Below are positions 1 to 64,000 of a stretch of 64,000 nucleotides of DNA, in pieces. How positions within the stretch are numbered: position 1 is the first letter of the stretch; every line of letters starts with the position of its first letter. The DNA is taken from positions 62,001 to 126,000 of the forward strand of contig JAIQFE010000001.1 of NCBI GenBank assembly GCA_020073445.1, written 5' to 3'. The position numbers were made by a program, and so were the translations under genes. Origin of the DNA: Terriglobia bacterium. GTDB taxonomy: Bacteria > Acidobacteriota > Terriglobia > Bryobacterales > Bryobacteraceae. The notes beneath the pieces were generated by a model, which saw only the letters and a list, made by a program, of their open reading frames with translations, had not been told where the DNA came from and searched no databases.

Positions 1-853
1 GCCCGTCCTCGAAGACGATCTTTTGATGCTGGTGGCCCTGCACCAGGTGTTTGACGCCCAGCGCGGCGACGTAGCTGCTTAAGAGCTGCTCTGCGCTTCG
101 TTGAGGAGCCTCGATCTCGAACTTCCCTGGGTCAAACCATGCTTTGCCGCCGGGGCCTTCGTCGCCTATGCGAGCCTCGAGCATCGAGTTCGCGTCGATG
201 AGCTGCGGGCTGCCGAATCCATCCTTGCCGATGCCGTTCTGGAAATCAGTGGTGAGCTGTGCGATGGTCCGGCCGCTGGTGTTGCCGCCGTGCGAGAAGA
301 ACCAATCGTCCACGCGAGCACCGAACGGCAGTGAGCAAAGGAATTGCCCTACGTCTCCACGGCACGCGGCGACCTCCTTGGTTACGAGCCCGGCGTCGCG
401 AATGTCCTGAGCGAAATCCTTCACCTTCTTCTCGGTGGGATCCGCGAGGAACTCCGCTTCATGATTGCCCATCAGCGTGATCACTTGACCGCCGCTCCCG
501 GCCGCTGCTTTGCGCAAAGCGGCTGTCAGTTGGACAACCTTGAGCGAGTGCGACCCTTTGTCGACGAGATCGCCGGTGAACACGAGTACGGCTTTGCCGG
601 CGATCCATCTCACCGCATCCGGATCCGCCGCCTCCGCGTTGGCGGGGCGTTCGATGATCTTCGCCGCAGCGAGCAGCTTCACCAAGCGGGCGTAGTCGCC
701 GTGCACGTCGCCGATGGCGAAAATATCTTCTCCGGTGTCGATCTGCACGATGGCCGGGTGTTTCGCCCAGTCGCGCGCGACTTTGCTCTCGGCGGACGCA
801 CTCCAGGTCCCGATGCAAAGCAGCAGAACCAGTCCCGTGCAGCGAAATCGCAC
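1..853 (-). CDS. calcineurin-like metallophosphatase, secreted (3' end outside window)
   Basis: Predicted periplasmic metallophosphoesterase. Reading the minus strand from a GTG at 853 gives a signal-peptide-like N-terminus (MRFRCTGLVLLLCIGTWS) followed by the five metal-binding blocks of the family in order: GDVHGDY, GDLVDKG, GNHE, SHGG and GHQH. The frame stays open to base 1, so the C-terminus is missing. The arrangement resembles Shewanella-like (Shelph) phosphatases, but the substrate cannot be told. The GTG lies 3 bases after the TAA of the TonB receptor gene (857-3310), so translation is probably coupled. There is no ATG before the GNHE block, so GTG is the only start that keeps the first two metal motifs. 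Confidence 0.88.
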   Translation of the reverse strand, partial: MRFRCTGLVLLLCIGTWSASAESKVARDWAKHPAIVQIDTGEDIFAIGDVHGDYARLVKLLAAAKIIERPANAEAADPDAVRWIAGKAVLVFTGDLVDKGSHSLKVVQLTAALRKAAAGSGGQVITLMGNHEAEFLADPTEKKVKDFAQDIRDAGLVTKEVAACRGDVGQFLCSLPFGARVDDWFFSHGGNTSGRTIAQLTTDFQNGIGKDGFGSPQLIDANSMLEARIGDEGPGGKAWFDPGKFEIEAPQRSAEQLLSSYVAALGVKHLVQGHQHQKIVFEDG

Positions 854-856
854 TGC

Positions 857-3310
857 TTAGCGTCTGGGAGCGAAGCCCACCGTCAACGTGGCCATGATGC
901 TGCGTCCTGGCAGCAGAGTCAGAAGATCGCCACCGTTGGGCGTGAAAGGCGCGGCCGAGGTTGGCTTAAGGGCCGGGGCGATACCCGTAATGCTATGGTC
1001 GTCGAACAGATTGTTGACGGCCAGCCCCAATCTGCTTCCCCTCAGGAACGACGAATTCTTCACGGTGTAATTGAGAAACAGGTTGGAGACGCTCCAGGGA
1101 GCGATCGGGATCGCCTGATTCACGCTCCCGTTATCGTTGTACATCTTGCCGATCCGTTTACTCAGCAACCCTACATCCCAGTTCTTCTCCTGCCAGGTCA
1201 GGCCCGCCGTCTCCGTATAGCCCGGCGCATTGGCCACCCATAAACCGGTATCGGAGTACCTCGCGGAGCCCAGCGTTCCGTTGAGGTACAGGCTGAGTCC
1301 GCGACGAATGAAGATCGTGCTCTCCGCTTCGATTCCCTTCGTGTTCGAAGGACCGGTGAGCACATATATCAATTCTGTTTGGCTGGTCGGATCGTTAATC
1401 GCCGAGTAGGGATTGTCGAAATGAATGAAGTACCCGTCCACATCCAGAGTCCACCGGTTGAACTTAATGACCGAACCAATCTGGTAGGTCTTCGCCACGG
1501 TCTGATTCGGCGGCGTTTTTACCGTGCCAGCGGGCACATCGAATACGTTGGTCGGCGGGATCTGGCTGCCCTCGCCGAACTGGGCATAGGCAGACCAGTT
1601 ACTTCGCAGCCGGTAGCGCGCAGCGACGGACGGCAGCCATTTATCGTATTGGACGCTGTGCGGATAGAATTGCACGCCGCCGATGCAGGTCTTGCTCTTA
1701 TCGAGGACGCCGCCCAGGCAACCGGCCTTACTGTTGTCCTGGTATTGCTCGAAGTGTTGGTCGTAGCGAGCGTCCTTGATACCGCCTGTGACAATCAGCC
1801 TCGATGTCGCTCTCCATTCGTATTCGGCGTACGGCTGATAGGTTTGCGTGATGAAGTGTTCGTGGAAGTTGGGCGTGGTAGCATTCGCCCAGTTAAACGG
1901 AGAGGACGCGTACTGATAGCGGTCGGTATAGGCCCAGTCGTACCAGATGCCCGTCCGGAAGGTCCCCCACCGTGACTCGTGACTCAACGTGACAATGTCA
2001 CCGATGTGGTTCGCGCCGTTGAGCTTGTCGACGCCGCTGGTGGTAGAAAGCTTCGTCAAATCCTTCTCGAGGTTTTGCTTGTTCCAGTACCGGTAAGTGC
2101 TCGCCTTATTGTCCAGCCTCCAACCATGACCCAGGTCGGTGTTGAGGCCGATGTATCCGAAGTCAGTCTGTATGTGATAGAAGCTGTAGCCGTAGTAGTA
2201 AGGGCTGGTCGGATCCCCATTCAGCAGAAAGTTGTCTCCGAATTGCGCCACTTGAGCCCGATTCGGCTGGTTGGTATCGGGCGTGTTGTTCCACAGATCG
2301 ATGAGCCCGAAAAAGACCGTGAAGACCGTCTTATCGCTGAGCTTGTACTGGTACTTCGTCGATCCGGCGACTCGCTTCTGGTAGTTGTAAGTCTGGTATC
2401 CGTCCGACAGCAGCTGGTGAAGGTCGATCCAGAGGCTCGACTTCTTGTCTTGCTTGAGGCCAAACTGTCCGGAGTCCATACTCAGATCGAACATGCGAGT
2501 GTTAAAGGACCCGTAGGATGCGGAGGCCCTGATTCCCGGGCTCGATTGCAGGTCCGGGGAGAGCAGGTGAATCGATCCGCCAAAGTTGGATGGACCAACC
2601 GAAGAGGCTAACCCAGGGCTGCGGTCGAAGTCCGTGCCGCCAATCCACTGGCCCGGAAAAAACGCCCAAGAGTGATGCGAGGGGTCGTTCGTATCTTGGA
2701 ACGGGATGCTGTCGTAACTTATCGTGTATTGTTTGTCCGCGAAGCCCCGGAAATACGTCTTGCCCTGACCGAGCCCCACTCCGTTGGAGTTGACACTGAA
2801 CGTGCCGGGAGCCATCTGGACGACTTCATTAAAGTCCGCGAGCGGCGAAGCGAAATACTTGATGAAGTCTCCGCTGATCTCTGTTTTCGCTGAAGTCGCG
2901 TCCAGCGTGTTTCCAGAGGGCGCGAGCTGCGCCGCAAGTGAAGCCACCGCCTCGACCGTAACTGTCTGGGAGACGTTTCCGACGCTCAATGGAACAGTGA
3001 TATCCTCCGCTCCGGTCTCGGTAATTTGCTGCGCCGGCCGGCGGGAGGTGGCGAATCCAGCGGCCGTTGCCTCTAGCGAATAAGGGCCGGCAGGCAGGTC
3101 AGCAGCTGAAAAACGGCCGTTCGCGTCGGTAGTGAGAGTGCGAATTGCACCGGTCGATTCGTTCTTCAACGTCACGGCCGCATTCGGGACCGCTTTCCCT
3201 GCTTGATCCAAAATGGTGCCAGCTAAGGACGCTGCGCGCGATTGCGCGGGCAATCCTAAGATGCAGAGAGCGGCTAGTGCAAATAGACACGTCGACCGTA
3301 CGGATCGCAT
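857..3310 (-). CDS. TonB-dependent receptor with carboxypeptidase-regulatory-like domain
   Basis: Outer-membrane active-transport receptor of 817 aa. Residues 1-26 form a signal peptide. Residues about 28-110 are a carboxypeptidase-regulatory-like beta-sandwich (AGTILDQAGKAVPNAAVTLK, then DANGRFS). A plug domain follows at about 125-260, and the rest is beta-barrel with alternating aromatic strands (TWQEKNWDVGLL, LNYTVKN). The start is an ATG with AGGAG about 9 bases upstream. The substrate is unknown; this architecture in Acidobacteriota and Bacteroidota is usually tied to glycans or metal chelates. The metallophosphatase gene follows 3 bases downstream. Confidence 0.92.
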   Translation of the reverse strand: MRSVRSTCLFALAALCILGLPAQSRAASLAGTILDQAGKAVPNAAVTLKNESTGAIRTLTTDANGRFSAADLPAGPYSLEATAAGFATSRRPAQQITETGAEDITVPLSVGNVSQTVTVEAVASLAAQLAPSGNTLDATSAKTEISGDFIKYFASPLADFNEVVQMAPGTFSVNSNGVGLGQGKTYFRGFADKQYTISYDSIPFQDTNDPSHHSWAFFPGQWIGGTDFDRSPGLASSVGPSNFGGSIHLLSPDLQSSPGIRASASYGSFNTRMFDLSMDSGQFGLKQDKKSSLWIDLHQLLSDGYQTYNYQKRVAGSTKYQYKLSDKTVFTVFFGLIDLWNNTPDTNQPNRAQVAQFGDNFLLNGDPTSPYYYGYSFYHIQTDFGYIGLNTDLGHGWRLDNKASTYRYWNKQNLEKDLTKLSTTSGVDKLNGANHIGDIVTLSHESRWGTFRTGIWYDWAYTDRYQYASSPFNWANATTPNFHEHFITQTYQPYAEYEWRATSRLIVTGGIKDARYDQHFEQYQDNSKAGCLGGVLDKSKTCIGGVQFYPHSVQYDKWLPSVAARYRLRSNWSAYAQFGEGSQIPPTNVFDVPAGTVKTPPNQTVAKTYQIGSVIKFNRWTLDVDGYFIHFDNPYSAINDPTSQTELIYVLTGPSNTKGIEAESTIFIRRGLSLYLNGTLGSARYSDTGLWVANAPGYTETAGLTWQEKNWDVGLLSKRIGKMYNDNGSVNQAIPIAPWSVSNLFLNYTVKNSSFLRGSRLGLAVNNLFDDHSITGIAPALKPTSAAPFTPNGGDLLTLLPGRSIMATLTVGFAPRR

Positions 3311-3412
3311 AAAAGAGACTCCTGGATTGAATTGAATGAAAGTGATGATAGCGATTGGAAGTTACAAAAGACTTACAATCGTGCAAAAAGGGTGTGACGA
3401 GAGAGCGGTATC

Positions 3413-4402
3413 CTATTGCTGCGGCGCGTAATAGCCCTTGCGGTACTGAACGTGCACGCCCGCATCCATAGGAGCGGCAAGATCGAGCTTGACTCCCCGA
3501 TATCGCCCGTCGCGCGACGCGTTCGTGGGGTTGTATCCGAGCAGATAACGGCTACGCAACAATTGTCCGATCCGCGTGCTCACCTCGGGCAGGGTCCCCA
3601 GGTTCAGAACTGGGAAATGACGGCCACCGGTGATTTCGGCAAGATTGTCGAGGACTTGCGGGCCCTCGGCTTCCTCGCGCGAACCTTGCGAGGCGCCCTC
3701 GGGATCGAAAATCCCCATCGCGTAGAGCTGGACGTCGGCCTCCAGCATGTCGCCCTTGATCGCTGTAAACGTGCGCCGGCTGCGATTGTCGCCGCCATCG
3801 GAAACGATCACCAAGGCCTTTCGCTCATGGCGAGCCCCCTTCATCACGCCGAGCGCCATGTGAATCGCGTCGAACAGAGACGTCCGCCCATAGGGCCGGG
3901 CGTGGCTGATCTCGTGATAGAGCAGGTCGGTGTCCTTGGTAAACGGCACTGCCAGCCTGGGTCGATCATCGAATTCGATCAGGAAGAACTCATCTTCCGA
4001 ATTGGCAGTCCTGAAGAACGCTGCGGCGGCTTCGGATGACTTCTGCTTCTTGTTCCTCATGCTACCGCTCGAATCCAGCAACAAGCCGATGGACACTGGG
4101 GCATCGTCCTTCGCGAAATAACTGATCTCCTGTTCGGCTCCGTCCTCGTAGATCCGGAAGTCCTTCCGCTTCAGATCCATGATGGGAGCCCCCTCGCGAG
4201 TTGTAACCTGCGCGGGGATCAGCACCAGGGAACTGTCGACGCGAAGAGTCGGCTCCGGGAAACTGGTGTCGCTGGGCCGATGCTCACGAGACCGTGTCAA
4301 CACGATCTGGACGTTGGGCCCGTCTAAGTCAGACTGAAACGTAAGGGCAGGGAACAGGAGTAGGACGAACAACAACGAAGCTCGCAGACACCTCACAAGC
4401 AT
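3413..4402 (-). CDS. VWA-domain secreted protein (acidobacterial VWFA-related family)
   Basis: 329-aa exported protein. An N-terminal hydrophobic segment (residues 5-22) acts as signal or anchor. After a beta-rich stretch (about 56-100, DLKRKDFRIYEDGAEQ) comes a von Willebrand factor A fold with an intact MIDAS motif DSSGS (D110, S112, S114) and a later VSDGGDN segment. The family (TIGR03436-like) is greatly expanded in Acidobacteriota; its ligands are unknown and metal-dependent protein adhesion is the usual inference. The start ATG has GGAG 8 bases upstream. The gene lies between the TonB receptor and the multicopper oxidase on the same strand, with gaps of about 100 and 40 bases. Confidence 0.9.
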   Translation of the reverse strand: MLVRCLRASLLFVLLLFPALTFQSDLDGPNVQIVLTRSREHRPSDTSFPEPTLRVDSSLVLIPAQVTTREGAPIMDLKRKDFRIYEDGAEQEISYFAKDDAPVSIGLLLDSSGSMRNKKQKSSEAAAAFFRTANSEDEFFLIEFDDRPRLAVPFTKDTDLLYHEISHARPYGRTSLFDAIHMALGVMKGARHERKALVIVSDGGDNRSRRTFTAIKGDMLEADVQLYAMGIFDPEGASQGSREEAEGPQVLDNLAEITGGRHFPVLNLGTLPEVSTRIGQLLRSRYLLGYNPTNASRDGRYRGVKLDLAAPMDAGVHVQYRKGYYAPQQ

Positions 4403-4444
4403 TTCGCACTCCAGCTAGTTGGTGACCAAGTATCATATCACTTC

Positions 4445-5900
4445 TCACGTCACATTGAAGAGCAATTTGAATCCGTAATCCATGTGGAGTTGTTGATGGC
4501 AGTGGAAAAGTACTAGCCCGTCCATGGCCGGCGTGAAGTCCGCGTCGATTTTCTTGAACCCCTTCAGCGTCACGACGTCTTTGACCACGCCGCCTGTCGG
4601 CTTTCCGTGCACATTCGTCAGCTCAAAGCTGTTCCGATGCAGGTGAACCGGATGCGCGTCGTCAGTCTGGTTGTCGAAAGCCAGGCGGTATCGTTTCCCT
4701 TTGTGCAGGATCCTGGGCTCCGCCTTTTCATCGTAGACCTTGCCGTTTAGTGTCCACTGGTTGAAGCCTCCCGTCCCGCCGTTGATCTTCCCGATCACCA
4801 GGGGAATCACTTCATCTGGAGCTGGCGCCGTCCGGTTGTCACCGAAAAGTGTGTAATCCCACACACTCTTGGCGGGCTTGATCCAGCGCGGCTGGCCGGT
4901 TTTGTTGGCATACTCGACCACGATCCCCATACCATCCCGGCGGTCGTCATCCTTGGGAGTCCCCAGAATCCACACGCCCGGATTCTTCATCTCCACCACA
5001 GCATCGATCCGCTCGGCGGTTCCCAGATCGAGCACTTCTACGGCCTGCGGGTGCGGCACCGGATTGCCGTCCAGTGCGACAACCTGGAACATGTGGCCCG
5101 GGAGCGCGAGCTGGATATTCTCCGTCGCGCTGGCATTCAGAAAGTGAAACAGGACGCGTTGCCCTTCCTTGACGCGGACAGGCTCGCCGAACCCGAGACA
5201 TTTCCCGTTGATGGTGAAGCGCTGGTAGCCGATCTCCCAACCGTTCGGCTTGTCATTCTTCTTGAGCTCGGCCGCCAGCTCCGCCATTCTGGCCTTCTGC
5301 TGCGGATCCATCTCCTCGGCATCTTCCGCCGAGGTGTAGAAGGGTTCCCATTCGTGCGTCGCCAGGAAGATTTCCTGATCATAAGCGCCGGGCTGGCTCT
5401 TGGGCTCGACGTAAACGAATCCAAACTGCCCGGTGTAAGTTCCCCGGCTCAAATCCGACATGGCCATCACGTGCGAATGCACCCAGCGCGCGCCCGCCGG
5501 CTGCGGAGTCAAGCGATACCGCAAGTGCCCATTGGCCGGCACCACCAGACTCTTTTCCTCGGCGGCGCCATCGACGTCGGCGAGGATGATCTGGCCGTGC
5601 CAGTGGACCAGCTCCGGCGAATCTGTGTCGTTGAACAGGTCCACGGTGACCGGCACGCCTTCGCGCATCCGGATCAGGGGACCGGGAACGCTGCCGTTGG
5701 TACCCGAGCGTGCTGATGGTGTGGTCCTTGGCGATATCGACCAGCACCGGACCGATCCGCAGAGTGATATCAGCTGGACCAGAATCTGGAGTCGCTTTCG
5801 TTTCGGGAACGGTCCGGTTGCAGCTCCCCAGCAGCAGACCCATTCCTGCCGTGAGCCCGGAAACAAAGTTGCGACGTGTATGTGGAGTTGTGTCAGCCAT
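4445..5900 (-). pseudogene. multicopper oxidase, interrupted by a single-base frameshift near 5700
   Basis: The two parts read as one exported laccase-like copper oxidase. From the ATG at 5900 the protein has a Tat-type signal (RRNFVSGLTAG) with a Cys (LLGSC) and runs to TISTLGY. The continuation NGSVPGPL and the rest of the oxidase are in the next frame. Removing one C of the CC pair at 5699-5700 would join them as GYNGSVPG, the expected cupredoxin sequence. All four copper motifs survive downstream of the shift: HWHG, HSH, HPVHLH and HCHQQLH. Joined, the protein would be about 484 aa. This may be a true recent pseudogene or a base-call error; the perfect preservation of both halves favours an error or a very recent event. 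A start at 5866 in the downstream frame gives no convincing N-terminus. Confidence 0.85.
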
Positions 5901-5988
5901 AAGGAATCTCTTGCGCTTTTATTGTCGCGCCCCGCGGTATACTTGCCAACGGTATCGCAGGAGTTTCATCCATATGGGAGAACCAGTC

Positions 5989-7233
5989 ATGAAAACGCGC
6001 GTCTGGATATGGACATTTTCGGCTGGTCTCATGCTGATTCTTGTGGCCGTCGCCGGTCACGCACAGCAGCCCGCTCCCGCCAAAGGCAAGGCAGGAAAAG
6101 CGCCAACCGCGCCGCCAGCGATAAATTGGCCGTCGCCTCCTCTCGCTGACGGGCCGATCGTGCTCGACACCGGCATCCAGCATCAAATCCGGCTGATTGT
6201 GACCAAGGGATTCAACCAGCCCTGGAGCATGGCGTTTCTTCCCGACGGCGGCATCCTGGTCACGGAGCGTCCGGGGCGCTTACGCATCGTCCGGAACGGA
6301 GTGCTTGATCCGAACCCGGTCGCCGGCGTGCCGCAAGTGCAGGCGCAAGGCCTGGGCGGGCTGATGGACCTGGCGCTGCATCCACGCTTCAGCGAGAACC
6401 AGTGGATCTACTTCACGTATCACAAACCCGCCGGAACCGGCGCGGGCGTTATCACGCTCGCTCGAGGGCGATGGGACAGTGGCAAACTGACCGACGTGCG
6501 CGACCTGTTTTCGGCGATCCAGAGCGGCAATGCATCGCGGATCGTCTTTGGCCGCGACGGCATGGTCTATATGACCGTGGGCGTCGGAGATCCGCCGGCA
6601 GCGTCCGCCGCGCAGGATCCGAATGATTTAGCAGGTAAGGTGCTCCGGTTACGCGACGACGGAACCGTTCCTCCGGATAACCCCTTTGTGGGCCGCGCCG
6701 GCTACCGTCCGGAGATTTACACGCTGGGCCATCGCAATGCATTGGGACTCGCGGTCCAGCCGGACACCGGCGCGATCTGGGAATGCGAAGATGGACCGAA
6801 CGGCGGCGACGAGATCAACATCCTGCAGCCGGGCAAGAATTACGGATGGCCGGTAGTCAGCTTCGGCCGGTTCTATCTCGGACAACGTGTGTCGGACAAT
6901 CCGTGGAAGGAGGGGATGGAATTGCCCGTCGTATTCTGGGTCCCGGCCATCGCCATTTCCGGCATGACGTTCTACACCGGCGATAAATTCCCCAACTGGA
7001 AGAACAACGTCTTCGTTGGCGGCATGCGGCAGGGCGAAGTTCCGCGGTCCGGCCACCTAGAGCGGATCGATTTCAATGAAAAATGGGAGGAGCTTCATCG
7101 CGAGGGCATGCTCCGCGAGCTCCAGCAGCGCATTCGGGATGTTCGTCAGGGTCCCGATGGCTTCCTCTACTTACTGACCGCCGAAAACGAGGGCGCACTG
7201 ATGCGCATGGAACCCTTTACGGAGAAAAAGTAA
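5989..7233 (+). CDS. PQQ-dependent sugar dehydrogenase (GSDH family), exported
   Basis: Soluble aldose/sorbosone dehydrogenase-like six-bladed propeller, 414 aa, predicted periplasmic. The signal peptide spans residues 1-25. Family blocks include PWSMAFLPDGGILVTERPGR, LALHPRF, the calcium/PQQ-site block EDGPNGGDEIN, NYGWP and the C-terminal IRDVRQGPDGFLYLL. The ATG at 5989 is preceded by GGGAG; an in-frame ATG at 5974 with GCAGGAG is an alternative that adds five residues. A TATACT hexamer lies at 5938-5943, but I saw no good -35. It is the first gene of the plus-strand polycistron and the next gene overlaps its stop (TAATG). A paralogue lies at 15354-16550. Confidence 0.9.
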   Translation: MKTRVWIWTFSAGLMLILVAVAGHAQQPAPAKGKAGKAPTAPPAINWPSPPLADGPIVLDTGIQHQIRLIVTKGFNQPWSMAFLPDGGILVTERPGRLRIVRNGVLDPNPVAGVPQVQAQGLGGLMDLALHPRFSENQWIYFTYHKPAGTGAGVITLARGRWDSGKLTDVRDLFSAIQSGNASRIVFGRDGMVYMTVGVGDPPAASAAQDPNDLAGKVLRLRDDGTVPPDNPFVGRAGYRPEIYTLGHRNALGLAVQPDTGAIWECEDGPNGGDEINILQPGKNYGWPVVSFGRFYLGQRVSDNPWKEGMELPVVFWVPAIAISGMTFYTGDKFPNWKNNVFVGGMRQGEVPRSGHLERIDFNEKWEELHREGMLRELQQRIRDVRQGPDGFLYLLTAENEGALMRMEPFTEKK

Positions 7234-8330
7234 TGAAACCAGCTTTTGTAGCAATGGCGATGTTGATTCCCGCTTCGATCGCGCTCGCGCAAGGAAAGGG
7301 CGGCCCGCCGGCGCCGCCTCTGATGGAATGCGGCGTACATGGCGACATCGACATCATCTGCGGCACACGCTCGCCCGAAGATCTGGAGCTGACGCCCGAC
7401 GGCAAGTCGCTCATCGTCAGCCAGATGGTGAACGGTCCGGCAGGCACGGGAGTCGCGGGTCTCATGTTATTCGATCTCGCGAAGAAAACGTTTACCAAAA
7501 TGACGCCCACTTCGGATCCTCGCAAGGATTGGGGCGATCCCGCATGTCCCGGCCCTATCGGCGATGCGCTCCGGCCGCATGGAATTTCGCTGTTGAAGCG
7601 CAGCAACGGTGCGATTCAGGTCTTTGTGGTCAACCACGGCGGGCGCGAATCCATCGAAATGTTCGAGCTCAAGCAGTCCGGCGGAACATCGGATCTGATT
7701 TGGCATGGTTGCGTCGTCTCCAAAGAAGCCTTTAATGACGTCGCGGCCGAGCCCGATGGCGGATTCATTGCGACGCATCCCACCGCGCTTCAACCTCCTG
7801 CTCCTCCGGGCGGTCAAGTGAAGGGCCCGCCGACGTTCGACCTCTTCAGCGGTCAAGCTAGCGGGTATGTTTCGCACTGGATTCCCGGCAAGGGCGAAGT
7901 GGAATTGCCCGGCACCCGCGCGGGATATCCCAACGGCGTGCTGGTGAGCGCCGACGGACGCACCATGTACTTCAATGCCTGGACGGCCAAGGAGGTCCAC
8001 AAATACGATCTCAAGGCAGGAAGGGAAACTGGCAAGGTCAAGCTCGATTTCATGCCCGACAACATTTCCTGGACCAGCAAGAAGACCATGCTCGCTGCCG
8101 GCGTGAAGGGCGCGCGAGGAAATTGCCCGGCCAGCAGCAGCATTCCGTGCATCCAGGCATTCGGAATCGCCGAAATCGACCCGGGGAAGATGGCGTCGAA
8201 GACGGTCTTCGATTCCGAAGGCAAAGGTGCGCTGATCGGAGGCGTCTCCGAGGCGCTTCAGGTCGGCAACTCGATCTACATAGGAGCCTTCCAGGGCGAT
8301 CGAATCGTCAAAATCCCAGCCAAGAAGTAA
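7233..8330 (+). CDS. secreted beta-propeller protein, SMP-30/gluconolactonase-like
   Basis: 365-aa exported protein. The ATG shares its A with the TAA stop of the PQQ dehydrogenase and has GGAG 9 bases upstream, so the pair is translationally coupled. After a signal peptide (residues 1-19) the sequence has propeller-type repeats such as LELTPDGKSLIVSQMV, NDVAAEPDGGFIATH and GVLVSADGRTMYFNAW. It contains several paired cysteines (CGVHGDIDIICG; NCPASSSIPC) that fit disulfides outside the cytoplasm. The fold suggests an SMP-30/paraoxonase-type lactonase. Coupling to a sugar-oxidising dehydrogenase would suit hydrolysis of the lactone product, but this is inference; substrate residues cannot be assigned by eye. 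Confidence 0.75.
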   Translation: MKPAFVAMAMLIPASIALAQGKGGPPAPPLMECGVHGDIDIICGTRSPEDLELTPDGKSLIVSQMVNGPAGTGVAGLMLFDLAKKTFTKMTPTSDPRKDWGDPACPGPIGDALRPHGISLLKRSNGAIQVFVVNHGGRESIEMFELKQSGGTSDLIWHGCVVSKEAFNDVAAEPDGGFIATHPTALQPPAPPGGQVKGPPTFDLFSGQASGYVSHWIPGKGEVELPGTRAGYPNGVLVSADGRTMYFNAWTAKEVHKYDLKAGRETGKVKLDFMPDNISWTSKKTMLAAGVKGARGNCPASSSIPCIQAFGIAEIDPGKMASKTVFDSEGKGALIGGVSEALQVGNSIYIGAFQGDRIVKIPAKK

Positions 8331-8390
8331 CCCCGTGGCATCGGCGGGCCATTCGTGGGAACATCTTTGAGAAGATCCCAAGGAGTCTAC

Positions 8391-10193
8391 ATGCTTCGAA
8401 GGGTAGCTTTTCTTAGCATTTTGTCGGTAATCGCGGCGATGGCCCAGACCGCCGGACCAGCGAAGTGGCAAAACAACTTGGCCCCAATTGGTCCAGCAGA
8501 TTGGAATTACGATTTCGCCGCTCACCTGCTGGAGCGCGCCGGATTCGGCGGCACGCCCCAGGAAATCGATGCTCTGGCGAAATTGACGCCCGCGCAAGCC
8601 ATCGCACGGCTGGTCCGCTTCGAAGGAACCGATATCAGCCAGTTGCCTCCCTTCGAACATTCCGGGATTCACGATCCTGGACTCGAGCCGTTTCCTCCCA
8701 CTCGTCCGGCCGTGACCGACCTCGCCAAGGAGAAAGGCGAGGCGCTCGGGATCAAGGTCAAACCTGCCGGAAACCGCCGCCTGCAGCCCATTGTCGACGA
8801 GTTTTTCTACTGGCTCCGCGCCAGCGTTCTGGAAACCAACCGCGTGTCCTACTGGTGGGCGAACCGGATGCTGACCAGCCCGCGTCCGCTCCAGGAAAAA
8901 ATGGCTTTGTTCTGGCACGGCCATTTCGCCTCAAACGAAGCTAAAGTCCGCGACTATCGCAAGCTCCTCATGCAGCTAGAGCTGTTCCAGAAACAAGGGA
9001 CGGGTAATTTTCGCGATCTTACGGTCGCCGTGGCCCAGGATCCCGCCATGCTTTCGTTCCTAGACGCGGGCGTCAACGTCAAAGGCGCATCCAACGAGAA
9101 CTTCGCCCGCGAAATCATGGAAATCTTCACCATGGGCGTGGGCCACTATACCGAAACCGATATTCGCGAAGCCGCTCGCGCATTCACCGGATGGAATTAC
9201 GTCGACACGAAATTCGTGGTGAACAAAGACCAGCACGATGACGGCGAAAAGACGTTCCTCGGACACACCGGCCGGCTGGATGGCGTCGACGTGATCGACA
9301 TCATCATGCAGCAGCCCGCCACTGCGGACTACATCGCCGGCAAGATCTACCGCTACTTCGTCCGCGAGGACCTATCGCCCGAGCTGCAGAAACAACTGGG
9401 CGCGATACTGCGCCAAAACAAGTACGAGATCGCCCCTCTGCTCGAAACCGTCTTTTTGTCGCGCGATTTCTATAGTCCCGCGTCAGTAGGCACGCAGATC
9501 AAGAGCCCCGTACAACTGGCGGTGAGCACGTACAAGAAGCTCGGGCAAAACAATATCCCCGGCGTCCCGGACTTCAACTTGGCAACCTCGGCGCTAGGGC
9601 AACAACTGTTCTCGCCGCCGACCGTGGCGGGCTGGGCGGGCGGCCAGAGTTGGATAACGCCGGGACTTCTGCTCGAACGTGGCAACCTGGCCCGCGACAT
9701 CCTTTTCCCCGACATCAGCTTTCTTCCTCCGGACCGGTACACCGGCGGCGGCGAGATTCGTCGCGTCGCGGAACGCATCCGGCAAGGCATGGACATCACC
9801 ACCGCGACCATGGACGACACCAAGAGCGGCGACCGTGCCGAATCCAACAAGAATGCCGATCGCGATGAGGAATTCAACACGCGCTACGGCAGTTTTCGCG
9901 GCTCGCAGATGGCCATCCAGCGAGTCAAGCCAATCCCGCGCGACACCGCGCAGATCGATCTGGCCAAGATGGTACTGGACCAGCACCTCGCGAACACCAC
10001 GCAAGTCGTCGATTATCTGATTCGTCGCTTCATGGCCGTCCCTCCTGGCGACGATGCCCGCCAGAAACTGATCGCGTTTCTCAACAAAGACCTGGGAAGT
10101 ACCGACATCGCCGTCGCCCAGACCTATATGGAGGACTCGTTGCGACTGGTCCTTCACCTGATCATGAGTCAGCCCGAATACCAGTTGGATTAG
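8391..10193 (+). CDS. DUF1800 domain-containing protein
   Basis: 600-aa exported protein of the DUF1800 family, function unknown. The ATG at 8391 is preceded by AAGGAG. A signal peptide covers residues 1-19. Family hallmarks are HLLERAGFGGTP near the N-terminus, FWHGHFAS, NENFAREIMEIFTMG, REAARAFTGW and the C-terminal DSLRLVLHLIMSQPEYQ. DUF1800 genes are almost always followed by a DUF1501 gene, as here, 15 bases downstream. A second DUF1800-DUF1501 pair lies at 18019-21527. Confidence 0.93.
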   Translation: MLRRVAFLSILSVIAAMAQTAGPAKWQNNLAPIGPADWNYDFAAHLLERAGFGGTPQEIDALAKLTPAQAIARLVRFEGTDISQLPPFEHSGIHDPGLEPFPPTRPAVTDLAKEKGEALGIKVKPAGNRRLQPIVDEFFYWLRASVLETNRVSYWWANRMLTSPRPLQEKMALFWHGHFASNEAKVRDYRKLLMQLELFQKQGTGNFRDLTVAVAQDPAMLSFLDAGVNVKGASNENFAREIMEIFTMGVGHYTETDIREAARAFTGWNYVDTKFVVNKDQHDDGEKTFLGHTGRLDGVDVIDIIMQQPATADYIAGKIYRYFVREDLSPELQKQLGAILRQNKYEIAPLLETVFLSRDFYSPASVGTQIKSPVQLAVSTYKKLGQNNIPGVPDFNLATSALGQQLFSPPTVAGWAGGQSWITPGLLLERGNLARDILFPDISFLPPDRYTGGGEIRRVAERIRQGMDITTATMDDTKSGDRAESNKNADRDEEFNTRYGSFRGSQMAIQRVKPIPRDTAQIDLAKMVLDQHLANTTQVVDYLIRRFMAVPPGDDARQKLIAFLNKDLGSTDIAVAQTYMEDSLRLVLHLIMSQPEYQLD

Positions 10194-10208
10194 AAGGAGC
10201 CCATCACC

Positions 10209-11456
10209 ATGTCGAATCACTTTTCGTTTTCGAAATGGACGCGGCGGGATCTGTTGCGGGCCGGCATGTACGGTGTCGGCGTCACCACAGGCGCGCTTCC
10301 TCTGCCTCTGTTCGCGCAGACGAATGCTGCGCTCGCCGCCCAGGGCAAGCACGACGGGAAAATACTCGTCGTCCTCGAGCTATCCGGCGGCAACGATGGT
10401 CTCAACACGCTGGTGCCCTACGGCGACGACGCGTACTATAAGCACCGCCCGCATATCGGCGTCCCCAAGAAGGAACTCCGGCCGATCGACGACCATTTCG
10501 GTTTCAGCGGAGGCATGGCCGGATTCGAGCACCTATATAAGGATGGCAAGCTGGCCATCGTCCACGGCTGCGGATACGAGAATCCTTCGTTCTCGCACTT
10601 CACGTCCATGGCGTACTGGCACACGGCGGCTCCCAACAGCGGCGAGGAGTATGGATGGGTCGGCCGTCTGGCGGATTCCATGGCTCCGGAAGCGCCGCCG
10701 AACTTCCTGGTGAACATCGCCGCGCGGCAGTCGTTGGCGGTTCGCAGCCGCCGCCATGTCCCCGTGGTCTTCGACGATCCCAACAAGTTCACGCAAGAGA
10801 AATTCTACGAGGAGAAAGAGATCCTGGAATCCGCGGGGATCGCCAAACAGGTCGACAATCCCTCACGTCGATTTCTTCTGGAGACGGCCCAGAGCGCGAA
10901 GGACGCCTCCATGCTGGTTCGGGAAGCCTGGGCTAAGTACCATTCGCCGGTGGACTACGGCATCACGGGTCTCGACCTGCCCAAGGTCGCGGCGCTGATC
11001 GCGGCGGGCATGCCCACTCGCCTCTATTACACGTCCTACCGCAACAACGCGTTCGACACGCACGTCTACCAGAACGACACGCACAAGCGGCTGCTCACCT
11101 ACGCGTCCGATGCGGTCACTGCGTTCCTATCGGATCTTGAAAGAATCGGGCGCGCGGACGACGTCGTCGTCATGATCTTCTCGGAATTCGGTCGCAGGGT
11201 TCCGGAAAACGTCAATCTCGGCACCGATCATGGCGCGGCCAATCTCATGTTCGTCGCCGGGAAGCAGGTCAAAGGCGGTCAATACGGATCGATCCCCAGC
11301 CTGACGAAGCTCGATCCGGGCGGCAACCTGATCCACACCACGGATTTCCGCCGGGTGTACGCAACCATGATCGATGGATGGCTGGGCCTTCACGACACGC
11401 ACCAGTTGCTGAACGGCGACTTCGAAACGTTCAAGATGTTCCAGCAAAAAGCATGA
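10209..11456 (+). CDS. DUF1501 domain-containing protein, Tat-exported
   Basis: 415-aa protein of the DUF1501 family (alkaline-phosphatase-like fold), partner of the DUF1800 gene upstream. The N-terminus has a twin-arginine signal (TRRDLLRAG, then a hydrophobic stretch ending at LFAQ). Conserved blocks are ELSGGNDGLNTLVPY near residue 60, FSHFTSMAYWHTA, and the late FSEFGRRVPEN with LGTDHGAANLMFVAG. The start has AAGGAG upstream. Its stop overlaps the next gene by ATGA. Function is not known; the paired families are inferred to act on an extracellular polymer or to form a secreted complex. Confidence 0.93.
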   Translation: MSNHFSFSKWTRRDLLRAGMYGVGVTTGALPLPLFAQTNAALAAQGKHDGKILVVLELSGGNDGLNTLVPYGDDAYYKHRPHIGVPKKELRPIDDHFGFSGGMAGFEHLYKDGKLAIVHGCGYENPSFSHFTSMAYWHTAAPNSGEEYGWVGRLADSMAPEAPPNFLVNIAARQSLAVRSRRHVPVVFDDPNKFTQEKFYEEKEILESAGIAKQVDNPSRRFLLETAQSAKDASMLVREAWAKYHSPVDYGITGLDLPKVAALIAAGMPTRLYYTSYRNNAFDTHVYQNDTHKRLLTYASDAVTAFLSDLERIGRADDVVVMIFSEFGRRVPENVNLGTDHGAANLMFVAGKQVKGGQYGSIPSLTKLDPGGNLIHTTDFRRVYATMIDGWLGLHDTHQLLNGDFETFKMFQQKA

Positions 11457-12799
11457 CGATGCGACTTGCGTTCGCGATACTGATCGCGGTTACCCTCGCC
11501 GCCCAGGTCCAGCCGCCGCCGGCACCCTGGCGAGGCGCTGGTCCCACCCCCTGCGTCGGATCTGACGGTGGGATCTTGCAATGTCCTCCACCTGCGCGCG
11601 TAATCGCCGTCCGCGCCGGGCGCTTATTCAACAGTAAGGCTGGCCAGATGCTGACAAAGCAAGTGGTGATTCTCACCGGCGAGCGAATCACCGACGTCGG
11701 CCCTGAGGCTCAAGTCAAGATCCCCGCAGGAGCGCAGGTGATCGACCTCAGCCAGGCGACGGTCCTGCCCGGCCTGATCGACGCGCACACGCACATGTTC
11801 AACAACCGCGGTCCCAAGGGGACCACGGATGCCTCCACTCTCATCGCCGTGCAGAACGCGCAAGCGGATCTGCGGGCGGGCTTCACCACAGCGCGCGATA
11901 TGAGCTCGCACGGCAATGGATACGGCGATGTCGCCATTCGGGACGCGATTAATCAGGGCCGCATCGATGGCCCTCGATATCAAGTTTCGGGGCGCGGAAT
12001 CGCTTGGGGCGCAGCTCCGCCAAATCCGGCCGCTCCGGGCAATCCTTTGGCTAGCAATGTCATCCGTTCCGCGGAAGAGGGCCGCGCCGCCGTCCGCGAA
12101 CACGTGGAACACGGAGTGGATTGGATCAAGCTGTTCCCCACCGGCGCGTATTCTTTCGATGCCGCGGGCCAAGCTCACTATGTGCTGACCTATCCGATGC
12201 CCGTATTGCAGGCTCTGATCGACGAGACTCATCGCCTCGGAAAGAAAGCCGCCTGCCACGTCCTGGGGGGCGAAGGGCAAAAGAACGCGATCGTCGCCGG
12301 ATGCGACACCATCGAGCACGCCTACGGCCTGGATCAGGAACAGGCCAATATGATGGTCGCCAAGGGTCTGTTCTACGATCCCACGCTCCAGCGCTACATC
12401 GAACCTTACATGGACGATAACGACGCCAAAAGCACCGGCGGCAAGTATCGGATGATCCCGATTTTTGAGAAAGCTGTGGCGATGGCCGCTAACACCAAGG
12501 GGATGAAAATCATGGTGGGCAGCGGAGCCGACGGCTCGACTTACGCTCACGGGACCCAGGCGCTCGACTTCGAAATGCTGGTGAAGCATGGCGGCTTGAC
12601 TCCGGTGCGGGCTCTTCAAGGCGGAACGGTGATTAACGCCGAAGCGCTGGGATGGCAGGATCAGATCGGCTCCATAGACAAAGGCAAGTATGCGGATCTG
12701 GTGGCCGTCTCGGGCGACCCGCTCTCCGATATCACGGAGCTGCAACGCGTCAAATTCGTGATGAAGGGCGGGAAAGTCGTCAGGAACGACTTGAAGTAG
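11453..12799 (+). CDS. amidohydrolase family protein, exported
   Basis: 448-aa metal-dependent hydrolase of the imidazolonepropionase-like amidohydrolase group. The start ATG overlaps the DUF1501 stop (ATGA), with a second in-frame ATG 6 bases on. A signal peptide ends near residue 18. Metal-site features are DAHTHMF (HxH), the conserved Lys in DWIKLFPTGA, CHVLGG, IEHAYG and the Asp of GSGADGS. The last third has the family ending (DQIGSIDKGKYADLVAVSGDP). Secreted members in Acidobacteriota are usually annotated as peptidase- or prolidase-like; the substrate is not determined. Confidence 0.9.
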   Translation: MTMRLAFAILIAVTLAAQVQPPPAPWRGAGPTPCVGSDGGILQCPPPARVIAVRAGRLFNSKAGQMLTKQVVILTGERITDVGPEAQVKIPAGAQVIDLSQATVLPGLIDAHTHMFNNRGPKGTTDASTLIAVQNAQADLRAGFTTARDMSSHGNGYGDVAIRDAINQGRIDGPRYQVSGRGIAWGAAPPNPAAPGNPLASNVIRSAEEGRAAVREHVEHGVDWIKLFPTGAYSFDAAGQAHYVLTYPMPVLQALIDETHRLGKKAACHVLGGEGQKNAIVAGCDTIEHAYGLDQEQANMMVAKGLFYDPTLQRYIEPYMDDNDAKSTGGKYRMIPIFEKAVAMAANTKGMKIMVGSGADGSTYAHGTQALDFEMLVKHGGLTPVRALQGGTVINAEALGWQDQIGSIDKGKYADLVAVSGDPLSDITELQRVKFVMKGGKVVRNDLK

Positions 12800-12809
12800 A
12801 TCTGGAGCA

Positions 12810-13361
12810 ATGACGCGTCATCCCATGTTGGTCCGCGTCACCCACTGGATCAACTTCCTGAGTTTCCTTGCCTTGGCCGTGAGCGGCGGCGCGATTCTTA
12901 TCGCTCATCCCCGCTTTTACTGGGGCGAGACCGGGTACTTCGATACACCAGCCGTCCTTGAACTCCCTTTGACTGTGAATCTGGACCAAACCGGCTGGGG
13001 TCGCGATCTGCATTTCCTGGCCGCGTGGATCGCCGTGATCAATGGAGTGATTTACGTCGCGTGGGGTTTGCTCTCGCGTCACTTTCGGTTCGCTGATTAC
13101 ACATTTCTTCAGCGATCCGTCTACCTAAGTGTGATATTCGGACTGCTGCCCGTAACGATATTGACCGGTGTGACGATGTCGCCCGCCATCACCGCGACAT
13201 ACCCCGCGCTGTTTTCAATGTTCGGTGGAAGACAATCAGCCCGAACCATCCACTTCTTCGCCGCGGATCTGCTCGTGCTCTTTTTGCTTATCCACGTGAT
13301 CATGGCGATCCGGGCGGGACTCATCACCAGTATGATTACCGAGGCAACCGAGGCCAAATGA
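12810..13361 (+). CDS. cytochrome b/b6-type membrane protein
   Basis: 183-aa integral membrane cytochrome b of the Ni-hydrogenase/thiosulfate-reductase type. Four to five hydrophobic helices are visible, with candidate haem histidines in THWINFLSF (first helix), HFLAAWIAV and HFFAADLLVLFLLIHV (last helix). GGAG precedes the ATG, which lies 10 bases after the amidohydrolase. It overlaps the molybdopterin oxidoreductase by ATGA. It is therefore the likely membrane electron partner of that enzyme, analogous to MsrQ with MsrP but from a different cytochrome family. Confidence 0.88.
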   Translation: MTRHPMLVRVTHWINFLSFLALAVSGGAILIAHPRFYWGETGYFDTPAVLELPLTVNLDQTGWGRDLHFLAAWIAVINGVIYVAWGLLSRHFRFADYTFLQRSVYLSVIFGLLPVTILTGVTMSPAITATYPALFSMFGGRQSARTIHFFAADLLVLFLLIHVIMAIRAGLITSMITEATEAK

Positions 13362-14089
13362 TCACGCGGAGGAAGCTTCTGGCAGGAATACCCGCGGCCG
13401 GGAGCGTGCTCCTGACCGCTTGCAAGGATTCTCTTCCGCCTACCTTTGGCAGCTTGTTCGACGCCAGTAATACCCTGACATTTGCCTCGCACCGTCTACT
13501 GCTCCGCAACCAGCCTCTCGTCCGGGAATTCACTCGCGACAAAATCACGAAAAACTTTCCCGCGATCAATGAGACGAATCCCAAGAGCGATCGCTACCAG
13601 CAGCTGCTCGCCGGCGGCTTCTCCGAGTGGCGGCTACCCATCGCGGGCTTGGTTTCGAAGCCCGCAGAGTTGTCGCTCGAAACCCTGAGGAGTTTTCCCT
13701 CGCGGACGCAAGTCACGCAGCACAACTGCGAGCAAGGCTGGTCGGCGATCGCCGAATGGACCGGCGTTCCCCTTGGGCGCGTTCTGCAAGAAGTCGGGAT
13801 GCTGCCGCAGGCTCGCTATGTCGTGTTTCACACCGTCGACGGGTGGTGGGACAGCCTCGACATGTTCGATGCGCTTCACCCGCAGACGCTGCTGGCGTAT
13901 GGAATGAACGGCGGCGAACTTCCGGTCGCGCACGGCGCTCCGGTGCGGCTCCGAGTCGAACGCCAGCTCGGCTACAAACACCTGAAATACGTAAGCAGGA
14001 TCGACGTCACGGATCGCCTCGACGACGTCGAAGACGGTACCGGCGCTGTGGGCGCAGCTTACGGCTACTCATGGTACGCAGGTATTTAG
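13358..14089 (+). CDS. molybdopterin-dependent oxidoreductase (sulfite oxidase/YedY fold)
   Basis: 243-aa exported molybdoenzyme. The N-terminus combines a twin-arginine motif (TRRKLLAG) with a lipobox (LLTAC), suggesting Tat export and lipid anchoring. The core is the Oxidored_molyb domain: TQHNCEQGWSAIAEWTGVPL contains the expected Mo-ligand Cys, followed by GWWDSLDMFDA, LLAYGMNGGELPVAHGAPVRL and GYKHLKYV. The gene overlaps the cytochrome b gene by 4 bases, so the two form a redox pair. The reaction may be oxygen-atom transfer to or from sulfur compounds; the sequence does not settle the substrate. A hairpin follows at 14113. Confidence 0.92.
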   Translation: MITRRKLLAGIPAAGSVLLTACKDSLPPTFGSLFDASNTLTFASHRLLLRNQPLVREFTRDKITKNFPAINETNPKSDRYQQLLAGGFSEWRLPIAGLVSKPAELSLETLRSFPSRTQVTQHNCEQGWSAIAEWTGVPLGRVLQEVGMLPQARYVVFHTVDGWWDSLDMFDALHPQTLLAYGMNGGELPVAHGAPVRLRVERQLGYKHLKYVSRIDVTDRLDDVEDGTGAVGAAYGYSWYAGI

Positions 14090-14112
14090 AGATTGCGCAC
14101 GGGTTTCTTGCC

Positions 14113-14145
14113 GAGAGAGGGACAGACTACTCTGTCCCCTCTTTC
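14113..14145 (+). terminator. hairpin terminator after the PQQ/DUF1800/molybdoenzyme polycistron
   Basis: AGAGGGACAGA pairs with TCTGTCCC(C)TCT around a 4-base loop CTAC, with one bulged C, followed by TTTC. It sits 24 bases after the molybdopterin oxidoreductase stop and before the next ribosome-binding site, so it probably ends the 5989-14089 operon. Confidence 0.6.
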
Positions 14146-14195
14146 AGCAACCTCACTTGTTGTGTTCGCCGGGATATAGAATGAGGAGCTAACGT

Positions 14196-14999
14196 ATGAT
14201 TCGCCAAGTTTGCGTTGTCATGACGATTTGGACGGTCTCAGCCGCAGCCCAGTGGATCGACTATCCCACTCCCAACATTCCGCGCCTGCCGAATGGGAAG
14301 GTAAACCTCTCCGCTCCGGTTCCCAAAGCCGCCGACGGCAAACCGGATCTATCGGGACTCTGGCAGCGAGCGCGAGGAACAAATCGGCCGACCCAGCGAA
14401 CCGGCGCGGCGGGCCTTGCCATGGGTCCCAACCTGGCGGATTTCATGCGGCCCGGCGAAACCATCCCGCCCCTTCTCCCGCCCTACGACAAACTCCACCA
14501 GGAGCGCCAAGCGAACTTCATGGCGGACCGGCCCTCCTCGCGTTGCCTGCCCCACAGCATCCCCGACCAGATGCTCATCGGCGTGCCTTTTAAGATCGTC
14601 CAGAACCCCGGCACCACCTTCATCCTCTATGAAGAATTCGCGCGATTCCGGCAGATCTTCACCGATGGCCGCGGTCCTGCTCCGGTGGCGGCTCCCGCGT
14701 GGCTGGGTTATTCCATCGGCAAGTGGGACGGCGACTGGTTCGTGGTCGACACGCGTGGATTCAACGACAAAAGCTGGCTCGACGACAGCGGCCGGCCGCA
14801 CACCGAAGCTCTTCACACCATAGAGCGCTTCCACCGCCGCGACTTCGGCCACATGGATGTCGAAATCACCATTGACGATCCCGTAGCGTACACCCGGCCC
14901 TGGTCGTTCCCGATGCAGTTTGATTTTCTCGCCGACACCGACATGATCGAGGACGTCTGCGATAACGAGCGAGATTCCACGCACTCCGTGGGAAAATAG
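14196..14999 (+). CDS. secreted hypothetical protein, acidobacterial family
   Basis: 267-aa exported protein that I cannot assign to a named family. The ATG is preceded by GAGGAG. A signal peptide ends near residue 18 (SAAAQ). The mature part begins with PNGKVNLSAPVPKAADGKPD and LSGLWQ, a lead-in seen in many secreted acidobacterial proteins that sit beside PQQ or amidohydrolase genes. Later blocks such as EEFARFRQIFTDGR, GKWDGDWFVVDTRGFNDKSW and ERFHRRDFGHMDVEITIDDP look beta-rich. No catalytic motif is obvious. The DUF2277 gene starts 4 bases after its stop. Confidence 0.8.
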   Translation: MIRQVCVVMTIWTVSAAAQWIDYPTPNIPRLPNGKVNLSAPVPKAADGKPDLSGLWQRARGTNRPTQRTGAAGLAMGPNLADFMRPGETIPPLLPPYDKLHQERQANFMADRPSSRCLPHSIPDQMLIGVPFKIVQNPGTTFILYEEFARFRQIFTDGRGPAPVAAPAWLGYSIGKWDGDWFVVDTRGFNDKSWLDDSGRPHTEALHTIERFHRRDFGHMDVEITIDDPVAYTRPWSFPMQFDFLADTDMIEDVCDNERDSTHSVGK

Positions 15000-15003
15000 C
15001 GTC

Positions 15004-15273
15004 GTGTGCAGGAACATCAGGACCTTATTCAACTTCGATCCTCCCGTCACCGACGAAGAGGTTCGAGCGGCTTCACTCCAGTTCGTGCGAAAGATCAGCG
15101 GCTTCCATAAGCCGTCGAAGGCCAACGAGGACGCGTTCCAAGCTGCCGTCGATCAAATCGCCGGCATTTCGACCCGGCTGCTCACTTCGCTCGAAACCAA
15201 CGCGCCGCCCAAGAATCGGGAAGAAGAAGCGCAGAAAGCCAAACTCCGCGCTGCCGAGAGATTCGGCGGCTAA
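15004..15273 (+). CDS. DUF2277 domain-containing protein
   Basis: 89-aa cytosolic protein of the DUF2277 family, recognised by its nearly invariant start MCRNIRTLFNFDPPVTDEE and the following AASLQFVRKISG. Function is unknown. It uses a GTG start 4 bases after the upstream stop, so it is in an operon with the 267-aa secreted protein, although there is no obvious functional link. Confidence 0.92.
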   Translation: MCRNIRTLFNFDPPVTDEEVRAASLQFVRKISGFHKPSKANEDAFQAAVDQIAGISTRLLTSLETNAPPKNREEEAQKAKLRAAERFGG

Positions 15274-15293
15274 TTCCGTATAAACTCATAGGA

Positions 15294-15326
15294 GCGCAAA
15301 GGGCGCAGACCGCCCCGTTTTGCGCG
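15294..15326 (+). terminator. imperfect hairpin between DUF2277 and the second PQQ dehydrogenase
   Basis: GCGCAAA pairs with TTTGCGC and GGGCG with CGCCC, with a small bulge (CGT), around a short CAGAC loop. There is no long U tract, so it may be a weak terminator or an element in the 5' leader of the dehydrogenase mRNA rather than a strong stop. Confidence 0.4.
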
Positions 15327-15353
15327 TAGGTCTATAGAGAGGTATTGATCGAT

Positions 15354-16550
15354 ATGAAGACCCCGCTCGCGATCCTGTTTGTCGCCGCCATCGCCTCCGC
15401 GCAACAAAAGGTCCCCTTCCAGAACAACATTCCGGTGGCCCCGGAAGGTCTCGCCCACCGGCCGCTGCCGAAGCTGCCCATGGAGTTCGATACCGGCGAA
15501 GGACAGCGGATTCGAGTCGTCGCGGTCGCCCGGGGTCTGGAATCGCCTTTCAGCGCGGCGTTCCTTCCCGACGGAAGTATGTTGGTGACCACGCGCACGG
15601 GCCAGCTCCGGATCATCCGCAAGGGCGTGCTCGACCCTAAGCCCGTCGCTGGAACCCCGGCCTCGTATTGGGCCGTTGAATCCGGATTGCCCGGCGCGGT
15701 CCACGGCTACATGGATATCGCTCTCCATCCGCAGTTTGCGCAAAACGGATTTGTGTACCTCACCTACACCAAGCCCCTCGACGAGAAACGCAGATTCGTG
15801 GCGCTGGCCCGCGGAAAGTGGGATGGCAACGCGATCACCGGGATGAAGGACATTTTCGTAACCGATATAGCTGGTGCCTCGCGCATAGCGTTCGGCCGAG
15901 ATGGCAAGCTGTTCATGAGCTTGACGGGCAACGATCCCCAGGATCCCAATACGCTGGGCGGCAAGGTGCTCCGGCTGAACGATGATGGCAGCGTGCCGAC
16001 GGACAATCCGCTCGTCGGGCAGTCCGGCAAAAGACCCGAGGTGTACACGCTCGGCCACCGCGGCACGCTCGGCTTGGCGATGCATCCCGGCACCGGCGAG
16101 ATGTGGCAGAACGAAAATGGCCCGAACGGCGGAGACGAGATCAACATCCTTAAGCCCGGGCGCAACTATGGCTGGCCGATTGTCAGCTATGGCCGCGATT
16201 ATCCCGGTCCCTGGCACAATGAAGTGCCTGGGCACGCCGGCTTCGAGGCGCCCGTGGTTCTGTGGATACCCGCGATCGCCGTATCCGGCATGGCGTTCTA
16301 CACGGGCGACAAACTGCCCAAGTGGAAGGGTGACGTTTTCGTCGGCTCGCTTCGCACGGGTGAAATTCCGGGTACCGGCCATCTGGAGCGCATTCTCTTC
16401 AATGAGAGGATGCAGGAGCTGCGCCGCGAATCGCTGCTTACCGAACTGCGTCAGCGAATCCGCGACGTACGTCAGGGACCGGACGGACTCTTGTACGTTC
16501 TGACCGACGAAAAAGACGGCGCGGTCCTGCGGATCGAACCGGCGCCCTAG
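15354..16550 (+). CDS. PQQ-dependent sugar dehydrogenase (GSDH family), second copy
   Basis: 398-aa paralogue of the enzyme at 5989-7233, sharing every family block: FSAAFLPDGSMLVTTRTGQ, MDIALHPQFAQNGFVYLTYT, ENGPNGGDEINILKPGRNYG, VSGMAFYTGDKLPKWKGD and RIRDVRQGPDGLLYVLTDEK. Signal peptide at residues 1-18 (IASAQQ). GAGAGG stands 11 bases before the ATG; a TTG at 15345 would add three residues. Unlike the first copy it is not coupled to a lactonase-like gene, and it probably has its own transcript after the hairpin at 15294. Confidence 0.9.
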   Translation: MKTPLAILFVAAIASAQQKVPFQNNIPVAPEGLAHRPLPKLPMEFDTGEGQRIRVVAVARGLESPFSAAFLPDGSMLVTTRTGQLRIIRKGVLDPKPVAGTPASYWAVESGLPGAVHGYMDIALHPQFAQNGFVYLTYTKPLDEKRRFVALARGKWDGNAITGMKDIFVTDIAGASRIAFGRDGKLFMSLTGNDPQDPNTLGGKVLRLNDDGSVPTDNPLVGQSGKRPEVYTLGHRGTLGLAMHPGTGEMWQNENGPNGGDEINILKPGRNYGWPIVSYGRDYPGPWHNEVPGHAGFEAPVVLWIPAIAVSGMAFYTGDKLPKWKGDVFVGSLRTGEIPGTGHLERILFNERMQELRRESLLTELRQRIRDVRQGPDGLLYVLTDEKDGAVLRIEPAP

Positions 16551-16586
16551 CCGTTCAGGCAAGCAAAACTTGCATTCGACCGCCGC

Positions 16587-16618
16587 GTGACTAGTTTTCT
16601 GAACTGAAAACACGTCAC
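16587..16618. terminator. imperfect inverted repeat after the second PQQ dehydrogenase
   Basis: GTGAC-TA-GTTTTC and GAAAAC-AC-GTCAC form arms broken by a 2x2 internal mismatch, with a 6-base loop (TGAACT). It lies 37 bases after the dehydrogenase stop. It has no U tract; a transcription-end hairpin is the simplest reading. Confidence 0.4.
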
Positions 16619-16688
16619 TTGATATGCGGCCCTTAACTTGCTCCTTAGCCAAGCGGCGGGAAACGGAATCCCGCTAGAAAGGGTCGCT

Positions 16689-16859
16689 ATGCTCTACTAC
16701 GCTTTGGTATTCTTGCTGATCGCTCTTGTGGCCGGCGCTCTTGGTTTTGGATTCGTGGCTTTTGCCGCGGCCGGAATTGCCAAGATCCTGTTCATGGTAT
16801 TCCTGGTGCTGTTCGTGGTGAGCTTGGTCATGCACCTCTCACGTGGCAGGACCGTTTAA
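16689..16859 (+). CDS. DUF1328 small membrane protein
   Basis: 56-aa protein with two hydrophobic helices (residues 3-25 and 30-49) separated by a short turn and ending in HLSRGRTV. Length and the [19 protein letters not shown] core match the DUF1328/YtjA family of small inner-membrane proteins, often induced by envelope stress. I prefer the ATG at 16689 (AAAGGG upstream) over the longer frame from 16638, because family members start at MLYYALVFL. Confidence 0.9.
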
Positions 16860-16877
16860 GCTTCCTGGGAGCGAATC

Positions 16878-17003
16878 ATGGCACCAGGCAATCCGCCGGC
16901 GGATCGTATTTCAACGGTACTAGTGCTCAGCACGGTCGTCTTCGGGGCTGCCCTGACGACGGCAGCGGCGGTCGTCGTTCTCATGATGACCGCGCATTTC
17001 TAG
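16878..17003 (+). CDS. 41-aa putative single-span membrane peptide
   Basis: Short reading frame 18 bases downstream of DUF1328, with GGGAG upstream of its ATG. The product is MAPGNPPADR followed by one hydrophobic helix (ISTVLVLSTVVFGAALTTAA and on) ending in MMTAHF. No family is recognised. Its last four bases overlap the end of the convergent globin gene. The ribosome-binding site and the clean membrane helix support it, but at this length chance is possible. Confidence 0.5.
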   Translation: MAPGNPPADRISTVLVLSTVVFGAALTTAAAVVVLMMTAHF

Positions 17004-17380
17004 TGCCCGGGGCGATTGACCAGGAACGTGGCCATCGCCCCAAAGAACGCTCGCAAGAGCTGTTGCACGTCGGCCGGAAACGCCGCTTCGTCCAGCGCGC
17101 GATCCATCAACTGAACCCAGCGGTCGCGGGCACCTTGGCCGATTGGAAACGGTGCATGGCGCATGCGCAGCCGCGGATGGCCGCGTTGCTCGATATATAA
17201 GGGCGGCCCGCCAAATCGGTAAATCAGAAAGTCCCGAAGCCTTTGTTCCGCGCCTGGAAAATCGTCCGCCGGATACATTGGACCTAACAGATCGTCGCCG
17301 GGAACCTGCCGGTAGAACGCTGCCACCAGCCGCGCGAATCCTTCACTGCCGATAATCGGGTAGACCTCGTGCTCTTCCAC
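17000..17380 (-). CDS. group II truncated haemoglobin
   Basis: 126-aa haem protein of the trHb2 (globin O/YjbI) class, probably binding or detoxifying O2, NO or peroxides in the cytoplasm. Features: LVAAFYRQV (helix B), FPGAEQRLRDFLIYRFGGPP (helix E region), the class signature GHPRLRMRHAPFPIG holding the proximal His (H75), and Trp 88 (DRWVQLM) at position G8. The GTG start directly follows the peptide deformylase stop (TGAGTG), so the two genes are coupled. The C-terminus overlaps the convergent 41-aa frame by 4 bases. Confidence 0.9.
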   Translation of the reverse strand: MEEHEVYPIIGSEGFARLVAAFYRQVPGDDLLGPMYPADDFPGAEQRLRDFLIYRFGGPPLYIEQRGHPRLRMRHAPFPIGQGARDRWVQLMDRALDEAAFPADVQQLLRAFFGAMATFLVNRPGH

Positions 17381-17965
17381 TCATTCATCGTACCCGGTCG
17401 CTTCGGCTATGGAGCGATCCTTCCAGTGCCGCCCGTAATTGTCTTGAGTAAAGAACGTGCGCGATTTCATCCGATCCACGTAGAGCACACCGCCCAAGTG
17501 ATCGATCTCGTGTTGCAGGATACGGGCATACCATCCCGTCGCGTCAATAACCACAGGCTCCGCCTTTTCGTTGAAGCCTTGCACGCGAACCTGCTTCGCG
17601 CGAGGAACCACCGCCGTGAAACCCGCGACGCTCAAACAGCCTTCGAAGAATTCCGCGTCTTCGGATCCTAGACGAGTCAGTTTTGGGTTGATCAGAACAT
17701 GGAACGGTACTGGGCTGCGTTCGCGCTCGGCTACTTGCTCCGCCGGGAGCTTCTGGATGAACTCCGCCTGATCTTCGATCACAACAAGCTGGAGCGAGAA
17801 TCCGACCTGAGGCGCCGCCAGACCCACACCGGGAGCATCGTGCATGGTCTCGCGCATCGCTTCGATCAGCTCTTGCGTGGATCGATTCAGGATCTCGTCC
17901 GTGGACAGCGGGCGGGCTTTTTGCCGCAAGACTGGTTCGCCAGCTTGGCGGATCTTGAGTACCAT
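17381..17965 (-). CDS. def: peptide deformylase
   Basis: 194-aa metalloenzyme that removes the formyl group from nascent proteins. All three family motifs are intact: [10 protein letters not shown] (46-55), EGCLSV with the metal-binding Cys, and [15 protein letters not shown] with the HExxH. I chose the ATG at 17965; a TTG two codons upstream is possible. The globin gene follows immediately on the same strand. No fmt homologue is adjacent. Confidence 0.95.
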
Positions 17966-18018
17966 CCCCAAACGGTAGCATTCCGCCCGCGCGTACGCTC
18001 CCTACACAGGAATGCGGC

Positions 18019-19398
18019 CTACAAAAAAGCCGGAGGAGGATTCTTAAAGTTCCCCAGGTTCGGAAATACGCTGCCGAGCTTCGAAGCATCCACGCCGAAC
18101 CACGTTGCCAGAGACGCTCCGTATTGGTCCAGCGAGGTCGTGGGAATCCACACGCCCCGATTGTTGGCGTCGTCCGGACCACTCAACTCCAGCGTGGGAA
18201 ATGTTCCGTAGATATCGCCCCCCTTGACAGCGCCGCCCATCACGAAATGATGGCTGCCCCAAGCATGATCCGTGCCGAGAGTCGAGCCTCCGCTGGGCTG
18301 CAACGTCCGGCCGAAATCCGACTCGGTGAAGGTCACAACCTGATCGGCGACACCCATCTCCATCGTGGAATCGTGGAACGCCTTCATCGCCTGGCTCACC
18401 TGGGCGAGCCCTGTTCCCTGATCGTTCAGTTCCAGATCGTGCGTATCGAATCCGCCGAGGTATGCGAAGAATATCTGGCGGCGCATGCCGAGCTGGCCAC
18501 GAACATTGATAATTTTGGCGACCTGCGAAAGCTGCGATCCGAGTGACGTGTTGGGAAATACCGTGTTGAGCGCCTTCCCGCCTGCCAGCGCCTGATTGAG
18601 AACCGTAGCCTGATTCAGACCGGAAGAGGCAATCTTGTTCGACGCCTGCACCAGGGAAACTCCGTTGTCGAACGTCAGCAGGCTTTGCAGCGCGGACAAT
18701 CGCGCCACGGAAGCGGCTGATGTGTTGAATCCCTGCAACCCGAGCACCTGTCCGGCTGTCACCGTAGCCGGGTTGGTCTGGGCGCCTGTATTGAACAGGT
18801 TGTTCCCGCCCACCGAAACGATGGTGGGGAAACCGCTGGTGTTGCAGCCCTGGATGGCGTCGGCGACCCTGCCTCCCCATCCGGTTGCGCCGGATCCCTG
18901 AGCCATCGCCGTCTGCCATTCCGTCTGCTGATCCAGGTGCGAGAACAGATTGGACGGAATCGCCGCCTGCTGATTCTTGTATTGAGCCTGCGTCAGCGGC
19001 GTGACCAGGGTCCCGACGTTCACCATCACCGCGACGTTCTTGTTGTTGTACAACGACGCCAGCTCCGTCAGACTGGGATGCAGCCCGTATTGGTCGCCCT
19101 TGGAATTCCCGATCACATTCAAATTTGCGACCGGCAGAGCCAGCCCGCCGCGGACTTGCGCGTATTTGCTGTACGAATTCGCGGGATTGCTTCCAGGCGT
19201 GGATATCGGGACCACCGTATTATTGCCGTCGTTTCCGCCAAACAAGAAGATGCACACGAGCGCCTTGTAATCCGCGGGGCACGAGTCTTGTGCCAGCGCG
19301 TTCACCTGGCTGAAGCGGCTCATCAGACTGGCCGCGCCCAGGGTCCCAAGCGAGCGGCACGATATACGCAGGAACTTTCTTCGGGAAGGTATCAGCAT
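18019..19398 (-). CDS. DUF1501 domain-containing protein, Tat-exported (second copy)
   Basis: 459-aa member of the DUF1501 family. It begins with a twin-arginine signal (SRRKFLRIS) and a hydrophobic stretch ending near NALAQ. Core blocks are FLFGGNDGNNTVVP, LFSHLDQQTEWQTA and the late FTESDFGRTLQP followed by LGTDHAWGSHHFVMGG. It is the downstream partner of the DUF1800 gene at 19419 (20-base gap). It is clearly diverged from the 10209 copy and carries a longer middle region. Confidence 0.93.
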   Translation of the reverse strand: MLIPSRRKFLRISCRSLGTLGAASLMSRFSQVNALAQDSCPADYKALVCIFLFGGNDGNNTVVPISTPGSNPANSYSKYAQVRGGLALPVANLNVIGNSKGDQYGLHPSLTELASLYNNKNVAVMVNVGTLVTPLTQAQYKNQQAAIPSNLFSHLDQQTEWQTAMAQGSGATGWGGRVADAIQGCNTSGFPTIVSVGGNNLFNTGAQTNPATVTAGQVLGLQGFNTSAASVARLSALQSLLTFDNGVSLVQASNKIASSGLNQATVLNQALAGGKALNTVFPNTSLGSQLSQVAKIINVRGQLGMRRQIFFAYLGGFDTHDLELNDQGTGLAQVSQAMKAFHDSTMEMGVADQVVTFTESDFGRTLQPSGGSTLGTDHAWGSHHFVMGGAVKGGDIYGTFPTLELSGPDDANNRGVWIPTTSLDQYGASLATWFGVDASKLGSVFPNLGNFKNPPPAFL

Positions 19399-19418
19399 AG
19401 TCTTCTGCTCTCTAAATC

Positions 19419-21527
19419 CTAATGTTCCACGTTGTAGTAGGACGACGATACGGCTAGATATATCGCCGCTTGCGCCCGCGCTTTGTTCACTGCCGCCGAG
19501 GTTCCGGTGATAGCGTTGATAGCCCCCAGTAGCGCCGTCTGAACTTTCGGAGGCATCTGGCCATCCATGAATATCTGGCTGATCGCATCCACCAGCGCCG
19601 GCGGATTGCTGCCCAGGTTTGAAAACGGCGTGAGATCGATCGCGGCGCCCTGCCCTAGATTGCCGTAGATCATGCTGTTGACCAAATTGAAGCGAGCCAC
19701 GGAATTGGACGGCGAATCGAGCTGGAATTCGGGACCCAGCAAGGCTGTTCCCGGAATGAGATCAGCCGGGATTTGATAACTTGGCGCGAAGTAGTTAAAT
19801 ACGGTGGGCGGAGCGAAGAGCGTCTGCCCGAGATTCGCCGCCTGCGCCGTGAGATTGTTGGTGTCGTTCACCCACGCGCCCAGGCCGCGAAGAATCGACG
19901 CAATCACGAAGACGGGTTCCCGCAGATGCGCGCTGGGAACGTCGGTTGGCCCTCCCGCGAACGGGCCGTTGTCACCTTGCCGAGCTTCCGGATCCAGCAG
20001 CACCGCGCGTATCACGGCCTGCAGATCGCCCCGAACACCAGAACCGTTGTCGTTAAACACCGATGCCACTCTTGCGACATAAGCCGGCGAGGGATTGCTG
20101 CCCACCAAGTGCTGGATAAGCTGTTTTCCGATGAACGGCCCGACGTTGGGATGGTTGAAGATGTTGTCGAGAGCCGCCTCCAGATCCTGCGCGGCCGTTT
20201 GTCCCGCCGGCAGCACCAGTCCGTTCAGCAGGGTTTTCGACGTGGTGTCGTGATTGGATTCGAATGGCACCATCGGGCCGATATAGTAAGCCGGATTGTG
20301 GATCCGCAACACCGCGCCGGGCTTGGTTGGATAGGTCCATCCCGTGTAGACTTTCGCAAAGTTCTGAATCGTGGTCTGATCGTAGGTCGGAATCGCGTTA
20401 CCATTGGAATCCAGCTTGGGCGTTCCGTCCAGATTCAACTGGGACAGGCCGATGGTAAACAACTGCATAAGTTCACGGGCGTAATTCTCGTTGGCCCGGG
20501 TGTCACGCGTGGGATCGGCCTTATCGTTGTTCCGCATGTCCAGATACTCACCCATGGTGGGACTCAGGGTTACGTCCTTCATGAGCGTGCGGAAGTTCGC
20601 GAAGGCGTCCTTTTGCAGAATCTCCAGGTACGGCACCAACTGCGTCGGAGTATTCTCTTCGATCGCCGATACGACGAATATCTGGCCTAGCGCGAATGCC
20701 ACCCGCTGGCGTAACTGATCCTGACCGTGAACAGCGTTGGTGAAGAACCGCGCTTGCACCTGATTGATCCCAAACCCGGTGGTGGCGGGATCCGGATAAG
20801 GCGAGATCGGCGCGGCGAACTGCTCTTTGAGGTATTCCTCCAGCCCCACGGTCTCAACATGGTCCAGCGTCGCCACGTCCGGACCGAAGGCAGCCTGATC
20901 CAGGAAATGAGCAGCAACGTTCGCGCCCAGGATATGGGGCCCGGATGATGGTCCGACCACCACGCTGACCACGTCGGTCGATGTGGCCGACCCAGGATCG
21001 GGATTCTTCACCGCAATCGGGATCTTCCAGCCGGCCTCAACCGGGAACGATACGCCCGAAGCGGTCAGCCTGGTTGGAGAAATATAGACCGTCTCCATCG
21101 GTGTGCCACCATTGAGGACCTGGGCTCCGGGCACGAAACCGCTGCCGTTCACCGTGATCGAGAACGAACCGACCGGAATGCTCGTGGGGTTCACCGAAGC
21201 GAGCGTCGGGTACGGATTCAGAATGGTCAAAGTGACACTGGCGGAAGTGGCGGGGCTGGCCGTACTCGTGGCGGTGACAGTAACAGTGTTAGGGGTGGGC
21301 AAGGTCGCGGGAGGCGTATAGCGTCCGCCTGTCGAGATCGACCCCGCTCCGGTCGCAGGCTTCATGGTCCAACTTACGCCGGTCGTGGAAGTGCCGCTCA
21401 CCTTCGCGGCAAACTGCAGGAATGTGCCTACGTGCACCGACGCCGGCGAAGGAGAAACCGTGACGGTAACCTGGGCATACGCGGGCCAGAAAGCGCACAA
21501 ACTTGCGAGCAACAGCCTATTCCCCAT
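19419..21527 (-). CDS. DUF1800 protein with N-terminal Ig-like and IPT/TIG domains
   Basis: 702-aa exported protein. A signal peptide (1-18) is followed by a bacterial Ig-like sandwich (about 19-105, VTVSPSPASVHVGTFLQF and on) and an IPT/TIG-like domain (about 110-190, ASVNPTSIPVGSFSITVNG). The DUF1800 domain fills the rest: AAHFLDQAAFGPD, NENYARELMQLFTIG, FAKVYTGWTY, FIGKQLIQHLVG and SPSNSVARFNLVN. The extra domains suggest surface attachment, in contrast to the bare copy at 8391. GGAG precedes the ATG. The DUF1501 partner follows. Confidence 0.92.
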   Translation of the reverse strand: MGNRLLLASLCAFWPAYAQVTVTVSPSPASVHVGTFLQFAAKVSGTSTTGVSWTMKPATGAGSISTGGRYTPPATLPTPNTVTVTATSTASPATSASVTLTILNPYPTLASVNPTSIPVGSFSITVNGSGFVPGAQVLNGGTPMETVYISPTRLTASGVSFPVEAGWKIPIAVKNPDPGSATSTDVVSVVVGPSSGPHILGANVAAHFLDQAAFGPDVATLDHVETVGLEEYLKEQFAAPISPYPDPATTGFGINQVQARFFTNAVHGQDQLRQRVAFALGQIFVVSAIEENTPTQLVPYLEILQKDAFANFRTLMKDVTLSPTMGEYLDMRNNDKADPTRDTRANENYARELMQLFTIGLSQLNLDGTPKLDSNGNAIPTYDQTTIQNFAKVYTGWTYPTKPGAVLRIHNPAYYIGPMVPFESNHDTTSKTLLNGLVLPAGQTAAQDLEAALDNIFNHPNVGPFIGKQLIQHLVGSNPSPAYVARVASVFNDNGSGVRGDLQAVIRAVLLDPEARQGDNGPFAGGPTDVPSAHLREPVFVIASILRGLGAWVNDTNNLTAQAANLGQTLFAPPTVFNYFAPSYQIPADLIPGTALLGPEFQLDSPSNSVARFNLVNSMIYGNLGQGAAIDLTPFSNLGSNPPALVDAISQIFMDGQMPPKVQTALLGAINAITGTSAAVNKARAQAAIYLAVSSSYYNVEH

Positions 21528-21721
21528 TCGACTCCTCCGTTGACGACTCCACCCGGTATAACACGAACGTCCTCTGATGAAAACCCCGAGAGGCCGCTGG
21601 AGTTGCCGATTGAAGCCAATTTAATGTCGGACTAAGTAAGTACCCTCGCGAAGAACCGGCGAAGGCTGGGGCAGACGATATTTCACCTGAAGCCGAACGA
21701 TTCCATCAACGCGATGGATGT

Positions 21722-22132
21722 TCAGCTGGGCTCTTTTGTCCGATCGCTGAGGATCGATTTGAAGAGCGCCCCGAGATTAAGGAAGTCTTCCAGACGCGAG
21801 GGCTTGCGGATATGCTGGTCTGCGCCGAACCGCGCGGCATCCCTTCGGTCTTCTAGCGCATCCGACGAACTCAGAACCACGATCGGTATGTCCCGGCACT
21901 GCGGACTCTGACGCATTCGTTCGACAACGTCTCGCCCAGGTCGCTTGGGAAGGTTCAGGTCGATAATCGCAAGATCAGGACAGGGGAGCGCCTGAGACTC
22001 AACCTCCTGTATGAAAACAACACCGATCTCGCCATCAGCCAGAACCACGAGCTCCCCTTGAACGCCATGCGCCTCAAGGCACTTCCGAACCAATCCCACA
22101 TCGGCTGGATTGTCCTCAACCAGGAGAATCAA
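21722..22132 (-). CDS. single-domain response regulator (CheY/Rcp1-like)
   Basis: Receiver-domain protein, about 136 aa. It shows LILLVEDNPADV (acidic pocket), LAIIDLNLPKRPG with the phospho-acceptor Asp, VVLSSSD and HIRKPS with the conserved Lys, and no output domain. This form resembles Rcp1-type regulators that pair with phytochrome-like kinases. The start is uncertain: a TTG at 22132 lies 13 bases after the kinase stop and gives MILLVEDN; the frame stays open upstream, and GTG codons at 22237 and 22243 would overlap the kinase gene. It lies directly downstream of the truncated histidine kinase. Confidence 0.8.
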   Translation of the reverse strand: MILLVEDNPADVGLVRKCLEAHGVQGELVVLADGEIGVVFIQEVESQALPCPDLAIIDLNLPKRPGRDVVERMRQSPQCRDIPIVVLSSSDALEDRRDAARFGADQHIRKPSRLEDFLNLGALFKSILSDRTKEPS

Positions 22133-22145
22133 GACCGCTTTCTTC

Positions 22146-22694
22146 TCAGCCGTTGCCGGCTGAGTCTTCTCTGAAGGGGATTGTAAAGCAAAACGTCGAA
22201 CCCCGGCCCGGTTCGGAATCGACCCAGATCCTCCCACCGGCACGTTCGATAATTCTTTGGCTAATCGCGAGTCCCATGCCTGTGCCTGGATATTCGGCGA
22301 CGCTGTGCAGACGCTTGAAGAGTTCAAAGACTTGCTCCTTATACCGCGGGGCTATTCCTATGCCGTTGTCCTGTACGGAAAACCGCCAGTCCGGTCCGTC
22401 GCGGACGGCGGCAACACGGATAATGGGAGGGTCTTCCCTCCGGTATCGAATTGCGTTTCCAATCAGGTTCTGAAACACCTGCTCCAGCTGGAATTCGTGG
22501 ATACGCACGCGCGGCAGAGCGGTTCGAGTAACCGATGCTCCGCTGTCCTTGATTGGTCCTTCAAGATTCCCCAGCGCCTTGTCGAGGCTTTTCATTCGCG
22601 TCACTGTCGCCGGGCGCTTCTTGAACCGCCCCAACGCGGCGCTCAGCCGTTCCAATGCCGACCTCGAAGGAATGGATTCCCGCCGAGCCATCAT
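22146..22694 (-). CDS. histidine kinase ATPase-domain protein lacking the phospho-acceptor region
   Basis: 182-aa protein with a complete HATPase_c domain: QVFQNLIGNAIRYR (N box), FSVQDNGIGIAP (G1), FELFKRLHS (F box), GTGMGLAISQRIIERAGG (G2) and FCFTIPF. The N-terminal 65 residues show only the tail of a HisKA-type linker (ALGNLEGPIKDSGASV); the H box with the phosphorylated His and any sensor are missing. ATG codons at 22694 and 22691 follow GGAGGA very closely. The gene lies 11 bases after DUF892 and just before the response regulator. It may be a decayed kinase or an ATPase that needs a partner. Confidence 0.75.
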   Translation of the reverse strand: MMARRESIPSRSALERLSAALGRFKKRPATVTRMKSLDKALGNLEGPIKDSGASVTRTALPRVRIHEFQLEQVFQNLIGNAIRYRREDPPIIRVAAVRDGPDWRFSVQDNGIGIAPRYKEQVFELFKRLHSVAEYPGTGMGLAISQRIIERAGGRIWVDSEPGRGSTFCFTIPFREDSAGNG

Positions 22695-22705
22695 TCCTCC
22701 GTTCC

Positions 22706-23203
22706 CTACGCCCGTGCCGCGGCGGCTTTAATCAGGCCGGTCGCAATCTTGCGAAGAGTCTGCTCGGCTGCCTGCTCTTCAGCCAATGACTTTTGGAGCA
22801 GAGTCACTACCTTACTGGCGCCGATGCGCTCCGCCAAGCTAATCGCGGTCATATATCCGGCCATTTCATAGTGCTCGACCCGGCTGCCGGCGCCGATGAT
22901 TCCCAGATCCAACACGGCCTCGTCGCCTTCCTGTTCGAGAGCTTCCGCACCCTCCTTGATGACGCCCTCCATGCCCTCGCACTTTTTGCCGCTGGGTTTC
23001 ATGTCAAGGAGCGTTCCCACTTCCTCCAGCCGCGCCACTTGTTCTTGCGTCTCCTTGAGATGGTTGGTGAAGGCTGCCGAGAGCGCAGCGTCATGCGATC
23101 CCTTGGCCATCTTTGGAATTGCCTTGGTCAGTTGCTTCTCCGCGGAATACAGGTCCTTGATTTCGTCTTCGAGCAAATCTTTCAATGTTTGTTTTTCGGC
23201 CAT
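22706..23203 (-). CDS. DUF892 ferritin-like protein (YciF/YciE family)
   Basis: 165-aa four-helix ferritin-like protein. Hallmarks are LKDLLEDEIKDLYSAEKQLT at the N-terminus, a central ETQEQVARLEEV and SRVEHYEMAGY, which carry the acidic and His residues expected at a di-iron site. Family members are linked to osmotic and oxidative stress in bacteria; the biochemical role is not established. The ATG is preceded by AGGAGATCAGT. It is the first gene of the DUF892-kinase-regulator run on the minus strand. Confidence 0.92.
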   Translation of the reverse strand: MAEKQTLKDLLEDEIKDLYSAEKQLTKAIPKMAKGSHDAALSAAFTNHLKETQEQVARLEEVGTLLDMKPSGKKCEGMEGVIKEGAEALEQEGDEAVLDLGIIGAGSRVEHYEMAGYMTAISLAERIGASKVVTLLQKSLAEEQAAEQTLRKIATGLIKAAAARA

Positions 23204-23529
23204 ACTGATCTCCTATTACTTCAGTGCAGCGCTGATGCAGCACGTGGGTGGCCTTTGTTCGGCGCAACCGACGACGCGAGTGCAAAACCTTCACACGATT
23301 TCGGCATTCCGCGCCTGCCTTCGCGGCTCCCGGAGTAGTCTGCTTCCGTAGATTCCCAGAGACAAGCGTATAAATGAACGCGTTCTGGGACCTTGGCACA
23401 GAAAATGCACACTCCTCCCCGTTGATGGACTTCGCATCGCAGAAGGAGAAAGCGAAATGAACGTATTTGAACGGCGGGTCTTGGCCGAACTCCGGAAACT
23501 TCGCGAGGCAGAAGCGACGTTGGAAAGGT

Positions 23530-23643
23530 ATGTACGAGACGTTACAACGTTCCCCCACCACCGGGGATTCATTTATGGCGTCACTGAGAACTTTGAACGA
23601 ACGGGTCAACCAGTTCGAAATGCTTTTGGAGCATGCAGCATGA
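23530..23643 (+). CDS. 37-aa possible leader/small protein overlapping DUF3309
   Basis: Frame MYETLQRSPTTGDSFMASLR and on, ending at HAA. It has GGAAAGGT before the ATG and its stop overlaps the DUF3309 start as ATGA, which is typical of translational coupling. A competing frame from an ATG at 23457 with a strong AAGGAG runs straight into DUF3309. Only one can be right, or a frameshift joins the first half of one to the second half of the other. No family is recognised. Confidence 0.3.
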   Translation: MYETLQRSPTTGDSFMASLRTLNERVNQFEMLLEHAA

Positions 23644-23798
23644 ACGCCCTGCTGGTTTTGGTTCTTCTTCTGCTCCTGCTAGGCATCCTGCCGACTTGGC
23701 CGTACAGTGCCAACTGGGGATATTATCCCAGCGGCGGGTTGGGGCTTTTATTGATCGTCCTGTTGGTAGTCCTCCTGACGCGAAAACGTGCACTCTGA
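23640..23798 (+). CDS. DUF3309 small membrane protein
   Basis: 52-aa protein recognised by the DUF3309 pattern: two hydrophobic helices around the invariant core LLLLLGILPTWPYSANWGY and PSGGLGLLLIVLLVVLL. Function is unknown; it is common in stress-gene clusters beside YtxH, BON and DUF892 genes, as here. The ATG at 23640 fits family length. The frame continues upstream to 23457, but that extension does not look like the family. Confidence 0.88.
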   Translation: MNALLVLVLLLLLLGILPTWPYSANWGYYPSGGLGLLLIVLLVVLLTRKRAL

Positions 23799-23863
23799 AG
23801 CCCGCGCGACGACTGCGGGCCGGTCACGGTGCGGCCGCGAAATCGACCATATCCTCAGCTCCC

Positions 23864-24046
23864 ATGCTCATGGGGATAGTCGCTGGGATTAACGGAGTAG
23901 CGCTGTTCGTCTCACTGTTGTTTTGGGGATGGCTGTGGGGATTGATCGATACGTTAGTAGCGGTGCCCATCATGATGATCGTCAAGACTGCTTGTGAATG
24001 TATTGACGAACCTCAGGGAGTCAGCGAGCTTCTGAGCGAGAAGTAG
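23864..24046 (+). pseudogene. C-terminal remnant of an AI-2E (PerM) family transporter
   Basis: A 60-residue open segment whose sequence GVALFVSLLFWGWLWGLID and then TLVAVPIMMIVKTACE matches the last transmembrane helices of AI-2E family permeases, normally about 350 aa. The C-terminal IDEPQGVSELLSEK also fits the family end. The preceding 60 bases in frame do not look like the transporter, so about 85 percent of the gene is gone. There is no clear ribosome-binding site. It marks a deletion or a decayed transfer in the stress-gene cluster. Confidence 0.75.
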
Positions 24047-24261
24047 ACATCGAGCGCCGTTCATGGCTGGCATAATCGCGGAGTGGGCGATTAGCGCGAA
24101 TGCACCCGCGGCGAGCGATCCACATCTTTCCTGCAGCGCTCGACGGCAAGAAGTGCACGCATTTCGGTATAACTTCCTCCTTTCGAAACGCAGCGGGTGC
24201 TGCAGCAGGCATTTGTCTGCTCAATGATTGACTGGGCACTCACGTGCTTAGTCGTAAGCGT

Positions 24262-24663
24262 ATGCATCTCTTCCAGCCTAAGAAAATGACGGTTGTCACC
24301 TCAGCGTTATGGTTGTGCTCCGCTTGGGGAGCCGCTCTCCATGCGCAATCAACCTCAACTCAGCCACAACCCGACAATACCGCGGTCAACAAACGCGACC
24401 GGAATCCCGGAGAGGCTACCGCAGATCAGCAGAAGATTAATCCCGCCGACCGCGCGCTCACGGCCAAAATTCGCAGCGCGGTAGTGTCGGATAAATCCCT
24501 GTCGACATACGCCCACAACGTCAAGATCATCAGTCAAGGCGGAATCGTAACCCTCAAGGGGCCGGTTCGTTCCAGCGCCGAGGCGAAATCCATCGTTTCC
24601 AAAGCGGCGGCCTCAGCTGGCGGTAAAGACAAGGTAGTCAACCAGCTATCCGTCAAGCCGTAG
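24262..24663 (+). CDS. BON-domain periplasmic protein
   Basis: 133-aa exported protein. A signal segment (TVVTSALWLCSAWGAALHAQ) is followed by a Thr/Pro/Asn-rich linker and one BON domain (about 68-133): DRALTAKIRSAVVSDKSLS, NVKIISQGGIVTLKGPVRS and the final VVNQLSVKP. BON domains bind phospholipid or peptidoglycan in osmotic-shock proteins such as OsmY. The start is ambiguous (GTG 24244, ATG 24262, ATG 24286); ATG 24286 has AAGAAA upstream and would give the shortest signal. The YflT-like stress gene follows 35 bases on. Confidence 0.88.
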   Translation: MHLFQPKKMTVVTSALWLCSAWGAALHAQSTSTQPQPDNTAVNKRDRNPGEATADQQKINPADRALTAKIRSAVVSDKSLSTYAHNVKIISQGGIVTLKGPVRSSAEAKSIVSKAAASAGGKDKVVNQLSVKP

Positions 24664-24698
24664 CGTTCCGAATTTTCAAACTCAAAAGGAGATCTATC

Positions 24699-25256
24699 AT
24701 GGCAGGAAAGAACACGGCCGTCTTTGGCATTTACAAGACAGCCACCCAGGCGGAACAGACCGTCGATCGGTTGCTCGCAGCAGGTTTTACAAACGATGAT
24801 ATTTCCGTTTTGCTGCAGGACAACAAGAGCTCGAAGGACTTCGCCCACGAGAAGAACACGAAGGCGCCCGAAGGCACCACCACTGGCGTCACCGCCGGTG
24901 GGGTCATCGGCGGGACACTCGGCCTTCTGGCCGGCATCGGCGCACTGGCGATTCCTGGAGTTGGTCCGTTTATCGCCGCAGGTCCGATCATGGGTGCGCT
25001 TGCCGGCTTGGGTGTTGGCGGCGCCGTCGGCGGCCTGATCGGTGCCCTGGTTGGTATGGGCATTCCGGAGTACGAAGCGAAACGGTATGAAGGCCGGATC
25101 AGGGACGGCGGGGTTCTGCTCTCGGCTCATTGCGACACTTCCGAGCAGATCACGCTGGCGAAGGACATTCTCAAGCAGATGGGAGCAGAAGACGTTTCTT
25201 CTTCTGGCGAAGCGAGCGCGGACACCAAGGCGACCGTTAACACATCGAGGATGTAG
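24699..25256 (+). CDS. general stress protein (YflT-like) with Gly-rich membrane segment
   Basis: 185-aa protein. Residues 5-45 carry the general-stress/YflT-like beta-alpha unit (AVFGIYKTATQAEQTVDRLL, then DISVLL). A long Gly/Ala-rich hydrophobic stretch at about 66-120 probably forms two membrane hairpins, and a second beta unit (YEGRIRDGGVLLSAHC) follows. AAAGGAG lies upstream of the ATG. Function is unknown; the family is induced by general stress. A strong terminator follows directly. Confidence 0.9.
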   Translation: MAGKNTAVFGIYKTATQAEQTVDRLLAAGFTNDDISVLLQDNKSSKDFAHEKNTKAPEGTTTGVTAGGVIGGTLGLLAGIGALAIPGVGPFIAAGPIMGALAGLGVGGAVGGLIGALVGMGIPEYEAKRYEGRIRDGGVLLSAHCDTSEQITLAKDILKQMGAEDVSSSGEASADTKATVNTSRM

Positions 25257-25264
25257 ATGTTATC

Positions 25265-25297
25265 GGGTAGCCGTCCCACGGCTACCCTTCTTTATTT
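25265..25297 (+). terminator. Rho-independent terminator
   Basis: A perfect 10-bp stem (GGGTAGCCGT/ACGGCTACCC) with a CCC loop, followed by TTCTTTATTT. It begins 8 bases after the stop of the YflT-like gene and ends upstream of the YtxH gene. Confidence 0.9.
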
Positions 25298-25325
25298 AAG
25301 AGCTGCGAAGAGAAAGGAAATAGCG

Positions 25326-25613
25326 ATGGACAACAATCGAGGAATGCTGCTGTTTGGCTTTGGGTGCGCTGCCGGAATCGCGGGAACGCTTCTCCTAACG
25401 TCGAGATCAGGCCGGGAGGCCGTGGCGTATCTCCGCGGAAAAGCGGAGGAAGGAACTCAGGCTGTCAAGGACAGCGTGGACAATCTGGGTCACGCGGTCA
25501 CCCACGTAGCCGAACGAGGAAAGAAGGCCGTTCGCTACCAGGCAGAAAATGTGGCCGCAGCTGTCGAGGCCGGGAAGCAAGCCTTTAAATCGGCGCAGGA
25601 AACCACACCCTAA
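25326..25613 (+). CDS. YtxH domain-containing protein
   Basis: 95-aa membrane-anchored stress protein. One N-terminal helix (GMLLFGFGCAAGIAGTLLLT) is followed by SRSGREAVAYLRGKAEEG and a long amphipathic Ala/Lys/Glu helix, the normal YtxH layout. The ATG at 25326 is preceded by AAAGGAAA; it lies just after the terminator at 25265, so it probably needs its own promoter or read-through. Confidence 0.88.
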   Translation: MDNNRGMLLFGFGCAAGIAGTLLLTSRSGREAVAYLRGKAEEGTQAVKDSVDNLGHAVTHVAERGKKAVRYQAENVAAAVEAGKQAFKSAQETTP

Positions 25614-25662
25614 CCTGTCGTGCAACGGTCGACTAAGCCAAGAAAGCAGGCGGACCTCGTCG

Positions 25663-25695
25663 AGGAAGTAGCGGCAGGGGGTACCGCTACTTCCT
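25663..25695. terminator. perfect 12-bp hairpin between convergent genes
   Basis: AGGAAGTAGCGG and CCGCTACTTCCT separated by a 9-base loop. It stands between the end of the YtxH gene (plus) and the end of the CHAT gene (minus). Neither side has a long U tract, but its position suits a shared transcription end. Confidence 0.6.
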
Positions 25696-25805
25696 ACCTC
25701 CGATAGCTGCACATGCGATTCTAACGATCGCTTGCGGAATAGTGACCGTCCACGCGGGATCGTTTCAAGATTCTTTCGGCCAGCCGGCACGTCCACGCGA
25801 GGGTC

Positions 25806-28244
25806 TTACGGTATGTACACCTGGTACGGCGCCCAATAAAACGGTTTGCGTGCGGAGCCCCTTGATTGAAGAAGAGCCAGCTTCGCTTGTCTCAGCGCCG
25901 CGGCCGGGCGCATTCCCGAGGAGATCCCCCCGTACAGCCTGTCCATCAGCGCGGAAGAGGTTTGATCGCCCACATCCCACAGCCCCGCGATCACGGCGTG
26001 CGCGCCCGCCCGAAGAAACGCCCAGGCGAAGCCGACCAGGCCTTCCCCGCCGTATGCTCTTGCGCCGGCACTTCTGCACGCTGAGATCGTCACCAAATTG
26101 GCGGACAGTTTCAGAGCGGCGATGTCGCGCGCGTACAGCTTGTACTGGTCCCCGCTCTTGGACAGAATGACCGCGGACTCCAGCGGGCGCTGCGCATTCG
26201 TCTCGGCATGAGCGGCAAAGTGAATGATCGAGAATCGTTCCGGCATGGAATCGAGAAACGCTCGCGGCGTGGCCTCGTATCCGACGCGAAGCAACTGTTC
26301 ATCGTTCGCAAATCGGTGGCCGATCGATTCGATCTCCGCCCGCGCAGCCGGCAACTCTGGATATTGCGGGGTCGCGGACTGCGGCGCGCCGATGAGGAGC
26401 AAGGATGGCCGGTTCCGATCCGGGCGAGCCTCCGGTTGGGTCTCAGCCAACACGCTGACAGATGGCGCCATGGAAAGTTCTACTTCCTGTATCCAATAGC
26501 GGCTCCCATCGGCTGCCGGAAGCGCTTCCAAGTTCAGCGCGTGTAGCGGACCGTCGGAAACGACGACCACTCGCTCGGCGGGCCCAAGTAGCTTCCGGAC
26601 CGGCCCCAGAAGCATTTCACTCAGTCGTTCGCCCTGGACCATCCGTTCCCTCACCGGATCGCGCAGTTCATCTTCGACGGCATGGCGGTAAATGCGAATC
26701 AAGTCCGCGATCTGGCTCTCCCCGGGCAGTTCTTTCATTCGAATTTCATCCGGCTTGATGACCCAGACGAAGGAGCGTCGCGGCGCGATCCAAAACGATA
26801 ACACCACCTGTCCGCTTTGGCGGGCATACTTCTTAAAGTTATCCAGCCGTACCTGCTGGATGGTGCCGGGCTGCAAGCCCAACTTTTCGGCCAGTACGCG
26901 CGAGCGACTATACTCGGCGACCTGGAGAGCCTTGTCTTCATGCCCTTCAGATACCAACAGGTCTACGTAGTCCTTGAAGAACTGAATTTGCAGGTTGTAA
27001 TAGGTGAGTCTGGAGTCATCGTTGATTAAGCCCGAGCGGACCTTCTCGATCACCTCCAGGCCACGCTCATATTCCGAGTTGGCTTGACCGTACTCCTTCT
27101 GGCTCGCGAACAGAGACGCTAGGCGAACGTGGGAATTCCATTCCAGGTACGGCACGTTGCTCGACTTCGAGATCACTTCGCGATAAAGACGTACGGCCTC
27201 TTCCGTGCGTCCACGGCCTGTGGCTATCGCCGCTTCATTCAGTTGCAAATAGGGGTCGTCCGGATCTCGCACCAGCACATAGGCCTGGCGATTCCATGAC
27301 TCGGCTTCGCTCCACTTGCTCTGCTCAATGAACGCCAAGGCCAGTTGACCGGCCCATCGCGCCGCGTCCCTGGGATTCACGCGTTTGGCGACTTCGATCG
27401 CCTGCTCGAAGTCAGAGACAGCCCGTTCGGGCTGGTTTCCCAGGAGATGAGTGTTGCCAAGTTCTCCCAGAGCGTCTTCCAGATTCCCCAGATCGCCGAT
27501 CTCGCGGAGTTCTTGAATCGCCGGAATCAGATATTGTTCCGCGCGATCCAAATCACGCAGCACGCCGTACGCGATCCCGAGGTTGTTTCCGGCAAGCGCT
27601 TCAAGCTGGCTGGCGTGGGCTCGTTTTGCGACGTCTAGGGCCAAACGGCCATACTCGGCGGATTCGTCATAGCGTCCCAACTGCTTCTTGGAGAAGGAAA
27701 GGTTCAGCAGAGCCGCGGCTTGATAGAAAAGATTTCCGGACGCGGCGGCGCGGGCGGCGGTCTGTTCCAGCAGTTCTTCCGCACGGTCGAAGCTTCCCTG
27801 CCGGGCGAGCATGGCTCCGCGCAATATCAGCGCCTTGAATTTTGAGTCGACGTCGGCGTCCATGACTGGATCAGCTTCATCCAAAAGTGCTTTGGCTTTT
27901 GCGCCCTCGCCCATCTTCCACAGCGCATCGGCTCGGTCCACCAGCCAGCGAAGATGAAGGGCAGGATCGCTCAACGCGGCCAACCGGTCGAGAATTTTCC
28001 AGGCGTCGCCGGTCTGCCGGCGTCCCAGCAGGATTTCGGCCTGCAGCAACTCCAGCCGCACGGACGCTGGATCAGAAGGCCGGCTGTTGTGTTGTGCTAA
28101 AGCCGCGGTGAGGACGTCTTGCGCGTGCCCGAAATTTCCTTGCTGGAATGCAGGCCAGGCTTCCAGGTAGGCTTCCTGGGGCGACGGCCGGCGCGAACAA
28201 GAGACTGCGCCGAACACCACCAGCAGGACGAACCAACATCGCAT
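25806..28244 (-). CDS. TPR-CHAT (caspase-like) lipoprotein
   Basis: 812-aa protein. An N-terminal lipobox (VFGAVSC, Cys 16) predicts membrane anchoring. Residues about 25-420 are tetratricopeptide repeats (for example LGNNLGIAYGVLRDLDRAEQ). The C-terminal 300 residues are a CHAT domain, the caspase/separase-type peptidase fold, with the catalytic pair visible: H679 in HFAAHAE and C723 in SACRSA, followed by GEGLVGFAWAFLRAGAHAV. It is the last gene of an operon with sigma factor, anti-sigma-like protein and a 280-aa unknown, starting 3 bases after that unknown. The target is unknown; the neighbour is the first candidate. Confidence 0.9.
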   Translation of the reverse strand: MRCWFVLLVVFGAVSCSRRPSPQEAYLEAWPAFQQGNFGHAQDVLTAALAQHNSRPSDPASVRLELLQAEILLGRRQTGDAWKILDRLAALSDPALHLRWLVDRADALWKMGEGAKAKALLDEADPVMDADVDSKFKALILRGAMLARQGSFDRAEELLEQTAARAAASGNLFYQAAALLNLSFSKKQLGRYDESAEYGRLALDVAKRAHASQLEALAGNNLGIAYGVLRDLDRAEQYLIPAIQELREIGDLGNLEDALGELGNTHLLGNQPERAVSDFEQAIEVAKRVNPRDAARWAGQLALAFIEQSKWSEAESWNRQAYVLVRDPDDPYLQLNEAAIATGRGRTEEAVRLYREVISKSSNVPYLEWNSHVRLASLFASQKEYGQANSEYERGLEVIEKVRSGLINDDSRLTYYNLQIQFFKDYVDLLVSEGHEDKALQVAEYSRSRVLAEKLGLQPGTIQQVRLDNFKKYARQSGQVVLSFWIAPRRSFVWVIKPDEIRMKELPGESQIADLIRIYRHAVEDELRDPVRERMVQGERLSEMLLGPVRKLLGPAERVVVVSDGPLHALNLEALPAADGSRYWIQEVELSMAPSVSVLAETQPEARPDRNRPSLLLIGAPQSATPQYPELPAARAEIESIGHRFANDEQLLRVGYEATPRAFLDSMPERFSIIHFAAHAETNAQRPLESAVILSKSGDQYKLYARDIAALKLSANLVTISACRSAGARAYGGEGLVGFAWAFLRAGAHAVIAGLWDVGDQTSSALMDRLYGGISSGMRPAAALRQAKLALLQSRGSARKPFYWAPYQVYIP

Positions 28245-28247
28245 TGT

Positions 28248-29090
28248 CTATGGCCAAGTGCTTCCGCCGGAGCAGCCGGAGCCAATTTCCGTATCGGAAT
28301 GCTTCAAGCGAACCAAATTCACGCGGCGAACGTAGGGGCCGATGAGAATCTCGCCCAAGATGATCTTGCCGAATGCGGGCCAGTTAATGATGTAGCCGTT
28401 GTCTTCGATCGAAGCACCGTCGGGTAGCCGGCCCTCGATCTTCTTGACCATCGACCCCACGATATAAGCCGACTGGTTTTGGTGGAGGCGGCCGTTCGCA
28501 TCGTCTTTAAGGAACGTAGAGAACGGGGCACCGCGCAGAGCGCCGTTTTTGCCGCAGTGCGTCAGAAATTCTGCCTGGGTCGGGAGCGAATTGAAGGAGT
28601 CCGTATCCAACTGGACCTGGAGCGGATATCCGCCCAGCTTGAGGCCGTCAATCGTGGCTTTTCCCAAGGTGATGCTCGGGAATGGAGCGCTCAAGGCCTG
28701 AGAGGACGTCATATGAAGCTCGCAATGCTCCAGTGAAAAACCCTCCGCCACTTCTACCTTCGAAACTTCGCTGATGGTTCTGGACACAAACGGCTTGTCC
28801 GGGGCTGGCGCATCGCTCTCCGCCAAGGAGCGAGCCGATCCAACGGAAAGGAGTTCCCGTTTCCTCAAATCGTCGAGGATATTCGCGCTTACCTTGCCCG
28901 CTGGGATGTGCCGTCCGTCGATTATCAGTTTCCCGATCGATTCGGATCGTCCCCCCACCATCGGCAGATGCGCCGGAGCGACTGTCTCAATCGGCAAGTC
29001 GATGGGCACGTCGCCGATCTTCGTGAGTCGTCCGCCTACTCCAAATGCGCCTGCAATATGCAGGTACCGCCTGTCGTTTCGAGAGTCCAT
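28248..29090 (-). CDS. 280-aa hypothetical protein between anti-sigma and CHAT genes
   Basis: No family recognised. The protein has no signal peptide. It looks beta-rich, with two similar halves: GDVPIDLPIETVAPAHLP to IGKLIIDGRHIPAGK, and ITLGKATIDGLKLGG to FGKIILGEILIGPYVRR. The C-terminus is Gly/Ser-rich (GSGCSGGSTWP). It lies 16 bases after the anti-sigma-like gene and 3 bases before the CHAT gene, so it is made with them. A structural partner or proteolytic target of the CHAT protein is possible, but nothing in the sequence proves it. Confidence 0.8.
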   Translation of the reverse strand: MDSRNDRRYLHIAGAFGVGGRLTKIGDVPIDLPIETVAPAHLPMVGGRSESIGKLIIDGRHIPAGKVSANILDDLRKRELLSVGSARSLAESDAPAPDKPFVSRTISEVSKVEVAEGFSLEHCELHMTSSQALSAPFPSITLGKATIDGLKLGGYPLQVQLDTDSFNSLPTQAEFLTHCGKNGALRGAPFSTFLKDDANGRLHQNQSAYIVGSMVKKIEGRLPDGASIEDNGYIINWPAFGKIILGEILIGPYVRRVNLVRLKHSDTEIGSGCSGGSTWP

Positions 29091-29106
29091 TGTTAGTTAG
29101 AAGTTG

Positions 29107-29811
29107 TTACCGTTCGAGTTTAAAAGGGTATTGTCCCAGTTCCCGCGGGCTGCCGGTTGACACCGCGCTTTGGACGATCAGACTGTAGTCTCCTGGCGGC
29201 ACAGTCAGCCGAGGGATTGAGAGAGTGATTCGCTCGCCTGGATTGGGCGTCTCTCCAGGCAATTCGAACATCGTTCGCCCGTCTGCCGATTTCACCGTGA
29301 AGCGCAGTGGAGTGCCAGAGGCCAATTCCGGGGATTCGGGCGGGTCAAACACGAGGACTACGGCTTCTCCGGCTACGGTCCGCACCGTCGAGGCGTCTCC
29401 TCTCGTTACCGGCCTAAGGACGATCGATTTGACGGTCCTGGGAGTTTCGAATTCGTTCACTTGACGCCGCAAGCCAGGGATGGTCGAGAACGTTTCAATG
29501 CCGACAACAACCACCAGAACGGCGAGCAGCGCGGCTGCAGCCTGTGGCCGGAGCCATCCGAACCAGTCCCATCCAGACGGCTTTGGCGACTCCACTGCAC
29601 CGGTGTAGGACCGGGCAGGGACAGCCGACGAAGCCTCAGCCGCCATGAGATCCTTCGCATCTTCTATGAATTGCGCAGCGGCGCGAAGGTCTTCGGCGCA
29701 GACCGAGCATTCAAAGTAGTGCTCTTCAAACGAGTCCCGCTCAGCCGGAGACATCTCACCGAGCAGATACGATTCGACCGCCAGGTTTCGGACCGCTGGT
29801 TCGTGTTCCAT
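29107..29811 (-). CDS. anti-sigma-factor-like membrane protein with N-terminal zinc finger
   Basis: 234-aa protein. The N-terminal 60 residues match the zf-HC2/ZAS type: HYFECSVCAEDL gives the H-x3-C-x2-C zinc ligands. One membrane helix follows at about 103-123 (AAAALLAVLVVVVGIETF), then a periplasmic beta-rich domain (VLVFDPPESPELASG to TLSIPRLTVPPGDYSL). I use the ATG at 29811, which has GAGGGAG upstream; a GTG at 29838 would add nine residues. Its position after an ECF sigma gene supports a role as that factor's inhibitor. The periplasmic domain resembles dockerin/BACON-like sandwiches, but this is not certain. Confidence 0.85.
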   Translation of the reverse strand: MEHEPAVRNLAVESYLLGEMSPAERDSFEEHYFECSVCAEDLRAAAQFIEDAKDLMAAEASSAVPARSYTGAVESPKPSGWDWFGWLRPQAAAALLAVLVVVVGIETFSTIPGLRRQVNEFETPRTVKSIVLRPVTRGDASTVRTVAGEAVVLVFDPPESPELASGTPLRFTVKSADGRTMFELPGETPNPGERITLSIPRLTVPPGDYSLIVQSAVSTGSPRELGQYPFKLER

Positions 29812-29870
29812 GCTCCCTCGGGCTATAGTGACTGACACCTACGAATCATTACAGTTTTCAACGAATTTCC

Positions 29871-30473
29871 CTACCCCGCAGCACCGCGCCCCTGGTACAA
29901 GGCCGTTCGCAGCCTGGTCCGGGCTCTGTGCAGAAGAACCCGAAGGTAGTCGCGGCTGACGCTAAACTCCTTGCAGACCAGATCTTTATCATCCTCATCC
30001 AGAAAGATCCTTTGGAGCAGTGCGCGATCCTTGGCGGGAAGATCGTCCAAAGCCCGCTTCACCAACCCCCTGCGCTCCTCGGCTAACATTCCGGATTCCG
30101 CGCCAGCGTGGCCGCTGGGAAGATCCCCGGGAGGAAGCTCCGTAAGACGCTTATCCCGCCGGAACATCTCCAGCATGACGTTATTGCAAACCGTGTTTAC
30201 GTAGGCCCCCAGCCGTTCCGGGTGCTCGATGGCCCCCTTCCGGAGACTCCTGAGCACTCGCAGCAGTGTCTCCTGGCGAATGTCGTCGGCGGCTTGCCCG
30301 GAGCGCAAACGGGCATTCGCCTTGATTCGGATCAGGTCTCCGAAATAGCGGGCGAAGTGGTCTTCTATTTCCGGGTCGCCCTCAGTGAGCCGCCGGAGAT
30401 AGTCCACGTCAAATGAAAAGCGGGTCTGCAAGGGCCCCCTGGCGTCACTAAGTTTCCATCTTAATACAAGCAC
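29871..30473 (-). CDS. ECF-type RNA polymerase sigma factor (first of two paralogues)
   Basis: 200-aa sigma-70 family factor. Region 2: DPEIEDHFARYFGDLIRIK to ADDIRQETLLRVLRSLRKG and YVNTVCNNVMLEMFRRDKR. Region 4: DDLPAKDRALLQRIFLDEDD, then DLVCKEFSVSRDYLRVLLHR as the helix-turn-helix. The start is a GTG at 30473 with a weak ribosome-binding site, so the true N-terminus may be slightly shorter. It shares close sequence with the factor at 37752-38366. It is divergent from the 70-aa peptide/MNIO operon and is followed by the anti-sigma-like gene. Confidence 0.92.
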   Translation of the reverse strand: MLVLRWKLSDARGPLQTRFSFDVDYLRRLTEGDPEIEDHFARYFGDLIRIKANARLRSGQAADDIRQETLLRVLRSLRKGAIEHPERLGAYVNTVCNNVMLEMFRRDKRLTELPPGDLPSGHAGAESGMLAEERRGLVKRALDDLPAKDRALLQRIFLDEDDKDLVCKEFSVSRDYLRVLLHRARTRLRTALYQGRGAAG

Positions 30474-30496
30474 CCGGAAGTTCTTGGGTTAAGAGA

Positions 30497-30509
30497 CACC
30501 TTAGAGGTG
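30497..30509. promoter_or_regulatory. small palindrome between the sigma gene and the MNIO operon
   Basis: CACCT-TAG-AGGTG is a perfect 5-bp inverted repeat. It contains the 7-mer ACCTTAG, which also forms the palindrome in front of the second sigma gene at 37678-37699. It abuts the -35-like TGAAACG at 30508, so a bound protein could block that promoter. This is a candidate operator only. Confidence 0.35.
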
Positions 30510-30535
30510 AAACGTTCCAGCACCAGCCGTCACTA
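30508..30535 (+). promoter_or_regulatory. predicted ECF-type promoter, site 1 (70-aa peptide/MNIO operon)
   Basis: TGAAACG, a 15-base spacer, then TCACTA. The same element with exactly 15 bases between the boxes occurs at 33368-33395, 34789-34816 and, on the minus strand, 44315-44342, each time shortly before a gene of this cluster. Distance from the last base to the ATG is 56 bases. Confidence 0.65.
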
Positions 30536-30591
30536 CACTAGGCAGCCTCGCGCAAATCCAGCGAGGCGCACATTTTGAGGAGGAAGCAAGT

Positions 30592-30804
30592 ATGGCATCA
30601 GGAATCGGAAAGTCGGCTACTGTGAGCCTTAGCGGTCACAATCAGACCCTTGACACACTGAATCACATCGTCGCCACCATTGCAGGACGGGGCGGGTGCG
30701 ACAAGTGCGGCAGAATCGCGCTGCTGCGAGTGGAGTACGTGGTGGATCCGCCCGCGGATCTCGCCAAGCAAGGCGTCATTTCCTTTCAGACGGAAGGATT
30801 CTAA
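30592..30804 (+). CDS. 70-aa CxxC peptide, candidate RiPP precursor
   Basis: Small cytosolic protein with a very good ribosome-binding site (GAGGAGG). It has no signal peptide. The N-terminal half (SLSGHNQTLDTLNHIVATIA) could serve as a leader; the centre is GRGGCDKCG with Cys 36 and Cys 39; the C-terminus is VISFQTEGF. The MNIO (DUF692) gene starts 2 bases after its stop. Known MNIO enzymes modify cysteines of short peptides encoded directly upstream, so this is the natural substrate candidate. Alternatives are a small zinc-binding regulator or a structural subunit of the enzyme. Confidence 0.75.
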   Translation: MASGIGKSATVSLSGHNQTLDTLNHIVATIAGRGGCDKCGRIALLRVEYVVDPPADLAKQGVISFQTEGF

Positions 30805-30806
30805 GC

Positions 30807-31778
30807 ATGTCCGGCAGCGGCGCGAAATTCAAAGCGGCAGTCCCTCGACTTGGGATTGGCCTCCCGTACTTCGCGTCGCTGCCGGCAGAATTTTATCAGT
30901 GCGGCGCGATCGATTTCGTCGAGATCACGCCGGAGATCCTGTGCCGCCAGCGGCCCGCCGGGAACGCGACCGAACTTAAGATTGTTCCGCAACAGATGGA
31001 ACGGGCGCGGAGCACGTGCGCCGGACTCCCGGTGGTCGTCCACGGGGTCGAACTGTCGATCGGTTCCGCGCACGGCTGGAACGAGGCCTATCTCGAGATG
31101 CTCGACACTTTCCAGAAAATGTGGCCGTTCGTGTGGCACAGCGAACACCTGGGGTTCCAGACATTTCGCGGATCCGATGGGTGCACTCAGGAAGTAGGCG
31201 TTCCACTTCCCTTGCCGCCAACCAACGAGGCGGCGGATTTGGTGGCCCGGCGAAGCGCCACGATCCTCGAACGCTACGGAGTGCCGTTCCTTCTGGAGAA
31301 CCCCGCGTACTACTTGCCGGATCCGCCCAGCGATCCGGAGATCGGCGACGACATCGGGCTCATGCGGAAAATCCTAGAGCGCAGCGGCAGCCTGCAGTTG
31401 CTCGACCTGCACAACGTTTACTGCAACGCGATCAACCATGGTTTCGATCCGTTCGCCGCAGTCGACCGGATGCCCCTGGATGCGGTTGCGGAAATTCACA
31501 TCGCGGGCGGCTCCTGGGACGGCGGATTCTGGATGGATGCGCATGACGGGCGCGTGCCGGAACCCGTTTGGGAGTTGTTGGAATACACCTTGCCTCGATG
31601 CCCTTCGGTAGGCGGCATTGTTTTCGAGATGCTGGACGACCACGTCTCGCGGCTGGGCGATGGGATCCTGCAGGAATTGACCCGTGCCCGAAAAGTTTGG
31701 ATGAGTTGCGGGCAGGGAGGCGGTTATGGCGCTACTCGATTTTCAGACGTCACTCGCGCGGTTAGTGCGTGTCTCTAA
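30807..31778 (+). CDS. DUF692 family multinuclear non-haem iron enzyme (MNIO)
   Basis: 323-aa TIM-barrel protein of the DUF692 family (MbnB, TglH, ChrH, BufB). Family blocks are in order: GIGLPYFASLP, DFVEITPE, VVVHGVELSIG (H79), WHSEHLGF (H111, E113, H114), LLENPAYYL (E164), LLDLHNVYCNAINHG (D200, H202), EIHIAGG (H231) and DAHDG (D244, H246). All positions expected to bind iron appear present. The family oxidatively rewrites cysteine in ribosomal peptides. I use the ATG at 30807; longer starts would overlap the peptide gene. The next gene overlaps by 53 bases, implying a fixed partner. Confidence 0.9.
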   Translation: MSGSGAKFKAAVPRLGIGLPYFASLPAEFYQCGAIDFVEITPEILCRQRPAGNATELKIVPQQMERARSTCAGLPVVVHGVELSIGSAHGWNEAYLEMLDTFQKMWPFVWHSEHLGFQTFRGSDGCTQEVGVPLPLPPTNEAADLVARRSATILERYGVPFLLENPAYYLPDPPSDPEIGDDIGLMRKILERSGSLQLLDLHNVYCNAINHGFDPFAAVDRMPLDAVAEIHIAGGSWDGGFWMDAHDGRVPEPVWELLEYTLPRCPSVGGIVFEMLDDHVSRLGDGILQELTRARKVWMSCGQGGGYGATRFSDVTRAVSACL

Positions 31779-32460
31779 CGGCGGCGATCCATCGCCGGGC
31801 GTATCTCTGACTCCCGGTGAGCGGCGCTATCTTTCGGATCTTGCGGGAAACCCTGCATTCTGTTTCACGGTCAAAGTGCAGCGATCCTGGTGCGCCGGAC
31901 GGGCGGCGAAGGCGGCATATCTCACTCTGTCGATTCTCCCCAGCGAGACGCGCGACCAGTTGCTGGAAGAGTGGGTCGGCTCCGGCGGCGGCACGCACTC
32001 GTTTGTCGGTGCCGAGTCGGAGGCCTTCCTGGAGTTCATTGCCCGCAGCCTTCCGGACCCCTCGCATGAGTTGACCATTTGCAGGATGGAGCTGGCGGCC
32101 CTTCGATCGAGCGAGGGTTCAATACGCTTCCAGCGGCCCCAGCTATCCCGGATCGATCGCACGGATTGCCTCCTGCGGCGAGGACATTACGCCGGAGTGG
32201 TCCACTTCTACGCGGAACCGGAGAGGGTGTTGAACGCCCTGCTGAAACGGGACCCTTGTCCGGCGATCTCGTCGGACGTTACGACGCTCATTTTTGGACC
32301 CGGGCTCGATCGGCTGTACATGCGGGCATCGTGGAGTGAAAGGGCCCTCTATGACAGGCTACGGTCGTACGTTTCCACTGCGGATTTATTCACGGAGGGC
32401 TTCACCCGGGAAACAATCGAGCGGCTCCTTGAGGGCGGGGTACTCGAATACGCGGAATAG
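31726..32460 (+). CDS. MNIO partner protein (putative peptide-binding subunit)
   Basis: 244-aa cytosolic protein whose start lies 53 bases inside the MNIO gene, with GGGAGG upstream of the ATG. No named family is certain. The N-terminal part (LLDFQTSLARLV to LAGNPAFCFTVKVQRSWCAG and LPDPSHELTICRMELAAL) is helical; the second half (HYAGVVHFYAEPERVLNALL to ETIERLLEGGVLEYAE) looks mixed alpha/beta and ends in a winged-helix-like unit. MNIO enzymes such as MbnB, TglH, ChrH and BufB each need a small partner that binds the leader peptide; by position this gene fills that role. Confidence 0.75.
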   Translation: MALLDFQTSLARLVRVSNGGDPSPGVSLTPGERRYLSDLAGNPAFCFTVKVQRSWCAGRAAKAAYLTLSILPSETRDQLLEEWVGSGGGTHSFVGAESEAFLEFIARSLPDPSHELTICRMELAALRSSEGSIRFQRPQLSRIDRTDCLLRRGHYAGVVHFYAEPERVLNALLKRDPCPAISSDVTTLIFGPGLDRLYMRASWSERALYDRLRSYVSTADLFTEGFTRETIERLLEGGVLEYAE

Positions 32461-32502
32461 TTTGAAGTACTGCACTACAAATCCACCAACAGGAGAAATA
32501 CA

Positions 32503-33270
32503 ATGCCAGTGAATCGCAAATACGGTTGGGCGCCCGACTTGCCCGATCACCGTGACCATCTTTATTCGGCTCCCCAGCCGATACTCGCCAAATTGCCGCC
32601 TAAGAAGGATCTTCGGTCCGGTTGTCCGCCCGTGTACGACCAGGGACAACTTGGCAGTTGCACCGCTAACGCAATATCCGGCGCTATTCAGTTCGATCAG
32701 AAGAAGCAGGGCTTGAAGGTATTCATGCCTTCCCGGCTATTCGTCTACTACAACGAGCGGACCATGGAAGGGTCGGTCAATTCCGACGCTGGGGCACAGA
32801 TTCGCGACGGCGTGAAGTCTGTAGCGAACCTCGGAGTCTGCCCGGAACCCGAGTGGCCGTATGACATCAATAAATTCGCGAACAAGCCAACGCCAAAGTG
32901 CTACACCGACGCAACCAAGTGTGAGGCAGTGGGCTACCAGCGGCTCGATTCCACCAACCTGAACCAGCTGAGAGGTTGCATCGCATCCGGGTTCCCCTTC
33001 GTCTTCGGGTTCACCGTCTATGATGCGTTCGAAGGGCAGGACGTGGCGAAAACAGGCGTCCTGGACATGCCCGGTCCCAAGGAGAAAGTCGTGGGAGGAC
33101 ACGCGGTGCTAGCCGTGGGTTACGACGATTCTTCGCAGCGCTTCACAGTGCGCAATTCGTGGGGCAAGGATTGGGGCATGAAAGGCTACTTCACCATCCC
33201 CTACACGTACCTTACGACGACCAACCTCGCCGATGACTTCTGGACGATTCGCATCCTGAAAGAGTCGTAG
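32503..33270 (+). CDS. papain-like cysteine peptidase (C1 family)
   Basis: 255-aa C1-type peptidase without a signal peptide or long prodomain. The oxyanion Gln and nucleophile Cys are in YDQGQLGSCTANA (Q48, C53), His in VVGGHAVLAVGYDD (H200) and Asn in VRNSWGKDWGMKGYF (N218), so the triad is complete. Length is that of a mature papain domain. AGGAG precedes the ATG, 42 bases after the MNIO partner, with no hairpin between them. It may cleave the leader of the 70-aa peptide, or act on the large proteins encoded next; the sequence cannot choose. Confidence 0.92.
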   Translation: MPVNRKYGWAPDLPDHRDHLYSAPQPILAKLPPKKDLRSGCPPVYDQGQLGSCTANAISGAIQFDQKKQGLKVFMPSRLFVYYNERTMEGSVNSDAGAQIRDGVKSVANLGVCPEPEWPYDINKFANKPTPKCYTDATKCEAVGYQRLDSTNLNQLRGCIASGFPFVFGFTVYDAFEGQDVAKTGVLDMPGPKEKVVGGHAVLAVGYDDSSQRFTVRNSWGKDWGMKGYFTIPYTYLTTTNLADDFWTIRILKES

Positions 33271-33290
33271 CTCCGGAAGGAGTGTGAGAT

Positions 33291-33327
33291 TGCGAACACT
33301 GATCGATTTTTCCAATCGGTGTTCGCA
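33291..33327 (+). terminator. 13-bp hairpin after the C1 peptidase
   Basis: TGCGAACACTGAT pairs with ATCGGTGTTCGCA (one G-T pair) around an 11-base loop. A T-rich stretch (TTTTCTTTT) follows a few bases later. It begins 20 bases after the peptidase stop and ends upstream of the next ECF-type promoter, so it probably closes the peptide/MNIO/partner/peptidase operon. Confidence 0.65.
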
Positions 33328-33367
33328 GTATCTCGCGATTTTCTTTTCGGCGATCTCTACCTAGTCC

Positions 33368-33395
33368 TGAAACGCCGGTGCGGTCGCAGACACTA
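33368..33395 (+). promoter_or_regulatory. predicted ECF-type promoter, site 2 (443-aa protein)
   Basis: TGAAACG, 15 bases, ACACTA; 38 bases separate the last base from the ATG. Same boxes and spacing as at 30508, 34789 and 44342 (minus). Confidence 0.65.
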
Positions 33396-33433
33396 TCCGA
33401 CGAGATCGACCGGACCTCAAAAAGGAGTAAGTA

Positions 33434-34765
33434 ATGAAGGATGTAACAAAAGCTTCCGCTACAGACAACATGGACTGCTGTCCCGAGCTATCGAAAGATC
33501 CCTGTTGCGACATTCTGGATCTTCGCTATCGGCTCCCACATCGGATCCAGGTAAAGGACGCTGCCGGGCGCGTGGATGTGGTCACTGTTGAAGTGATCTT
33601 GCATGTCCGCATTACCCGCTGTCCGGGGCCGTTGTCGCTGGGCGATCCCATCCATACGATGACGCTGCTGCCGGGGGAGAAGGTGAAGCTGTTCACTTCA
33701 GACCGCCGCACCAGGTACACGTTTGACAGCTCGACTAAGGTCTCCTACCGCAATGAACAGCTGTCGGAAGAGCGTTACTTCATGGCGGCGATGCAGAACT
33801 CCATGCAGGATCTGACCGTTACGAACTCCAGCCACAGTTCGGCCTCGGAAAGCGGCAAGTGGGACTTTCACGGGGATGCAAGCGGGTCCATCGGCTTCTT
33901 CTCGGCTAGCGCCGATACCAATGCCAACGGGTCGCACAGTGGATCGTCGACATCGGATTTCCTGAGCCAGTTATCCTCGCACGCCCGCGCGTCATCCAGC
34001 CAGTCGGCGCAGGCTACGCACGCCGCCGCGTCCCTCTCGATCGGCGAAGTTTCGACCAGGACTCATACGGAAGCCGAATCGGAGGATCATTTCGAATCCT
34101 CGTCGCGCGAGTTCTCCAATCCCAATCACTGCCACGCCGTCACTTTCTTTTTCTATCGCCTGAACAAGAAGCAGACCGTCAAGATCACGCTGGAACGGAT
34201 CGAGCGTCGTGTCGACGATCCTGCGGCGCCCACGCGGGTTTCGCTCAACCCTCCGGTATCGAGAGGACAGATCGACGTGGTTCCGGCAAGCGTGCTCGCA
34301 ACGCAAAAGGACCGCGTGGCCATCGAGCAGATCGGCCGCGACAGTCTGGCGGCGGACGAAAGGCAGCGATTTGGCACCAACCTTTCCAGCGGGACCGCTT
34401 CGCTGGCGTTTGCGCCCGTGTTTCAAGCCGCGCAGGAGCCCCTCTCCGCGGCAGTTCGTAAGGCCGCGCTCGAACAGGCGGATAAGGACCTGGTGGCTGC
34501 CGGGCTCCTGGCCTCCGTCGGCGGTGCGGTTGCTCCACAAGCCCAGAAGAACTTTGAGGTGGTCAGCGAATCCTGCCTGCCGACCGCGGGTGTGATCGTA
34601 AAAGGCTGTATCGACACCTGCGATATCTGCGAACCCGAGGTTCAACGAAGGATTGAGCTGGAGCTCGAGGAAAAAGAGCTGCGCAATCAACTGCTAAAGA
34701 AGCAAATCGACCTGCTGGAGAAATCGCAAGAGTACCGCTGCTGCCCGCCCGATTCTGAGTCGTAA
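33434..34765 (+). CDS. 443-aa hypothetical protein with Cys pairs, Ser/His-rich centre and coiled coil
   Basis: No family recognised. Residues 1-30 carry two CC pairs (MDCCPELSKDPCCDIL). Residues about 30-125 look like a beta domain (VVTVEVILHVRITRCPG to TMTLLPGEKVKLFTSDRR). Residues about 130-225 are low-complexity Ser/His/Ala (SSHSSASES, SSHARASSSQSAQATHAA). A second beta unit follows (HAVTFFFYRLNKKQTVKIT). The C-terminus has CIDTCDICEP, a Glu/Leu coiled coil (RRIELELEEKELRNQLLKKQ) and a final CC. AAAGGAG precedes the ATG. It has its own ECF-type promoter. A self-assembling or surface protein is conceivable; there is no signal peptide. Confidence 0.85.
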   Translation: MKDVTKASATDNMDCCPELSKDPCCDILDLRYRLPHRIQVKDAAGRVDVVTVEVILHVRITRCPGPLSLGDPIHTMTLLPGEKVKLFTSDRRTRYTFDSSTKVSYRNEQLSEERYFMAAMQNSMQDLTVTNSSHSSASESGKWDFHGDASGSIGFFSASADTNANGSHSGSSTSDFLSQLSSHARASSSQSAQATHAAASLSIGEVSTRTHTEAESEDHFESSSREFSNPNHCHAVTFFFYRLNKKQTVKITLERIERRVDDPAAPTRVSLNPPVSRGQIDVVPASVLATQKDRVAIEQIGRDSLAADERQRFGTNLSSGTASLAFAPVFQAAQEPLSAAVRKAALEQADKDLVAAGLLASVGGAVAPQAQKNFEVVSESCLPTAGVIVKGCIDTCDICEPEVQRRIELELEEKELRNQLLKKQIDLLEKSQEYRCCPPDSES

Positions 34766-34788
34766 GGTTCTTTTCGATAGGGGAAGGC

Positions 34789-34816
34789 GGAAACGTTGTC
34801 CACGCCGCCTTCACTA
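34789..34816 (+). promoter_or_regulatory. predicted ECF-type promoter, site 3 (739-aa protein operon)
   Basis: GGAAACG, 15 bases, TCACTA; 48 bases to the ATG at 34865. It differs from the other three sites only at the first base of the -35 box. Confidence 0.6.
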
Positions 34817-34864
34817 TTGATCGCACAACAATCTCTCTCGATCGAAGCTGAAAGGAAATCTCAC

Positions 34865-37084
34865 ATGGCTATCACGATGCAAGGAAGTTGGACTGTCCGC
34901 GTTTCGACGCTGAGTGCGGCGTTCAAGCAGCGGTTCGTCATAACAGGCGCGTCCGCGGGCAACGGAACTTATCCAGGCACGCCGGGAACCAGCGTGTTCG
35001 CAACCGGAGCTCAGTGGTCCGTAAACGTTCAGAACTCCTCGGACGGAGGTGCAACCTGGGTGGACTCGGCCCAGCGGATCACTTTTCCAACCGTGTCGGG
35101 CGGGTTGCTGAAGTTCGATATCCGCTCGGACGATAGCGCCGGCGATAAGGACTACAACGACCTGATCCTCACTTGCTCCATGCCGGCGAGCTCCAGCGAC
35201 TACGTCGTGTATGGAACCGCGAAGACTTACTCCGGACGTTGCTTCCGGAATCCATGCCGGAACGACTATGTGGTGCTGGATCCGCACATCCATCTCGAGA
35301 ACATCTGCCAGCGTTTCCCGGAAATCTGCGGCGTCATAGAAAAACTCTATCCGGAACGGATCGTCAAGAGGCCTTTCCCGCTGCCGGATCCGCCGCCGGA
35401 CCTCCGTCCCATTGTCCTCCCGACTGGCGTGGTGAGCGCTGCAACGGGTATCGCGTTTTACTCAAAGGGGCTGCCCGCGCAGTCCGATGTCGCGACGGAG
35501 AAGCAGGCCGTAGAAAAGCTCACGCCGGACGCGAGGGAGAAGCGCGCAACGGAACAGCTGCAGACTACCGCCCGGGCCGTGACTTTCAACGCAGCCGCAG
35601 CGAAATCCGGAGCGGATCTCCTGACAGCCGCGGATCGCGCTGCCATCGCCTCGATTATCGACGCCGGGATCAAGGCTTTTCCGTGCAATGTGGATCCGGC
35701 CCCGGGACTGCTCTTGCGTTTCCAGGAATACGACCGGACCGCAGGGGAGAAACTGGGCGGACCATACACCGGAACCGGCGATCGTCAAGACCTGGGCCTA
35801 GCAGTAACCGACGAACTCGGGAACTACATCTTCCGCTTCGCTCCAACCCTTGCCGATATAGCAGCCGAGGTATCCGACGTGGCCAGCGGGGAATCTCTTG
35901 CGACTCAACTCCGGCCGGACGTGATCGTTCAAGTCCTGGGCACGGGCATGACGATGACGTATGAGACCGCTCCGTATTACAACATCCTGAACGTCCAGCG
36001 GATCGACTTATGCATTCCTTATGCGAGTGCGCATCCCAATCGGGCGTGCTCCGGCGATCGCGTCATACAGCGCATCGGCGATGTCATCGTGCTGCACTCG
36101 GCATTGGGCGGCCATCCCAACACTTTGGACGCGGACGGGAAAATCACCTGCAGAAATGCCAACGCGCCTGTGGTGGATTGCGCCGGTTGGCGCGGAGGCT
36201 TGCGTCTGTATTGCTGCTTCGGCAAGCCGGAAGCGCTCCGCTACGCCATCTTCTTCAAGCTCCCGTCAGAGACGAACTGGCATCCCGTCAACCAGACCCA
36301 CGTCCTGAACTACATACCCGACTTCGCGCCCGGATACACAGGCACCCCGGTCGGGCCCACGTTGCATAACGTGAATCCGAGCGTCCCCACGGGGCTCGCG
36401 CCGAACACGCCGATTCCGACGTACGCCAACCACGAGAACGATTTGAACTGGATCGAGAACGATCTGAAAATGATCCTGAGCTCGAGTTTGTATCGCGCCC
36501 AAGACGATCCTGGTCCGGTGGACTTTCACATCGAAGCGTATGATGGCGCCGGTAATTTTATTGCAGCCACCGCCGACACGATTACACTCTATATCCACAA
36601 CCAGACGACCATGGTCGGACGGCCGCAAAACAGCAAGGGCGATATCCAGTCCATCACCATGGGCGCCACCACACTGGGCGATTGCACGCTGTTCAATCTC
36701 AGTTCACCGAATGTCGCGCTGACGGTGAAGTATCGCGCCGTGGATCCCGCCGGATTCCTGCAAGGCTGGACGCTGACGGTAACTCGCGGAAACAATAACA
36801 ATGTGCCGGTAACCGTGGCCGGCGGGGTCGCCCCTCGCACTTACAACACTCCGCCTGACCCGCTCGACTGCGACTTCACGGGCACGCGCGAGTTCGGGAA
36901 CGTGGACGACTATGTCACCACGGATCTGCAGCCGTCAGGAGGCGCGAACTGGCTCCCCGATGACGTTACCTTCTGTGCCTTCGCTTTCACGCTGCGGGCA
37001 TATGATCGCGTCACCGATGGTCGTGACTGGCATCCGGAGGTCGTGTTCTGGCAGGACCTGATCGGATTGAGTTACGGATCCTGA
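34865..37084 (+). CDS. 739-aa hypothetical protein, beta-rich
   Basis: No family recognised and no signal peptide. The first 100 residues resemble a carbohydrate- or calcium-binding sandwich: QGSWTVRVSTLSAAFKQRF to FDIRSDDSAGDKDYNDLI, where DKDYND recalls calcium-binding DUF4114-type loops. A central part (YDRTAGEKLGGPYTGTGDRQ) reads like a transthyretin/SdrD-type repeat. Several Cys follow (DLCIPYASAHPNRACSGD, CCFGK). The C-terminus is again beta-rich and ends with LIGLSYGS. I use the ATG at 34865 with AAAGGAAA upstream; the TTG at 34796 lies inside the promoter element. DUF1360 follows 11 bases later. Confidence 0.85.
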   Translation: MAITMQGSWTVRVSTLSAAFKQRFVITGASAGNGTYPGTPGTSVFATGAQWSVNVQNSSDGGATWVDSAQRITFPTVSGGLLKFDIRSDDSAGDKDYNDLILTCSMPASSSDYVVYGTAKTYSGRCFRNPCRNDYVVLDPHIHLENICQRFPEICGVIEKLYPERIVKRPFPLPDPPPDLRPIVLPTGVVSAATGIAFYSKGLPAQSDVATEKQAVEKLTPDAREKRATEQLQTTARAVTFNAAAAKSGADLLTAADRAAIASIIDAGIKAFPCNVDPAPGLLLRFQEYDRTAGEKLGGPYTGTGDRQDLGLAVTDELGNYIFRFAPTLADIAAEVSDVASGESLATQLRPDVIVQVLGTGMTMTYETAPYYNILNVQRIDLCIPYASAHPNRACSGDRVIQRIGDVIVLHSALGGHPNTLDADGKITCRNANAPVVDCAGWRGGLRLYCCFGKPEALRYAIFFKLPSETNWHPVNQTHVLNYIPDFAPGYTGTPVGPTLHNVNPSVPTGLAPNTPIPTYANHENDLNWIENDLKMILSSSLYRAQDDPGPVDFHIEAYDGAGNFIAATADTITLYIHNQTTMVGRPQNSKGDIQSITMGATTLGDCTLFNLSSPNVALTVKYRAVDPAGFLQGWTLTVTRGNNNNVPVTVAGGVAPRTYNTPPDPLDCDFTGTREFGNVDDYVTTDLQPSGGANWLPDDVTFCAFAFTLRAYDRVTDGRDWHPEVVFWQDLIGLSYGS

Positions 37085-37095
37085 CAGGTCGAAAA

Positions 37096-37440
37096 ATGCA
37101 GTTCTACAGGCTGGTCCTGGCAATCCTCGGCGTGTGGCGGGTAACTCACTTGCTACACGCTGAGGATGGTCCAGCGGACCTTTTTACGAGACTCCGCACG
37201 GCTCTCGGCTCAAATATGGCCGGAAGAGCGCTCGATTGTTTCTACTGCTTGAGTCTGTGGACCGCTCTTCCCACCGCATATTGGCTTGGGCAAACATGGG
37301 GCGAACGTGTTCTTGTGTGGCTAGCGACGTCCGCTGGGGCGATTCTGCTGGAACGCATGACAGCGCCCCGCTCTGCCCAGGCCACGTATTTCGAGGATCC
37401 CCTGGAAATGACCGAGGAGCGCGATGTGCAACTGCGGTAA
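37096..37440 (+). CDS. DUF1360 domain-containing membrane protein
   Basis: 114-aa protein recognised by the DUF1360 signature: LVLAILGVWRVTHLLHAEDG at the N-terminus and LDCFYCLSLWTALPTAYWLG in the middle, with two to three hydrophobic helices. Function is unknown; the family is known from spore-forming bacteria and phage-like regions. It lies 11 bases after the 739-aa gene and overlaps the next gene by 17 bases. Confidence 0.88.
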   Translation: MQFYRLVLAILGVWRVTHLLHAEDGPADLFTRLRTALGSNMAGRALDCFYCLSLWTALPTAYWLGQTWGERVLVWLATSAGAILLERMTAPRSAQATYFEDPLEMTEERDVQLR

Positions 37441-37690
37441 GAAAACTCAGCCCCGGCCCACCATCGGCACGGCCGAGCCTCCGCCAGCCGCGCTCAAACA
37501 TCCGCCGCCTCAACAGGCAAGCGTGGAATTCGAGTACGTTGGTCCGACGGCCATGACGGTACGCGGCCCGTTCTCAGGCGCGCGATACCGCTTCCACTAC
37601 CCAGGCGCCCGTCTCCGAGTGCATCCACATGACTCGAGCAGCCTTGCAGCCATACCAAATCTTCAAGCTATCTCCCCGCCTAAGGTATAA
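37424..37690 (+). CDS. 88-aa Cys-motif protein, hypothetical
   Basis: Small protein with MCNCGKK at the N-terminus, a Pro-rich linker and a compact beta domain (VEFEYVGPTAMTVRGPFSG, RYRFHYPGARLRVHPHD). Genes of this pattern occur near phage-type structural genes, but I cannot name a family. It starts 17 bases inside DUF1360 with GAGGAG upstream. Its TAA stop lies inside the palindrome at 37678-37699. Confidence 0.75.
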   Translation: MCNCGKKTQPRPTIGTAEPPPAALKHPPPQQASVEFEYVGPTAMTVRGPFSGARYRFHYPGARLRVHPHDSSSLAAIPNLQAISPPKV

Positions 37691-37699
37691 ACCTTAGGC
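37678..37699. promoter_or_regulatory. perfect palindrome upstream of the second ECF sigma gene
   Basis: GCCTAAGGT-ATAA-ACCTTAGGC, 9-bp arms. The half-site TAAGGTAT recurs at 37706-37713, and the 7-mer ACCTTAG also occurs at 30498-30504 beside the first sigma gene. No U tract follows, so an operator for the sigma gene is at least as likely as a terminator for the 88-aa gene. Confidence 0.5.
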
Positions 37700-37751
37700 T
37701 GCATTTAAGGTATTAGGGCCATAGAACTAATCGCGAATTCGTACCATACTC

Positions 37752-38366
37752 GTGAATACAATATCGACGATTTCGGGGAGACGGCATCGCGTGACTTATC
37801 AGGCCTTTGATGACGATTATGTGAATCGTTTGATCGCGCAAGACGCGGAAACGGAACATCAGTTCATTTCATATTTCAATGCGTTATTAGTCATCAAACT
37901 CAAACGGACTCTGCGTACACGCCAGGCCATCGAAGACGTCCGCCAGGAAACCTTCCTGCGGGTGTTCCGGGCGATACGAAGAAACGAGCTGGCCAAGCCG
38001 GAACGTCTGGGCGCATTTGTAAATGGAGTCTGCAACAACGTCCTGGCGGAATACTACCGATCCGCGTCGCGCCTCGGCCCGCTTCCAGCAGACGGCCTCG
38101 ACTCGTCAGCGGAATACCGGAACCCCGAGACAGAGCTCCAGGCGGAGGAACGAAAACGGCGCGTGCACGGCATCCTGAAGGAACTGCCCGCCAAGGATCA
38201 GGAGATTCTTCGGCTCATTTTTATCGAGGAACAAGAGAAAGACGAAGTCTGCCGTCGTTGCGGCGTGGACCGAGGTTACCTGCGGGTGATGCTCCATCGC
38301 GCCAAGAACCGCTTTCGGAACCAACTGCCCAAAGCGGGAACTGCCAGTCGCTCGGCCTCCGTTTAA
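37752..38366 (+). CDS. ECF-type RNA polymerase sigma factor (second paralogue)
   Basis: 204-aa sigma factor closely similar along its length to the one at 29871-30473: YVNRLIAQDAETEHQFISYF, AIEDVRQETFLRVFRAIRR, LGAFVNGVCNNVLAEYYR (region 2) and LKELPAKDQEILRLIFIEEQ with CRRCGVDRGYLRVMLHRAK (region 4). GTG start at 37752. No anti-sigma gene is adjacent. Together the two factors bracket the MNIO and large-protein operons, and either could recognise the GAAACG-N15-CACTA element. Confidence 0.92.
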   Translation: MNTISTISGRRHRVTYQAFDDDYVNRLIAQDAETEHQFISYFNALLVIKLKRTLRTRQAIEDVRQETFLRVFRAIRRNELAKPERLGAFVNGVCNNVLAEYYRSASRLGPLPADGLDSSAEYRNPETELQAEERKRRVHGILKELPAKDQEILRLIFIEEQEKDEVCRRCGVDRGYLRVMLHRAKNRFRNQLPKAGTASRSASV

Positions 38367-38399
38367 AGCGGTTTCCGGCCGGATCGCTCCAACGAACTC

Positions 38400-39788
38400 T
38401 TAGTACAGTGAGGGCCGTGCGCCTCCGCCCAGCAGCGACGAGTTCATGTTGACCGTGGTATGCCGGCCTTCATCTCCTCCCCAGGAAAAGAGAATGTAGA
38501 TCAGCGGAAAGCCGCCGGCGCGTAGCGTTAAGCCCGCGGAGTAGCTGTGCCGGAGATGCGTGAAATCGAGATCGCCGCGCGTGTTGGCCACTTTTCCTTC
38601 GTCGATCATCGCAGTCACACCCAGGGGCAGGTCAAAGAGAGAGTGTTCGAAGCTCGCCCGGAACAGCATCGTGTTGGGCGCGCGAAAGCGATAATCCCGA
38701 TAGCTGCCGAGCGATGGAGCGCCGTCAATATCGGACCCTCCCAGAGTCGGCTGAAAGTAAAAAGGCACGGCGTGTCCGGAGGACACAAAGGACTCATTCA
38801 TCATGAACCGCAGGTTAATGCTGCCCTCCAGATTCCGCGATGTGCCTCCGGTGACTGCCGGACAGTCATGCACGGTGAGCCCTGCGGAGCAGTCATTCGG
38901 TCCGTTCGAATCGAGCGGAATCAGCGATCGGGTTTTTCGGTATAGCGGGAACTGATGCGCAAGGTCCAGCGTGAACCGGTTGAAGGAAAATTGCGAAGCG
39001 CCCGGCGAAACGAATTCCTTGAATTCGGCAAGATAGTTGAGGCGCACGAAGCCGCCCGCGAACTGGGGACGGATGCGCACGCCTTCCCCGAACTGCGCGA
39101 ACGCGCTTTGCTGGGTGAGTCCTGGGGCTGTGGCGTCCGTGTAAAGCTGGCCGATCGAGGGGCTGGCCTGGTTCAGACTCGGCCGGATGTCCACAAAGCG
39201 GCCGTTGGCCTCGCCCAACAGCGATACATTCAACTTCTTGAAGACCGGCCAGACCGCGTTGGTCCCGACCACGGTCTCCTGCATTCCGAAGTACGACCGT
39301 GCGGATTCCTTGGTGTCGGGACCGATTCCGAAGTAGCTGACCTTCTCCAGCGAAATACCCTGAGCGTAGAGATGGAACACGGGGTATTCCTGAACCGCCA
39401 GATTGGACGTGGTTCCCGAACCACCCGGGCTCACCACGATCTTCCGCCGGGGCACAAACACCGCGGTCATGTATCCTCCGGCTCGCCAGGACCCATTGGG
39501 AGTGGTCACGCCATCCGCGTCCCAGTTCAAGCGCCAGGATTCGTTAGGAGTCCAGTGAGTCACCAGTGCCAAGCCGGCTCCCACGCCGTTTCCGGGCGCC
39601 AGGCTGCCCACGGCGATGTGCAGCGGCTGACCTGTAAACAAAGTCTGCCCACATCCGATGATGGTCTTGAAACCGGTGCAGTCTCCAAGATGATCTTTTT
39701 CATGCCGGAACTCCGCACCCAGGCCGCTTTCTTGCGCGTTAGCCCATCCGGCGAACAGCAAACACCCAACCAATAAAAGATTTCGCAC
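38400..39788 (-). CDS. outer-membrane beta-barrel-like protein
   Basis: 462-aa exported protein. Signal peptide 1-19 (CLLFAGWANA). The mature protein has repeated amphipathic strands ending in aromatic residues (LHIAVGSLAPGNGVGAGLAL, YFGIGPDTKESARSYFGMQE, FTLDLAHQFPLYRKTRSLIP, LRHSYSAGLTLRAGGFPLIY). This resembles BamA/TamA-type surface-antigen barrels, but no POTRA repeats precede it. It is the last gene of the peroxidase-PLC-84 aa-barrel run and converges with the second sigma factor. Confidence 0.7.
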   Translation of the reverse strand: MRNLLLVGCLLFAGWANAQESGLGAEFRHEKDHLGDCTGFKTIIGCGQTLFTGQPLHIAVGSLAPGNGVGAGLALVTHWTPNESWRLNWDADGVTTPNGSWRAGGYMTAVFVPRRKIVVSPGGSGTTSNLAVQEYPVFHLYAQGISLEKVSYFGIGPDTKESARSYFGMQETVVGTNAVWPVFKKLNVSLLGEANGRFVDIRPSLNQASPSIGQLYTDATAPGLTQQSAFAQFGEGVRIRPQFAGGFVRLNYLAEFKEFVSPGASQFSFNRFTLDLAHQFPLYRKTRSLIPLDSNGPNDCSAGLTVHDCPAVTGGTSRNLEGSINLRFMMNESFVSSGHAVPFYFQPTLGGSDIDGAPSLGSYRDYRFRAPNTMLFRASFEHSLFDLPLGVTAMIDEGKVANTRGDLDFTHLRHSYSAGLTLRAGGFPLIYILFSWGGDEGRHTTVNMNSSLLGGGARPSLY

Positions 39789-39796
39789 GATCGGTT

Positions 39797-40051
39797 TTAC
39801 CTTCCACCGCTCTTGGCAACCTTCGGATGAAGGATAGCCGTCATTTTTCGGATATACTCGGCAGCGCTTCCTTCCGTAGTGACGGACTTGGGGTCCGTGC
39901 CAGTCCGTTTTTCCGGAGGAAAGGTTTTCTCCAGTTCCTGAAGATGCTTCACCTGATTCAGCAACAGGGAGTTCTTTGCCAGCGGCCGCTGCATGTTGAA
40001 CGAACCGCGCGAGGGCTTGGGGACCCGAATTAGGTTTGAAGGGGTTGCCAT
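39797..40051 (-). CDS. 84-aa hypothetical protein
   Basis: Small soluble protein (MATPSNLIRVPKPSRGSFNM, then LNQVKHLQELEKTFP and YIRKMTAILHPKVAKSGGR). No family recognised and no signal or membrane segment. The ATG at 40051 has AGGAG 8 bases upstream. It is placed 11 bases after the phospholipase-like gene and 8 bases before the barrel gene, so it belongs to their operon. Confidence 0.75.
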   Translation of the reverse strand: MATPSNLIRVPKPSRGSFNMQRPLAKNSLLLNQVKHLQELEKTFPPEKRTGTDPKSVTTEGSAAEYIRKMTAILHPKVAKSGGR

Positions 40052-40062
40052 GATTTCTCCTG

Positions 40063-41289
40063 TCAAGCGAAGTGGAAGACCGGACAATCGGCGTCCGGCC
40101 GCATCGTGTCTGAAAGTAAGTCTAAGAACGTGAGCGCGGCCTTCTCACGAGGGGAACGCTCGTCGTAGGTTCCGAGAAATTGCTTGGTTACGGTCGCCGG
40201 GATGGAAGCGTGCTCAAAAACCCGGCCGTTCACTGGATCTTCTGTCCCCGGCACCACGGTCGCCTTGGGAATCCAGGGCGAAATCAAGATGGCGGGAACG
40301 CGGACGCCCAATCTGTCGAACGCAAATGGCTGTCCCGGAACTCCCGTGTCCTGATCGGTTGCTTTGAAACCGTCGGCCAGGCAGGCAGGTGGAGGCACGT
40401 GATCGTAGATTCCGCCGTGCTCGTCGTAAGCGATCAGGAGCGCCGTGCTTTTCCAAAGATCGGGGTTCTGGCGGATCGCGTTGTAGATAGAGGCGATAAA
40501 GATTTCTCCCGCCTGTACGTCATGATCGGGGTGCTGATCGGAAGCCAGCTCTTCGCCGCCGCCATCGCCTAAGTGATCGCTGTAATTCGGCTCAACGAAA
40601 GAGTAGTCGGGCAGTTCGCCGCGCTTGCAATCGTCCAGAAACTGCGGATAGGTGGCGAAGATCTTCGGCTGGTTCTTCAGCAGATTCACGATCTCCATGG
40701 TGGAGCTGGCTTGATCGTAGTAGTACAGCTTCGTGTTCTTGCCAGCCTTGAGCATGCGATCGTAAATGCTTAAGAAGGGCGTCTTCGGGTAAAACAGGTT
40801 CATGCCCACCTGGCCGAACGACGTCCCGTAGTGCGCGAACGCGCGATTGCAAATCGTGGGACCGGGGATGGAAGCGAACCAGCCGTTGAAAACCGCGTAG
40901 CTTCGCGCGAGCGTCGTCAATACCGGCAGCTTGTCGGGGGAGAAGTAGAACATGATCTGCCGCGAGTGTTTTACGTCTTTGCGCTGGTCGTAGTAGCTTT
41001 GGACGAAGCCGCCCATGGATGGCGCGGCCGGTGGCCCCGTAGTGCCCGCGTACAGCTGTTTGTGCACCGCCGGGAAGTGATGATCGGGATCCGGATCCAG
41101 CTGGCTCTGGAACTCCGCGAGCGGTTGCACCTTGGCAGGCTCGTTGCTGGTATCGAGATTGGACTCCGTGCCAGTGAGGCCATTGATACGGGGATCCTGC
41201 TTTTTCAAGCCCCCCAGCATGTGGTCGAAGGACCGGTTTTCCATCATCAAGACAACGACGTGCTTCAAATTATCCAGGCCGGCTGACAT
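40063..41289 (-). CDS. phospholipase C/acid phosphatase-like phosphoesterase
   Basis: 408-aa member of the PLC phosphoesterase family. The signature HVVVLMMENRSFDHMLGGL is at residues 9-27; FYFSPDKLPVLTTLARSYAV, DYSFVEPNYSD, DEHGGIYDHVPPP and RVPAILISPWIPKA are further family blocks with the expected metal-binding residues. No signal peptide is visible, unlike secreted PlcC enzymes, so the enzyme may act in the cytoplasm or leave by another route. AGGAG lies upstream of the ATG. A tandem 13-bp repeat sits between it and the peroxidase gene. Confidence 0.9.
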   Translation of the reverse strand: MSAGLDNLKHVVVLMMENRSFDHMLGGLKKQDPRINGLTGTESNLDTSNEPAKVQPLAEFQSQLDPDPDHHFPAVHKQLYAGTTGPPAAPSMGGFVQSYYDQRKDVKHSRQIMFYFSPDKLPVLTTLARSYAVFNGWFASIPGPTICNRAFAHYGTSFGQVGMNLFYPKTPFLSIYDRMLKAGKNTKLYYYDQASSTMEIVNLLKNQPKIFATYPQFLDDCKRGELPDYSFVEPNYSDHLGDGGGEELASDQHPDHDVQAGEIFIASIYNAIRQNPDLWKSTALLIAYDEHGGIYDHVPPPACLADGFKATDQDTGVPGQPFAFDRLGVRVPAILISPWIPKATVVPGTEDPVNGRVFEHASIPATVTKQFLGTYDERSPREKAALTFLDLLSDTMRPDADCPVFHFA

Positions 41290-41303
41290 CTGGCTCCTTG
41301 TTG

Positions 41304-41329
41304 AATAGACAGGATTAATAGACAGGATT
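41304..41329. repeat. tandem duplication of a 13-bp unit
   Basis: AATAGACAGGATT occurs twice head-to-tail in the 90-base gap between the haem peroxidase and phospholipase-like genes, just before the latter's ribosome-binding site. It may be a replication slip or a double binding site. Confidence 0.75.
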
Positions 41330-41379
41330 CGGTTGTGCCCTTAAGTGTTACGAAAAAGCCCACAGCTCGTTTCTTCGAG

Positions 41380-44274
41380 TTATTTCTTGCGAAACGCGTC
41401 ATCCGCTTCCGCTCCAGGACGCGGCTTCCAATCCAGAGTGTAGTATTCGCCTCGATCTCTGGCCCATGGGTCAAAGGCGTTAACGACGGTGCTTAGCTCC
41501 GCCGAAAGCTCCGGCATCGTCCGCAGGAGCACGCGCTTCAACGGAGAAACCGGCTGCGAGTGCCCATTGGGAGCTCCCTTTTCCATCTGTGCGGGTCCCG
41601 GCCCGTTGTTGATCACCCAATCGAGCCCGAGCTGGGTGTAGAACTCCGGCCGAAAACTGGATGTGAAGAAACGATCGCTATACAGCCTTCGGGACGCATT
41701 GAGAATAAACACCACGAATTGCGTCTCGGATATCGCAAATCCGTGGGGACGCGTGGATTCCGCCAGCCAGCCCACAACAGTATCCACATCTTCGACGTTG
41801 TCCACCATGCTGCCGTTGGGATGTCCGAGACAGTCGTTGATGGGCGATCCGTCTTGATTGCGCTGGGCGTCCGTTATCACCTTGCCCGCGTCGCAGATAT
41901 GCTGCCCATATACTTCGCGTAGCGTCGCAACCAATCTTTGCTGGCTGGATTTCTCCGCGGAATTGGCGGGAAGATGCCGGTCGACGAAATCATCGAAGCT
42001 GGTGAGCTGCCGCAATCCATACTGGCGCCGAAATTCATTGAAGCGCGGAACGCCGCGTTCCCGGTCGCGGATCAAATCCAGCGCGGCCACGTCGATTTGC
42101 TGCGTTTCCGAATTCAGGCGCGGGATTCTTAGATTCTGGAGGAACATCGGCGAGTTTTGCAGCGCCAGCAGCCCTAATCGTTGCCGGCCCATGGTGAGCG
42201 CCCAGTTGGAAAGCCCCCGCGAACGCATCGCATCCGTGGCCTTGGCCTGGAACGTTTCCACCACCGGAATCTTGTTTTTGATCTCGTTGGGGGTGCCCAG
42301 GTCCCGATATTCGAGCAGATCCGGTACCAGCGCATGAAGCCGGTAGACAGTAATGAATTCTTCCGGGAAGTTGAAGGGAGATCCGAAGTGATTCACCCCA
42401 CCGTTCACGTGCTGCGGGTTGGAAAGGTCCCAGGTATCTTTTTTGTTCGGGTCGATGAGTGCCAGCACAGGGTCGTCGGCATAGACCCGGCTTCCCAGAC
42501 CGAAAATTCCCGGCCCGGACGCAAAGACGGAGTACCACTGCGTGGCTTTCTTGACGTCGGTCGAAGTACCGAAGCTCCGGGACACGATCTGCCGCAGAGC
42601 CTCCGAGACCTCTGGGGCATGGTCGCCCAGCAGCCCGTTCCAATTGGCGTTCATCCCAAGGTACAAAGGCTCTCCGTACAGGAGTTGGGGCGTCCATTCG
42701 ATGGTGTGAATTTTGGCGATCTCGGCCGCCACCACCAGGCGTGCCGCCTCGAACAACTCGTCGGGCGTAACGTCGCGATAGCGAATCACCCGGGCCGGCT
42801 GCGCGGGATTGCGAAGTCCCGAGTCGGCGTCGGGCGTTCGCGCGGCCTGCTTGCGAAACTCGTCGACGAAGGCGTTGTGTTCCCGGGCGAATACGTTGTG
42901 ATAGAAGCTGATCCCGATGGTAAAGTTGTCCGGAAACGCCGTTGCCTCCTGCCCCGCCCATTCCGGATTCATCGGGTCGGACGCAGCGAGCGTGGGCAAA
43001 TATCCCTGTTGATCACCCGCGACGGTGCGTCCCGCGACGGCCGGTAAAAGGAGCTTGGCCGGATCTTTCGGATCCCGCTTGACGCGCATCCGGGAACGAT
43101 CGTCGTAGCCGTAGATTTGCGAGGCGTCCCACCAGGCTGTGACGTTGTTTCGAAACGTTTTCGGGGCGCGCTCGGCGTATGTCTTCCCGTCTTTTGAGAA
43201 TTGCTTCGCATCGGTGCTATCGGCGACGTAGGCTTTGTCGATCTGGTCGCCGGGACGGCATCCCAGCTTCTTGGCGTCCTCCGGCGTGAGCGGCTTTTCG
43301 ACTCCGTTCACTTTCTGCGAAGAGCAGCCGACCGGCATGTATTCCGCCTGATTGTGTCCCTCGTCCAAGTGCGAGAACCAATCGTGGGTCATGAACTGGA
43401 TCCAGAACGCCGCCAGCACATTGAAGAACGGTGCTTTTTTATAGTCGCAATCGGCATCCTTGGAAAATCCCGGCAGCCCGTACCCGGAGTTGCACTTGCC
43501 TGGATCAGTCTGCTGCCGGGTGAAGAGCTTGCGGCTGATCACCTGCGGATCCGGGCTCATCAGGCTGAGTCTGCCGGCGTGCCGATTCCTGGTAAGATCC
43601 GTTCGGCCTTGATCGGGAAAGGTGGTATCGAACGTGACGTTCCGTGCGAACAGCTGGCCGGTCGAACCCATCGCCGGATTGAAAATGTCATTGCAGATGC
43701 CGTTGACGTTCCGGTGGCGGATCAGTTCGCCCTTGCAGACCTGGTCTCCGGCGCCGCCTACGCGGCCGTAGTCCGGATTTGCCGGCGGGAGGCGCATTTC
43801 CTTCCAAGTCTTGAGGGCCGGGCCTCCTACGCCGTTCCGCCCGGAGATGTAGTCCTTGTACGTGCCGTTGTTGTCGAACAGATTGAACTTGATCAGCTCG
43901 ATGCGCTCATATTCCAGGTCGAGCAGAGCGCCATCGATGCCGCGTTGCGTGGGACCGAGATGACCGGCCTGCTTCACAAAGTCGGGGGCCTTGGAACTCG
44001 CATCTCCGGCACCCCAATAATTCGCCCAGTCCACCCACGGAGCCGTCCTGAACTGCACCGCCCCGTTTCCTCCCCGGCATAGGGCGGTCGCGGCTTGAAC
44101 CTTCCCCAGAAATCGTTCCTCGCGCGAGGCGGCGATCGGACGCAGACCGTCCCGGGCCATTTCCTCACAAGCCTGTAACGAAGCCAGCTCGGCCTTCACT
44201 AGTTCAGGTGACGTTCGATTACAGCTTGTCGCGAGTACTAAGGCCAGCAGGAGGCCATACGGAATCCTTGACAT
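41380..44274 (-). CDS. animal-type haem peroxidase family lipoprotein
   Basis: 964-aa member of the animal haem peroxidase superfamily. A lipobox (LALVLATSC) at the N-terminus predicts export and lipid anchoring. Distal-side block: FWIQFMTHDWFSHLDEGHNQ with the Gln and His expected at the haem; later VFAREHNAFVDEF, ARLVVAAEIAKIHTIEW (proximal His region) and MGRQRLGLLALQNSPMF. I use the ATG at 44274 with GAAAGG upstream, because the longer frame from 44343 runs through the promoter. It oxidises halides or organic substrates in known homologues. It leads an operon with the phospholipase-like, 84-aa and barrel genes. Confidence 0.88.
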   Translation of the reverse strand: MSRIPYGLLLALVLATSCNRTSPELVKAELASLQACEEMARDGLRPIAASREERFLGKVQAATALCRGGNGAVQFRTAPWVDWANYWGAGDASSKAPDFVKQAGHLGPTQRGIDGALLDLEYERIELIKFNLFDNNGTYKDYISGRNGVGGPALKTWKEMRLPPANPDYGRVGGAGDQVCKGELIRHRNVNGICNDIFNPAMGSTGQLFARNVTFDTTFPDQGRTDLTRNRHAGRLSLMSPDPQVISRKLFTRQQTDPGKCNSGYGLPGFSKDADCDYKKAPFFNVLAAFWIQFMTHDWFSHLDEGHNQAEYMPVGCSSQKVNGVEKPLTPEDAKKLGCRPGDQIDKAYVADSTDAKQFSKDGKTYAERAPKTFRNNVTAWWDASQIYGYDDRSRMRVKRDPKDPAKLLLPAVAGRTVAGDQQGYLPTLAASDPMNPEWAGQEATAFPDNFTIGISFYHNVFAREHNAFVDEFRKQAARTPDADSGLRNPAQPARVIRYRDVTPDELFEAARLVVAAEIAKIHTIEWTPQLLYGEPLYLGMNANWNGLLGDHAPEVSEALRQIVSRSFGTSTDVKKATQWYSVFASGPGIFGLGSRVYADDPVLALIDPNKKDTWDLSNPQHVNGGVNHFGSPFNFPEEFITVYRLHALVPDLLEYRDLGTPNEIKNKIPVVETFQAKATDAMRSRGLSNWALTMGRQRLGLLALQNSPMFLQNLRIPRLNSETQQIDVAALDLIRDRERGVPRFNEFRRQYGLRQLTSFDDFVDRHLPANSAEKSSQQRLVATLREVYGQHICDAGKVITDAQRNQDGSPINDCLGHPNGSMVDNVEDVDTVVGWLAESTRPHGFAISETQFVVFILNASRRLYSDRFFTSSFRPEFYTQLGLDWVINNGPGPAQMEKGAPNGHSQPVSPLKRVLLRTMPELSAELSTVVNAFDPWARDRGEYYTLDWKPRPGAEADDAFRKK

Positions 44275-44314
44275 GGAACTACCTTTCGATGCTGACATCC
44301 ATCTCACTAGGACA

Positions 44315-44342
44315 TAGTGGAGTTTCCGTGCGGAACGTTTCA
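44315..44342 (-). promoter_or_regulatory. predicted ECF-type promoter, site 4 (haem peroxidase operon)
   Basis: On the minus strand TGAAACG (44342-44336), 15 bases, CCACTA (44320-44315); 40 bases to the peroxidase ATG. The TTCC following the -35 box is shared with site 1. It lies in the 73-base gap between divergent peroxidase and patatin genes. Confidence 0.65.
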
Positions 44343-44347
44343 AACTT

Positions 44348-47200
44348 ATGAGCCGGATACCCCAGGACGAGGTTCGTCCCCTTTCTTATCTTGAGGTTCT
44401 GGACGAAGAAAACCAGGCTCTTACCGGCTCAGAGCCCTCCCATGAGGATCTGCGGCTTCGCGAAGACTATAGGCGGGCTCTGGGAACGGGCTCCGCGGAA
44501 AGCGCCGAACCCACGCGAAAGTATCGCGACAGCGTCATGGCGCGGCTTCACGCGAGCGCCCGGAGCGCACTATGCTTTTCAGGCGGCGGCATCCGTAGCG
44601 CCACTTTTGGCTTGGGCGTGCTTCAGGGACTTGCGGCGTTTTCTCGCAAACCGGACGGCCGGCGTCCCGGCCTGCTAGGTGAATTCGACTATCTCTCGAC
44701 CGTATCGGGGGGTGGGTACTTGGGCTCGTGGTTTTCGGCTTGGGCAACACGCCGGTCGAAGATCGACAAGCATGCCGGCGTTTCCGGCGAAAAGCTCCGC
44801 GATTGCGAGATCCCCGACCTGCGAGACGGAACCGCCGCGATCATTCATGACCTGGCGTCGGTGCCCGACGTCGCGTTCGAACCGGAGCGCGAACCGGTAA
44901 AGCATCTGCGCGCCTACAGTAACTACCTTTCGCCCAGACTAGGTTTCTTTTCTCTGGATACGTGGACGCTGGCGGCCATCGTCTTGCGAAACATGTTTCT
45001 CAACTGGCTGGTGCTGATACCCGCATTTGCCGCCTTCTTGCTGATCCCGGTCTTCTGCTGGCGTGTGATGTGGGTGCATCCTCCCGACATCGCGTCGGCA
45101 ACACTTTGGTCCTTGATCGTCGCGGGAATGCTGCTGGGCGGTCAGGCGACCGCATACGTCGGTTTCGATCTCCCTAGCGCCGGGGACGCCGAACGCCCGT
45201 CCAAGCACTTCCTTATTTATTGCCTGGCGCCGTTGTCTTTGGCCGCGGTCGCGCTGAGCGTTTTCTGGGCATGGCTGCCGCCTGGATCGCCTGCCGCTCC
45301 CTGGTGGGACGTGGTAAGCCGCGGCAAAGAGGGCGTCGCGTGGTGGCACTTCGCGGTGTTCGGATCCGTAATGCACGGCGGAGGAATGCTGGTCGGGATG
45401 AGTCACGTTCGACTCCGTTTCCATCGGCCGCCCACCAAGACTGGTGTAGTGGCTACCAGTGCGGCGTTCGTGACAGGGTTCGTCGGGGGACTGGCTGGCT
45501 GGGCCGTGTCGCAACTAGCCGCCGTTGAAACCGAGTATTCGGATTTCTTGCAAGACCCCAGGCTGTATTCCTGTCTCGCCTTTCCAATGTTAATGGGGGT
45601 CTTTCTTTTCGCGGGAACCCTGCTGGTGGGATCCACCAGTTACGTGACCAAGGACGAGGATCGCGAATGGTGGGCGACCTCGGGCGGATGGTTTCTCACC
45701 ATCGCGCTCGGCTGGCTGGCGTTCGCGTCCGTGGTGCTCTATTCTCCACAAGCCCTGGACTGGCTGGATAGTCGGATCAGCGCGGCCGTCACCGCCCTTA
45801 CCGGCTTCATGGGTTTCGCCGCAGCCCGAGCCGGGAACAGCCCTAAGACGCCGACCGGCTTGCAGGACCCCGGCAACGTGAATAACGGCGGAGGCGCCGT
45901 AAGGTTCCTGAAGCGTTACGGTCCACAAGTGCTGATGGCCTCGTTCATGCTTCTGCTGGTGATGCTGCTGTCAGGGCTCAATCAGAGGATTCTCATCATG
46001 TTCGGTTTTCCAACAGGACCGTCCTTGTGGGGGTTCGTTGCACCGGTTGTCTGGATGGCGCTAGCTTACGGCGCGCTGTGCCTGATGGCTTCGTGGTTCA
46101 TCAACGTGAATAAGTTCTCCCTGCACGCCATGTATCGCGAAAGACTCATCCGGGCGTATCTGGGAGCCTCCAATCCCTGCCGCAAGCCCCATCCATTTAC
46201 CGGCTTTGACGAAAACGACAACATTTCGATGTGCACTCTCACGGCGAACAAACCGATGCACGTGGTCAACATGGCGCTGAATCTGGTGCACGGCGAAAAT
46301 CTCAGATGGCAGGAACGCAAGGCCGCTTCCTTTACCTCAACACGGCTGCATACCGGAGGACTGTGCGTCGACTACCGCTCTTCGGCGTTCTACGGCGGGC
46401 GCTACGGCACCAATAAGACGCCCATCTCCCTGGGCACGGCGATTACGATTTCCGGTGCTGCCGCGAGTCCCAACATGGGTTATCACTCCTCGCCCCTGCT
46501 GATGCTGGTGATGACTCTGTTCAACGCCCGGCTGGGCTGGTGGCTGGGGAATCCGCGGCGCAAGCGCCGGATCTGGACCTCGCCGAGCCCCCGCTGGGGA
46601 ATCCGGCCGTTCCTGGACGAGGCGTTCGGGCTGACCACGGACACGAACTCGTGGATCTATCTATCCGACGGCGGCCACTTTGAGAATCTTGCCATCTATG
46701 AAATGGTTCTGCGGCGCTGCCATTGCATTGTGGTGTCCGATGCCGGCTGCGATCCAGACTACACATATGAAGACCTGGCCAACGCGGTACGCAAGATACG
46801 CATCGATTTCGGCATTCCGATCGATTTCGACAATCCTTCCATGCCGATGTCAGCCGACAAGCTACCTACGCCGCGGCACAGCGGCAAGCACTGCGCCATC
46901 GCCCGCATCCGCTATTCCGCGGTGGACGGGCCGGAGGCGCCCGATGGCATTTTGATTTACATCAAACCGTCGCTCAACGGAAACGAGCCCGCGGACGTGC
47001 AACACTACGCGGCGGCGGACCCCTTGTTTCCACATCAGCCGACATCCGATCAGTTTTTCGATGAATCGCAATTTGAAAGCTACCGGCGGCTGGGTTTGCA
47101 TGTGATCGAAGAGATCCTGCACACGCCCGACCGCTCGGCTTACGAATACACTCTTTCCGAGTTCCTCACGGCGGCTGAGGCGTACGCGAGCAATACTTGA
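44348..47200 (+). CDS. patatin-like phospholipase with large membrane domain
   Basis: 950-aa protein. Residues 75-130 hold the first half of a patatin active site: oxyanion loop SGGGIRSATFG (79-85) and the nucleophile in STVSGGGYLG (Ser 120). About 500 residues with eight to nine hydrophobic helices follow (for example LIVAGMLLGGQATAYVGFDL). The catalytic Asp appears only at LSDGGHFENL (D774). Such split patatins with a membrane insert occur in soil bacteria, and the catalytic dyad is intact. The gene is divergent from the peroxidase operon; no clear promoter was seen for it. The ribosome-binding site is poor. Confidence 0.88.
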   Translation: MSRIPQDEVRPLSYLEVLDEENQALTGSEPSHEDLRLREDYRRALGTGSAESAEPTRKYRDSVMARLHASARSALCFSGGGIRSATFGLGVLQGLAAFSRKPDGRRPGLLGEFDYLSTVSGGGYLGSWFSAWATRRSKIDKHAGVSGEKLRDCEIPDLRDGTAAIIHDLASVPDVAFEPEREPVKHLRAYSNYLSPRLGFFSLDTWTLAAIVLRNMFLNWLVLIPAFAAFLLIPVFCWRVMWVHPPDIASATLWSLIVAGMLLGGQATAYVGFDLPSAGDAERPSKHFLIYCLAPLSLAAVALSVFWAWLPPGSPAAPWWDVVSRGKEGVAWWHFAVFGSVMHGGGMLVGMSHVRLRFHRPPTKTGVVATSAAFVTGFVGGLAGWAVSQLAAVETEYSDFLQDPRLYSCLAFPMLMGVFLFAGTLLVGSTSYVTKDEDREWWATSGGWFLTIALGWLAFASVVLYSPQALDWLDSRISAAVTALTGFMGFAAARAGNSPKTPTGLQDPGNVNNGGGAVRFLKRYGPQVLMASFMLLLVMLLSGLNQRILIMFGFPTGPSLWGFVAPVVWMALAYGALCLMASWFINVNKFSLHAMYRERLIRAYLGASNPCRKPHPFTGFDENDNISMCTLTANKPMHVVNMALNLVHGENLRWQERKAASFTSTRLHTGGLCVDYRSSAFYGGRYGTNKTPISLGTAITISGAAASPNMGYHSSPLLMLVMTLFNARLGWWLGNPRRKRRIWTSPSPRWGIRPFLDEAFGLTTDTNSWIYLSDGGHFENLAIYEMVLRRCHCIVVSDAGCDPDYTYEDLANAVRKIRIDFGIPIDFDNPSMPMSADKLPTPRHSGKHCAIARIRYSAVDGPEAPDGILIYIKPSLNGNEPADVQHYAAADPLFPHQPTSDQFFDESQFESYRRLGLHVIEEILHTPDRSAYEYTLSEFLTAAEAYASNT

Positions 47201-47353
47201 GCGATTGGAGTGCTCACTTCCGGACGCAGCGAATGCCTCTTAAAGAGCCTGGATATCTTAGTTCTATCACGTAGCATATGATCCGAAATAATGATCTTAA
47301 GCTATTGTTCGTCCAAAACCTCAGTGCTAATCTCGGCCCATACGGATGCTTCT

Positions 47354-47800
47354 ATGGATTTAGTCATCAACGCCGCTCTTATCGCAACTTCGGTTGCTCT
47401 ATTCTGCTATTGGTTTCGGTACGGCTGTTTGCTGATCCTCGCAGCGGAAGGGCCTCACGACTTCACTGAGGAAGTTGCGGAGGCGAATCAGCTGTCTTTC
47501 CGTGAAGTCCGATCCAGGCTTCGGAAGCATGATGTCACGGACCTTGACCGCTCGCACAAATGCTTGGAGCGGGACTTTGCCGTTATTGCTTACCTGCTGG
47601 AACACACTCCCGCAACCGGTTTTGACGCCGGGTTTGACGACGCAATGCTCAAGGTCCACTTCCGGGCCATGAGCGCCTGTTTCCGCTTGACTCGCAAGAA
47701 CCTGCGTGAGTCTGCATCAGACGCGCTGGAAGAGATGACTCTGGTGGTGGCGCATCTGGCCAACCAATTAGGCGAGCGCAGCGCAGCGCCTGCACGCTGA
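47354..47800 (+). CDS. 148-aa hypothetical membrane-anchored protein
   Basis: One N-terminal helix (LVINAALIATSVALFCYWF) followed by a helical cytoplasmic part (FREVRSRLRKHDVTDLDRSH, LHVTPATGF-like linker, FRLTRKNLRESASDALEEM). No family recognised. The ATG at 47354 starts just before the helix; an alternative start at 47291 adds 21 residues. It is read in the same direction as the patatin gene but after 150 bases. Confidence 0.65.
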   Translation: MDLVINAALIATSVALFCYWFRYGCLLILAAEGPHDFTEEVAEANQLSFREVRSRLRKHDVTDLDRSHKCLERDFAVIAYLLEHTPATGFDAGFDDAMLKVHFRAMSACFRLTRKNLRESASDALEEMTLVVAHLANQLGERSAAPAR

Positions 47801-47890
47801 ATCATTCGGATAGAGTAATCTCGTCAAACCGGCCATTCTAGGACTATCCCAAGGACGTGGGTCTGTTACCGCGAAGAAGCCCCGCCCACT

Positions 47891-49549
47891 CTATCTCAAC
47901 CCGAAGGTGTACAAGGCGCTCCCGCACTGAATGCTTACATACTGCTTTCCGTTGACCACGTAAGTCATCGGGCCAGCCGAAACAGATGGTCCGAGGTTCG
48001 TCTCCCAGAGCAACTTGCCATCGCGAGCATCCAAGGCAACAAATTGTCCGTCACGTCCGCCGGCGAATAATAAATTTGACGCGGTAGTCAGCACTCCACC
48101 CTCTGTGGACGGAGCCGCCAGCCGGAACGCCCACTTGCGGTCGCCGGTATTGGGATCCATCGCGACGATCGAACTGAACATTTCATCATTGGCGCCTCCG
48201 CGGCCCGGGCCTCCTCCGGTGAAGCTCTGGCCTTCCTGGAATTCGGGCGGAGCCTCGTTTTTCCTGTAAGTGCTGGAGCTGTTCTCCCACGCCGGAATAT
48301 AGAACAGGCCGGTAACCGGGCTAAACGACGGGTTGTACCAGTTGGTTCCGCCCTGGTTGCCGGGGTACACCAAAGTTCCTTCCAAGGTCGGCACGATTCC
48401 GGGGGCGCGCATCGGCCGGCCTTTTTCGTCGAAACCGGTATACCAGTTTGTCTTCACAAAAGACTTGCCCGACAAGAACTGGCCGGTGGTGCGGTCGAGC
48501 ACATAAAACACCCCGTTCCGATTCGCCCACATCATCACTTTCCTTGGGCTGCCCTTGAAATTGATATCGGCCAGCACCGGAACCTGGGTCGCGTCCCAAT
48601 CGAATTCATCGTGCGGAGAGAACTGATAGTGCCACTTCAGCTTTCCGGTGTCGGCGTCGAGAGCGATCACCGACGAGCTGTACAGATTGTCGCCCAACCG
48701 GTTATCGCCGTTATAGTCCGGACCAGCATTCCCCGTGCCCCACATGGTCAGGTTCGTCTCGGGATCGTAAGATCCGGTAACCCAGATCGGCGCTCCGCCA
48801 TGTAGATAGGAATCGCTCGGCTTGCCGTCTTTACCGAGCCAGGTCTCGTATCCCGCCTCTCCCGGACCGGGCACCGTGTTGAAACGCCAAACTTCTTTGC
48901 CGGTGTTCACGTCGTAAGCGGCCAGAAAACCGCGAACGCCGTGCTCTCCGCCCGCAACGCCGGCGATCACTTTATCTTTGACCACGATAGGCGCCACCGT
49001 CATGGCGTATTGTTGCTTATAGTCCGCAATTTGCGTGTTCCAGATCTCCTTGCCGGTTTTCGCGTCCAGCGCGATCATCTTGGCATCGAGAGCCGCCAGA
49101 AACAGTTTGCCGCCCAGAATCGCCACGCCCCGGGTCAAATTCCCGCAGCAGGGATTTCGGGTGCCTTCCGCTGGCTTGTGTGAGTATTGCCAGATCGTCT
49201 TACCCGTGGCCGCATCCAGCGCGATCACATCATTGGGACTCTGAACGGTGTACATCACTCCGTCCACCACCAGCGGCGTCACCTCATGCTTGTCGAGCGA
49301 GCGGGACTGAAAGACCCATTTAAGAGTGAGGTCCCGGGCATTCGCCGGACTGATCTGCGTGAGCGCGCTATGCCGCTGGCTGTTGAGATTTCCCGAATAA
49401 GTCAGCCAGTTCTGCGGCTCCTGATTCGCGCGCAGGATCCGCTCGAAAGGGACGGCGGTCACGGGCGCTTCGCGGTTCTGTGGGCCGCGGCCTCCCTGAG
49501 CCCAGAGTGGCGCGGTGATGGTAGCGAACAGAAGTAAACGGGTGGTCAT
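47891..49549 (-). CDS. PQQ-dependent alcohol dehydrogenase-type quinoprotein
   Basis: 552-aa eight-bladed quinoprotein of the methanol/ethanol dehydrogenase family without a cytochrome domain. Signal peptide 1-17. Tryptophan-docking repeats (VIALDAATGKTIWQYSHKP, MIALDAKTGKEIW, LAAYDVNTGKEVWRF, VALDARDGKLLWETNLG) are clear. NPCCGN holds the adjacent Cys pair that forms the ring over PQQ. The metal/catalytic region includes TGNAGPDYNGDNRLGDNLY. It is predicted periplasmic, passing electrons to a soluble cytochrome. It is divergent from the VOC pair at 49687. Confidence 0.9.
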   Translation of the reverse strand: MTTRLLLFATITAPLWAQGGRGPQNREAPVTAVPFERILRANQEPQNWLTYSGNLNSQRHSALTQISPANARDLTLKWVFQSRSLDKHEVTPLVVDGVMYTVQSPNDVIALDAATGKTIWQYSHKPAEGTRNPCCGNLTRGVAILGGKLFLAALDAKMIALDAKTGKEIWNTQIADYKQQYAMTVAPIVVKDKVIAGVAGGEHGVRGFLAAYDVNTGKEVWRFNTVPGPGEAGYETWLGKDGKPSDSYLHGGAPIWVTGSYDPETNLTMWGTGNAGPDYNGDNRLGDNLYSSSVIALDADTGKLKWHYQFSPHDEFDWDATQVPVLADINFKGSPRKVMMWANRNGVFYVLDRTTGQFLSGKSFVKTNWYTGFDEKGRPMRAPGIVPTLEGTLVYPGNQGGTNWYNPSFSPVTGLFYIPAWENSSSTYRKNEAPPEFQEGQSFTGGGPGRGGANDEMFSSIVAMDPNTGDRKWAFRLAAPSTEGGVLTTASNLLFAGGRDGQFVALDARDGKLLWETNLGPSVSAGPMTYVVNGKQYVSIQCGSALYTFGLR

Positions 49550-49686
49550 GGTTAAGTCTCCCAGCGGCGTATCGCCGGTATCTTAACACTTGGGCATCCG
49601 TGCGTGCGACACGCGCCGTGCCGCCCCTTCAGCCGCTGCCCGAAGCGCAAAGGCGATATCGTGTAGACTTGCCCAGGGAGGTGTTC

Positions 49687-50559
49687 ATGAAGCGTTTATT
49701 GACCGGGATCGGGCTAGTTATGGTGGTGTTCGCGCCGGCCGTTGCCAGTGCGCAGATTCTGGTGGCTGGAGAAGGCCCCGTTGTGTACGGGCATCACCAT
49801 CTGAACACCACGAACATGGATGCTCAGAAGAAATTCTTTGTCGACACCCTCGGCGGCAGCGTGGTCAAGATCGGTTCCGGTGACCGGCAGCAGGAGATCA
49901 TCCAGTTCCCGAATGTTCTGATCTTTTTCCGTCCGATGCAGGCGCCGACGGGCGGCTCGATCGGCACGACGGTGAACCACATCGGCTTTTCCGTCCCCGA
50001 TCTCAAGCCGGTCGTGGCGAAGATCAAGGCGAACGGCTTCAAAATGATCACCACCGATTCGGTCGCCGCGAACGTGAAAGTGACCGACGACATCGCGGCT
50101 TCCAGTCCGACGACAAACCTCGCGTTTGCGCTCGGTCCGGAGGATGTCAAAGTGGAGTTCGTCGAAGTCAAATCGCAAAAGGTCCCGATTCAGCTTCATC
50201 ACGTCCACTTCTTCGGGCAAATGAACACCGAGATGCAGGCGTGGTACGCGAAGACGTTCGGCGCGAAGATGCTCCCGGCCAATCCGGCGTCCGCTTTTGT
50301 GGTGGATCAGCTGCCCGGCGTGTCCCTGAACTTCTCGCCGTCGCCGACGCCGACCGTCGGCACCACCGGCCGAGCGATCGATCATATCGGCTTCGAGATC
50401 AAAGACCTGGAAGCATTCACCAAGAAGCTTGAAGCCCAGGGCATCAAACTGGATCGACCCTACACCAAGGTGCCCCAGCTCGGCATCGCGATCGCGTTCA
50501 TCAAAGATCCCTGGGGAACGAATATTGAAATGACGGAAGGGCTCGCGGACCTCAAGTAG
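49687..50559 (+). CDS. exported VOC (glyoxalase-fold) protein, first of a tandem pair
   Basis: 290-aa protein with a signal peptide (residues 1-21, FAPAVASAQ) and two VOC modules: VYGHHHLNTTNMDAQKKFFV and VNHIGFSVPDLKPVVAKIKA, then LHHVHFFGQMNTEMQAWYAK and IDHIGFEIKDLEAFTKKLEA, ending FIKDPWGTNIEMTEGL. Several His/Glu positions typical of the metal site are present. Export is unusual for this mostly cytoplasmic family. GGGAGG precedes the ATG; the longer frame from 49600 is not supported. A paralogue follows 12 bases after the stop. Confidence 0.9.
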   Translation: MKRLLTGIGLVMVVFAPAVASAQILVAGEGPVVYGHHHLNTTNMDAQKKFFVDTLGGSVVKIGSGDRQQEIIQFPNVLIFFRPMQAPTGGSIGTTVNHIGFSVPDLKPVVAKIKANGFKMITTDSVAANVKVTDDIAASSPTTNLAFALGPEDVKVEFVEVKSQKVPIQLHHVHFFGQMNTEMQAWYAKTFGAKMLPANPASAFVVDQLPGVSLNFSPSPTPTVGTTGRAIDHIGFEIKDLEAFTKKLEAQGIKLDRPYTKVPQLGIAIAFIKDPWGTNIEMTEGLADLK

Positions 50560-50571
50560 GGGTTTCGTCCA

Positions 50572-51465
50572 ATGAGAACAGCGATTTTCGTTCTGGCGGG
50601 GCTGTCGTCAGTTGCAGCGCTGCCTGCTTTCGCACAACTCGTGAGTCATCCCGACGCACCGGTCCGCGTCGGCCACTATCACCTCAACGTCACCAGCGTC
50701 GAAGCCCATAAAAAGTTCTGGGTGGGCACACTCGGCGGTAAAGCAATGAAGTTCGGCGGTATCGATGTCATTGAGTTTCCCGACGCGTTCATATTCCTGC
50801 ACGTACAGAAACCGGCCGGCCCGACCCGCGGAACAGCCTTCGATCACATCGGTTTCGCAGTGCCCAGCGTGCCGGCGATGGCGGCTAAGCTGGCAGCCGC
50901 GGGATATAAGGAAACTACCAGTAGGGAACCGAAGCCGGGTGAGCCGCCACCAGCGGCATCGGGCACGTCGGCCGTGTATGGACGCTTTGCGTATTTTCTC
51001 GGCCCTGACGGGGTGAAAATCGAGCTCGTGACGAGTGATCAAAAAGCTGGCGATCAAAAAGACGCGCCGCCCATTGTGGCGCATCATATCCACTTCATCA
51101 ACAAGCAGTACGTCGAGATGCAGCAGTGGTACATGAAGGCGTTCAATGCGACGTTACGTCCAGGGCAAACCGACTTCTTCATTGGCGCCGACCTGCCTGG
51201 CGTCGGATACAGCCTCAACTTCTTCCGCTGGGAAGGCGACCAGTCCATTACTCACGTCCCTACGGCCGGCCGCGTTGTGGATCACGTGGGTTTTGAAGTG
51301 AAAAATCTGGAAGCGTTCTGCAAGGCGCTCGAAGCCAAGGGCATCAAGCTCACTCGGCCTTACAAGAAGAAAGATCCCGCCATGAACAACATCGCCACTG
51401 CGACGATCGTCGACCCTTGGGGAGTTTCAATCGAGCTGACCGAGGGCCTGGACAAGATCAACTGA
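50572..51465 (+). CDS. exported VOC (glyoxalase-fold) protein, second of a tandem pair
   Basis: 297-aa paralogue of the preceding gene, with its own signal peptide (ALPAFAQ). Blocks: VGHYHLNVTSVEAHKKFWVG, FDHIGFAVPSVPAMAAKL, HHIHFINKQYVEMQQWYMKA, VDHVGFEVKNLEAFCKALEA and the end TIVDPWGVSIELTEGL. The pair must come from a local duplication and is probably co-transcribed. Substrate unknown; extracellular dioxygenase or lyase chemistry is a guess. Confidence 0.9.
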   Translation: MRTAIFVLAGLSSVAALPAFAQLVSHPDAPVRVGHYHLNVTSVEAHKKFWVGTLGGKAMKFGGIDVIEFPDAFIFLHVQKPAGPTRGTAFDHIGFAVPSVPAMAAKLAAAGYKETTSREPKPGEPPPAASGTSAVYGRFAYFLGPDGVKIELVTSDQKAGDQKDAPPIVAHHIHFINKQYVEMQQWYMKAFNATLRPGQTDFFIGADLPGVGYSLNFFRWEGDQSITHVPTAGRVVDHVGFEVKNLEAFCKALEAKGIKLTRPYKKKDPAMNNIATATIVDPWGVSIELTEGLDKIN

Positions 51466-51817
51466 CTTCACTTCCGAATGCACGCACCAGTACACTTACG
51501 GATTCCTGGGCATTGCAACCTCTCTTTCAAAGGGACCTGGGCTATTTGCGAGGAACGGCTCGCGGAGGTGCGTTGCGTGACGCAGGACCAAAATCTTCTT
51601 GGTGGAAGCTCTATCGAGGAGCGCCGTGATAGGGCAGAGTACGGGATCGGCGACAGTGCACACCAACCCCGCCCAGAACGATTATCAGAGTGGCGACTCT
51701 TTGTGTCAATACGATTCTCCCAATGCGGCTGATAAGAATTGTTGATGAATGACGTTTCGAGCGGGTTCGCTCAGCGTGGATCGTTTAACTGTGGGCCGAT
51801 TCTTTTAGGACCGCAAG
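51466..51817. other. 352-base gap between convergent genes
   Basis: I see no convincing gene. A small hairpin (GAGCG-GGTT-CGCTC, 51759-51772) could end transcription. Short frames here lack ribosome-binding sites and recognisable sequence. Confidence 0.5.
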
Positions 51818-52480
51818 CTATCTGCCGCCGGATTCTTCGGAGAGGTCTGACGGATCGAAGCTGGCGGCCGAGACCGGTCTGGCTTGGAACTTCGCCAGCG
51901 TAGCGTGGTTGAAGTTGAATTGATCGGCCAGGACGTCGCGCGTCGTAAAGGACGGCTTGGCTACGCCATCTTCGTCGTGTCCCGGCTCATTGGAGAGGAT
52001 GTGATATAACTCGTGCGCGACAATGCGGCCCATCGCCCGGCCGTACAAAAATTCGCGGCGTGTATCCGGTTGATCCGTAATAACAGGCGTTATGAACTGA
52101 GTCAGTGTTTTGCAGTTGACCCAGCTAAAGGGGAGAATGCGGCCGTCCGTGACTGCCGTACTCGCGAGCTTCGCGCCCGGAAATACCGAAGGTACAGCCG
52201 AATGGTCGGGCGCCTCGCAGACTCCGCGCAGTTCCAAAACCGTTAGAAATCCATCGGTTTCGGTCGAGCTCCCATGCTCGCGCCACTCAATTGTGTAGCC
52301 TGCTTCCGCGAGGAGCGCTGCCGTTTCGCGTTTCATTGCAGCTACGGGACCGGTAGGCTGGGAGGCGTCGGCCTGCAGGTACACCACAACCTTCCGATTC
52401 GGGAGCGTAACGGGCTCCGACCGGCATGTAACGATGCCGAAACTGCTCAGGCAGACGAGTGCCAGTAATCGCGCAAACAC
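51818..52480 (-). CDS. secreted HExxH putative metalloprotein
   Basis: 220-aa exported protein with a GTG start and a signal peptide (LLALVCLSSFGIVTC). The only clear motif is IVAHELYHILSNEPGHD, an HExxH zinc-peptidase signature, preceded by FLYGRAMGRI. No other family match is evident. Such small acidobacterial HExxH proteins are often called zinc-dependent peptidases, but activity is not shown. Confidence 0.75.
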   Translation of the reverse strand: MFARLLALVCLSSFGIVTCRSEPVTLPNRKVVVYLQADASQPTGPVAAMKRETAALLAEAGYTIEWREHGSSTETDGFLTVLELRGVCEAPDHSAVPSVFPGAKLASTAVTDGRILPFSWVNCKTLTQFITPVITDQPDTRREFLYGRAMGRIVAHELYHILSNEPGHDEDGVAKPSFTTRDVLADQFNFNHATLAKFQARPVSAASFDPSDLSEESGGR

Positions 52481-52536
52481 GGCGCAAACCCATTGGCATT
52501 ATACACATACTGTCGGGCTGGATATTTGGAGGTGGA

Positions 52537-53433
52537 TTAATGGGTCGGCCGGGCTGGTCGAATCGAGATGGTGAAATCCGGCAGCGCGATCGATTCAGCA
52601 CCTTCCTTTCTACGGGTGAAAGCATCGTCTAATTCGAGAACATGAGCGCGGCTCAACTCCAGACTGTGTTCTTCGGGCTGGTAGGTAGTGCCGCGAGGAT
52701 AATCCACATAGGCCGTCCGCGACTGTTCAATGTGCGTCCCCAGGACGTGCGCAATCGGATGCGCCCGAGAGAATTCCGCCAGGCGCCGGGCGCTGGCAGC
52801 ATACACCGGCAGGTTCGATTCGTTGACATACAATCGGCCAGGATAAAGACTGTCCCCCGTCAGCAGCAGTCCGGTGCGGCGATCATAGAGCGCGATGCTC
52901 GCGGCGTCGTGCCCGGGAATCGCGAGGACGTCGAGGATCCGGCCGCCGAGGTCGATCAGGCCAAGGGCCTCCGGCCATTTTGAAATCCCGGCGGCCTCCT
53001 GAATAGCTGCGACCGTGGGTGGAATCAACTCGACTCCCGGCATGTCCTTCAGTTCCTGGTCACCGGCCACATGGTCTCCGTGCGAATGCGAGTGAACAAC
53101 CAGGAGAACCGGCGGCTTGCGGTTCTTTTTCTTGGCCCATTTGGACACCAGGTCTTGCACAAAGACGGCGGTATGAACCGTGCCTGCCCCAGTGTCTTCC
53201 AGAAGAACCTTCTGCTCTCCAAAGATCAGATAGAGAAACGGCTTTTCATAATTTATGCAGCCCGACTCGCGCAGGATATAGAAGTCGTCGTTGTAAGCAT
53301 GAACCTGCCAGTCGGGAACCGTAGTGCAATCGGGTCCGCCGGTGATCCAGGACGTGGGAAGTGTTCCTGGCGTGAGAGCTTCGGCAGCCCACATCGGGGC
53401 GCTGACCAGGATCAGGAGCATGACACGGGTCAT
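52537..53433 (-). CDS. metallo-beta-lactamase-fold hydrolase, exported
   Basis: 298-aa MBL-fold protein. A signal peptide (residues 1-18) is followed by the metal signature VVHSHSHGDHVAGD, then the later blocks LAIPGHDAASIALYDRRTGL, LLTGDSLYPGRLYV and LGTHIEQ, giving the usual two-metal set (HxHxDH, H, D, H). Its function cannot be told: lactonase, glyoxalase II-like and beta-lactamase are all possible. AGGAGG lies upstream of the ATG. It is 12 bases downstream of the GAF-ANTAR regulator gene. Confidence 0.9.
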   Translation of the reverse strand: MTRVMLLILVSAPMWAAEALTPGTLPTSWITGGPDCTTVPDWQVHAYNDDFYILRESGCINYEKPFLYLIFGEQKVLLEDTGAGTVHTAVFVQDLVSKWAKKKNRKPPVLLVVHSHSHGDHVAGDQELKDMPGVELIPPTVAAIQEAAGISKWPEALGLIDLGGRILDVLAIPGHDAASIALYDRRTGLLLTGDSLYPGRLYVNESNLPVYAASARRLAEFSRAHPIAHVLGTHIEQSRTAYVDYPRGTTYQPEEHSLELSRAHVLELDDAFTRRKEGAESIALPDFTISIRPARPTH

Positions 53434-53445
53434 CGTACGTTCCTC

Positions 53446-54195
53446 CTAATCCGGAGATGGCTTCGTTCCGAAGCTGCTATGCCGCTGCAAGTCTTCCGAG
53501 AGTATGAGCGCTTCCGCGAGTTCTTTCATGGGGCGATGCAGCTTACGGCTCTGATTTCTGAGAGTAAGATAGGCTTCTTCTTCGGACAGGCCTGTCCTTT
53601 GCTGCAGGATGCCCTTGGCCCGTTCGATTACCTTGCGCGCCTCGAGCTCGCGGCGGGCCTCGATCGTCTCTTGCAGCAGCTTGGCTTTCTCCGCTTCGAG
53701 AACCGACTTTGCTACGGCCCCGCCCAGCTGCTGTCCAATAAAAGTAAGAGTGCTCACTTCATAGGGAGTGTGGATATGAGGAGCGCGATGGTGCACATTG
53801 ATCACCCCCACCAGATCACCACCACTGACGAGCGGCACCGACAGGAAAGCCTCGTACGTATCTTCCACGAGCCCCGCGAAGCGCTGGAACCGCGCGTCCG
53901 CGCTCGCGTTGCTCGAGAGAGCGACCACGGACTGGTGCTCTGCTACCCAGCCCGTGATGCCCTCACCCACTTTCATTCGAAGGTTTCCCAGCGCTGCCGC
54001 GTGAGGCACCTGCGACGCACGCAGCACAACCTCGTTTGCCTCCTGATCAAACAGATACACCAAACACGCTTCACACGCAGCGGCTTGAATCGTCAGCCCG
54101 ATCACTTCTCCCAGCATCTCGTCGAGAGACAGCTTGGAGCTGACGATTCCACTTATGCGATGGAAAATCGACGTGTCTATTTCAGCCGCAGTCAT
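53446..54195 (-). CDS. GAF-ANTAR RNA-binding regulator
   Basis: 249-aa protein. The GAF domain occupies about 20-170 (LDEMLGEVIGLTIQAAACEA, VGEGITGWVAEHQSVVAL, FLSVPLVSGGDLVGVINVHH). The C-terminal ANTAR domain (about 185-240: ARKVIERAKGILQQRTGLSE, then EEAYLTLRNQSRKL) binds paired hairpins in nascent RNA and causes antitermination in known members. No dual-hairpin target was recognised in the window. It forms an operon with the MBL hydrolase; the GAF ligand is unknown. Confidence 0.92.
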   Translation of the reverse strand: MTAAEIDTSIFHRISGIVSSKLSLDEMLGEVIGLTIQAAACEACLVYLFDQEANEVVLRASQVPHAAALGNLRMKVGEGITGWVAEHQSVVALSSNASADARFQRFAGLVEDTYEAFLSVPLVSGGDLVGVINVHHRAPHIHTPYEVSTLTFIGQQLGGAVAKSVLEAEKAKLLQETIEARRELEARKVIERAKGILQQRTGLSEEEAYLTLRNQSRKLHRPMKELAEALILSEDLQRHSSFGTKPSPD

Positions 54196-54220
54196 TGACT
54201 CCTTCTAGAACCTCTGCCAT

Positions 54221-57200
54221 CTAGAAGTCGAAACGAAGTGCTAACTGCAGGACGCGCGCTGCGGTTGACGAGTTGGTCTTCGTGATCTCACCGAAGGTCG
54301 TCGGAACAGCGGTGCTCACGGTTGGATTCGCAAAGTTCTCGTGGTTGAGCGCATTATAGGCCTCTCCGCGAAGTTGCAGCCGGTATCCCTCCTTCGGCAA
54401 CTTAAAGAACTTGCTGACCGAGAAATCGTTGTTCCACAGGCCCGGGCCCCTGAGAGTTCCGCGGTTTCCCACGACGCCGGGGTAACCGGCGACAAAAGCG
54501 CTGCTAGCGTTGGTGTTGGCGAAGATGCTCGGGATCCCATTTTGATCGAACGCGAATCCGCTCGCGGGCAGTTGAGCGCCTGGCGCGAGGATGCAATAGG
54601 AGGAGCTCAGGTAGTTCACGTTGTACACGCCGTTGACGGTGCAGTTGATCGGCGTGCCGGTGCGGAACGTATACAGCGTGCTGATCTGCCAGCCGCCTAC
54701 AGCTTCATCGAGCCACGCAGGAACGCCGCCGAGAAACTTCTTGCCCTTCCCGAACGGCAGTTCCACCACCGCGTTCGCGGAGATGGCGTGGCGGGCGTCG
54801 AAGTCCGAAGGACCGCGGAACGCATTGGGATTGAAAGCATCCTGCAGCGTTGCGCCCCCGCTGGTCTCGGACGCGGACCCGTTGTCGATACCGTGCGACC
54901 AGGTGTAGTTGAAGTCATAGCCCCAACCATTGTTCATAGGCCTGCGTAACACGATGGTCATTGCGTGATAAGCAGACTTGCCCGCGTTCACGAATGAGGT
55001 CAGACCGGAGTTCTGAAGCGGGAAGAACGTATTGCAGCCTAAGGAGGAAATGCAACCTCCGCTGGGCTGACGGACACGATCCATATCGTTCAAGCCGTCC
55101 AGGAAGCTGCCGGCATAGTTGCCGAACACATCATAGAAGAAATTGGCGCTTGCACTGCCAGGGATGTATAGATTCTTCGCACTGGTAAAGATGTCGTCGA
55201 AGAACGGCTGGTTCGGGACCAGGCTCGGATTCGCTTTCACCTGGGCTGGCGTGACTCCAGAGTTGTAGAGCTGCGAGAGGACGGTGCCCGCCTGGCTAAA
55301 CGTCTGGCCCGACTTAGCATCCTTGAACAGAGAGAGGGGTTGGCCGAAGTCCTGCCGGAGAATACCCCGATGGCTCAAGCGGCCGGCGTAACCGATCTCC
55401 AAACTCATGTGATGAGCAAGCGGTTTGGCGTAGTTCACGTTAAGTACATACTCGTAGGGCGCCTTCAAGTCACTCGAAACGCCGCTGAACGTGGTGAATC
55501 CGCCTTTGACAAGCGGCGGTGTATAGGGGAACGCGCCGCCGTTCGGAGCAACCAGAGTCGGCAGCGTACTTCCGGAGTAGCGGAATCCGGTGGTGAAGTT
55601 GGTGTTGACCGGCTGGGCGACGGAACTCGCCAAGCCGGGCGAGCCGCCGGTCGAGAACGTCTGAGCCATCGCGTTGCCATAGTTGTCATAGACGATGCCC
55701 GCGCCCGCTCGCAGGACAGTTCCCTTGCCCAAGATTTTCTCCAGGATCGATCCTGAATCGGGAGTGTAAGCAATTCCGAGCCTCGGGGCGAAATCCTTGT
55801 AGTCGGTCGGATAGTAACCTGGGCCGTTGTTCACGGGTCCGCCCACTGTATACGTGATCATCGACGTGGGCAAAAGGGAATTGGGAATTCCGTTCGCTTG
55901 TGCTCCAATGCGGTCCGCGAAGTACTGACTCAACGAAGTGACCGGGACGACTTCGACTCCGTTCCCTTCATAAGGGACGCCAAAGATGGAGTAGCGGAGC
56001 CCGGCGGTAATCGTGAGGTTCGGACGCATCTTGAAGCTATCCTGCACGTAGAACTCAGGCGACTTGGAGATATAGTCGCGCGTGATCGAGGTACCGAACG
56101 GAATGGCTTGACCGTTAATTCCATAGTTATAGGTAGCGCTGTATTGATTGATCAACCCAAAGAGCGCGCCGAAGGCGTTTGTAACGTTGGTGGGCGAGGC
56201 GAGCGTCGCGCTTGGGCCGTAGATTCCTTGCAGGTAGCTAGTGACATTCGCGGTAATATCCGCGCCAAGGCCAAGCAGTGTGTTGCGGCTAAAGCTGTAA
56301 CTCGGCTCATTGTTCCCCGCTAGGCGGAGGTTGTCCATATACCGGAAAGCGAAGCCGGTCTGAATCGTGTGGCGTCCCGATATCCACGTCAGGTCATCTG
56401 TGATGCTGTGCGTCGGCGCGATCCGGGAAGATGGCCGCGTCGTCGCCGACAGCGCCGTAAAGCCGAAGGTCGGCAGGACCGTCTGGGTTCCCGTAGTGGC
56501 GACACCCAGCCGCGTATAGCCGTAATCGAGGACATTCACTAGGCTGGGCGACAACACCGCTGTATAACGCACCGCCAACCCGCGGGAATTATCCAAGGTA
56601 GTCTGGGACGGAGCCTGTCCGGGGAAGATGGCAAGCCCGGCGGTCGGCGTCGAAGCCGCGCCGTTCAGCGTGCCGCGAACCATGATGGTGTGCTTGCCGG
56701 AAGAATCAATGTTGTAGTCCATACGCGCTACCTGCGCGTGATTGTTGAGGACGTTTGGCGCATTGAATAGGAGCTGATTGAAGTTGAGTCCCTTGTCAGT
56801 GGCGCCCAGGGGGTTGTTGCCAGGTACATACTGACTCATCAGGTTGAGCATGTACGGATTGGCGCCAATGTGCAGGGGATCGATCTGCGCGATGGCATCA
56901 GGACCCAAGGCAACGGTTTGCCCACTCTTCAGCAGAACATTGATGGTGCCGTTCTTTAGGTTGTCGGTAGGGACGTTCGCCGTTGTGGAAGCGGCGCTGC
57001 GATCTTTGCGGCCTTCCCAGTTATAGAAGAAGAACAGCCGGTTCTTCAGGATCGGACCGCCAAGGGAACCGCCGTATTGATTGCGGATCAACGCCGGACG
57101 CGCCACGCCGGCACGATTATTGAACCAGTCGTTCGCTTCAAACAGAGTATTCCGGTTGAACTCATAAAGCGTCCCGTGGAATGAGTTCGACCCGCTCTTG

Positions 57201-57868
57201 GTCACGATGGATACCTGGCCGCCCGCGGAGTGGCCCATGTCCGCGCCTTGACCGGCGATGGTCGTGCGGAACTCCTGCACTGAATCCAATGGAATTGGCA
57301 GAACGGCATTGAAGCCGTCGGCTCCCTGGCTATCGTTCACGTCCGCGCCGTCCAGAAGAACGTTATTTTGGTCCGGCCGCGCTCCCAAGACTTGCCCCGT
57401 CGAACTTACGCCCGGCTGGATGCTCAGCAGGGCCACAACGTTGCGGGTCTGCAGCGGAATTTCCTTCACTTGGGTTTCGGTGAAAGGATTCCCGATCGTC
57501 GCGGTCTCCGTATTGACGACCGAAGCTTCCGCAACAACGTTGATGGTCTGGCTCGTCTGCCCGAGTTCGAGCTTAACGTTCAGGGTGGCCGGTGTGTCAA
57601 CTTGCAGGCGGACTTCCGTCTGGTACGTCGCAAAACCTGGCTTTAGAACCTCGAGCTTATATGCGCCCGGAGGCATTTGTAAAAGACTGTATTTCCCCGA
57701 TTCATCCGTGAGCACACTGCGCGAAGCCGTGGTGTCTAAATTCGTCGCGGTCACATTCGCGCCGGGCATGATTCCGCCCTGAGCGTCGCTTACAACGCCC
57801 TGCACGGAACTGGTCTGTGCAACCACTGGAAGCAGTGCAAGAAAGAATGAAAGGGATAGCCGTTTCAT
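54221..57868 (-). CDS. large TonB-dependent receptor with carboxypeptidase-regulatory-like domain
   Basis: 1215-aa outer-membrane receptor of the acidobacterial type. Signal peptide 1-17; regulatory-like domain about 20-100 (VQGVVSDAQGGIMPGANVTA); plug about 115-250 (RNVVALLSIQPGVSS, DGADVNDSQGADGFN); then a long barrel (YGGSLGGPILKNRLFFFYNW, QLRGEAYNALNHENFANP) that ends with the Phe-terminated strand LQLALRFDF. AAAAGGAG precedes the ATG. Loops are unusually rich in Asn/Ser. The substrate is unknown. Confidence 0.94.
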   Translation of the reverse strand: MKRLSLSFFLALLPVVAQTSSVQGVVSDAQGGIMPGANVTATNLDTTASRSVLTDESGKYSLLQMPPGAYKLEVLKPGFATYQTEVRLQVDTPATLNVKLELGQTSQTINVVAEASVVNTETATIGNPFTETQVKEIPLQTRNVVALLSIQPGVSSTGQVLGARPDQNNVLLDGADVNDSQGADGFNAVLPIPLDSVQEFRTTIAGQGADMGHSAGGQVSIVTKSGSNSFHGTLYEFNRNTLFEANDWFNNRAGVARPALIRNQYGGSLGGPILKNRLFFFYNWEGRKDRSAASTTANVPTDNLKNGTINVLLKSGQTVALGPDAIAQIDPLHIGANPYMLNLMSQYVPGNNPLGATDKGLNFNQLLFNAPNVLNNHAQVARMDYNIDSSGKHTIMVRGTLNGAASTPTAGLAIFPGQAPSQTTLDNSRGLAVRYTAVLSPSLVNVLDYGYTRLGVATTGTQTVLPTFGFTALSATTRPSSRIAPTHSITDDLTWISGRHTIQTGFAFRYMDNLRLAGNNEPSYSFSRNTLLGLGADITANVTSYLQGIYGPSATLASPTNVTNAFGALFGLINQYSATYNYGINGQAIPFGTSITRDYISKSPEFYVQDSFKMRPNLTITAGLRYSIFGVPYEGNGVEVVPVTSLSQYFADRIGAQANGIPNSLLPTSMITYTVGGPVNNGPGYYPTDYKDFAPRLGIAYTPDSGSILEKILGKGTVLRAGAGIVYDNYGNAMAQTFSTGGSPGLASSVAQPVNTNFTTGFRYSGSTLPTLVAPNGGAFPYTPPLVKGGFTTFSGVSSDLKAPYEYVLNVNYAKPLAHHMSLEIGYAGRLSHRGILRQDFGQPLSLFKDAKSGQTFSQAGTVLSQLYNSGVTPAQVKANPSLVPNQPFFDDIFTSAKNLYIPGSASANFFYDVFGNYAGSFLDGLNDMDRVRQPSGGCISSLGCNTFFPLQNSGLTSFVNAGKSAYHAMTIVLRRPMNNGWGYDFNYTWSHGIDNGSASETSGGATLQDAFNPNAFRGPSDFDARHAISANAVVELPFGKGKKFLGGVPAWLDEAVGGWQISTLYTFRTGTPINCTVNGVYNVNYLSSSYCILAPGAQLPASGFAFDQNGIPSIFANTNASSAFVAGYPGVVGNRGTLRGPGLWNNDFSVSKFFKLPKEGYRLQLRGEAYNALNHENFANPTVSTAVPTTFGEITKTNSSTAARVLQLALRFDF

Positions 57869-58243
57869 CGGGTCGAACTCCTTTTAAGTATGGCTACCGT
57901 CGGAAAAACGGCAGATTTCTTGAGATTTCAGATAAAGACTAATCTCTCGACCAGGAGAACGACGAATGGCGACACATACCTGAGCCGCCTAAGGAACCCC
58001 AACACAGGGTGTGATCTGTTCTTTTAGTCTAGTGCGAACACCACAGCGAGTCCAATAGAAATGCCTGATGCGGCGCATAACCAACGCCCATGGAGTACAA
58101 ATTAGACAGCTATCAGGACGGGTTACTTCGGTCCGTATAAGCAAAACGGCTCCCCGGCGACCAGAGTCTTGCAGACACAGAGGACCGCAAGCTCCATGCG
58201 CAAAGGAGCCGAGAGTTGTTTTGCCTTCCTGAAGCAGCCGCGA
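57869..58243. other. 375-base gap upstream of the TonB receptor
   Basis: No gene is seen. Read on the minus strand it begins, after the DUF1501 gene, with a CGGCTCC ... GGAGCCG pair enclosing about 45 bases and followed by TTTTGC (58147-58212), which may be a long-loop terminator of the DUF1553-DUF1501 operon. The remaining part should hold the TonB receptor promoter, but I saw no clear boxes. Confidence 0.45.
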
Positions 58244-59797
58244 TTACGCGACCAAATCGTGCAGCACGTTACCCGCGACGTCGGTCAGCCGGAAATCGCG
58301 TCCGCTATACCGGTACGTTAACTTCGTGTGATCAATTCCGAGCAGATAGAGAATGGTGGCATGAATGTCGTGCACATGCACCGGCTTCTCGACCGCTTTG
58401 AAACCGAAGTCATCCGTGGCGCCATAGATGGTTCCACCCTTGACCGCGCCGCCAGCCAGCCACATCGTGAACCCAAACGGATTGTGATCGCGGCCACGTT
58501 TGACGCCACCGCCACCGCTGCCGCCCACTTCCCGTACGGGCGTGCGCCCAAATTCGGATCCGCACACGACCAGCGTATCCTTCCATAGTCCGCGAGCCTT
58601 GAGGTCTTTAATCACAGCGGCAAAGGCCTGGTCAGAGTTCTTCGCGTTGGTCTTGTGCGCGAAGATATCGGTGTGCGCATCCCAGGGATCGCCCTTCGAA
58701 TAGTACACCTGGGACATCCGTACGCCTTTCTCAGCCAGACGCACAGCCATCAAGCAACCGCGGGCAACGGGGCCCGGACCATACAGATCCAAGGTGGCTT
58801 GAGGCTCTTTGCGGACGTCGAATACATCCGGTGCTTCGGTCTGCATGCGGTACGCCGTTTCCATTGACTTCATCACGGCTTCGACCTGAGCGTCCTTACC
58901 GGTTTCCGCTTCCCGCAGACCTTCGAGCTTCTGCAGCAGATCCAGTTCGCGGCGCTGCTCTGTCAGGGTGAACTTCGGGTTGTTCACATAGTTGACCATC
59001 TTCTTTGGATCGAACTGACCCTCGATCACAACCTTCTTCGGCTTCTCCTTGCCGTCCTTATCCTTCTCCACCGTGTCGGCGGGCATCGGCTCCTCGGCCG
59101 CGTCCTCCGAGTCGCCGTTTTGCGGTCCCGTTTGCACCGCGTTGGAAATGTAGGTCCCTTGGTTGATTGCCGGAAGGAAGCCGTTGCTCCATAACGGTGG
59201 GCCGACGGTCGTCGGAATGTCTGGACAAAGTACCATATAGCCGGGAAGATTCTGGTTCTCGGTTCCCAACCCGTAGGTCAACCACGCTCCCATGGAGGGT
59301 CTGCCTGCTTGATTGGCGCCCGTGTTCACCATCAGACAAGCGGGCTCGTGGTTCGGAATCTCGGTGTAAACGGAGCGCACCCAGCAGATGTCGTCCGCCA
59401 CTTCGCCGAGATGGGGCCACAGTTCGCTGAGTTCCATGCCGCACTGTCCGTACTTCGTGTACTTAAAGGGCGACTTCATCAACTCACCGGTGCGGCGTTC
59501 GGTCTTCACGGATCCGCCAGGCATGGGCTGCCCGTCGTATTTCTCCAGGGCCGGCTTAGGATCGAAGCTGTCGATGCTCGAGCAACCGCCGTTCATGAAG
59601 AGAAAAATGACTCGCTTCACACGCTGGGGGTAGTCGAGCCTCATGCTCGCCACGCTACCATCCGGACTTGCTACGGCGTCCGCTCGCAGGATCGATTGAT
59701 TTACCAAGCTGGCAAACGCCATCATGCCAAACCCGTTTCCAATGCGCCGCAACGCCTCCCGGCGAGTGGCTGGCGGTTTTTCTGTAGGATGCATCAT
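58244..59797 (-). CDS. DUF1501 protein, planctomycete-type (partner of DUF1553)
   Basis: 517-aa DUF1501 member of the form that pairs with DUF1553 cytochromes. Tat-type N-terminus (TRREALRRIGNGFG). Blocks: IFLFMNGGCSSIDSFDPKP, GAWLTYGLGTENQNLPGYMV, a charged insert (DKDGKEKPKKVVIEGQFDP), VCGSEFGRTPVREVGGSGGG with a late His-Asn (RGRDHNPFGFTMWLAGG) and the end LTYRYSGRDFRLTDV. It starts 12 bases after the DUF1553 stop. Function is unknown. Confidence 0.93.
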   Translation of the reverse strand: MMHPTEKPPATRREALRRIGNGFGMMAFASLVNQSILRADAVASPDGSVASMRLDYPQRVKRVIFLFMNGGCSSIDSFDPKPALEKYDGQPMPGGSVKTERRTGELMKSPFKYTKYGQCGMELSELWPHLGEVADDICWVRSVYTEIPNHEPACLMVNTGANQAGRPSMGAWLTYGLGTENQNLPGYMVLCPDIPTTVGPPLWSNGFLPAINQGTYISNAVQTGPQNGDSEDAAEEPMPADTVEKDKDGKEKPKKVVIEGQFDPKKMVNYVNNPKFTLTEQRRELDLLQKLEGLREAETGKDAQVEAVMKSMETAYRMQTEAPDVFDVRKEPQATLDLYGPGPVARGCLMAVRLAEKGVRMSQVYYSKGDPWDAHTDIFAHKTNAKNSDQAFAAVIKDLKARGLWKDTLVVCGSEFGRTPVREVGGSGGGGVKRGRDHNPFGFTMWLAGGAVKGGTIYGATDDFGFKAVEKPVHVHDIHATILYLLGIDHTKLTYRYSGRDFRLTDVAGNVLHDLVA

Positions 59798-59809
59798 AAA
59801 TTATGTCCC

Positions 59810-62800
59810 TCAGTTAATGAAAAGAAACTCAGAAGAACTCAGCAGGACCTTGGCGTAGCGCCCTCGGGCCGTCGGCTCATACTTCGCGGGCGGAGGGTCC
59901 CCGGCGCCTGGACCGCGACGCCCGCCCGGACCGCCCATTCCGGGAACACCATCCATCAGTCCCGCGGAGTTTTCGGCTGGGGCCACGCCATTGGCACCGT
60001 CGGTTGCCGGCGTCTCAGAAGAGGCCGCAGGGGCATCTGGCTTAGCTTCTGCCTGGGCTTCTGACTTAACTTCCACCTTGGTTTCGGCCTTGGCTTCCAT
60101 TTGGGCTTCCGGCTTGGGCCCACTTCCTTCACCCACAGCGGCGTCCACTGCCGCGGCGGAGCCGTCTGGCTTTGCGGCTAACGTGCCGACGGCCTTGTCC
60201 TCCGCATTCGTTTTGCTGGTCACTTTACCGCCGCCGTTCGGACCCTTCCGTTCTCCGCCACGCCGTCCTTTTGTATCGGCAGGCTTGTTCTTCTCTTCTT
60301 CGTACTCCTTCATCGGTTCGGTACGAAGGTAGTCGAGACCGAGCTTGATCTCCGATTCGCTTGGGTCGCGATTGAAGGCCAGCTGGTAGAGCTTCTTAAT
60401 TCGAGCTGTGTTATCAGGTTCGCTGGAGACCCGGTTGGCCAGTTCTTCCGCCTCCAGTTGCATGAAGTCGCTGTTCATCAGGAACAGGCGTTGCAGAGGA
60501 ACCGTGGTCACAAATCGCTTCTCCGCGGTGATGTTCGGAGGCGGGAAGTCATAGGTCTGCAAATATGTGTCGAGCTTGTACCGGCTCACCTTGCCGTACA
60601 CGGTGCGCCGCATGAAGGTGGGGGTTAAGGCCTCCGACGGTCCGCCTGCGGAGTCGTCCAGGTTCCCAGACACCATCAGGACGGAGTCGCGAAGCTGTTC
60701 GGCATCCATACGATGGCGATTAAAGCGCCAATACATCCGATTGCCGGAATCCTTGGCGAAATCGGCGTCATCATTATCGGAGCTAAGCTGGTACACCGTA
60801 CTCAGCATGATTTCGCGCTGCAGCTTCTTGATGGACATCCCGTTCTTGACGAAGTTCGCCGCGAGATACTCCAGCAACTCCGGGTTGCTGGGACGCTCGC
60901 CGGCCGTGCCGAAATTGCTCGGCGTATCGACCAGACCGGTGTCGAAGTGTGCTTTCCAAATGCGGTTCGCGATCACGCGCATGGCGATCGGCTGCTGGAT
61001 GATGTCTTCCGCCAGCTCCAGACGTCCGCTGCCCTTGGTGAACGGCTTCGGATCGTCGGGAGACAGCATGCTCAGAAAGTGGCGTGGGACTTCATCCCCG
61101 AGGATCTCCGGATTCCCGCGAACCGCCAGTTTGATGTTCTCCGGAGTTTCGGAGTCCTTGACGCCGTGCGAAAAGGGATAGTGCGGATCCAGCTTTTTGC
61201 GAGCCGCATCGACATCATCCTGCATCGACTTGATGCGGGCCTGAGATGCGGGTCCGATCCGGGTCTGTAAGCCCCACCCGCGGAACATCAGCACCCCGGG
61301 ATTTCCTTGCCGCGCGCCAGCGGCCATCATCGCGGTCGGATCCTCGTCATCGCGCAATTCGCGCTGGAAGATTTCGGTGTAGAAATTGGTCTCCTGTTCC
61401 GGCAGGCTCAGCAGCCGTAGCCACGAGCCGGGGTTGAAGTCCCGGTTCGTTACGAAATTGCTGGGCTTATCCGTGCGCTTCTTCGGCTTCGTCCCTTCAA
61501 TATCCTTGTCGGTGATAACCCGGTTCTGGGAGTCGATATCGTTCCTTGCCAGCATCACCGCGATCACATCTTCCTGGAACTTCTCGGCCAGCTTCTTCGC
61601 TTCAGCCGGCGTGCCACCCTTTTTGATCATGGCCTGCCACTCGACCTTGTTCTTGTACTTGTCGGTAGGCTTCGCCATGTACTTGACCCATCGATCGAGC
61701 AGTTCGAAGTCGAGCTTGCGCTGTTCCACCACCTGCGCGATGTCGCGTTTCCGGCTCGTCACATCGTAGGCACCCTCGAGGTAGTTGGCGGTCTGGAACG
61801 CGAGAGAACGCGATAACTCGTTGGTGAGGTTTTGATTTTCTTCCTGGAGAATCTTCTGCTTCTCGTCTAGGTCATTTTCCAGTTTTGTATACTCGTCGAC
61901 AACTTTCTTGGGAGCATTAGGATACTCCTCGTAAATCGTGTTGTAGAACACACCGGCCAGGGCGTAATAGTCAGTCTGCGGAATCGGATCGTACTTGTGG
62001 TTATGACACCGCGCACACTGGACCGTTAGCCCCAGAAAGCCACGGGTCACTGCATCCACCCGGTCGTGGCGCTCGTCGGCGCGAGTGACCTCCGCAGATC
62101 CGTTGTCGTAGTACCACGGGCCAAGCCCGAGAAACCCAGTCGCGGGAAGCATCTTATAACGTACCGATTTATCCATCAAATCACCGGCCAGCTGAGCCAG
62201 CACAAACTGGTCATACGGCAGGTCGTCGTTGAAGGCCTGAATCACCCAATCGCGATACTTGTAGGCATTCGGATAGGGACGGTACCCTTTCGGATTCGGG
62301 TTGAGGCTGCGATAGTCGTCCTCGCCGTAACGCGCGACGTCCAGCCAGATGCGGCCCCAACGTTCCCCGTAATGCGGAGACGCGAGCAACCGGTCCACCA
62401 CCTTCGCGAAGGCGTCCGGCGAGGCGTCTTTCTCAAACGCGGCGGTCTCTTGCAGGGTGGGTGGCAGGCCCGTTAAATCCAGAGTGGCGCGGCGGATGAG
62501 ATCGCGCTTGTTCGCCAGCTTCACCGGCTTCAGTGAGTTCTTTTCCAGATTGGCGAGCACGAAACGATCGATGTCTGTTTTCGCCCACTTGGGATCCGAG
62601 ACCTTCGGGACAGGCGGGGCCGCGAGCGGCTGGATGGACCAGAACTTCCGGCGTTCCGGCGCGATCACGTACTTCCCATCGTCCGAAGCGGAAATGGTAG
62701 CCACGGCGCTCTTCGGCCAGATTGCGCCGGCTTTTACCCAAGTGGTGAGGTCGGCAATTTCGCTGTCTTTCAAACGGCCGCCCATGGGCATCTTCAAATT

Positions 62801-63091
62801 CGGATCACTTTGGCGAACCGCCTGTATCAGAATGCTCTTGTCGGGATCACCGGGGGTGACCGCAGGCCCTCGCTTCCCGCCCTTGGCCACAGCCTCCGGG
62901 CTGTCCAGGCGCAAGCCGCCGAGTTGGGACGCAGTGTGACAGGCGTAGCAGTTGGTCGCGAGAATGGGGCGAATCTTCGTCTCAAAAAACTCGGGAGACG
63001 CAGCATCGGGCCGAGTTTGCGCCGTTGTCACGCTTGCCATCAGAAACGTTAAGGTGATTAGAAAAACGGTATTTTGGAGAAGCTTTCGCAT
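59810..63091 (-). CDS. DUF1549/DUF1553 planctomycete-type cytochrome c protein
   Basis: 1093-aa exported protein. Signal peptide 1-24. A cytochrome c-like domain (PSCyt1) carries CYACH (C48, C51, H52). DUF1549 follows (RDLIRRATLDLTGLPPTLQE, YGERWGRIWLDVARYGEDDY, FLGLTVQCARCHNHKYDPIP with a second CxxCH). DUF1553 ends the protein (ADIIQQPIAMRVIANRIWKA, NPELLEYLAANFVKNGMSIK). Between its last two parts lies a long Ala/Lys/Glu-rich insert (about 955-1075), with DUF1553 resuming in RYAKVLLSSSEFLF. It is the first gene of the operon with DUF1501; the pair is thought to handle sugars or polymers outside the cell. Confidence 0.93.
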   Translation of the reverse strand: MRKLLQNTVFLITLTFLMASVTTAQTRPDAASPEFFETKIRPILATNCYACHTASQLGGLRLDSPEAVAKGGKRGPAVTPGDPDKSILIQAVRQSDPNLKMPMGGRLKDSEIADLTTWVKAGAIWPKSAVATISASDDGKYVIAPERRKFWSIQPLAAPPVPKVSDPKWAKTDIDRFVLANLEKNSLKPVKLANKRDLIRRATLDLTGLPPTLQETAAFEKDASPDAFAKVVDRLLASPHYGERWGRIWLDVARYGEDDYRSLNPNPKGYRPYPNAYKYRDWVIQAFNDDLPYDQFVLAQLAGDLMDKSVRYKMLPATGFLGLGPWYYDNGSAEVTRADERHDRVDAVTRGFLGLTVQCARCHNHKYDPIPQTDYYALAGVFYNTIYEEYPNAPKKVVDEYTKLENDLDEKQKILQEENQNLTNELSRSLAFQTANYLEGAYDVTSRKRDIAQVVEQRKLDFELLDRWVKYMAKPTDKYKNKVEWQAMIKKGGTPAEAKKLAEKFQEDVIAVMLARNDIDSQNRVITDKDIEGTKPKKRTDKPSNFVTNRDFNPGSWLRLLSLPEQETNFYTEIFQRELRDDEDPTAMMAAGARQGNPGVLMFRGWGLQTRIGPASQARIKSMQDDVDAARKKLDPHYPFSHGVKDSETPENIKLAVRGNPEILGDEVPRHFLSMLSPDDPKPFTKGSGRLELAEDIIQQPIAMRVIANRIWKAHFDTGLVDTPSNFGTAGERPSNPELLEYLAANFVKNGMSIKKLQREIMLSTVYQLSSDNDDADFAKDSGNRMYWRFNRHRMDAEQLRDSVLMVSGNLDDSAGGPSEALTPTFMRRTVYGKVSRYKLDTYLQTYDFPPPNITAEKRFVTTVPLQRLFLMNSDFMQLEAEELANRVSSEPDNTARIKKLYQLAFNRDPSESEIKLGLDYLRTEPMKEYEEEKNKPADTKGRRGGERKGPNGGGKVTSKTNAEDKAVGTLAAKPDGSAAAVDAAVGEGSGPKPEAQMEAKAETKVEVKSEAQAEAKPDAPAASSETPATDGANGVAPAENSAGLMDGVPGMGGPGGRRGPGAGDPPPAKYEPTARGRYAKVLLSSSEFLFIN

Positions 63092-63463
63092 GTGGGACTC
63101 TGTTCTGAAAAGTATCTAGTTGCACAGCCGCTTTGAGGAAAACCTACACGGGATGCCCAAGACTTGTGGGCCAAGATGTGACAGGAACAGAGGTCGTTGG
63201 AGGCTTGCTTCGCCGGGAAGAGACCTTACAGGAGGTCAGACAAAAGCTCGAGACTCGGAGCTAACGTCGGAGAAACGGCCTTAACCGTCTCAGCTAATAT
63301 GTATACTCCTTTCGCGCAACGCTTGTCAATCCACTTGTCAACCACTTAATCAAGCCGTATACTAGAGTTCCACGCTCAGTAGCGTTTCCCCCGTCTTTCC
63401 AAACCCACGCCGGTACGGGCTTCGTAGCTTTCCTAACCTCATAACACGAGAAGGGTTCTCCAA
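63092..63463. other. 372-base divergent intergenic region
   Basis: Holds the promoter at 63335-63363 for the plus-strand gene. A second TTGTCA lies 12 bases before the -35 box and another TATACT at 63302-63307, which could be a weaker promoter. No gene or RNA is recognised in the part next to the DUF1553 gene. Confidence 0.5.
63335..63363 (+). promoter_or_regulatory. sigma-70-type promoter
   Basis: TTGTCA, 17-base spacer, TATACT. This is close to the housekeeping consensus and lies about 100 bases before the ATG at 63464. Confidence 0.75.
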
Positions 63464-64000
63464 ATGAGATCATTGATCTGCCTCGCTTCCTCCCTGGTCG
63501 TCTGCGTGACTCTGACTGCCGGCGGCCCGGCGAACTCGACTAAAGCGAAGACCGCCGCCGCCACTCCTGCCGCACCTGCGGCACCCAAGAACGGCGTTAA
63601 GACTCCTGGCGTGCAAATCCCGTTTGCCAGCCTCAAATCCGAGGCCGAGTTTCCGGTTGAGGGCGCCGCCTGGGTGACCACCGGCGCTGCCATCCTAGTC
63701 CCCAGCAAGCCCCAAGATATCTTGGTGCGCATCGACCCGAAGGGCAACAAGACGATTGATCCGGTCACCGGACTGAACAAGCCCTGCGCCGGCGCTATCG
63801 TTGCGTTCGGAAGCATCTGGACCCCAAACTGCGGATCGAAGGCGGTTGTCCGCGTGGATGCGAAGACAGCCAAGATCACCGCGACTCTCGCAGTAGGAGC
63901 AAGCGATGTCCCAGTCGGGATCGCCGCAACCCCAGATAGCGTGTGGATGCTGACCGACGATAAAGCGACGCTTTCGCGAATCGATCCCGACCAGAACGCC
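63464..64000 (+). CDS. secreted YncE-like beta-propeller protein (3' end outside window)
   Basis: The frame from ATG 63464 is open to the last base (179 codons). A signal peptide (LASSLVVCVTLTAGG) is followed by a Lys/Ala/Pro-rich linker (KAKTAAATPAAPAAPKNGVK) and propeller repeats: EGAAWVTTGAAILVPSKPQD, ILVRIDPKGNKTID, AGAIVAFGSIWTPNCGSKAV, VRVDAKTAKITATLAVGASD and SVWMLTDDKATLSRIDPDQ. The pattern is that of YncE/NHL-type proteins. AAGGG lies upstream of the ATG. Function cannot be told from the part visible. Confidence 0.88.
   Translation, partial: MRSLICLASSLVVCVTLTAGGPANSTKAKTAAATPAAPAAPKNGVKTPGVQIPFASLKSEAEFPVEGAAWVTTGAAILVPSKPQDILVRIDPKGNKTIDPVTGLNKPCAGAIVAFGSIWTPNCGSKAVVRVDAKTAKITATLAVGASDVPVGIAATPDSVWMLTDDKATLSRIDPDQNA

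Follow-up and report, generated by a model that had tools for sequence, protein, structure and literature searches.

MNIO enzymes make unusual cysteine-derived groups, and many of their substrates are unassigned. In the bufferin systems (BufA-BufB-BufC), an MNIO and a partner of DUF2063 fold act on cysteine-containing precursors (PMC12452194), and in the 3-thiaglutamate (pearlin) system the reacting cysteine of TglA is attached at its C terminus by another enzyme (PMC9016710). The iron ligands of TglH are given as His71, His107, Glu151, Asp184, Asn187, His216, Asp229, His231 and Glu258 (PMC10880893). Antoine et al. 2025 (PMC12452194), in their account of in silico candidates, describe adjamnio-1, -2 and -7 as signal-less putative precursors adjoining MNIO genes, of which adjamnio-7 has a CxxC and adjamnio-1 and -2 have PME-type 2 partners. 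Within the open-licence literature, only this paper has MNIO and CxxC as whole words, or the word adjamnio, and among the matches listed we found no experimental study or chemistry of such a peptide.

We compared these systems with a locus in the window, a stretch of 64,000 nucleotides from a Terriglobia bacterium, at 62001-126000 of contig C91 in its draft genome. By sequence or model, the locus combines a signal-less GCxxCG precursor, a complete MNIO iron site and a TglI-like partner, in a gene order common to relatives in several phyla (Table 1). We think it probable that these genes form a three-gene RiPP-type cassette, in which the iron enzyme and its partner modify the 70-aa precursor at its cysteine pair. 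The sequence-only reading of this DNA had located the peptide, MNIO, partner and peptidase genes correctly, including the 2 bases between the precursor stop and the MNIO ATG (30807), the 53-base overlap of the partner start with the MNIO end and the 42 bases from partner to peptidase.

Table 1 Features of the MNIO locus and its immediate neighbours
Feature	Coordinates	Strand	Basis
Divergent sigma factor, head of block 25806-30473	29871..30473	-	46% identical to sigma-70-family protein 37752-38366
70-aa signal-less precursor / small protein, central GCDKCGR	30592..30804	+	predicted strand-helix-(CxxC loop)-helix-strand, low confidence
MNIO (DUF692, PF05114), nine TglH-type iron ligands	30807..31778	+	Pfam match, profile alignment
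PME-type 2 partner, TglI / DUF2063 fold: helical N-terminal and putative RRE-like C-terminal domain	31726..32460	+	fold comparison
Papain-like C1 peptidase; neighbour, judged not a cassette member	32503..33270	+	PF00112 match; linkage in relatives
Long stable hairpin behind the peptidase gene	33284..33336	+	z -5.7; absent from terminator scan

The precursor frame contains GGCDKCG, with its cysteines at encoded positions 36 and 39, in the middle of the peptide, and GAGGAGG lies 5' of the frame, in agreement with the small gene and ribosome-binding site proposed earlier. Its product is 68% identical over 66 residues to the counterpart in a sister genome of the same genus (G014), and between the two genomes dN/dS is 0.25 for the precursor, 0.16 for the MNIO and 0.18 for the partner. 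On the basis of this identity and its dN/dS, the small frame evolves as a protein and behaves as a gene. The N terminus has no hydrophobic stretch by eye, so that no Sec signal peptide is evident, and the earlier statement that the peptide lacks a bufferin-type secretion signal stands. A scan of 30300-33450 found no sigma-70-like promoter.

The MNIO matches PF05114 with 161.6 bits (cut-off 25), the only occurrence of this family in its own 6.58 Mb draft genome. In profile comparisons it matched TglH of 8hci (E 5e-41) and, more distantly, MbnB (E 8e-12). Counting by hand on the profile alignment with the TglH list of PMC10880893, we found all nine TglH iron ligands, as H79, H114, E164, D200, N203, H231, D244, H246 and E274, which bears out the claim that this DUF692 protein carries every expected metal-site residue. 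The nine are invariant in a six-row MNIO alignment (A2).

The 244-aa partner gave no Pfam or NCBIfam family at E up to 1, including the DUF2063, MbnC and Anthrone_oxyd signatures, and a PDB search with its sequence profile turned up no relative; the top match, carboxypeptidase A1 at E 0.24, we took as chance. Its modelled fold is related to NGO1945 (3dee) or TglI (8hi7). With a gene directly after that of the MNIO, none of the three signatures and such a fold, the protein is a PME-type 2 partner, a type in which the RRE-type C-terminal domain is present in only some members. By predicted fold it is thus a member of a known family, which rules out a novel protein type. The sequence-only reading had seen no evident MbnC, TglI or DUF2063 protein here; this was right for sequence signatures, but the fold is that of TglI and DUF2063.

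We searched 151 genomes, our own included, and found an MNIO of some kind in 39. Only our own genome and G014, where peptide, MNIO (77%) and partner (67%) stand in the same order as in the window, have a partner alike in sequence, the only kind that this search catches; four further genomes (G033, G051, G023 and G132), whose partners were read by eye, have a CxxC peptide upstream of the MNIO and a divergent or fused partner. No such peptide lies upstream of the MNIO in G025, which is among the closest found in relatives. A protein with a Gly/Cys-rich tail, TIGR04222-like by eye, is encoded on the minus strand directly upstream of that MNIO (locus L037). A CxxCG profile built from 19 precursors gave three strong matches in the 151 genomes (our own, G014 and G051), each beside an MNIO and each contributing a member to the profile, plus four weak matches (E 0.0015 to 0.005) within longer frames; the profile does not detect the CxxCxSG type.

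A wider MNIO scan, queried with six aligned MNIOs, took a single genome from each species, and the best 80 of 117 confirmed stretches, the window excluded, became our survey set. These loci are not independent: several species represent one genus (Corallococcus, Duganella and others), and L068, L089, L113 and L125 are the same loci as L035, L036, L038 and L039; L047 is the G014 locus. We searched open frames of at least 30 codons in the 600 bases upstream of each MNIO, on the plus strand, for C-x(1,2)-C followed by G, xSG or AASG, a pattern that we drew up only after having seen these loci. The motif occurred in 66 of these best 80 loci, against 163 of 1926 (8.5%) control windows of equal size from both strands of the same loci. 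It was absent from 14, namely ten Myxococcaceae, L057, L082, L123 and L050; the L050 peptide belongs to the window's family and keeps only the second cysteine. At the Myxococcaceae MNIO loci without an upstream CxxC (L073, L077-L080, L084, L091, L092, L094 and L097) the neighbours are conserved. In an alignment of 19 CxxCG peptides (A4), whose rows were mostly chosen by their CxxC, the glycine before the first cysteine, the second cysteine and the following glycine are invariant and both cysteines are present in 18 of 19 rows, the first being absent from one. The recurrence of CxxC upstream of relatives' MNIOs supports the earlier proposal of a peptide-MNIO-partner maturation cassette with conserved cysteines.

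Motif type follows the MNIO phylogeny. A quick tree of 81 rows (65 loci, the window and 15 chosen other MNIOs) was made after dropping 15 near-duplicates (L075, L076, L078, L079, L080, L084, L091, L092, L097, L104, L105, L109, L113, L119 and L120), with labels assigned by pattern and, for L050, L056, L069, L103, the CxC group and the no-motif group, by hand. Five labels (three motif types, none, other MNIO) required 6 changes compared with 40.7 in shuffles, an outcome that near-copies favour. One clade of 27 rows holds 21 CxxCG, 5 CxC and 1 without motif (SH-aLRT 99), another of 30 rows holds 29 CxxCxSG and 1 without motif (SH-aLRT 95), and a third comprises 5 rows of the Lysobacter spongiicola type (SH-aLRT 100). 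In L121, L122, L124, L125 and L126, from this last clade, the MNIO frame is longer by about 170-190 aa, and the extension in L125 (the same locus as L039) resembles a fused partner. The window falls in a six-row subclade (support 99) of Acidobacteriota and Pseudomonadota, to which Actinomycetota stand closest, at lower support; members have GCxxCG or CxxCG, except L050 without its first cysteine, and partners of 221-250 aa.

These distributions bear on whether the peptide is a substrate or a small zinc-ribbon or regulatory protein that merely stands beside the MNIO gene. One weak Pfam match of the precursor, to the NOB1 zinc ribbon (13.1 bits, below the cut-off of 24.9; E 0.11), would fit the second view. 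We regard that view as improbable, since the peptide's position upstream of the MNIO recurs across phyla, motif type agrees with MNIO clade and the peptide has two cysteines only, so that an all-cysteine zinc site would need a dimer.

The papain-like peptidase is a clear member of its family (PF00112, E 7.1e-16, 59.4 bits, cut-off 20.7), and its gene stands on the same strand shortly past the partner with a hairpin behind it, an arrangement from which a four-gene operon with the peptidase as leader-removing enzyme had been proposed. In G014 the peptidase orthologue, at 91% identity, is found on contig C27, where it immediately follows the counterparts of window genes 38400-47200; the cassette is on contig C51. 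A PF00112 protein was found at E 0.001 in none of eight genomes of next relatives, whose completeness is not stated, and a tblastn search (E < 0.01) of the 80 loci, together with at most 4 kb of flanking sequence, gave no match to the peptidase (P0004). Peptidase homologues occur in 35 of the 151 genomes, 14 of them with at least 52% identity over most of the length, compared with the two genomes that have a partner alike in sequence. The unlinked G014 copy and the lack of a match in all eight next relatives led us to reject the peptidase as maturation enzyme and as fourth member of the system; we now consider the four-gene operon highly improbable. In the window, genes 38400-47200 lie about 5 kb to the right of the peptidase in opposite relative orientation; judged by this spacing and orientation against the G014 linkage, a rearrangement probably brought the peptidase beside the cassette. 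The hairpin, said to close the unit, is real, as none of 200 shuffled sequences reached its stability, but it is missing from the terminators that the scan listed. Among the 40 neighbour groups shown for the 80 loci, which are unannotated, we saw by eye no recurrent protease; they comprised MNIO, partner, peptide, antisense artefacts, ABC-type frames and genus-level synteny.

On the left, the minus-strand block 25806-30473 encodes the sigma factor, an anti-sigma-like protein (by eye), a 280-aa protein and a TPR protein with a CHAT-like end that weakly matches NF041237. The 280-aa protein ends in GSGCSGGSTWP, is matched in 16 of the 151 genomes and has a second copy on our own genome's contig C95. 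Sigma, anti-sigma-like and CHAT-like genes stand near the cassette in the window, G014 and L085. We rejected the block as a dedicated regulator because its members also occur without an MNIO match in seven stretches of 9 to 20 kb (L161-L167); the sigma factor itself is a possible regulator of the cassette. To the right, 33434-38366 on the plus strand encodes two proteins without a family above cut-off (443 aa with several CC motifs, and 762 aa). Next come a gene that matches DUF1360 below cut-off, a gene of 88 aa and, last, another sigma factor, which shares about 46% identity with the one on the left.

How the three gene products might act together we infer from the accounts of TglHI and MbnBC in PMC10880893. 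The RRE-like domain of the partner would bind the N-terminal part of the precursor, where residues 7-13 are predicted with low confidence to form a strand, as a strand. The partner would dock to the MNIO and present the cysteine pair to the multi-iron site, where O2-dependent oxidation may alter Cys36 and/or Cys39 and the adjoining backbone. The CxxC would probably end up as a metal- or redox-active group. Against the three-gene cassette count the 14 survey loci without the motif, the rarity of an exporter (one locus of 80) and the MNIO of G025 without a peptide. The window cassette has no evident protease or exporter of its own, and processing would therefore fall to other cell enzymes or not occur at all.

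The precursor may, less probably, remain an intact cytosolic mini-protein whose CxxC becomes a metal-binding or redox centre and which is never cut or exported. Such a product would suit a cassette with neither signal peptide (by eye) nor exporter or conserved protease in evidence; the C-terminal half of the precursor (DPPADLAKQGVIS) is kept in near relatives, and strands are predicted on both sides of the cysteine loop. The residues after CxxC are also conserved in the peptide alignment, which leaves room for an intact mini-protein and would be expected of a small protein no less than of a cleaved peptide. The structure model has a pLDDT of only 61, however, and L051, from the same MNIO subclade, has a double-glycine site directly before CTTCG in its precursor; in this locus (29-3944, Alphaproteobacteria bacterium), the only one of 80 with such an exporter, genes for HlyD and a C39 peptidase-type exporter lie upstream of the cassette. 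On balance we think this alternative less likely than not.

Among nine relatives' peptides scanned, those of L064 and L067 gave weak, sub-cut-off matches to known RiPP leaders, and the L053 peptide has a Tat signal slightly above cut-off. Taken with L051, the relatives' sequences hint that the cysteine part is a core with exchangeable leaders. Profile comparison of the window group gave 35.9% with the CxC group (which holds the Massilia peptide), 75.5% with the CxxCxSG group and 87.8% with the Lysobacter-type group (which holds the L. spongiicola peptide), and 93.2% between the latter two; judged by sequence profile, the peptide groups are likely one superfamily, which is not proven because these percentages are single pairwise values. 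More speculatively still, and in our view rather unlikely, the window peptide, adjamnio-1, -2 and -7 and the CxxCxSG peptides might be one ancient superfamily of signal-less substrates, whose cysteine motif (CxxCG, CxCG or CxxCxSG) would have coevolved with the MNIO while N-terminal leaders (plain, double-glycine or Tat) were exchanged; the product in the window lineage would then remain whole inside the cell, as a mini-protein whose metal or redox centre is made by the MNIO, and would not be cut and secreted.

With three genes the cassette is compact; its candidate substrate is clear, its iron site complete and the fold of its partner known. It belongs to a widespread family, represents a subclade in Acidobacteriota and Pseudomonadota and offers a test case for MNIO action on CxxC; our analysis removes the peptidase as a wrong lead and assigns the partner to a known family.

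The adjamnio candidates are among the described systems closest to the locus. The window precursor also lacks a Sec signal and its gene adjoins that of an MNIO, as for adjamnio-1, -2 and -7; it has a CxxC (GCDKCG), as has adjamnio-7, and a PME-type 2 partner, as have adjamnio-1 and -2. The sequence-only reading had suggested a new class, which does not hold, because PMC12452194 had already described, in silico, signal-less precursors beside MNIOs that have PME-type 2 partners, including a family with a CxxC. This likeness is drawn from the published descriptions, and the window peptide is a possible member of one of the named families. Survey loci in the genus or species of adjamnio reference proteins (L053, Hahella; L106, Massilia; L126, Lysobacter spongiicola) have CxxC or CxC peptides, whereas the window lies in its own supported six-row MNIO subclade with GCxxCG or CxxCG and the partner length given above. 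Bufferins share with the window an MNIO, a partner of DUF2063 fold and a cysteine-containing precursor; the window differs in having no Sec signal (by eye), no DUF2063 signature and an NF050167 score of 128.8, below the cut-off of 310, and is not a bufferin locus by these measures. TglA-TglH-TglI shares the nine iron ligands and an MNIO with a partner of helical and, putatively in the window, RRE domains, but the window peptide has both cysteines encoded in mid-sequence, unlike the cysteine attached to TglA. With methanobactin (MbnA-MbnB-MbnC), the window has in common a precursor, an MNIO and a partner, and MbnB is a distant relative of its MNIO.
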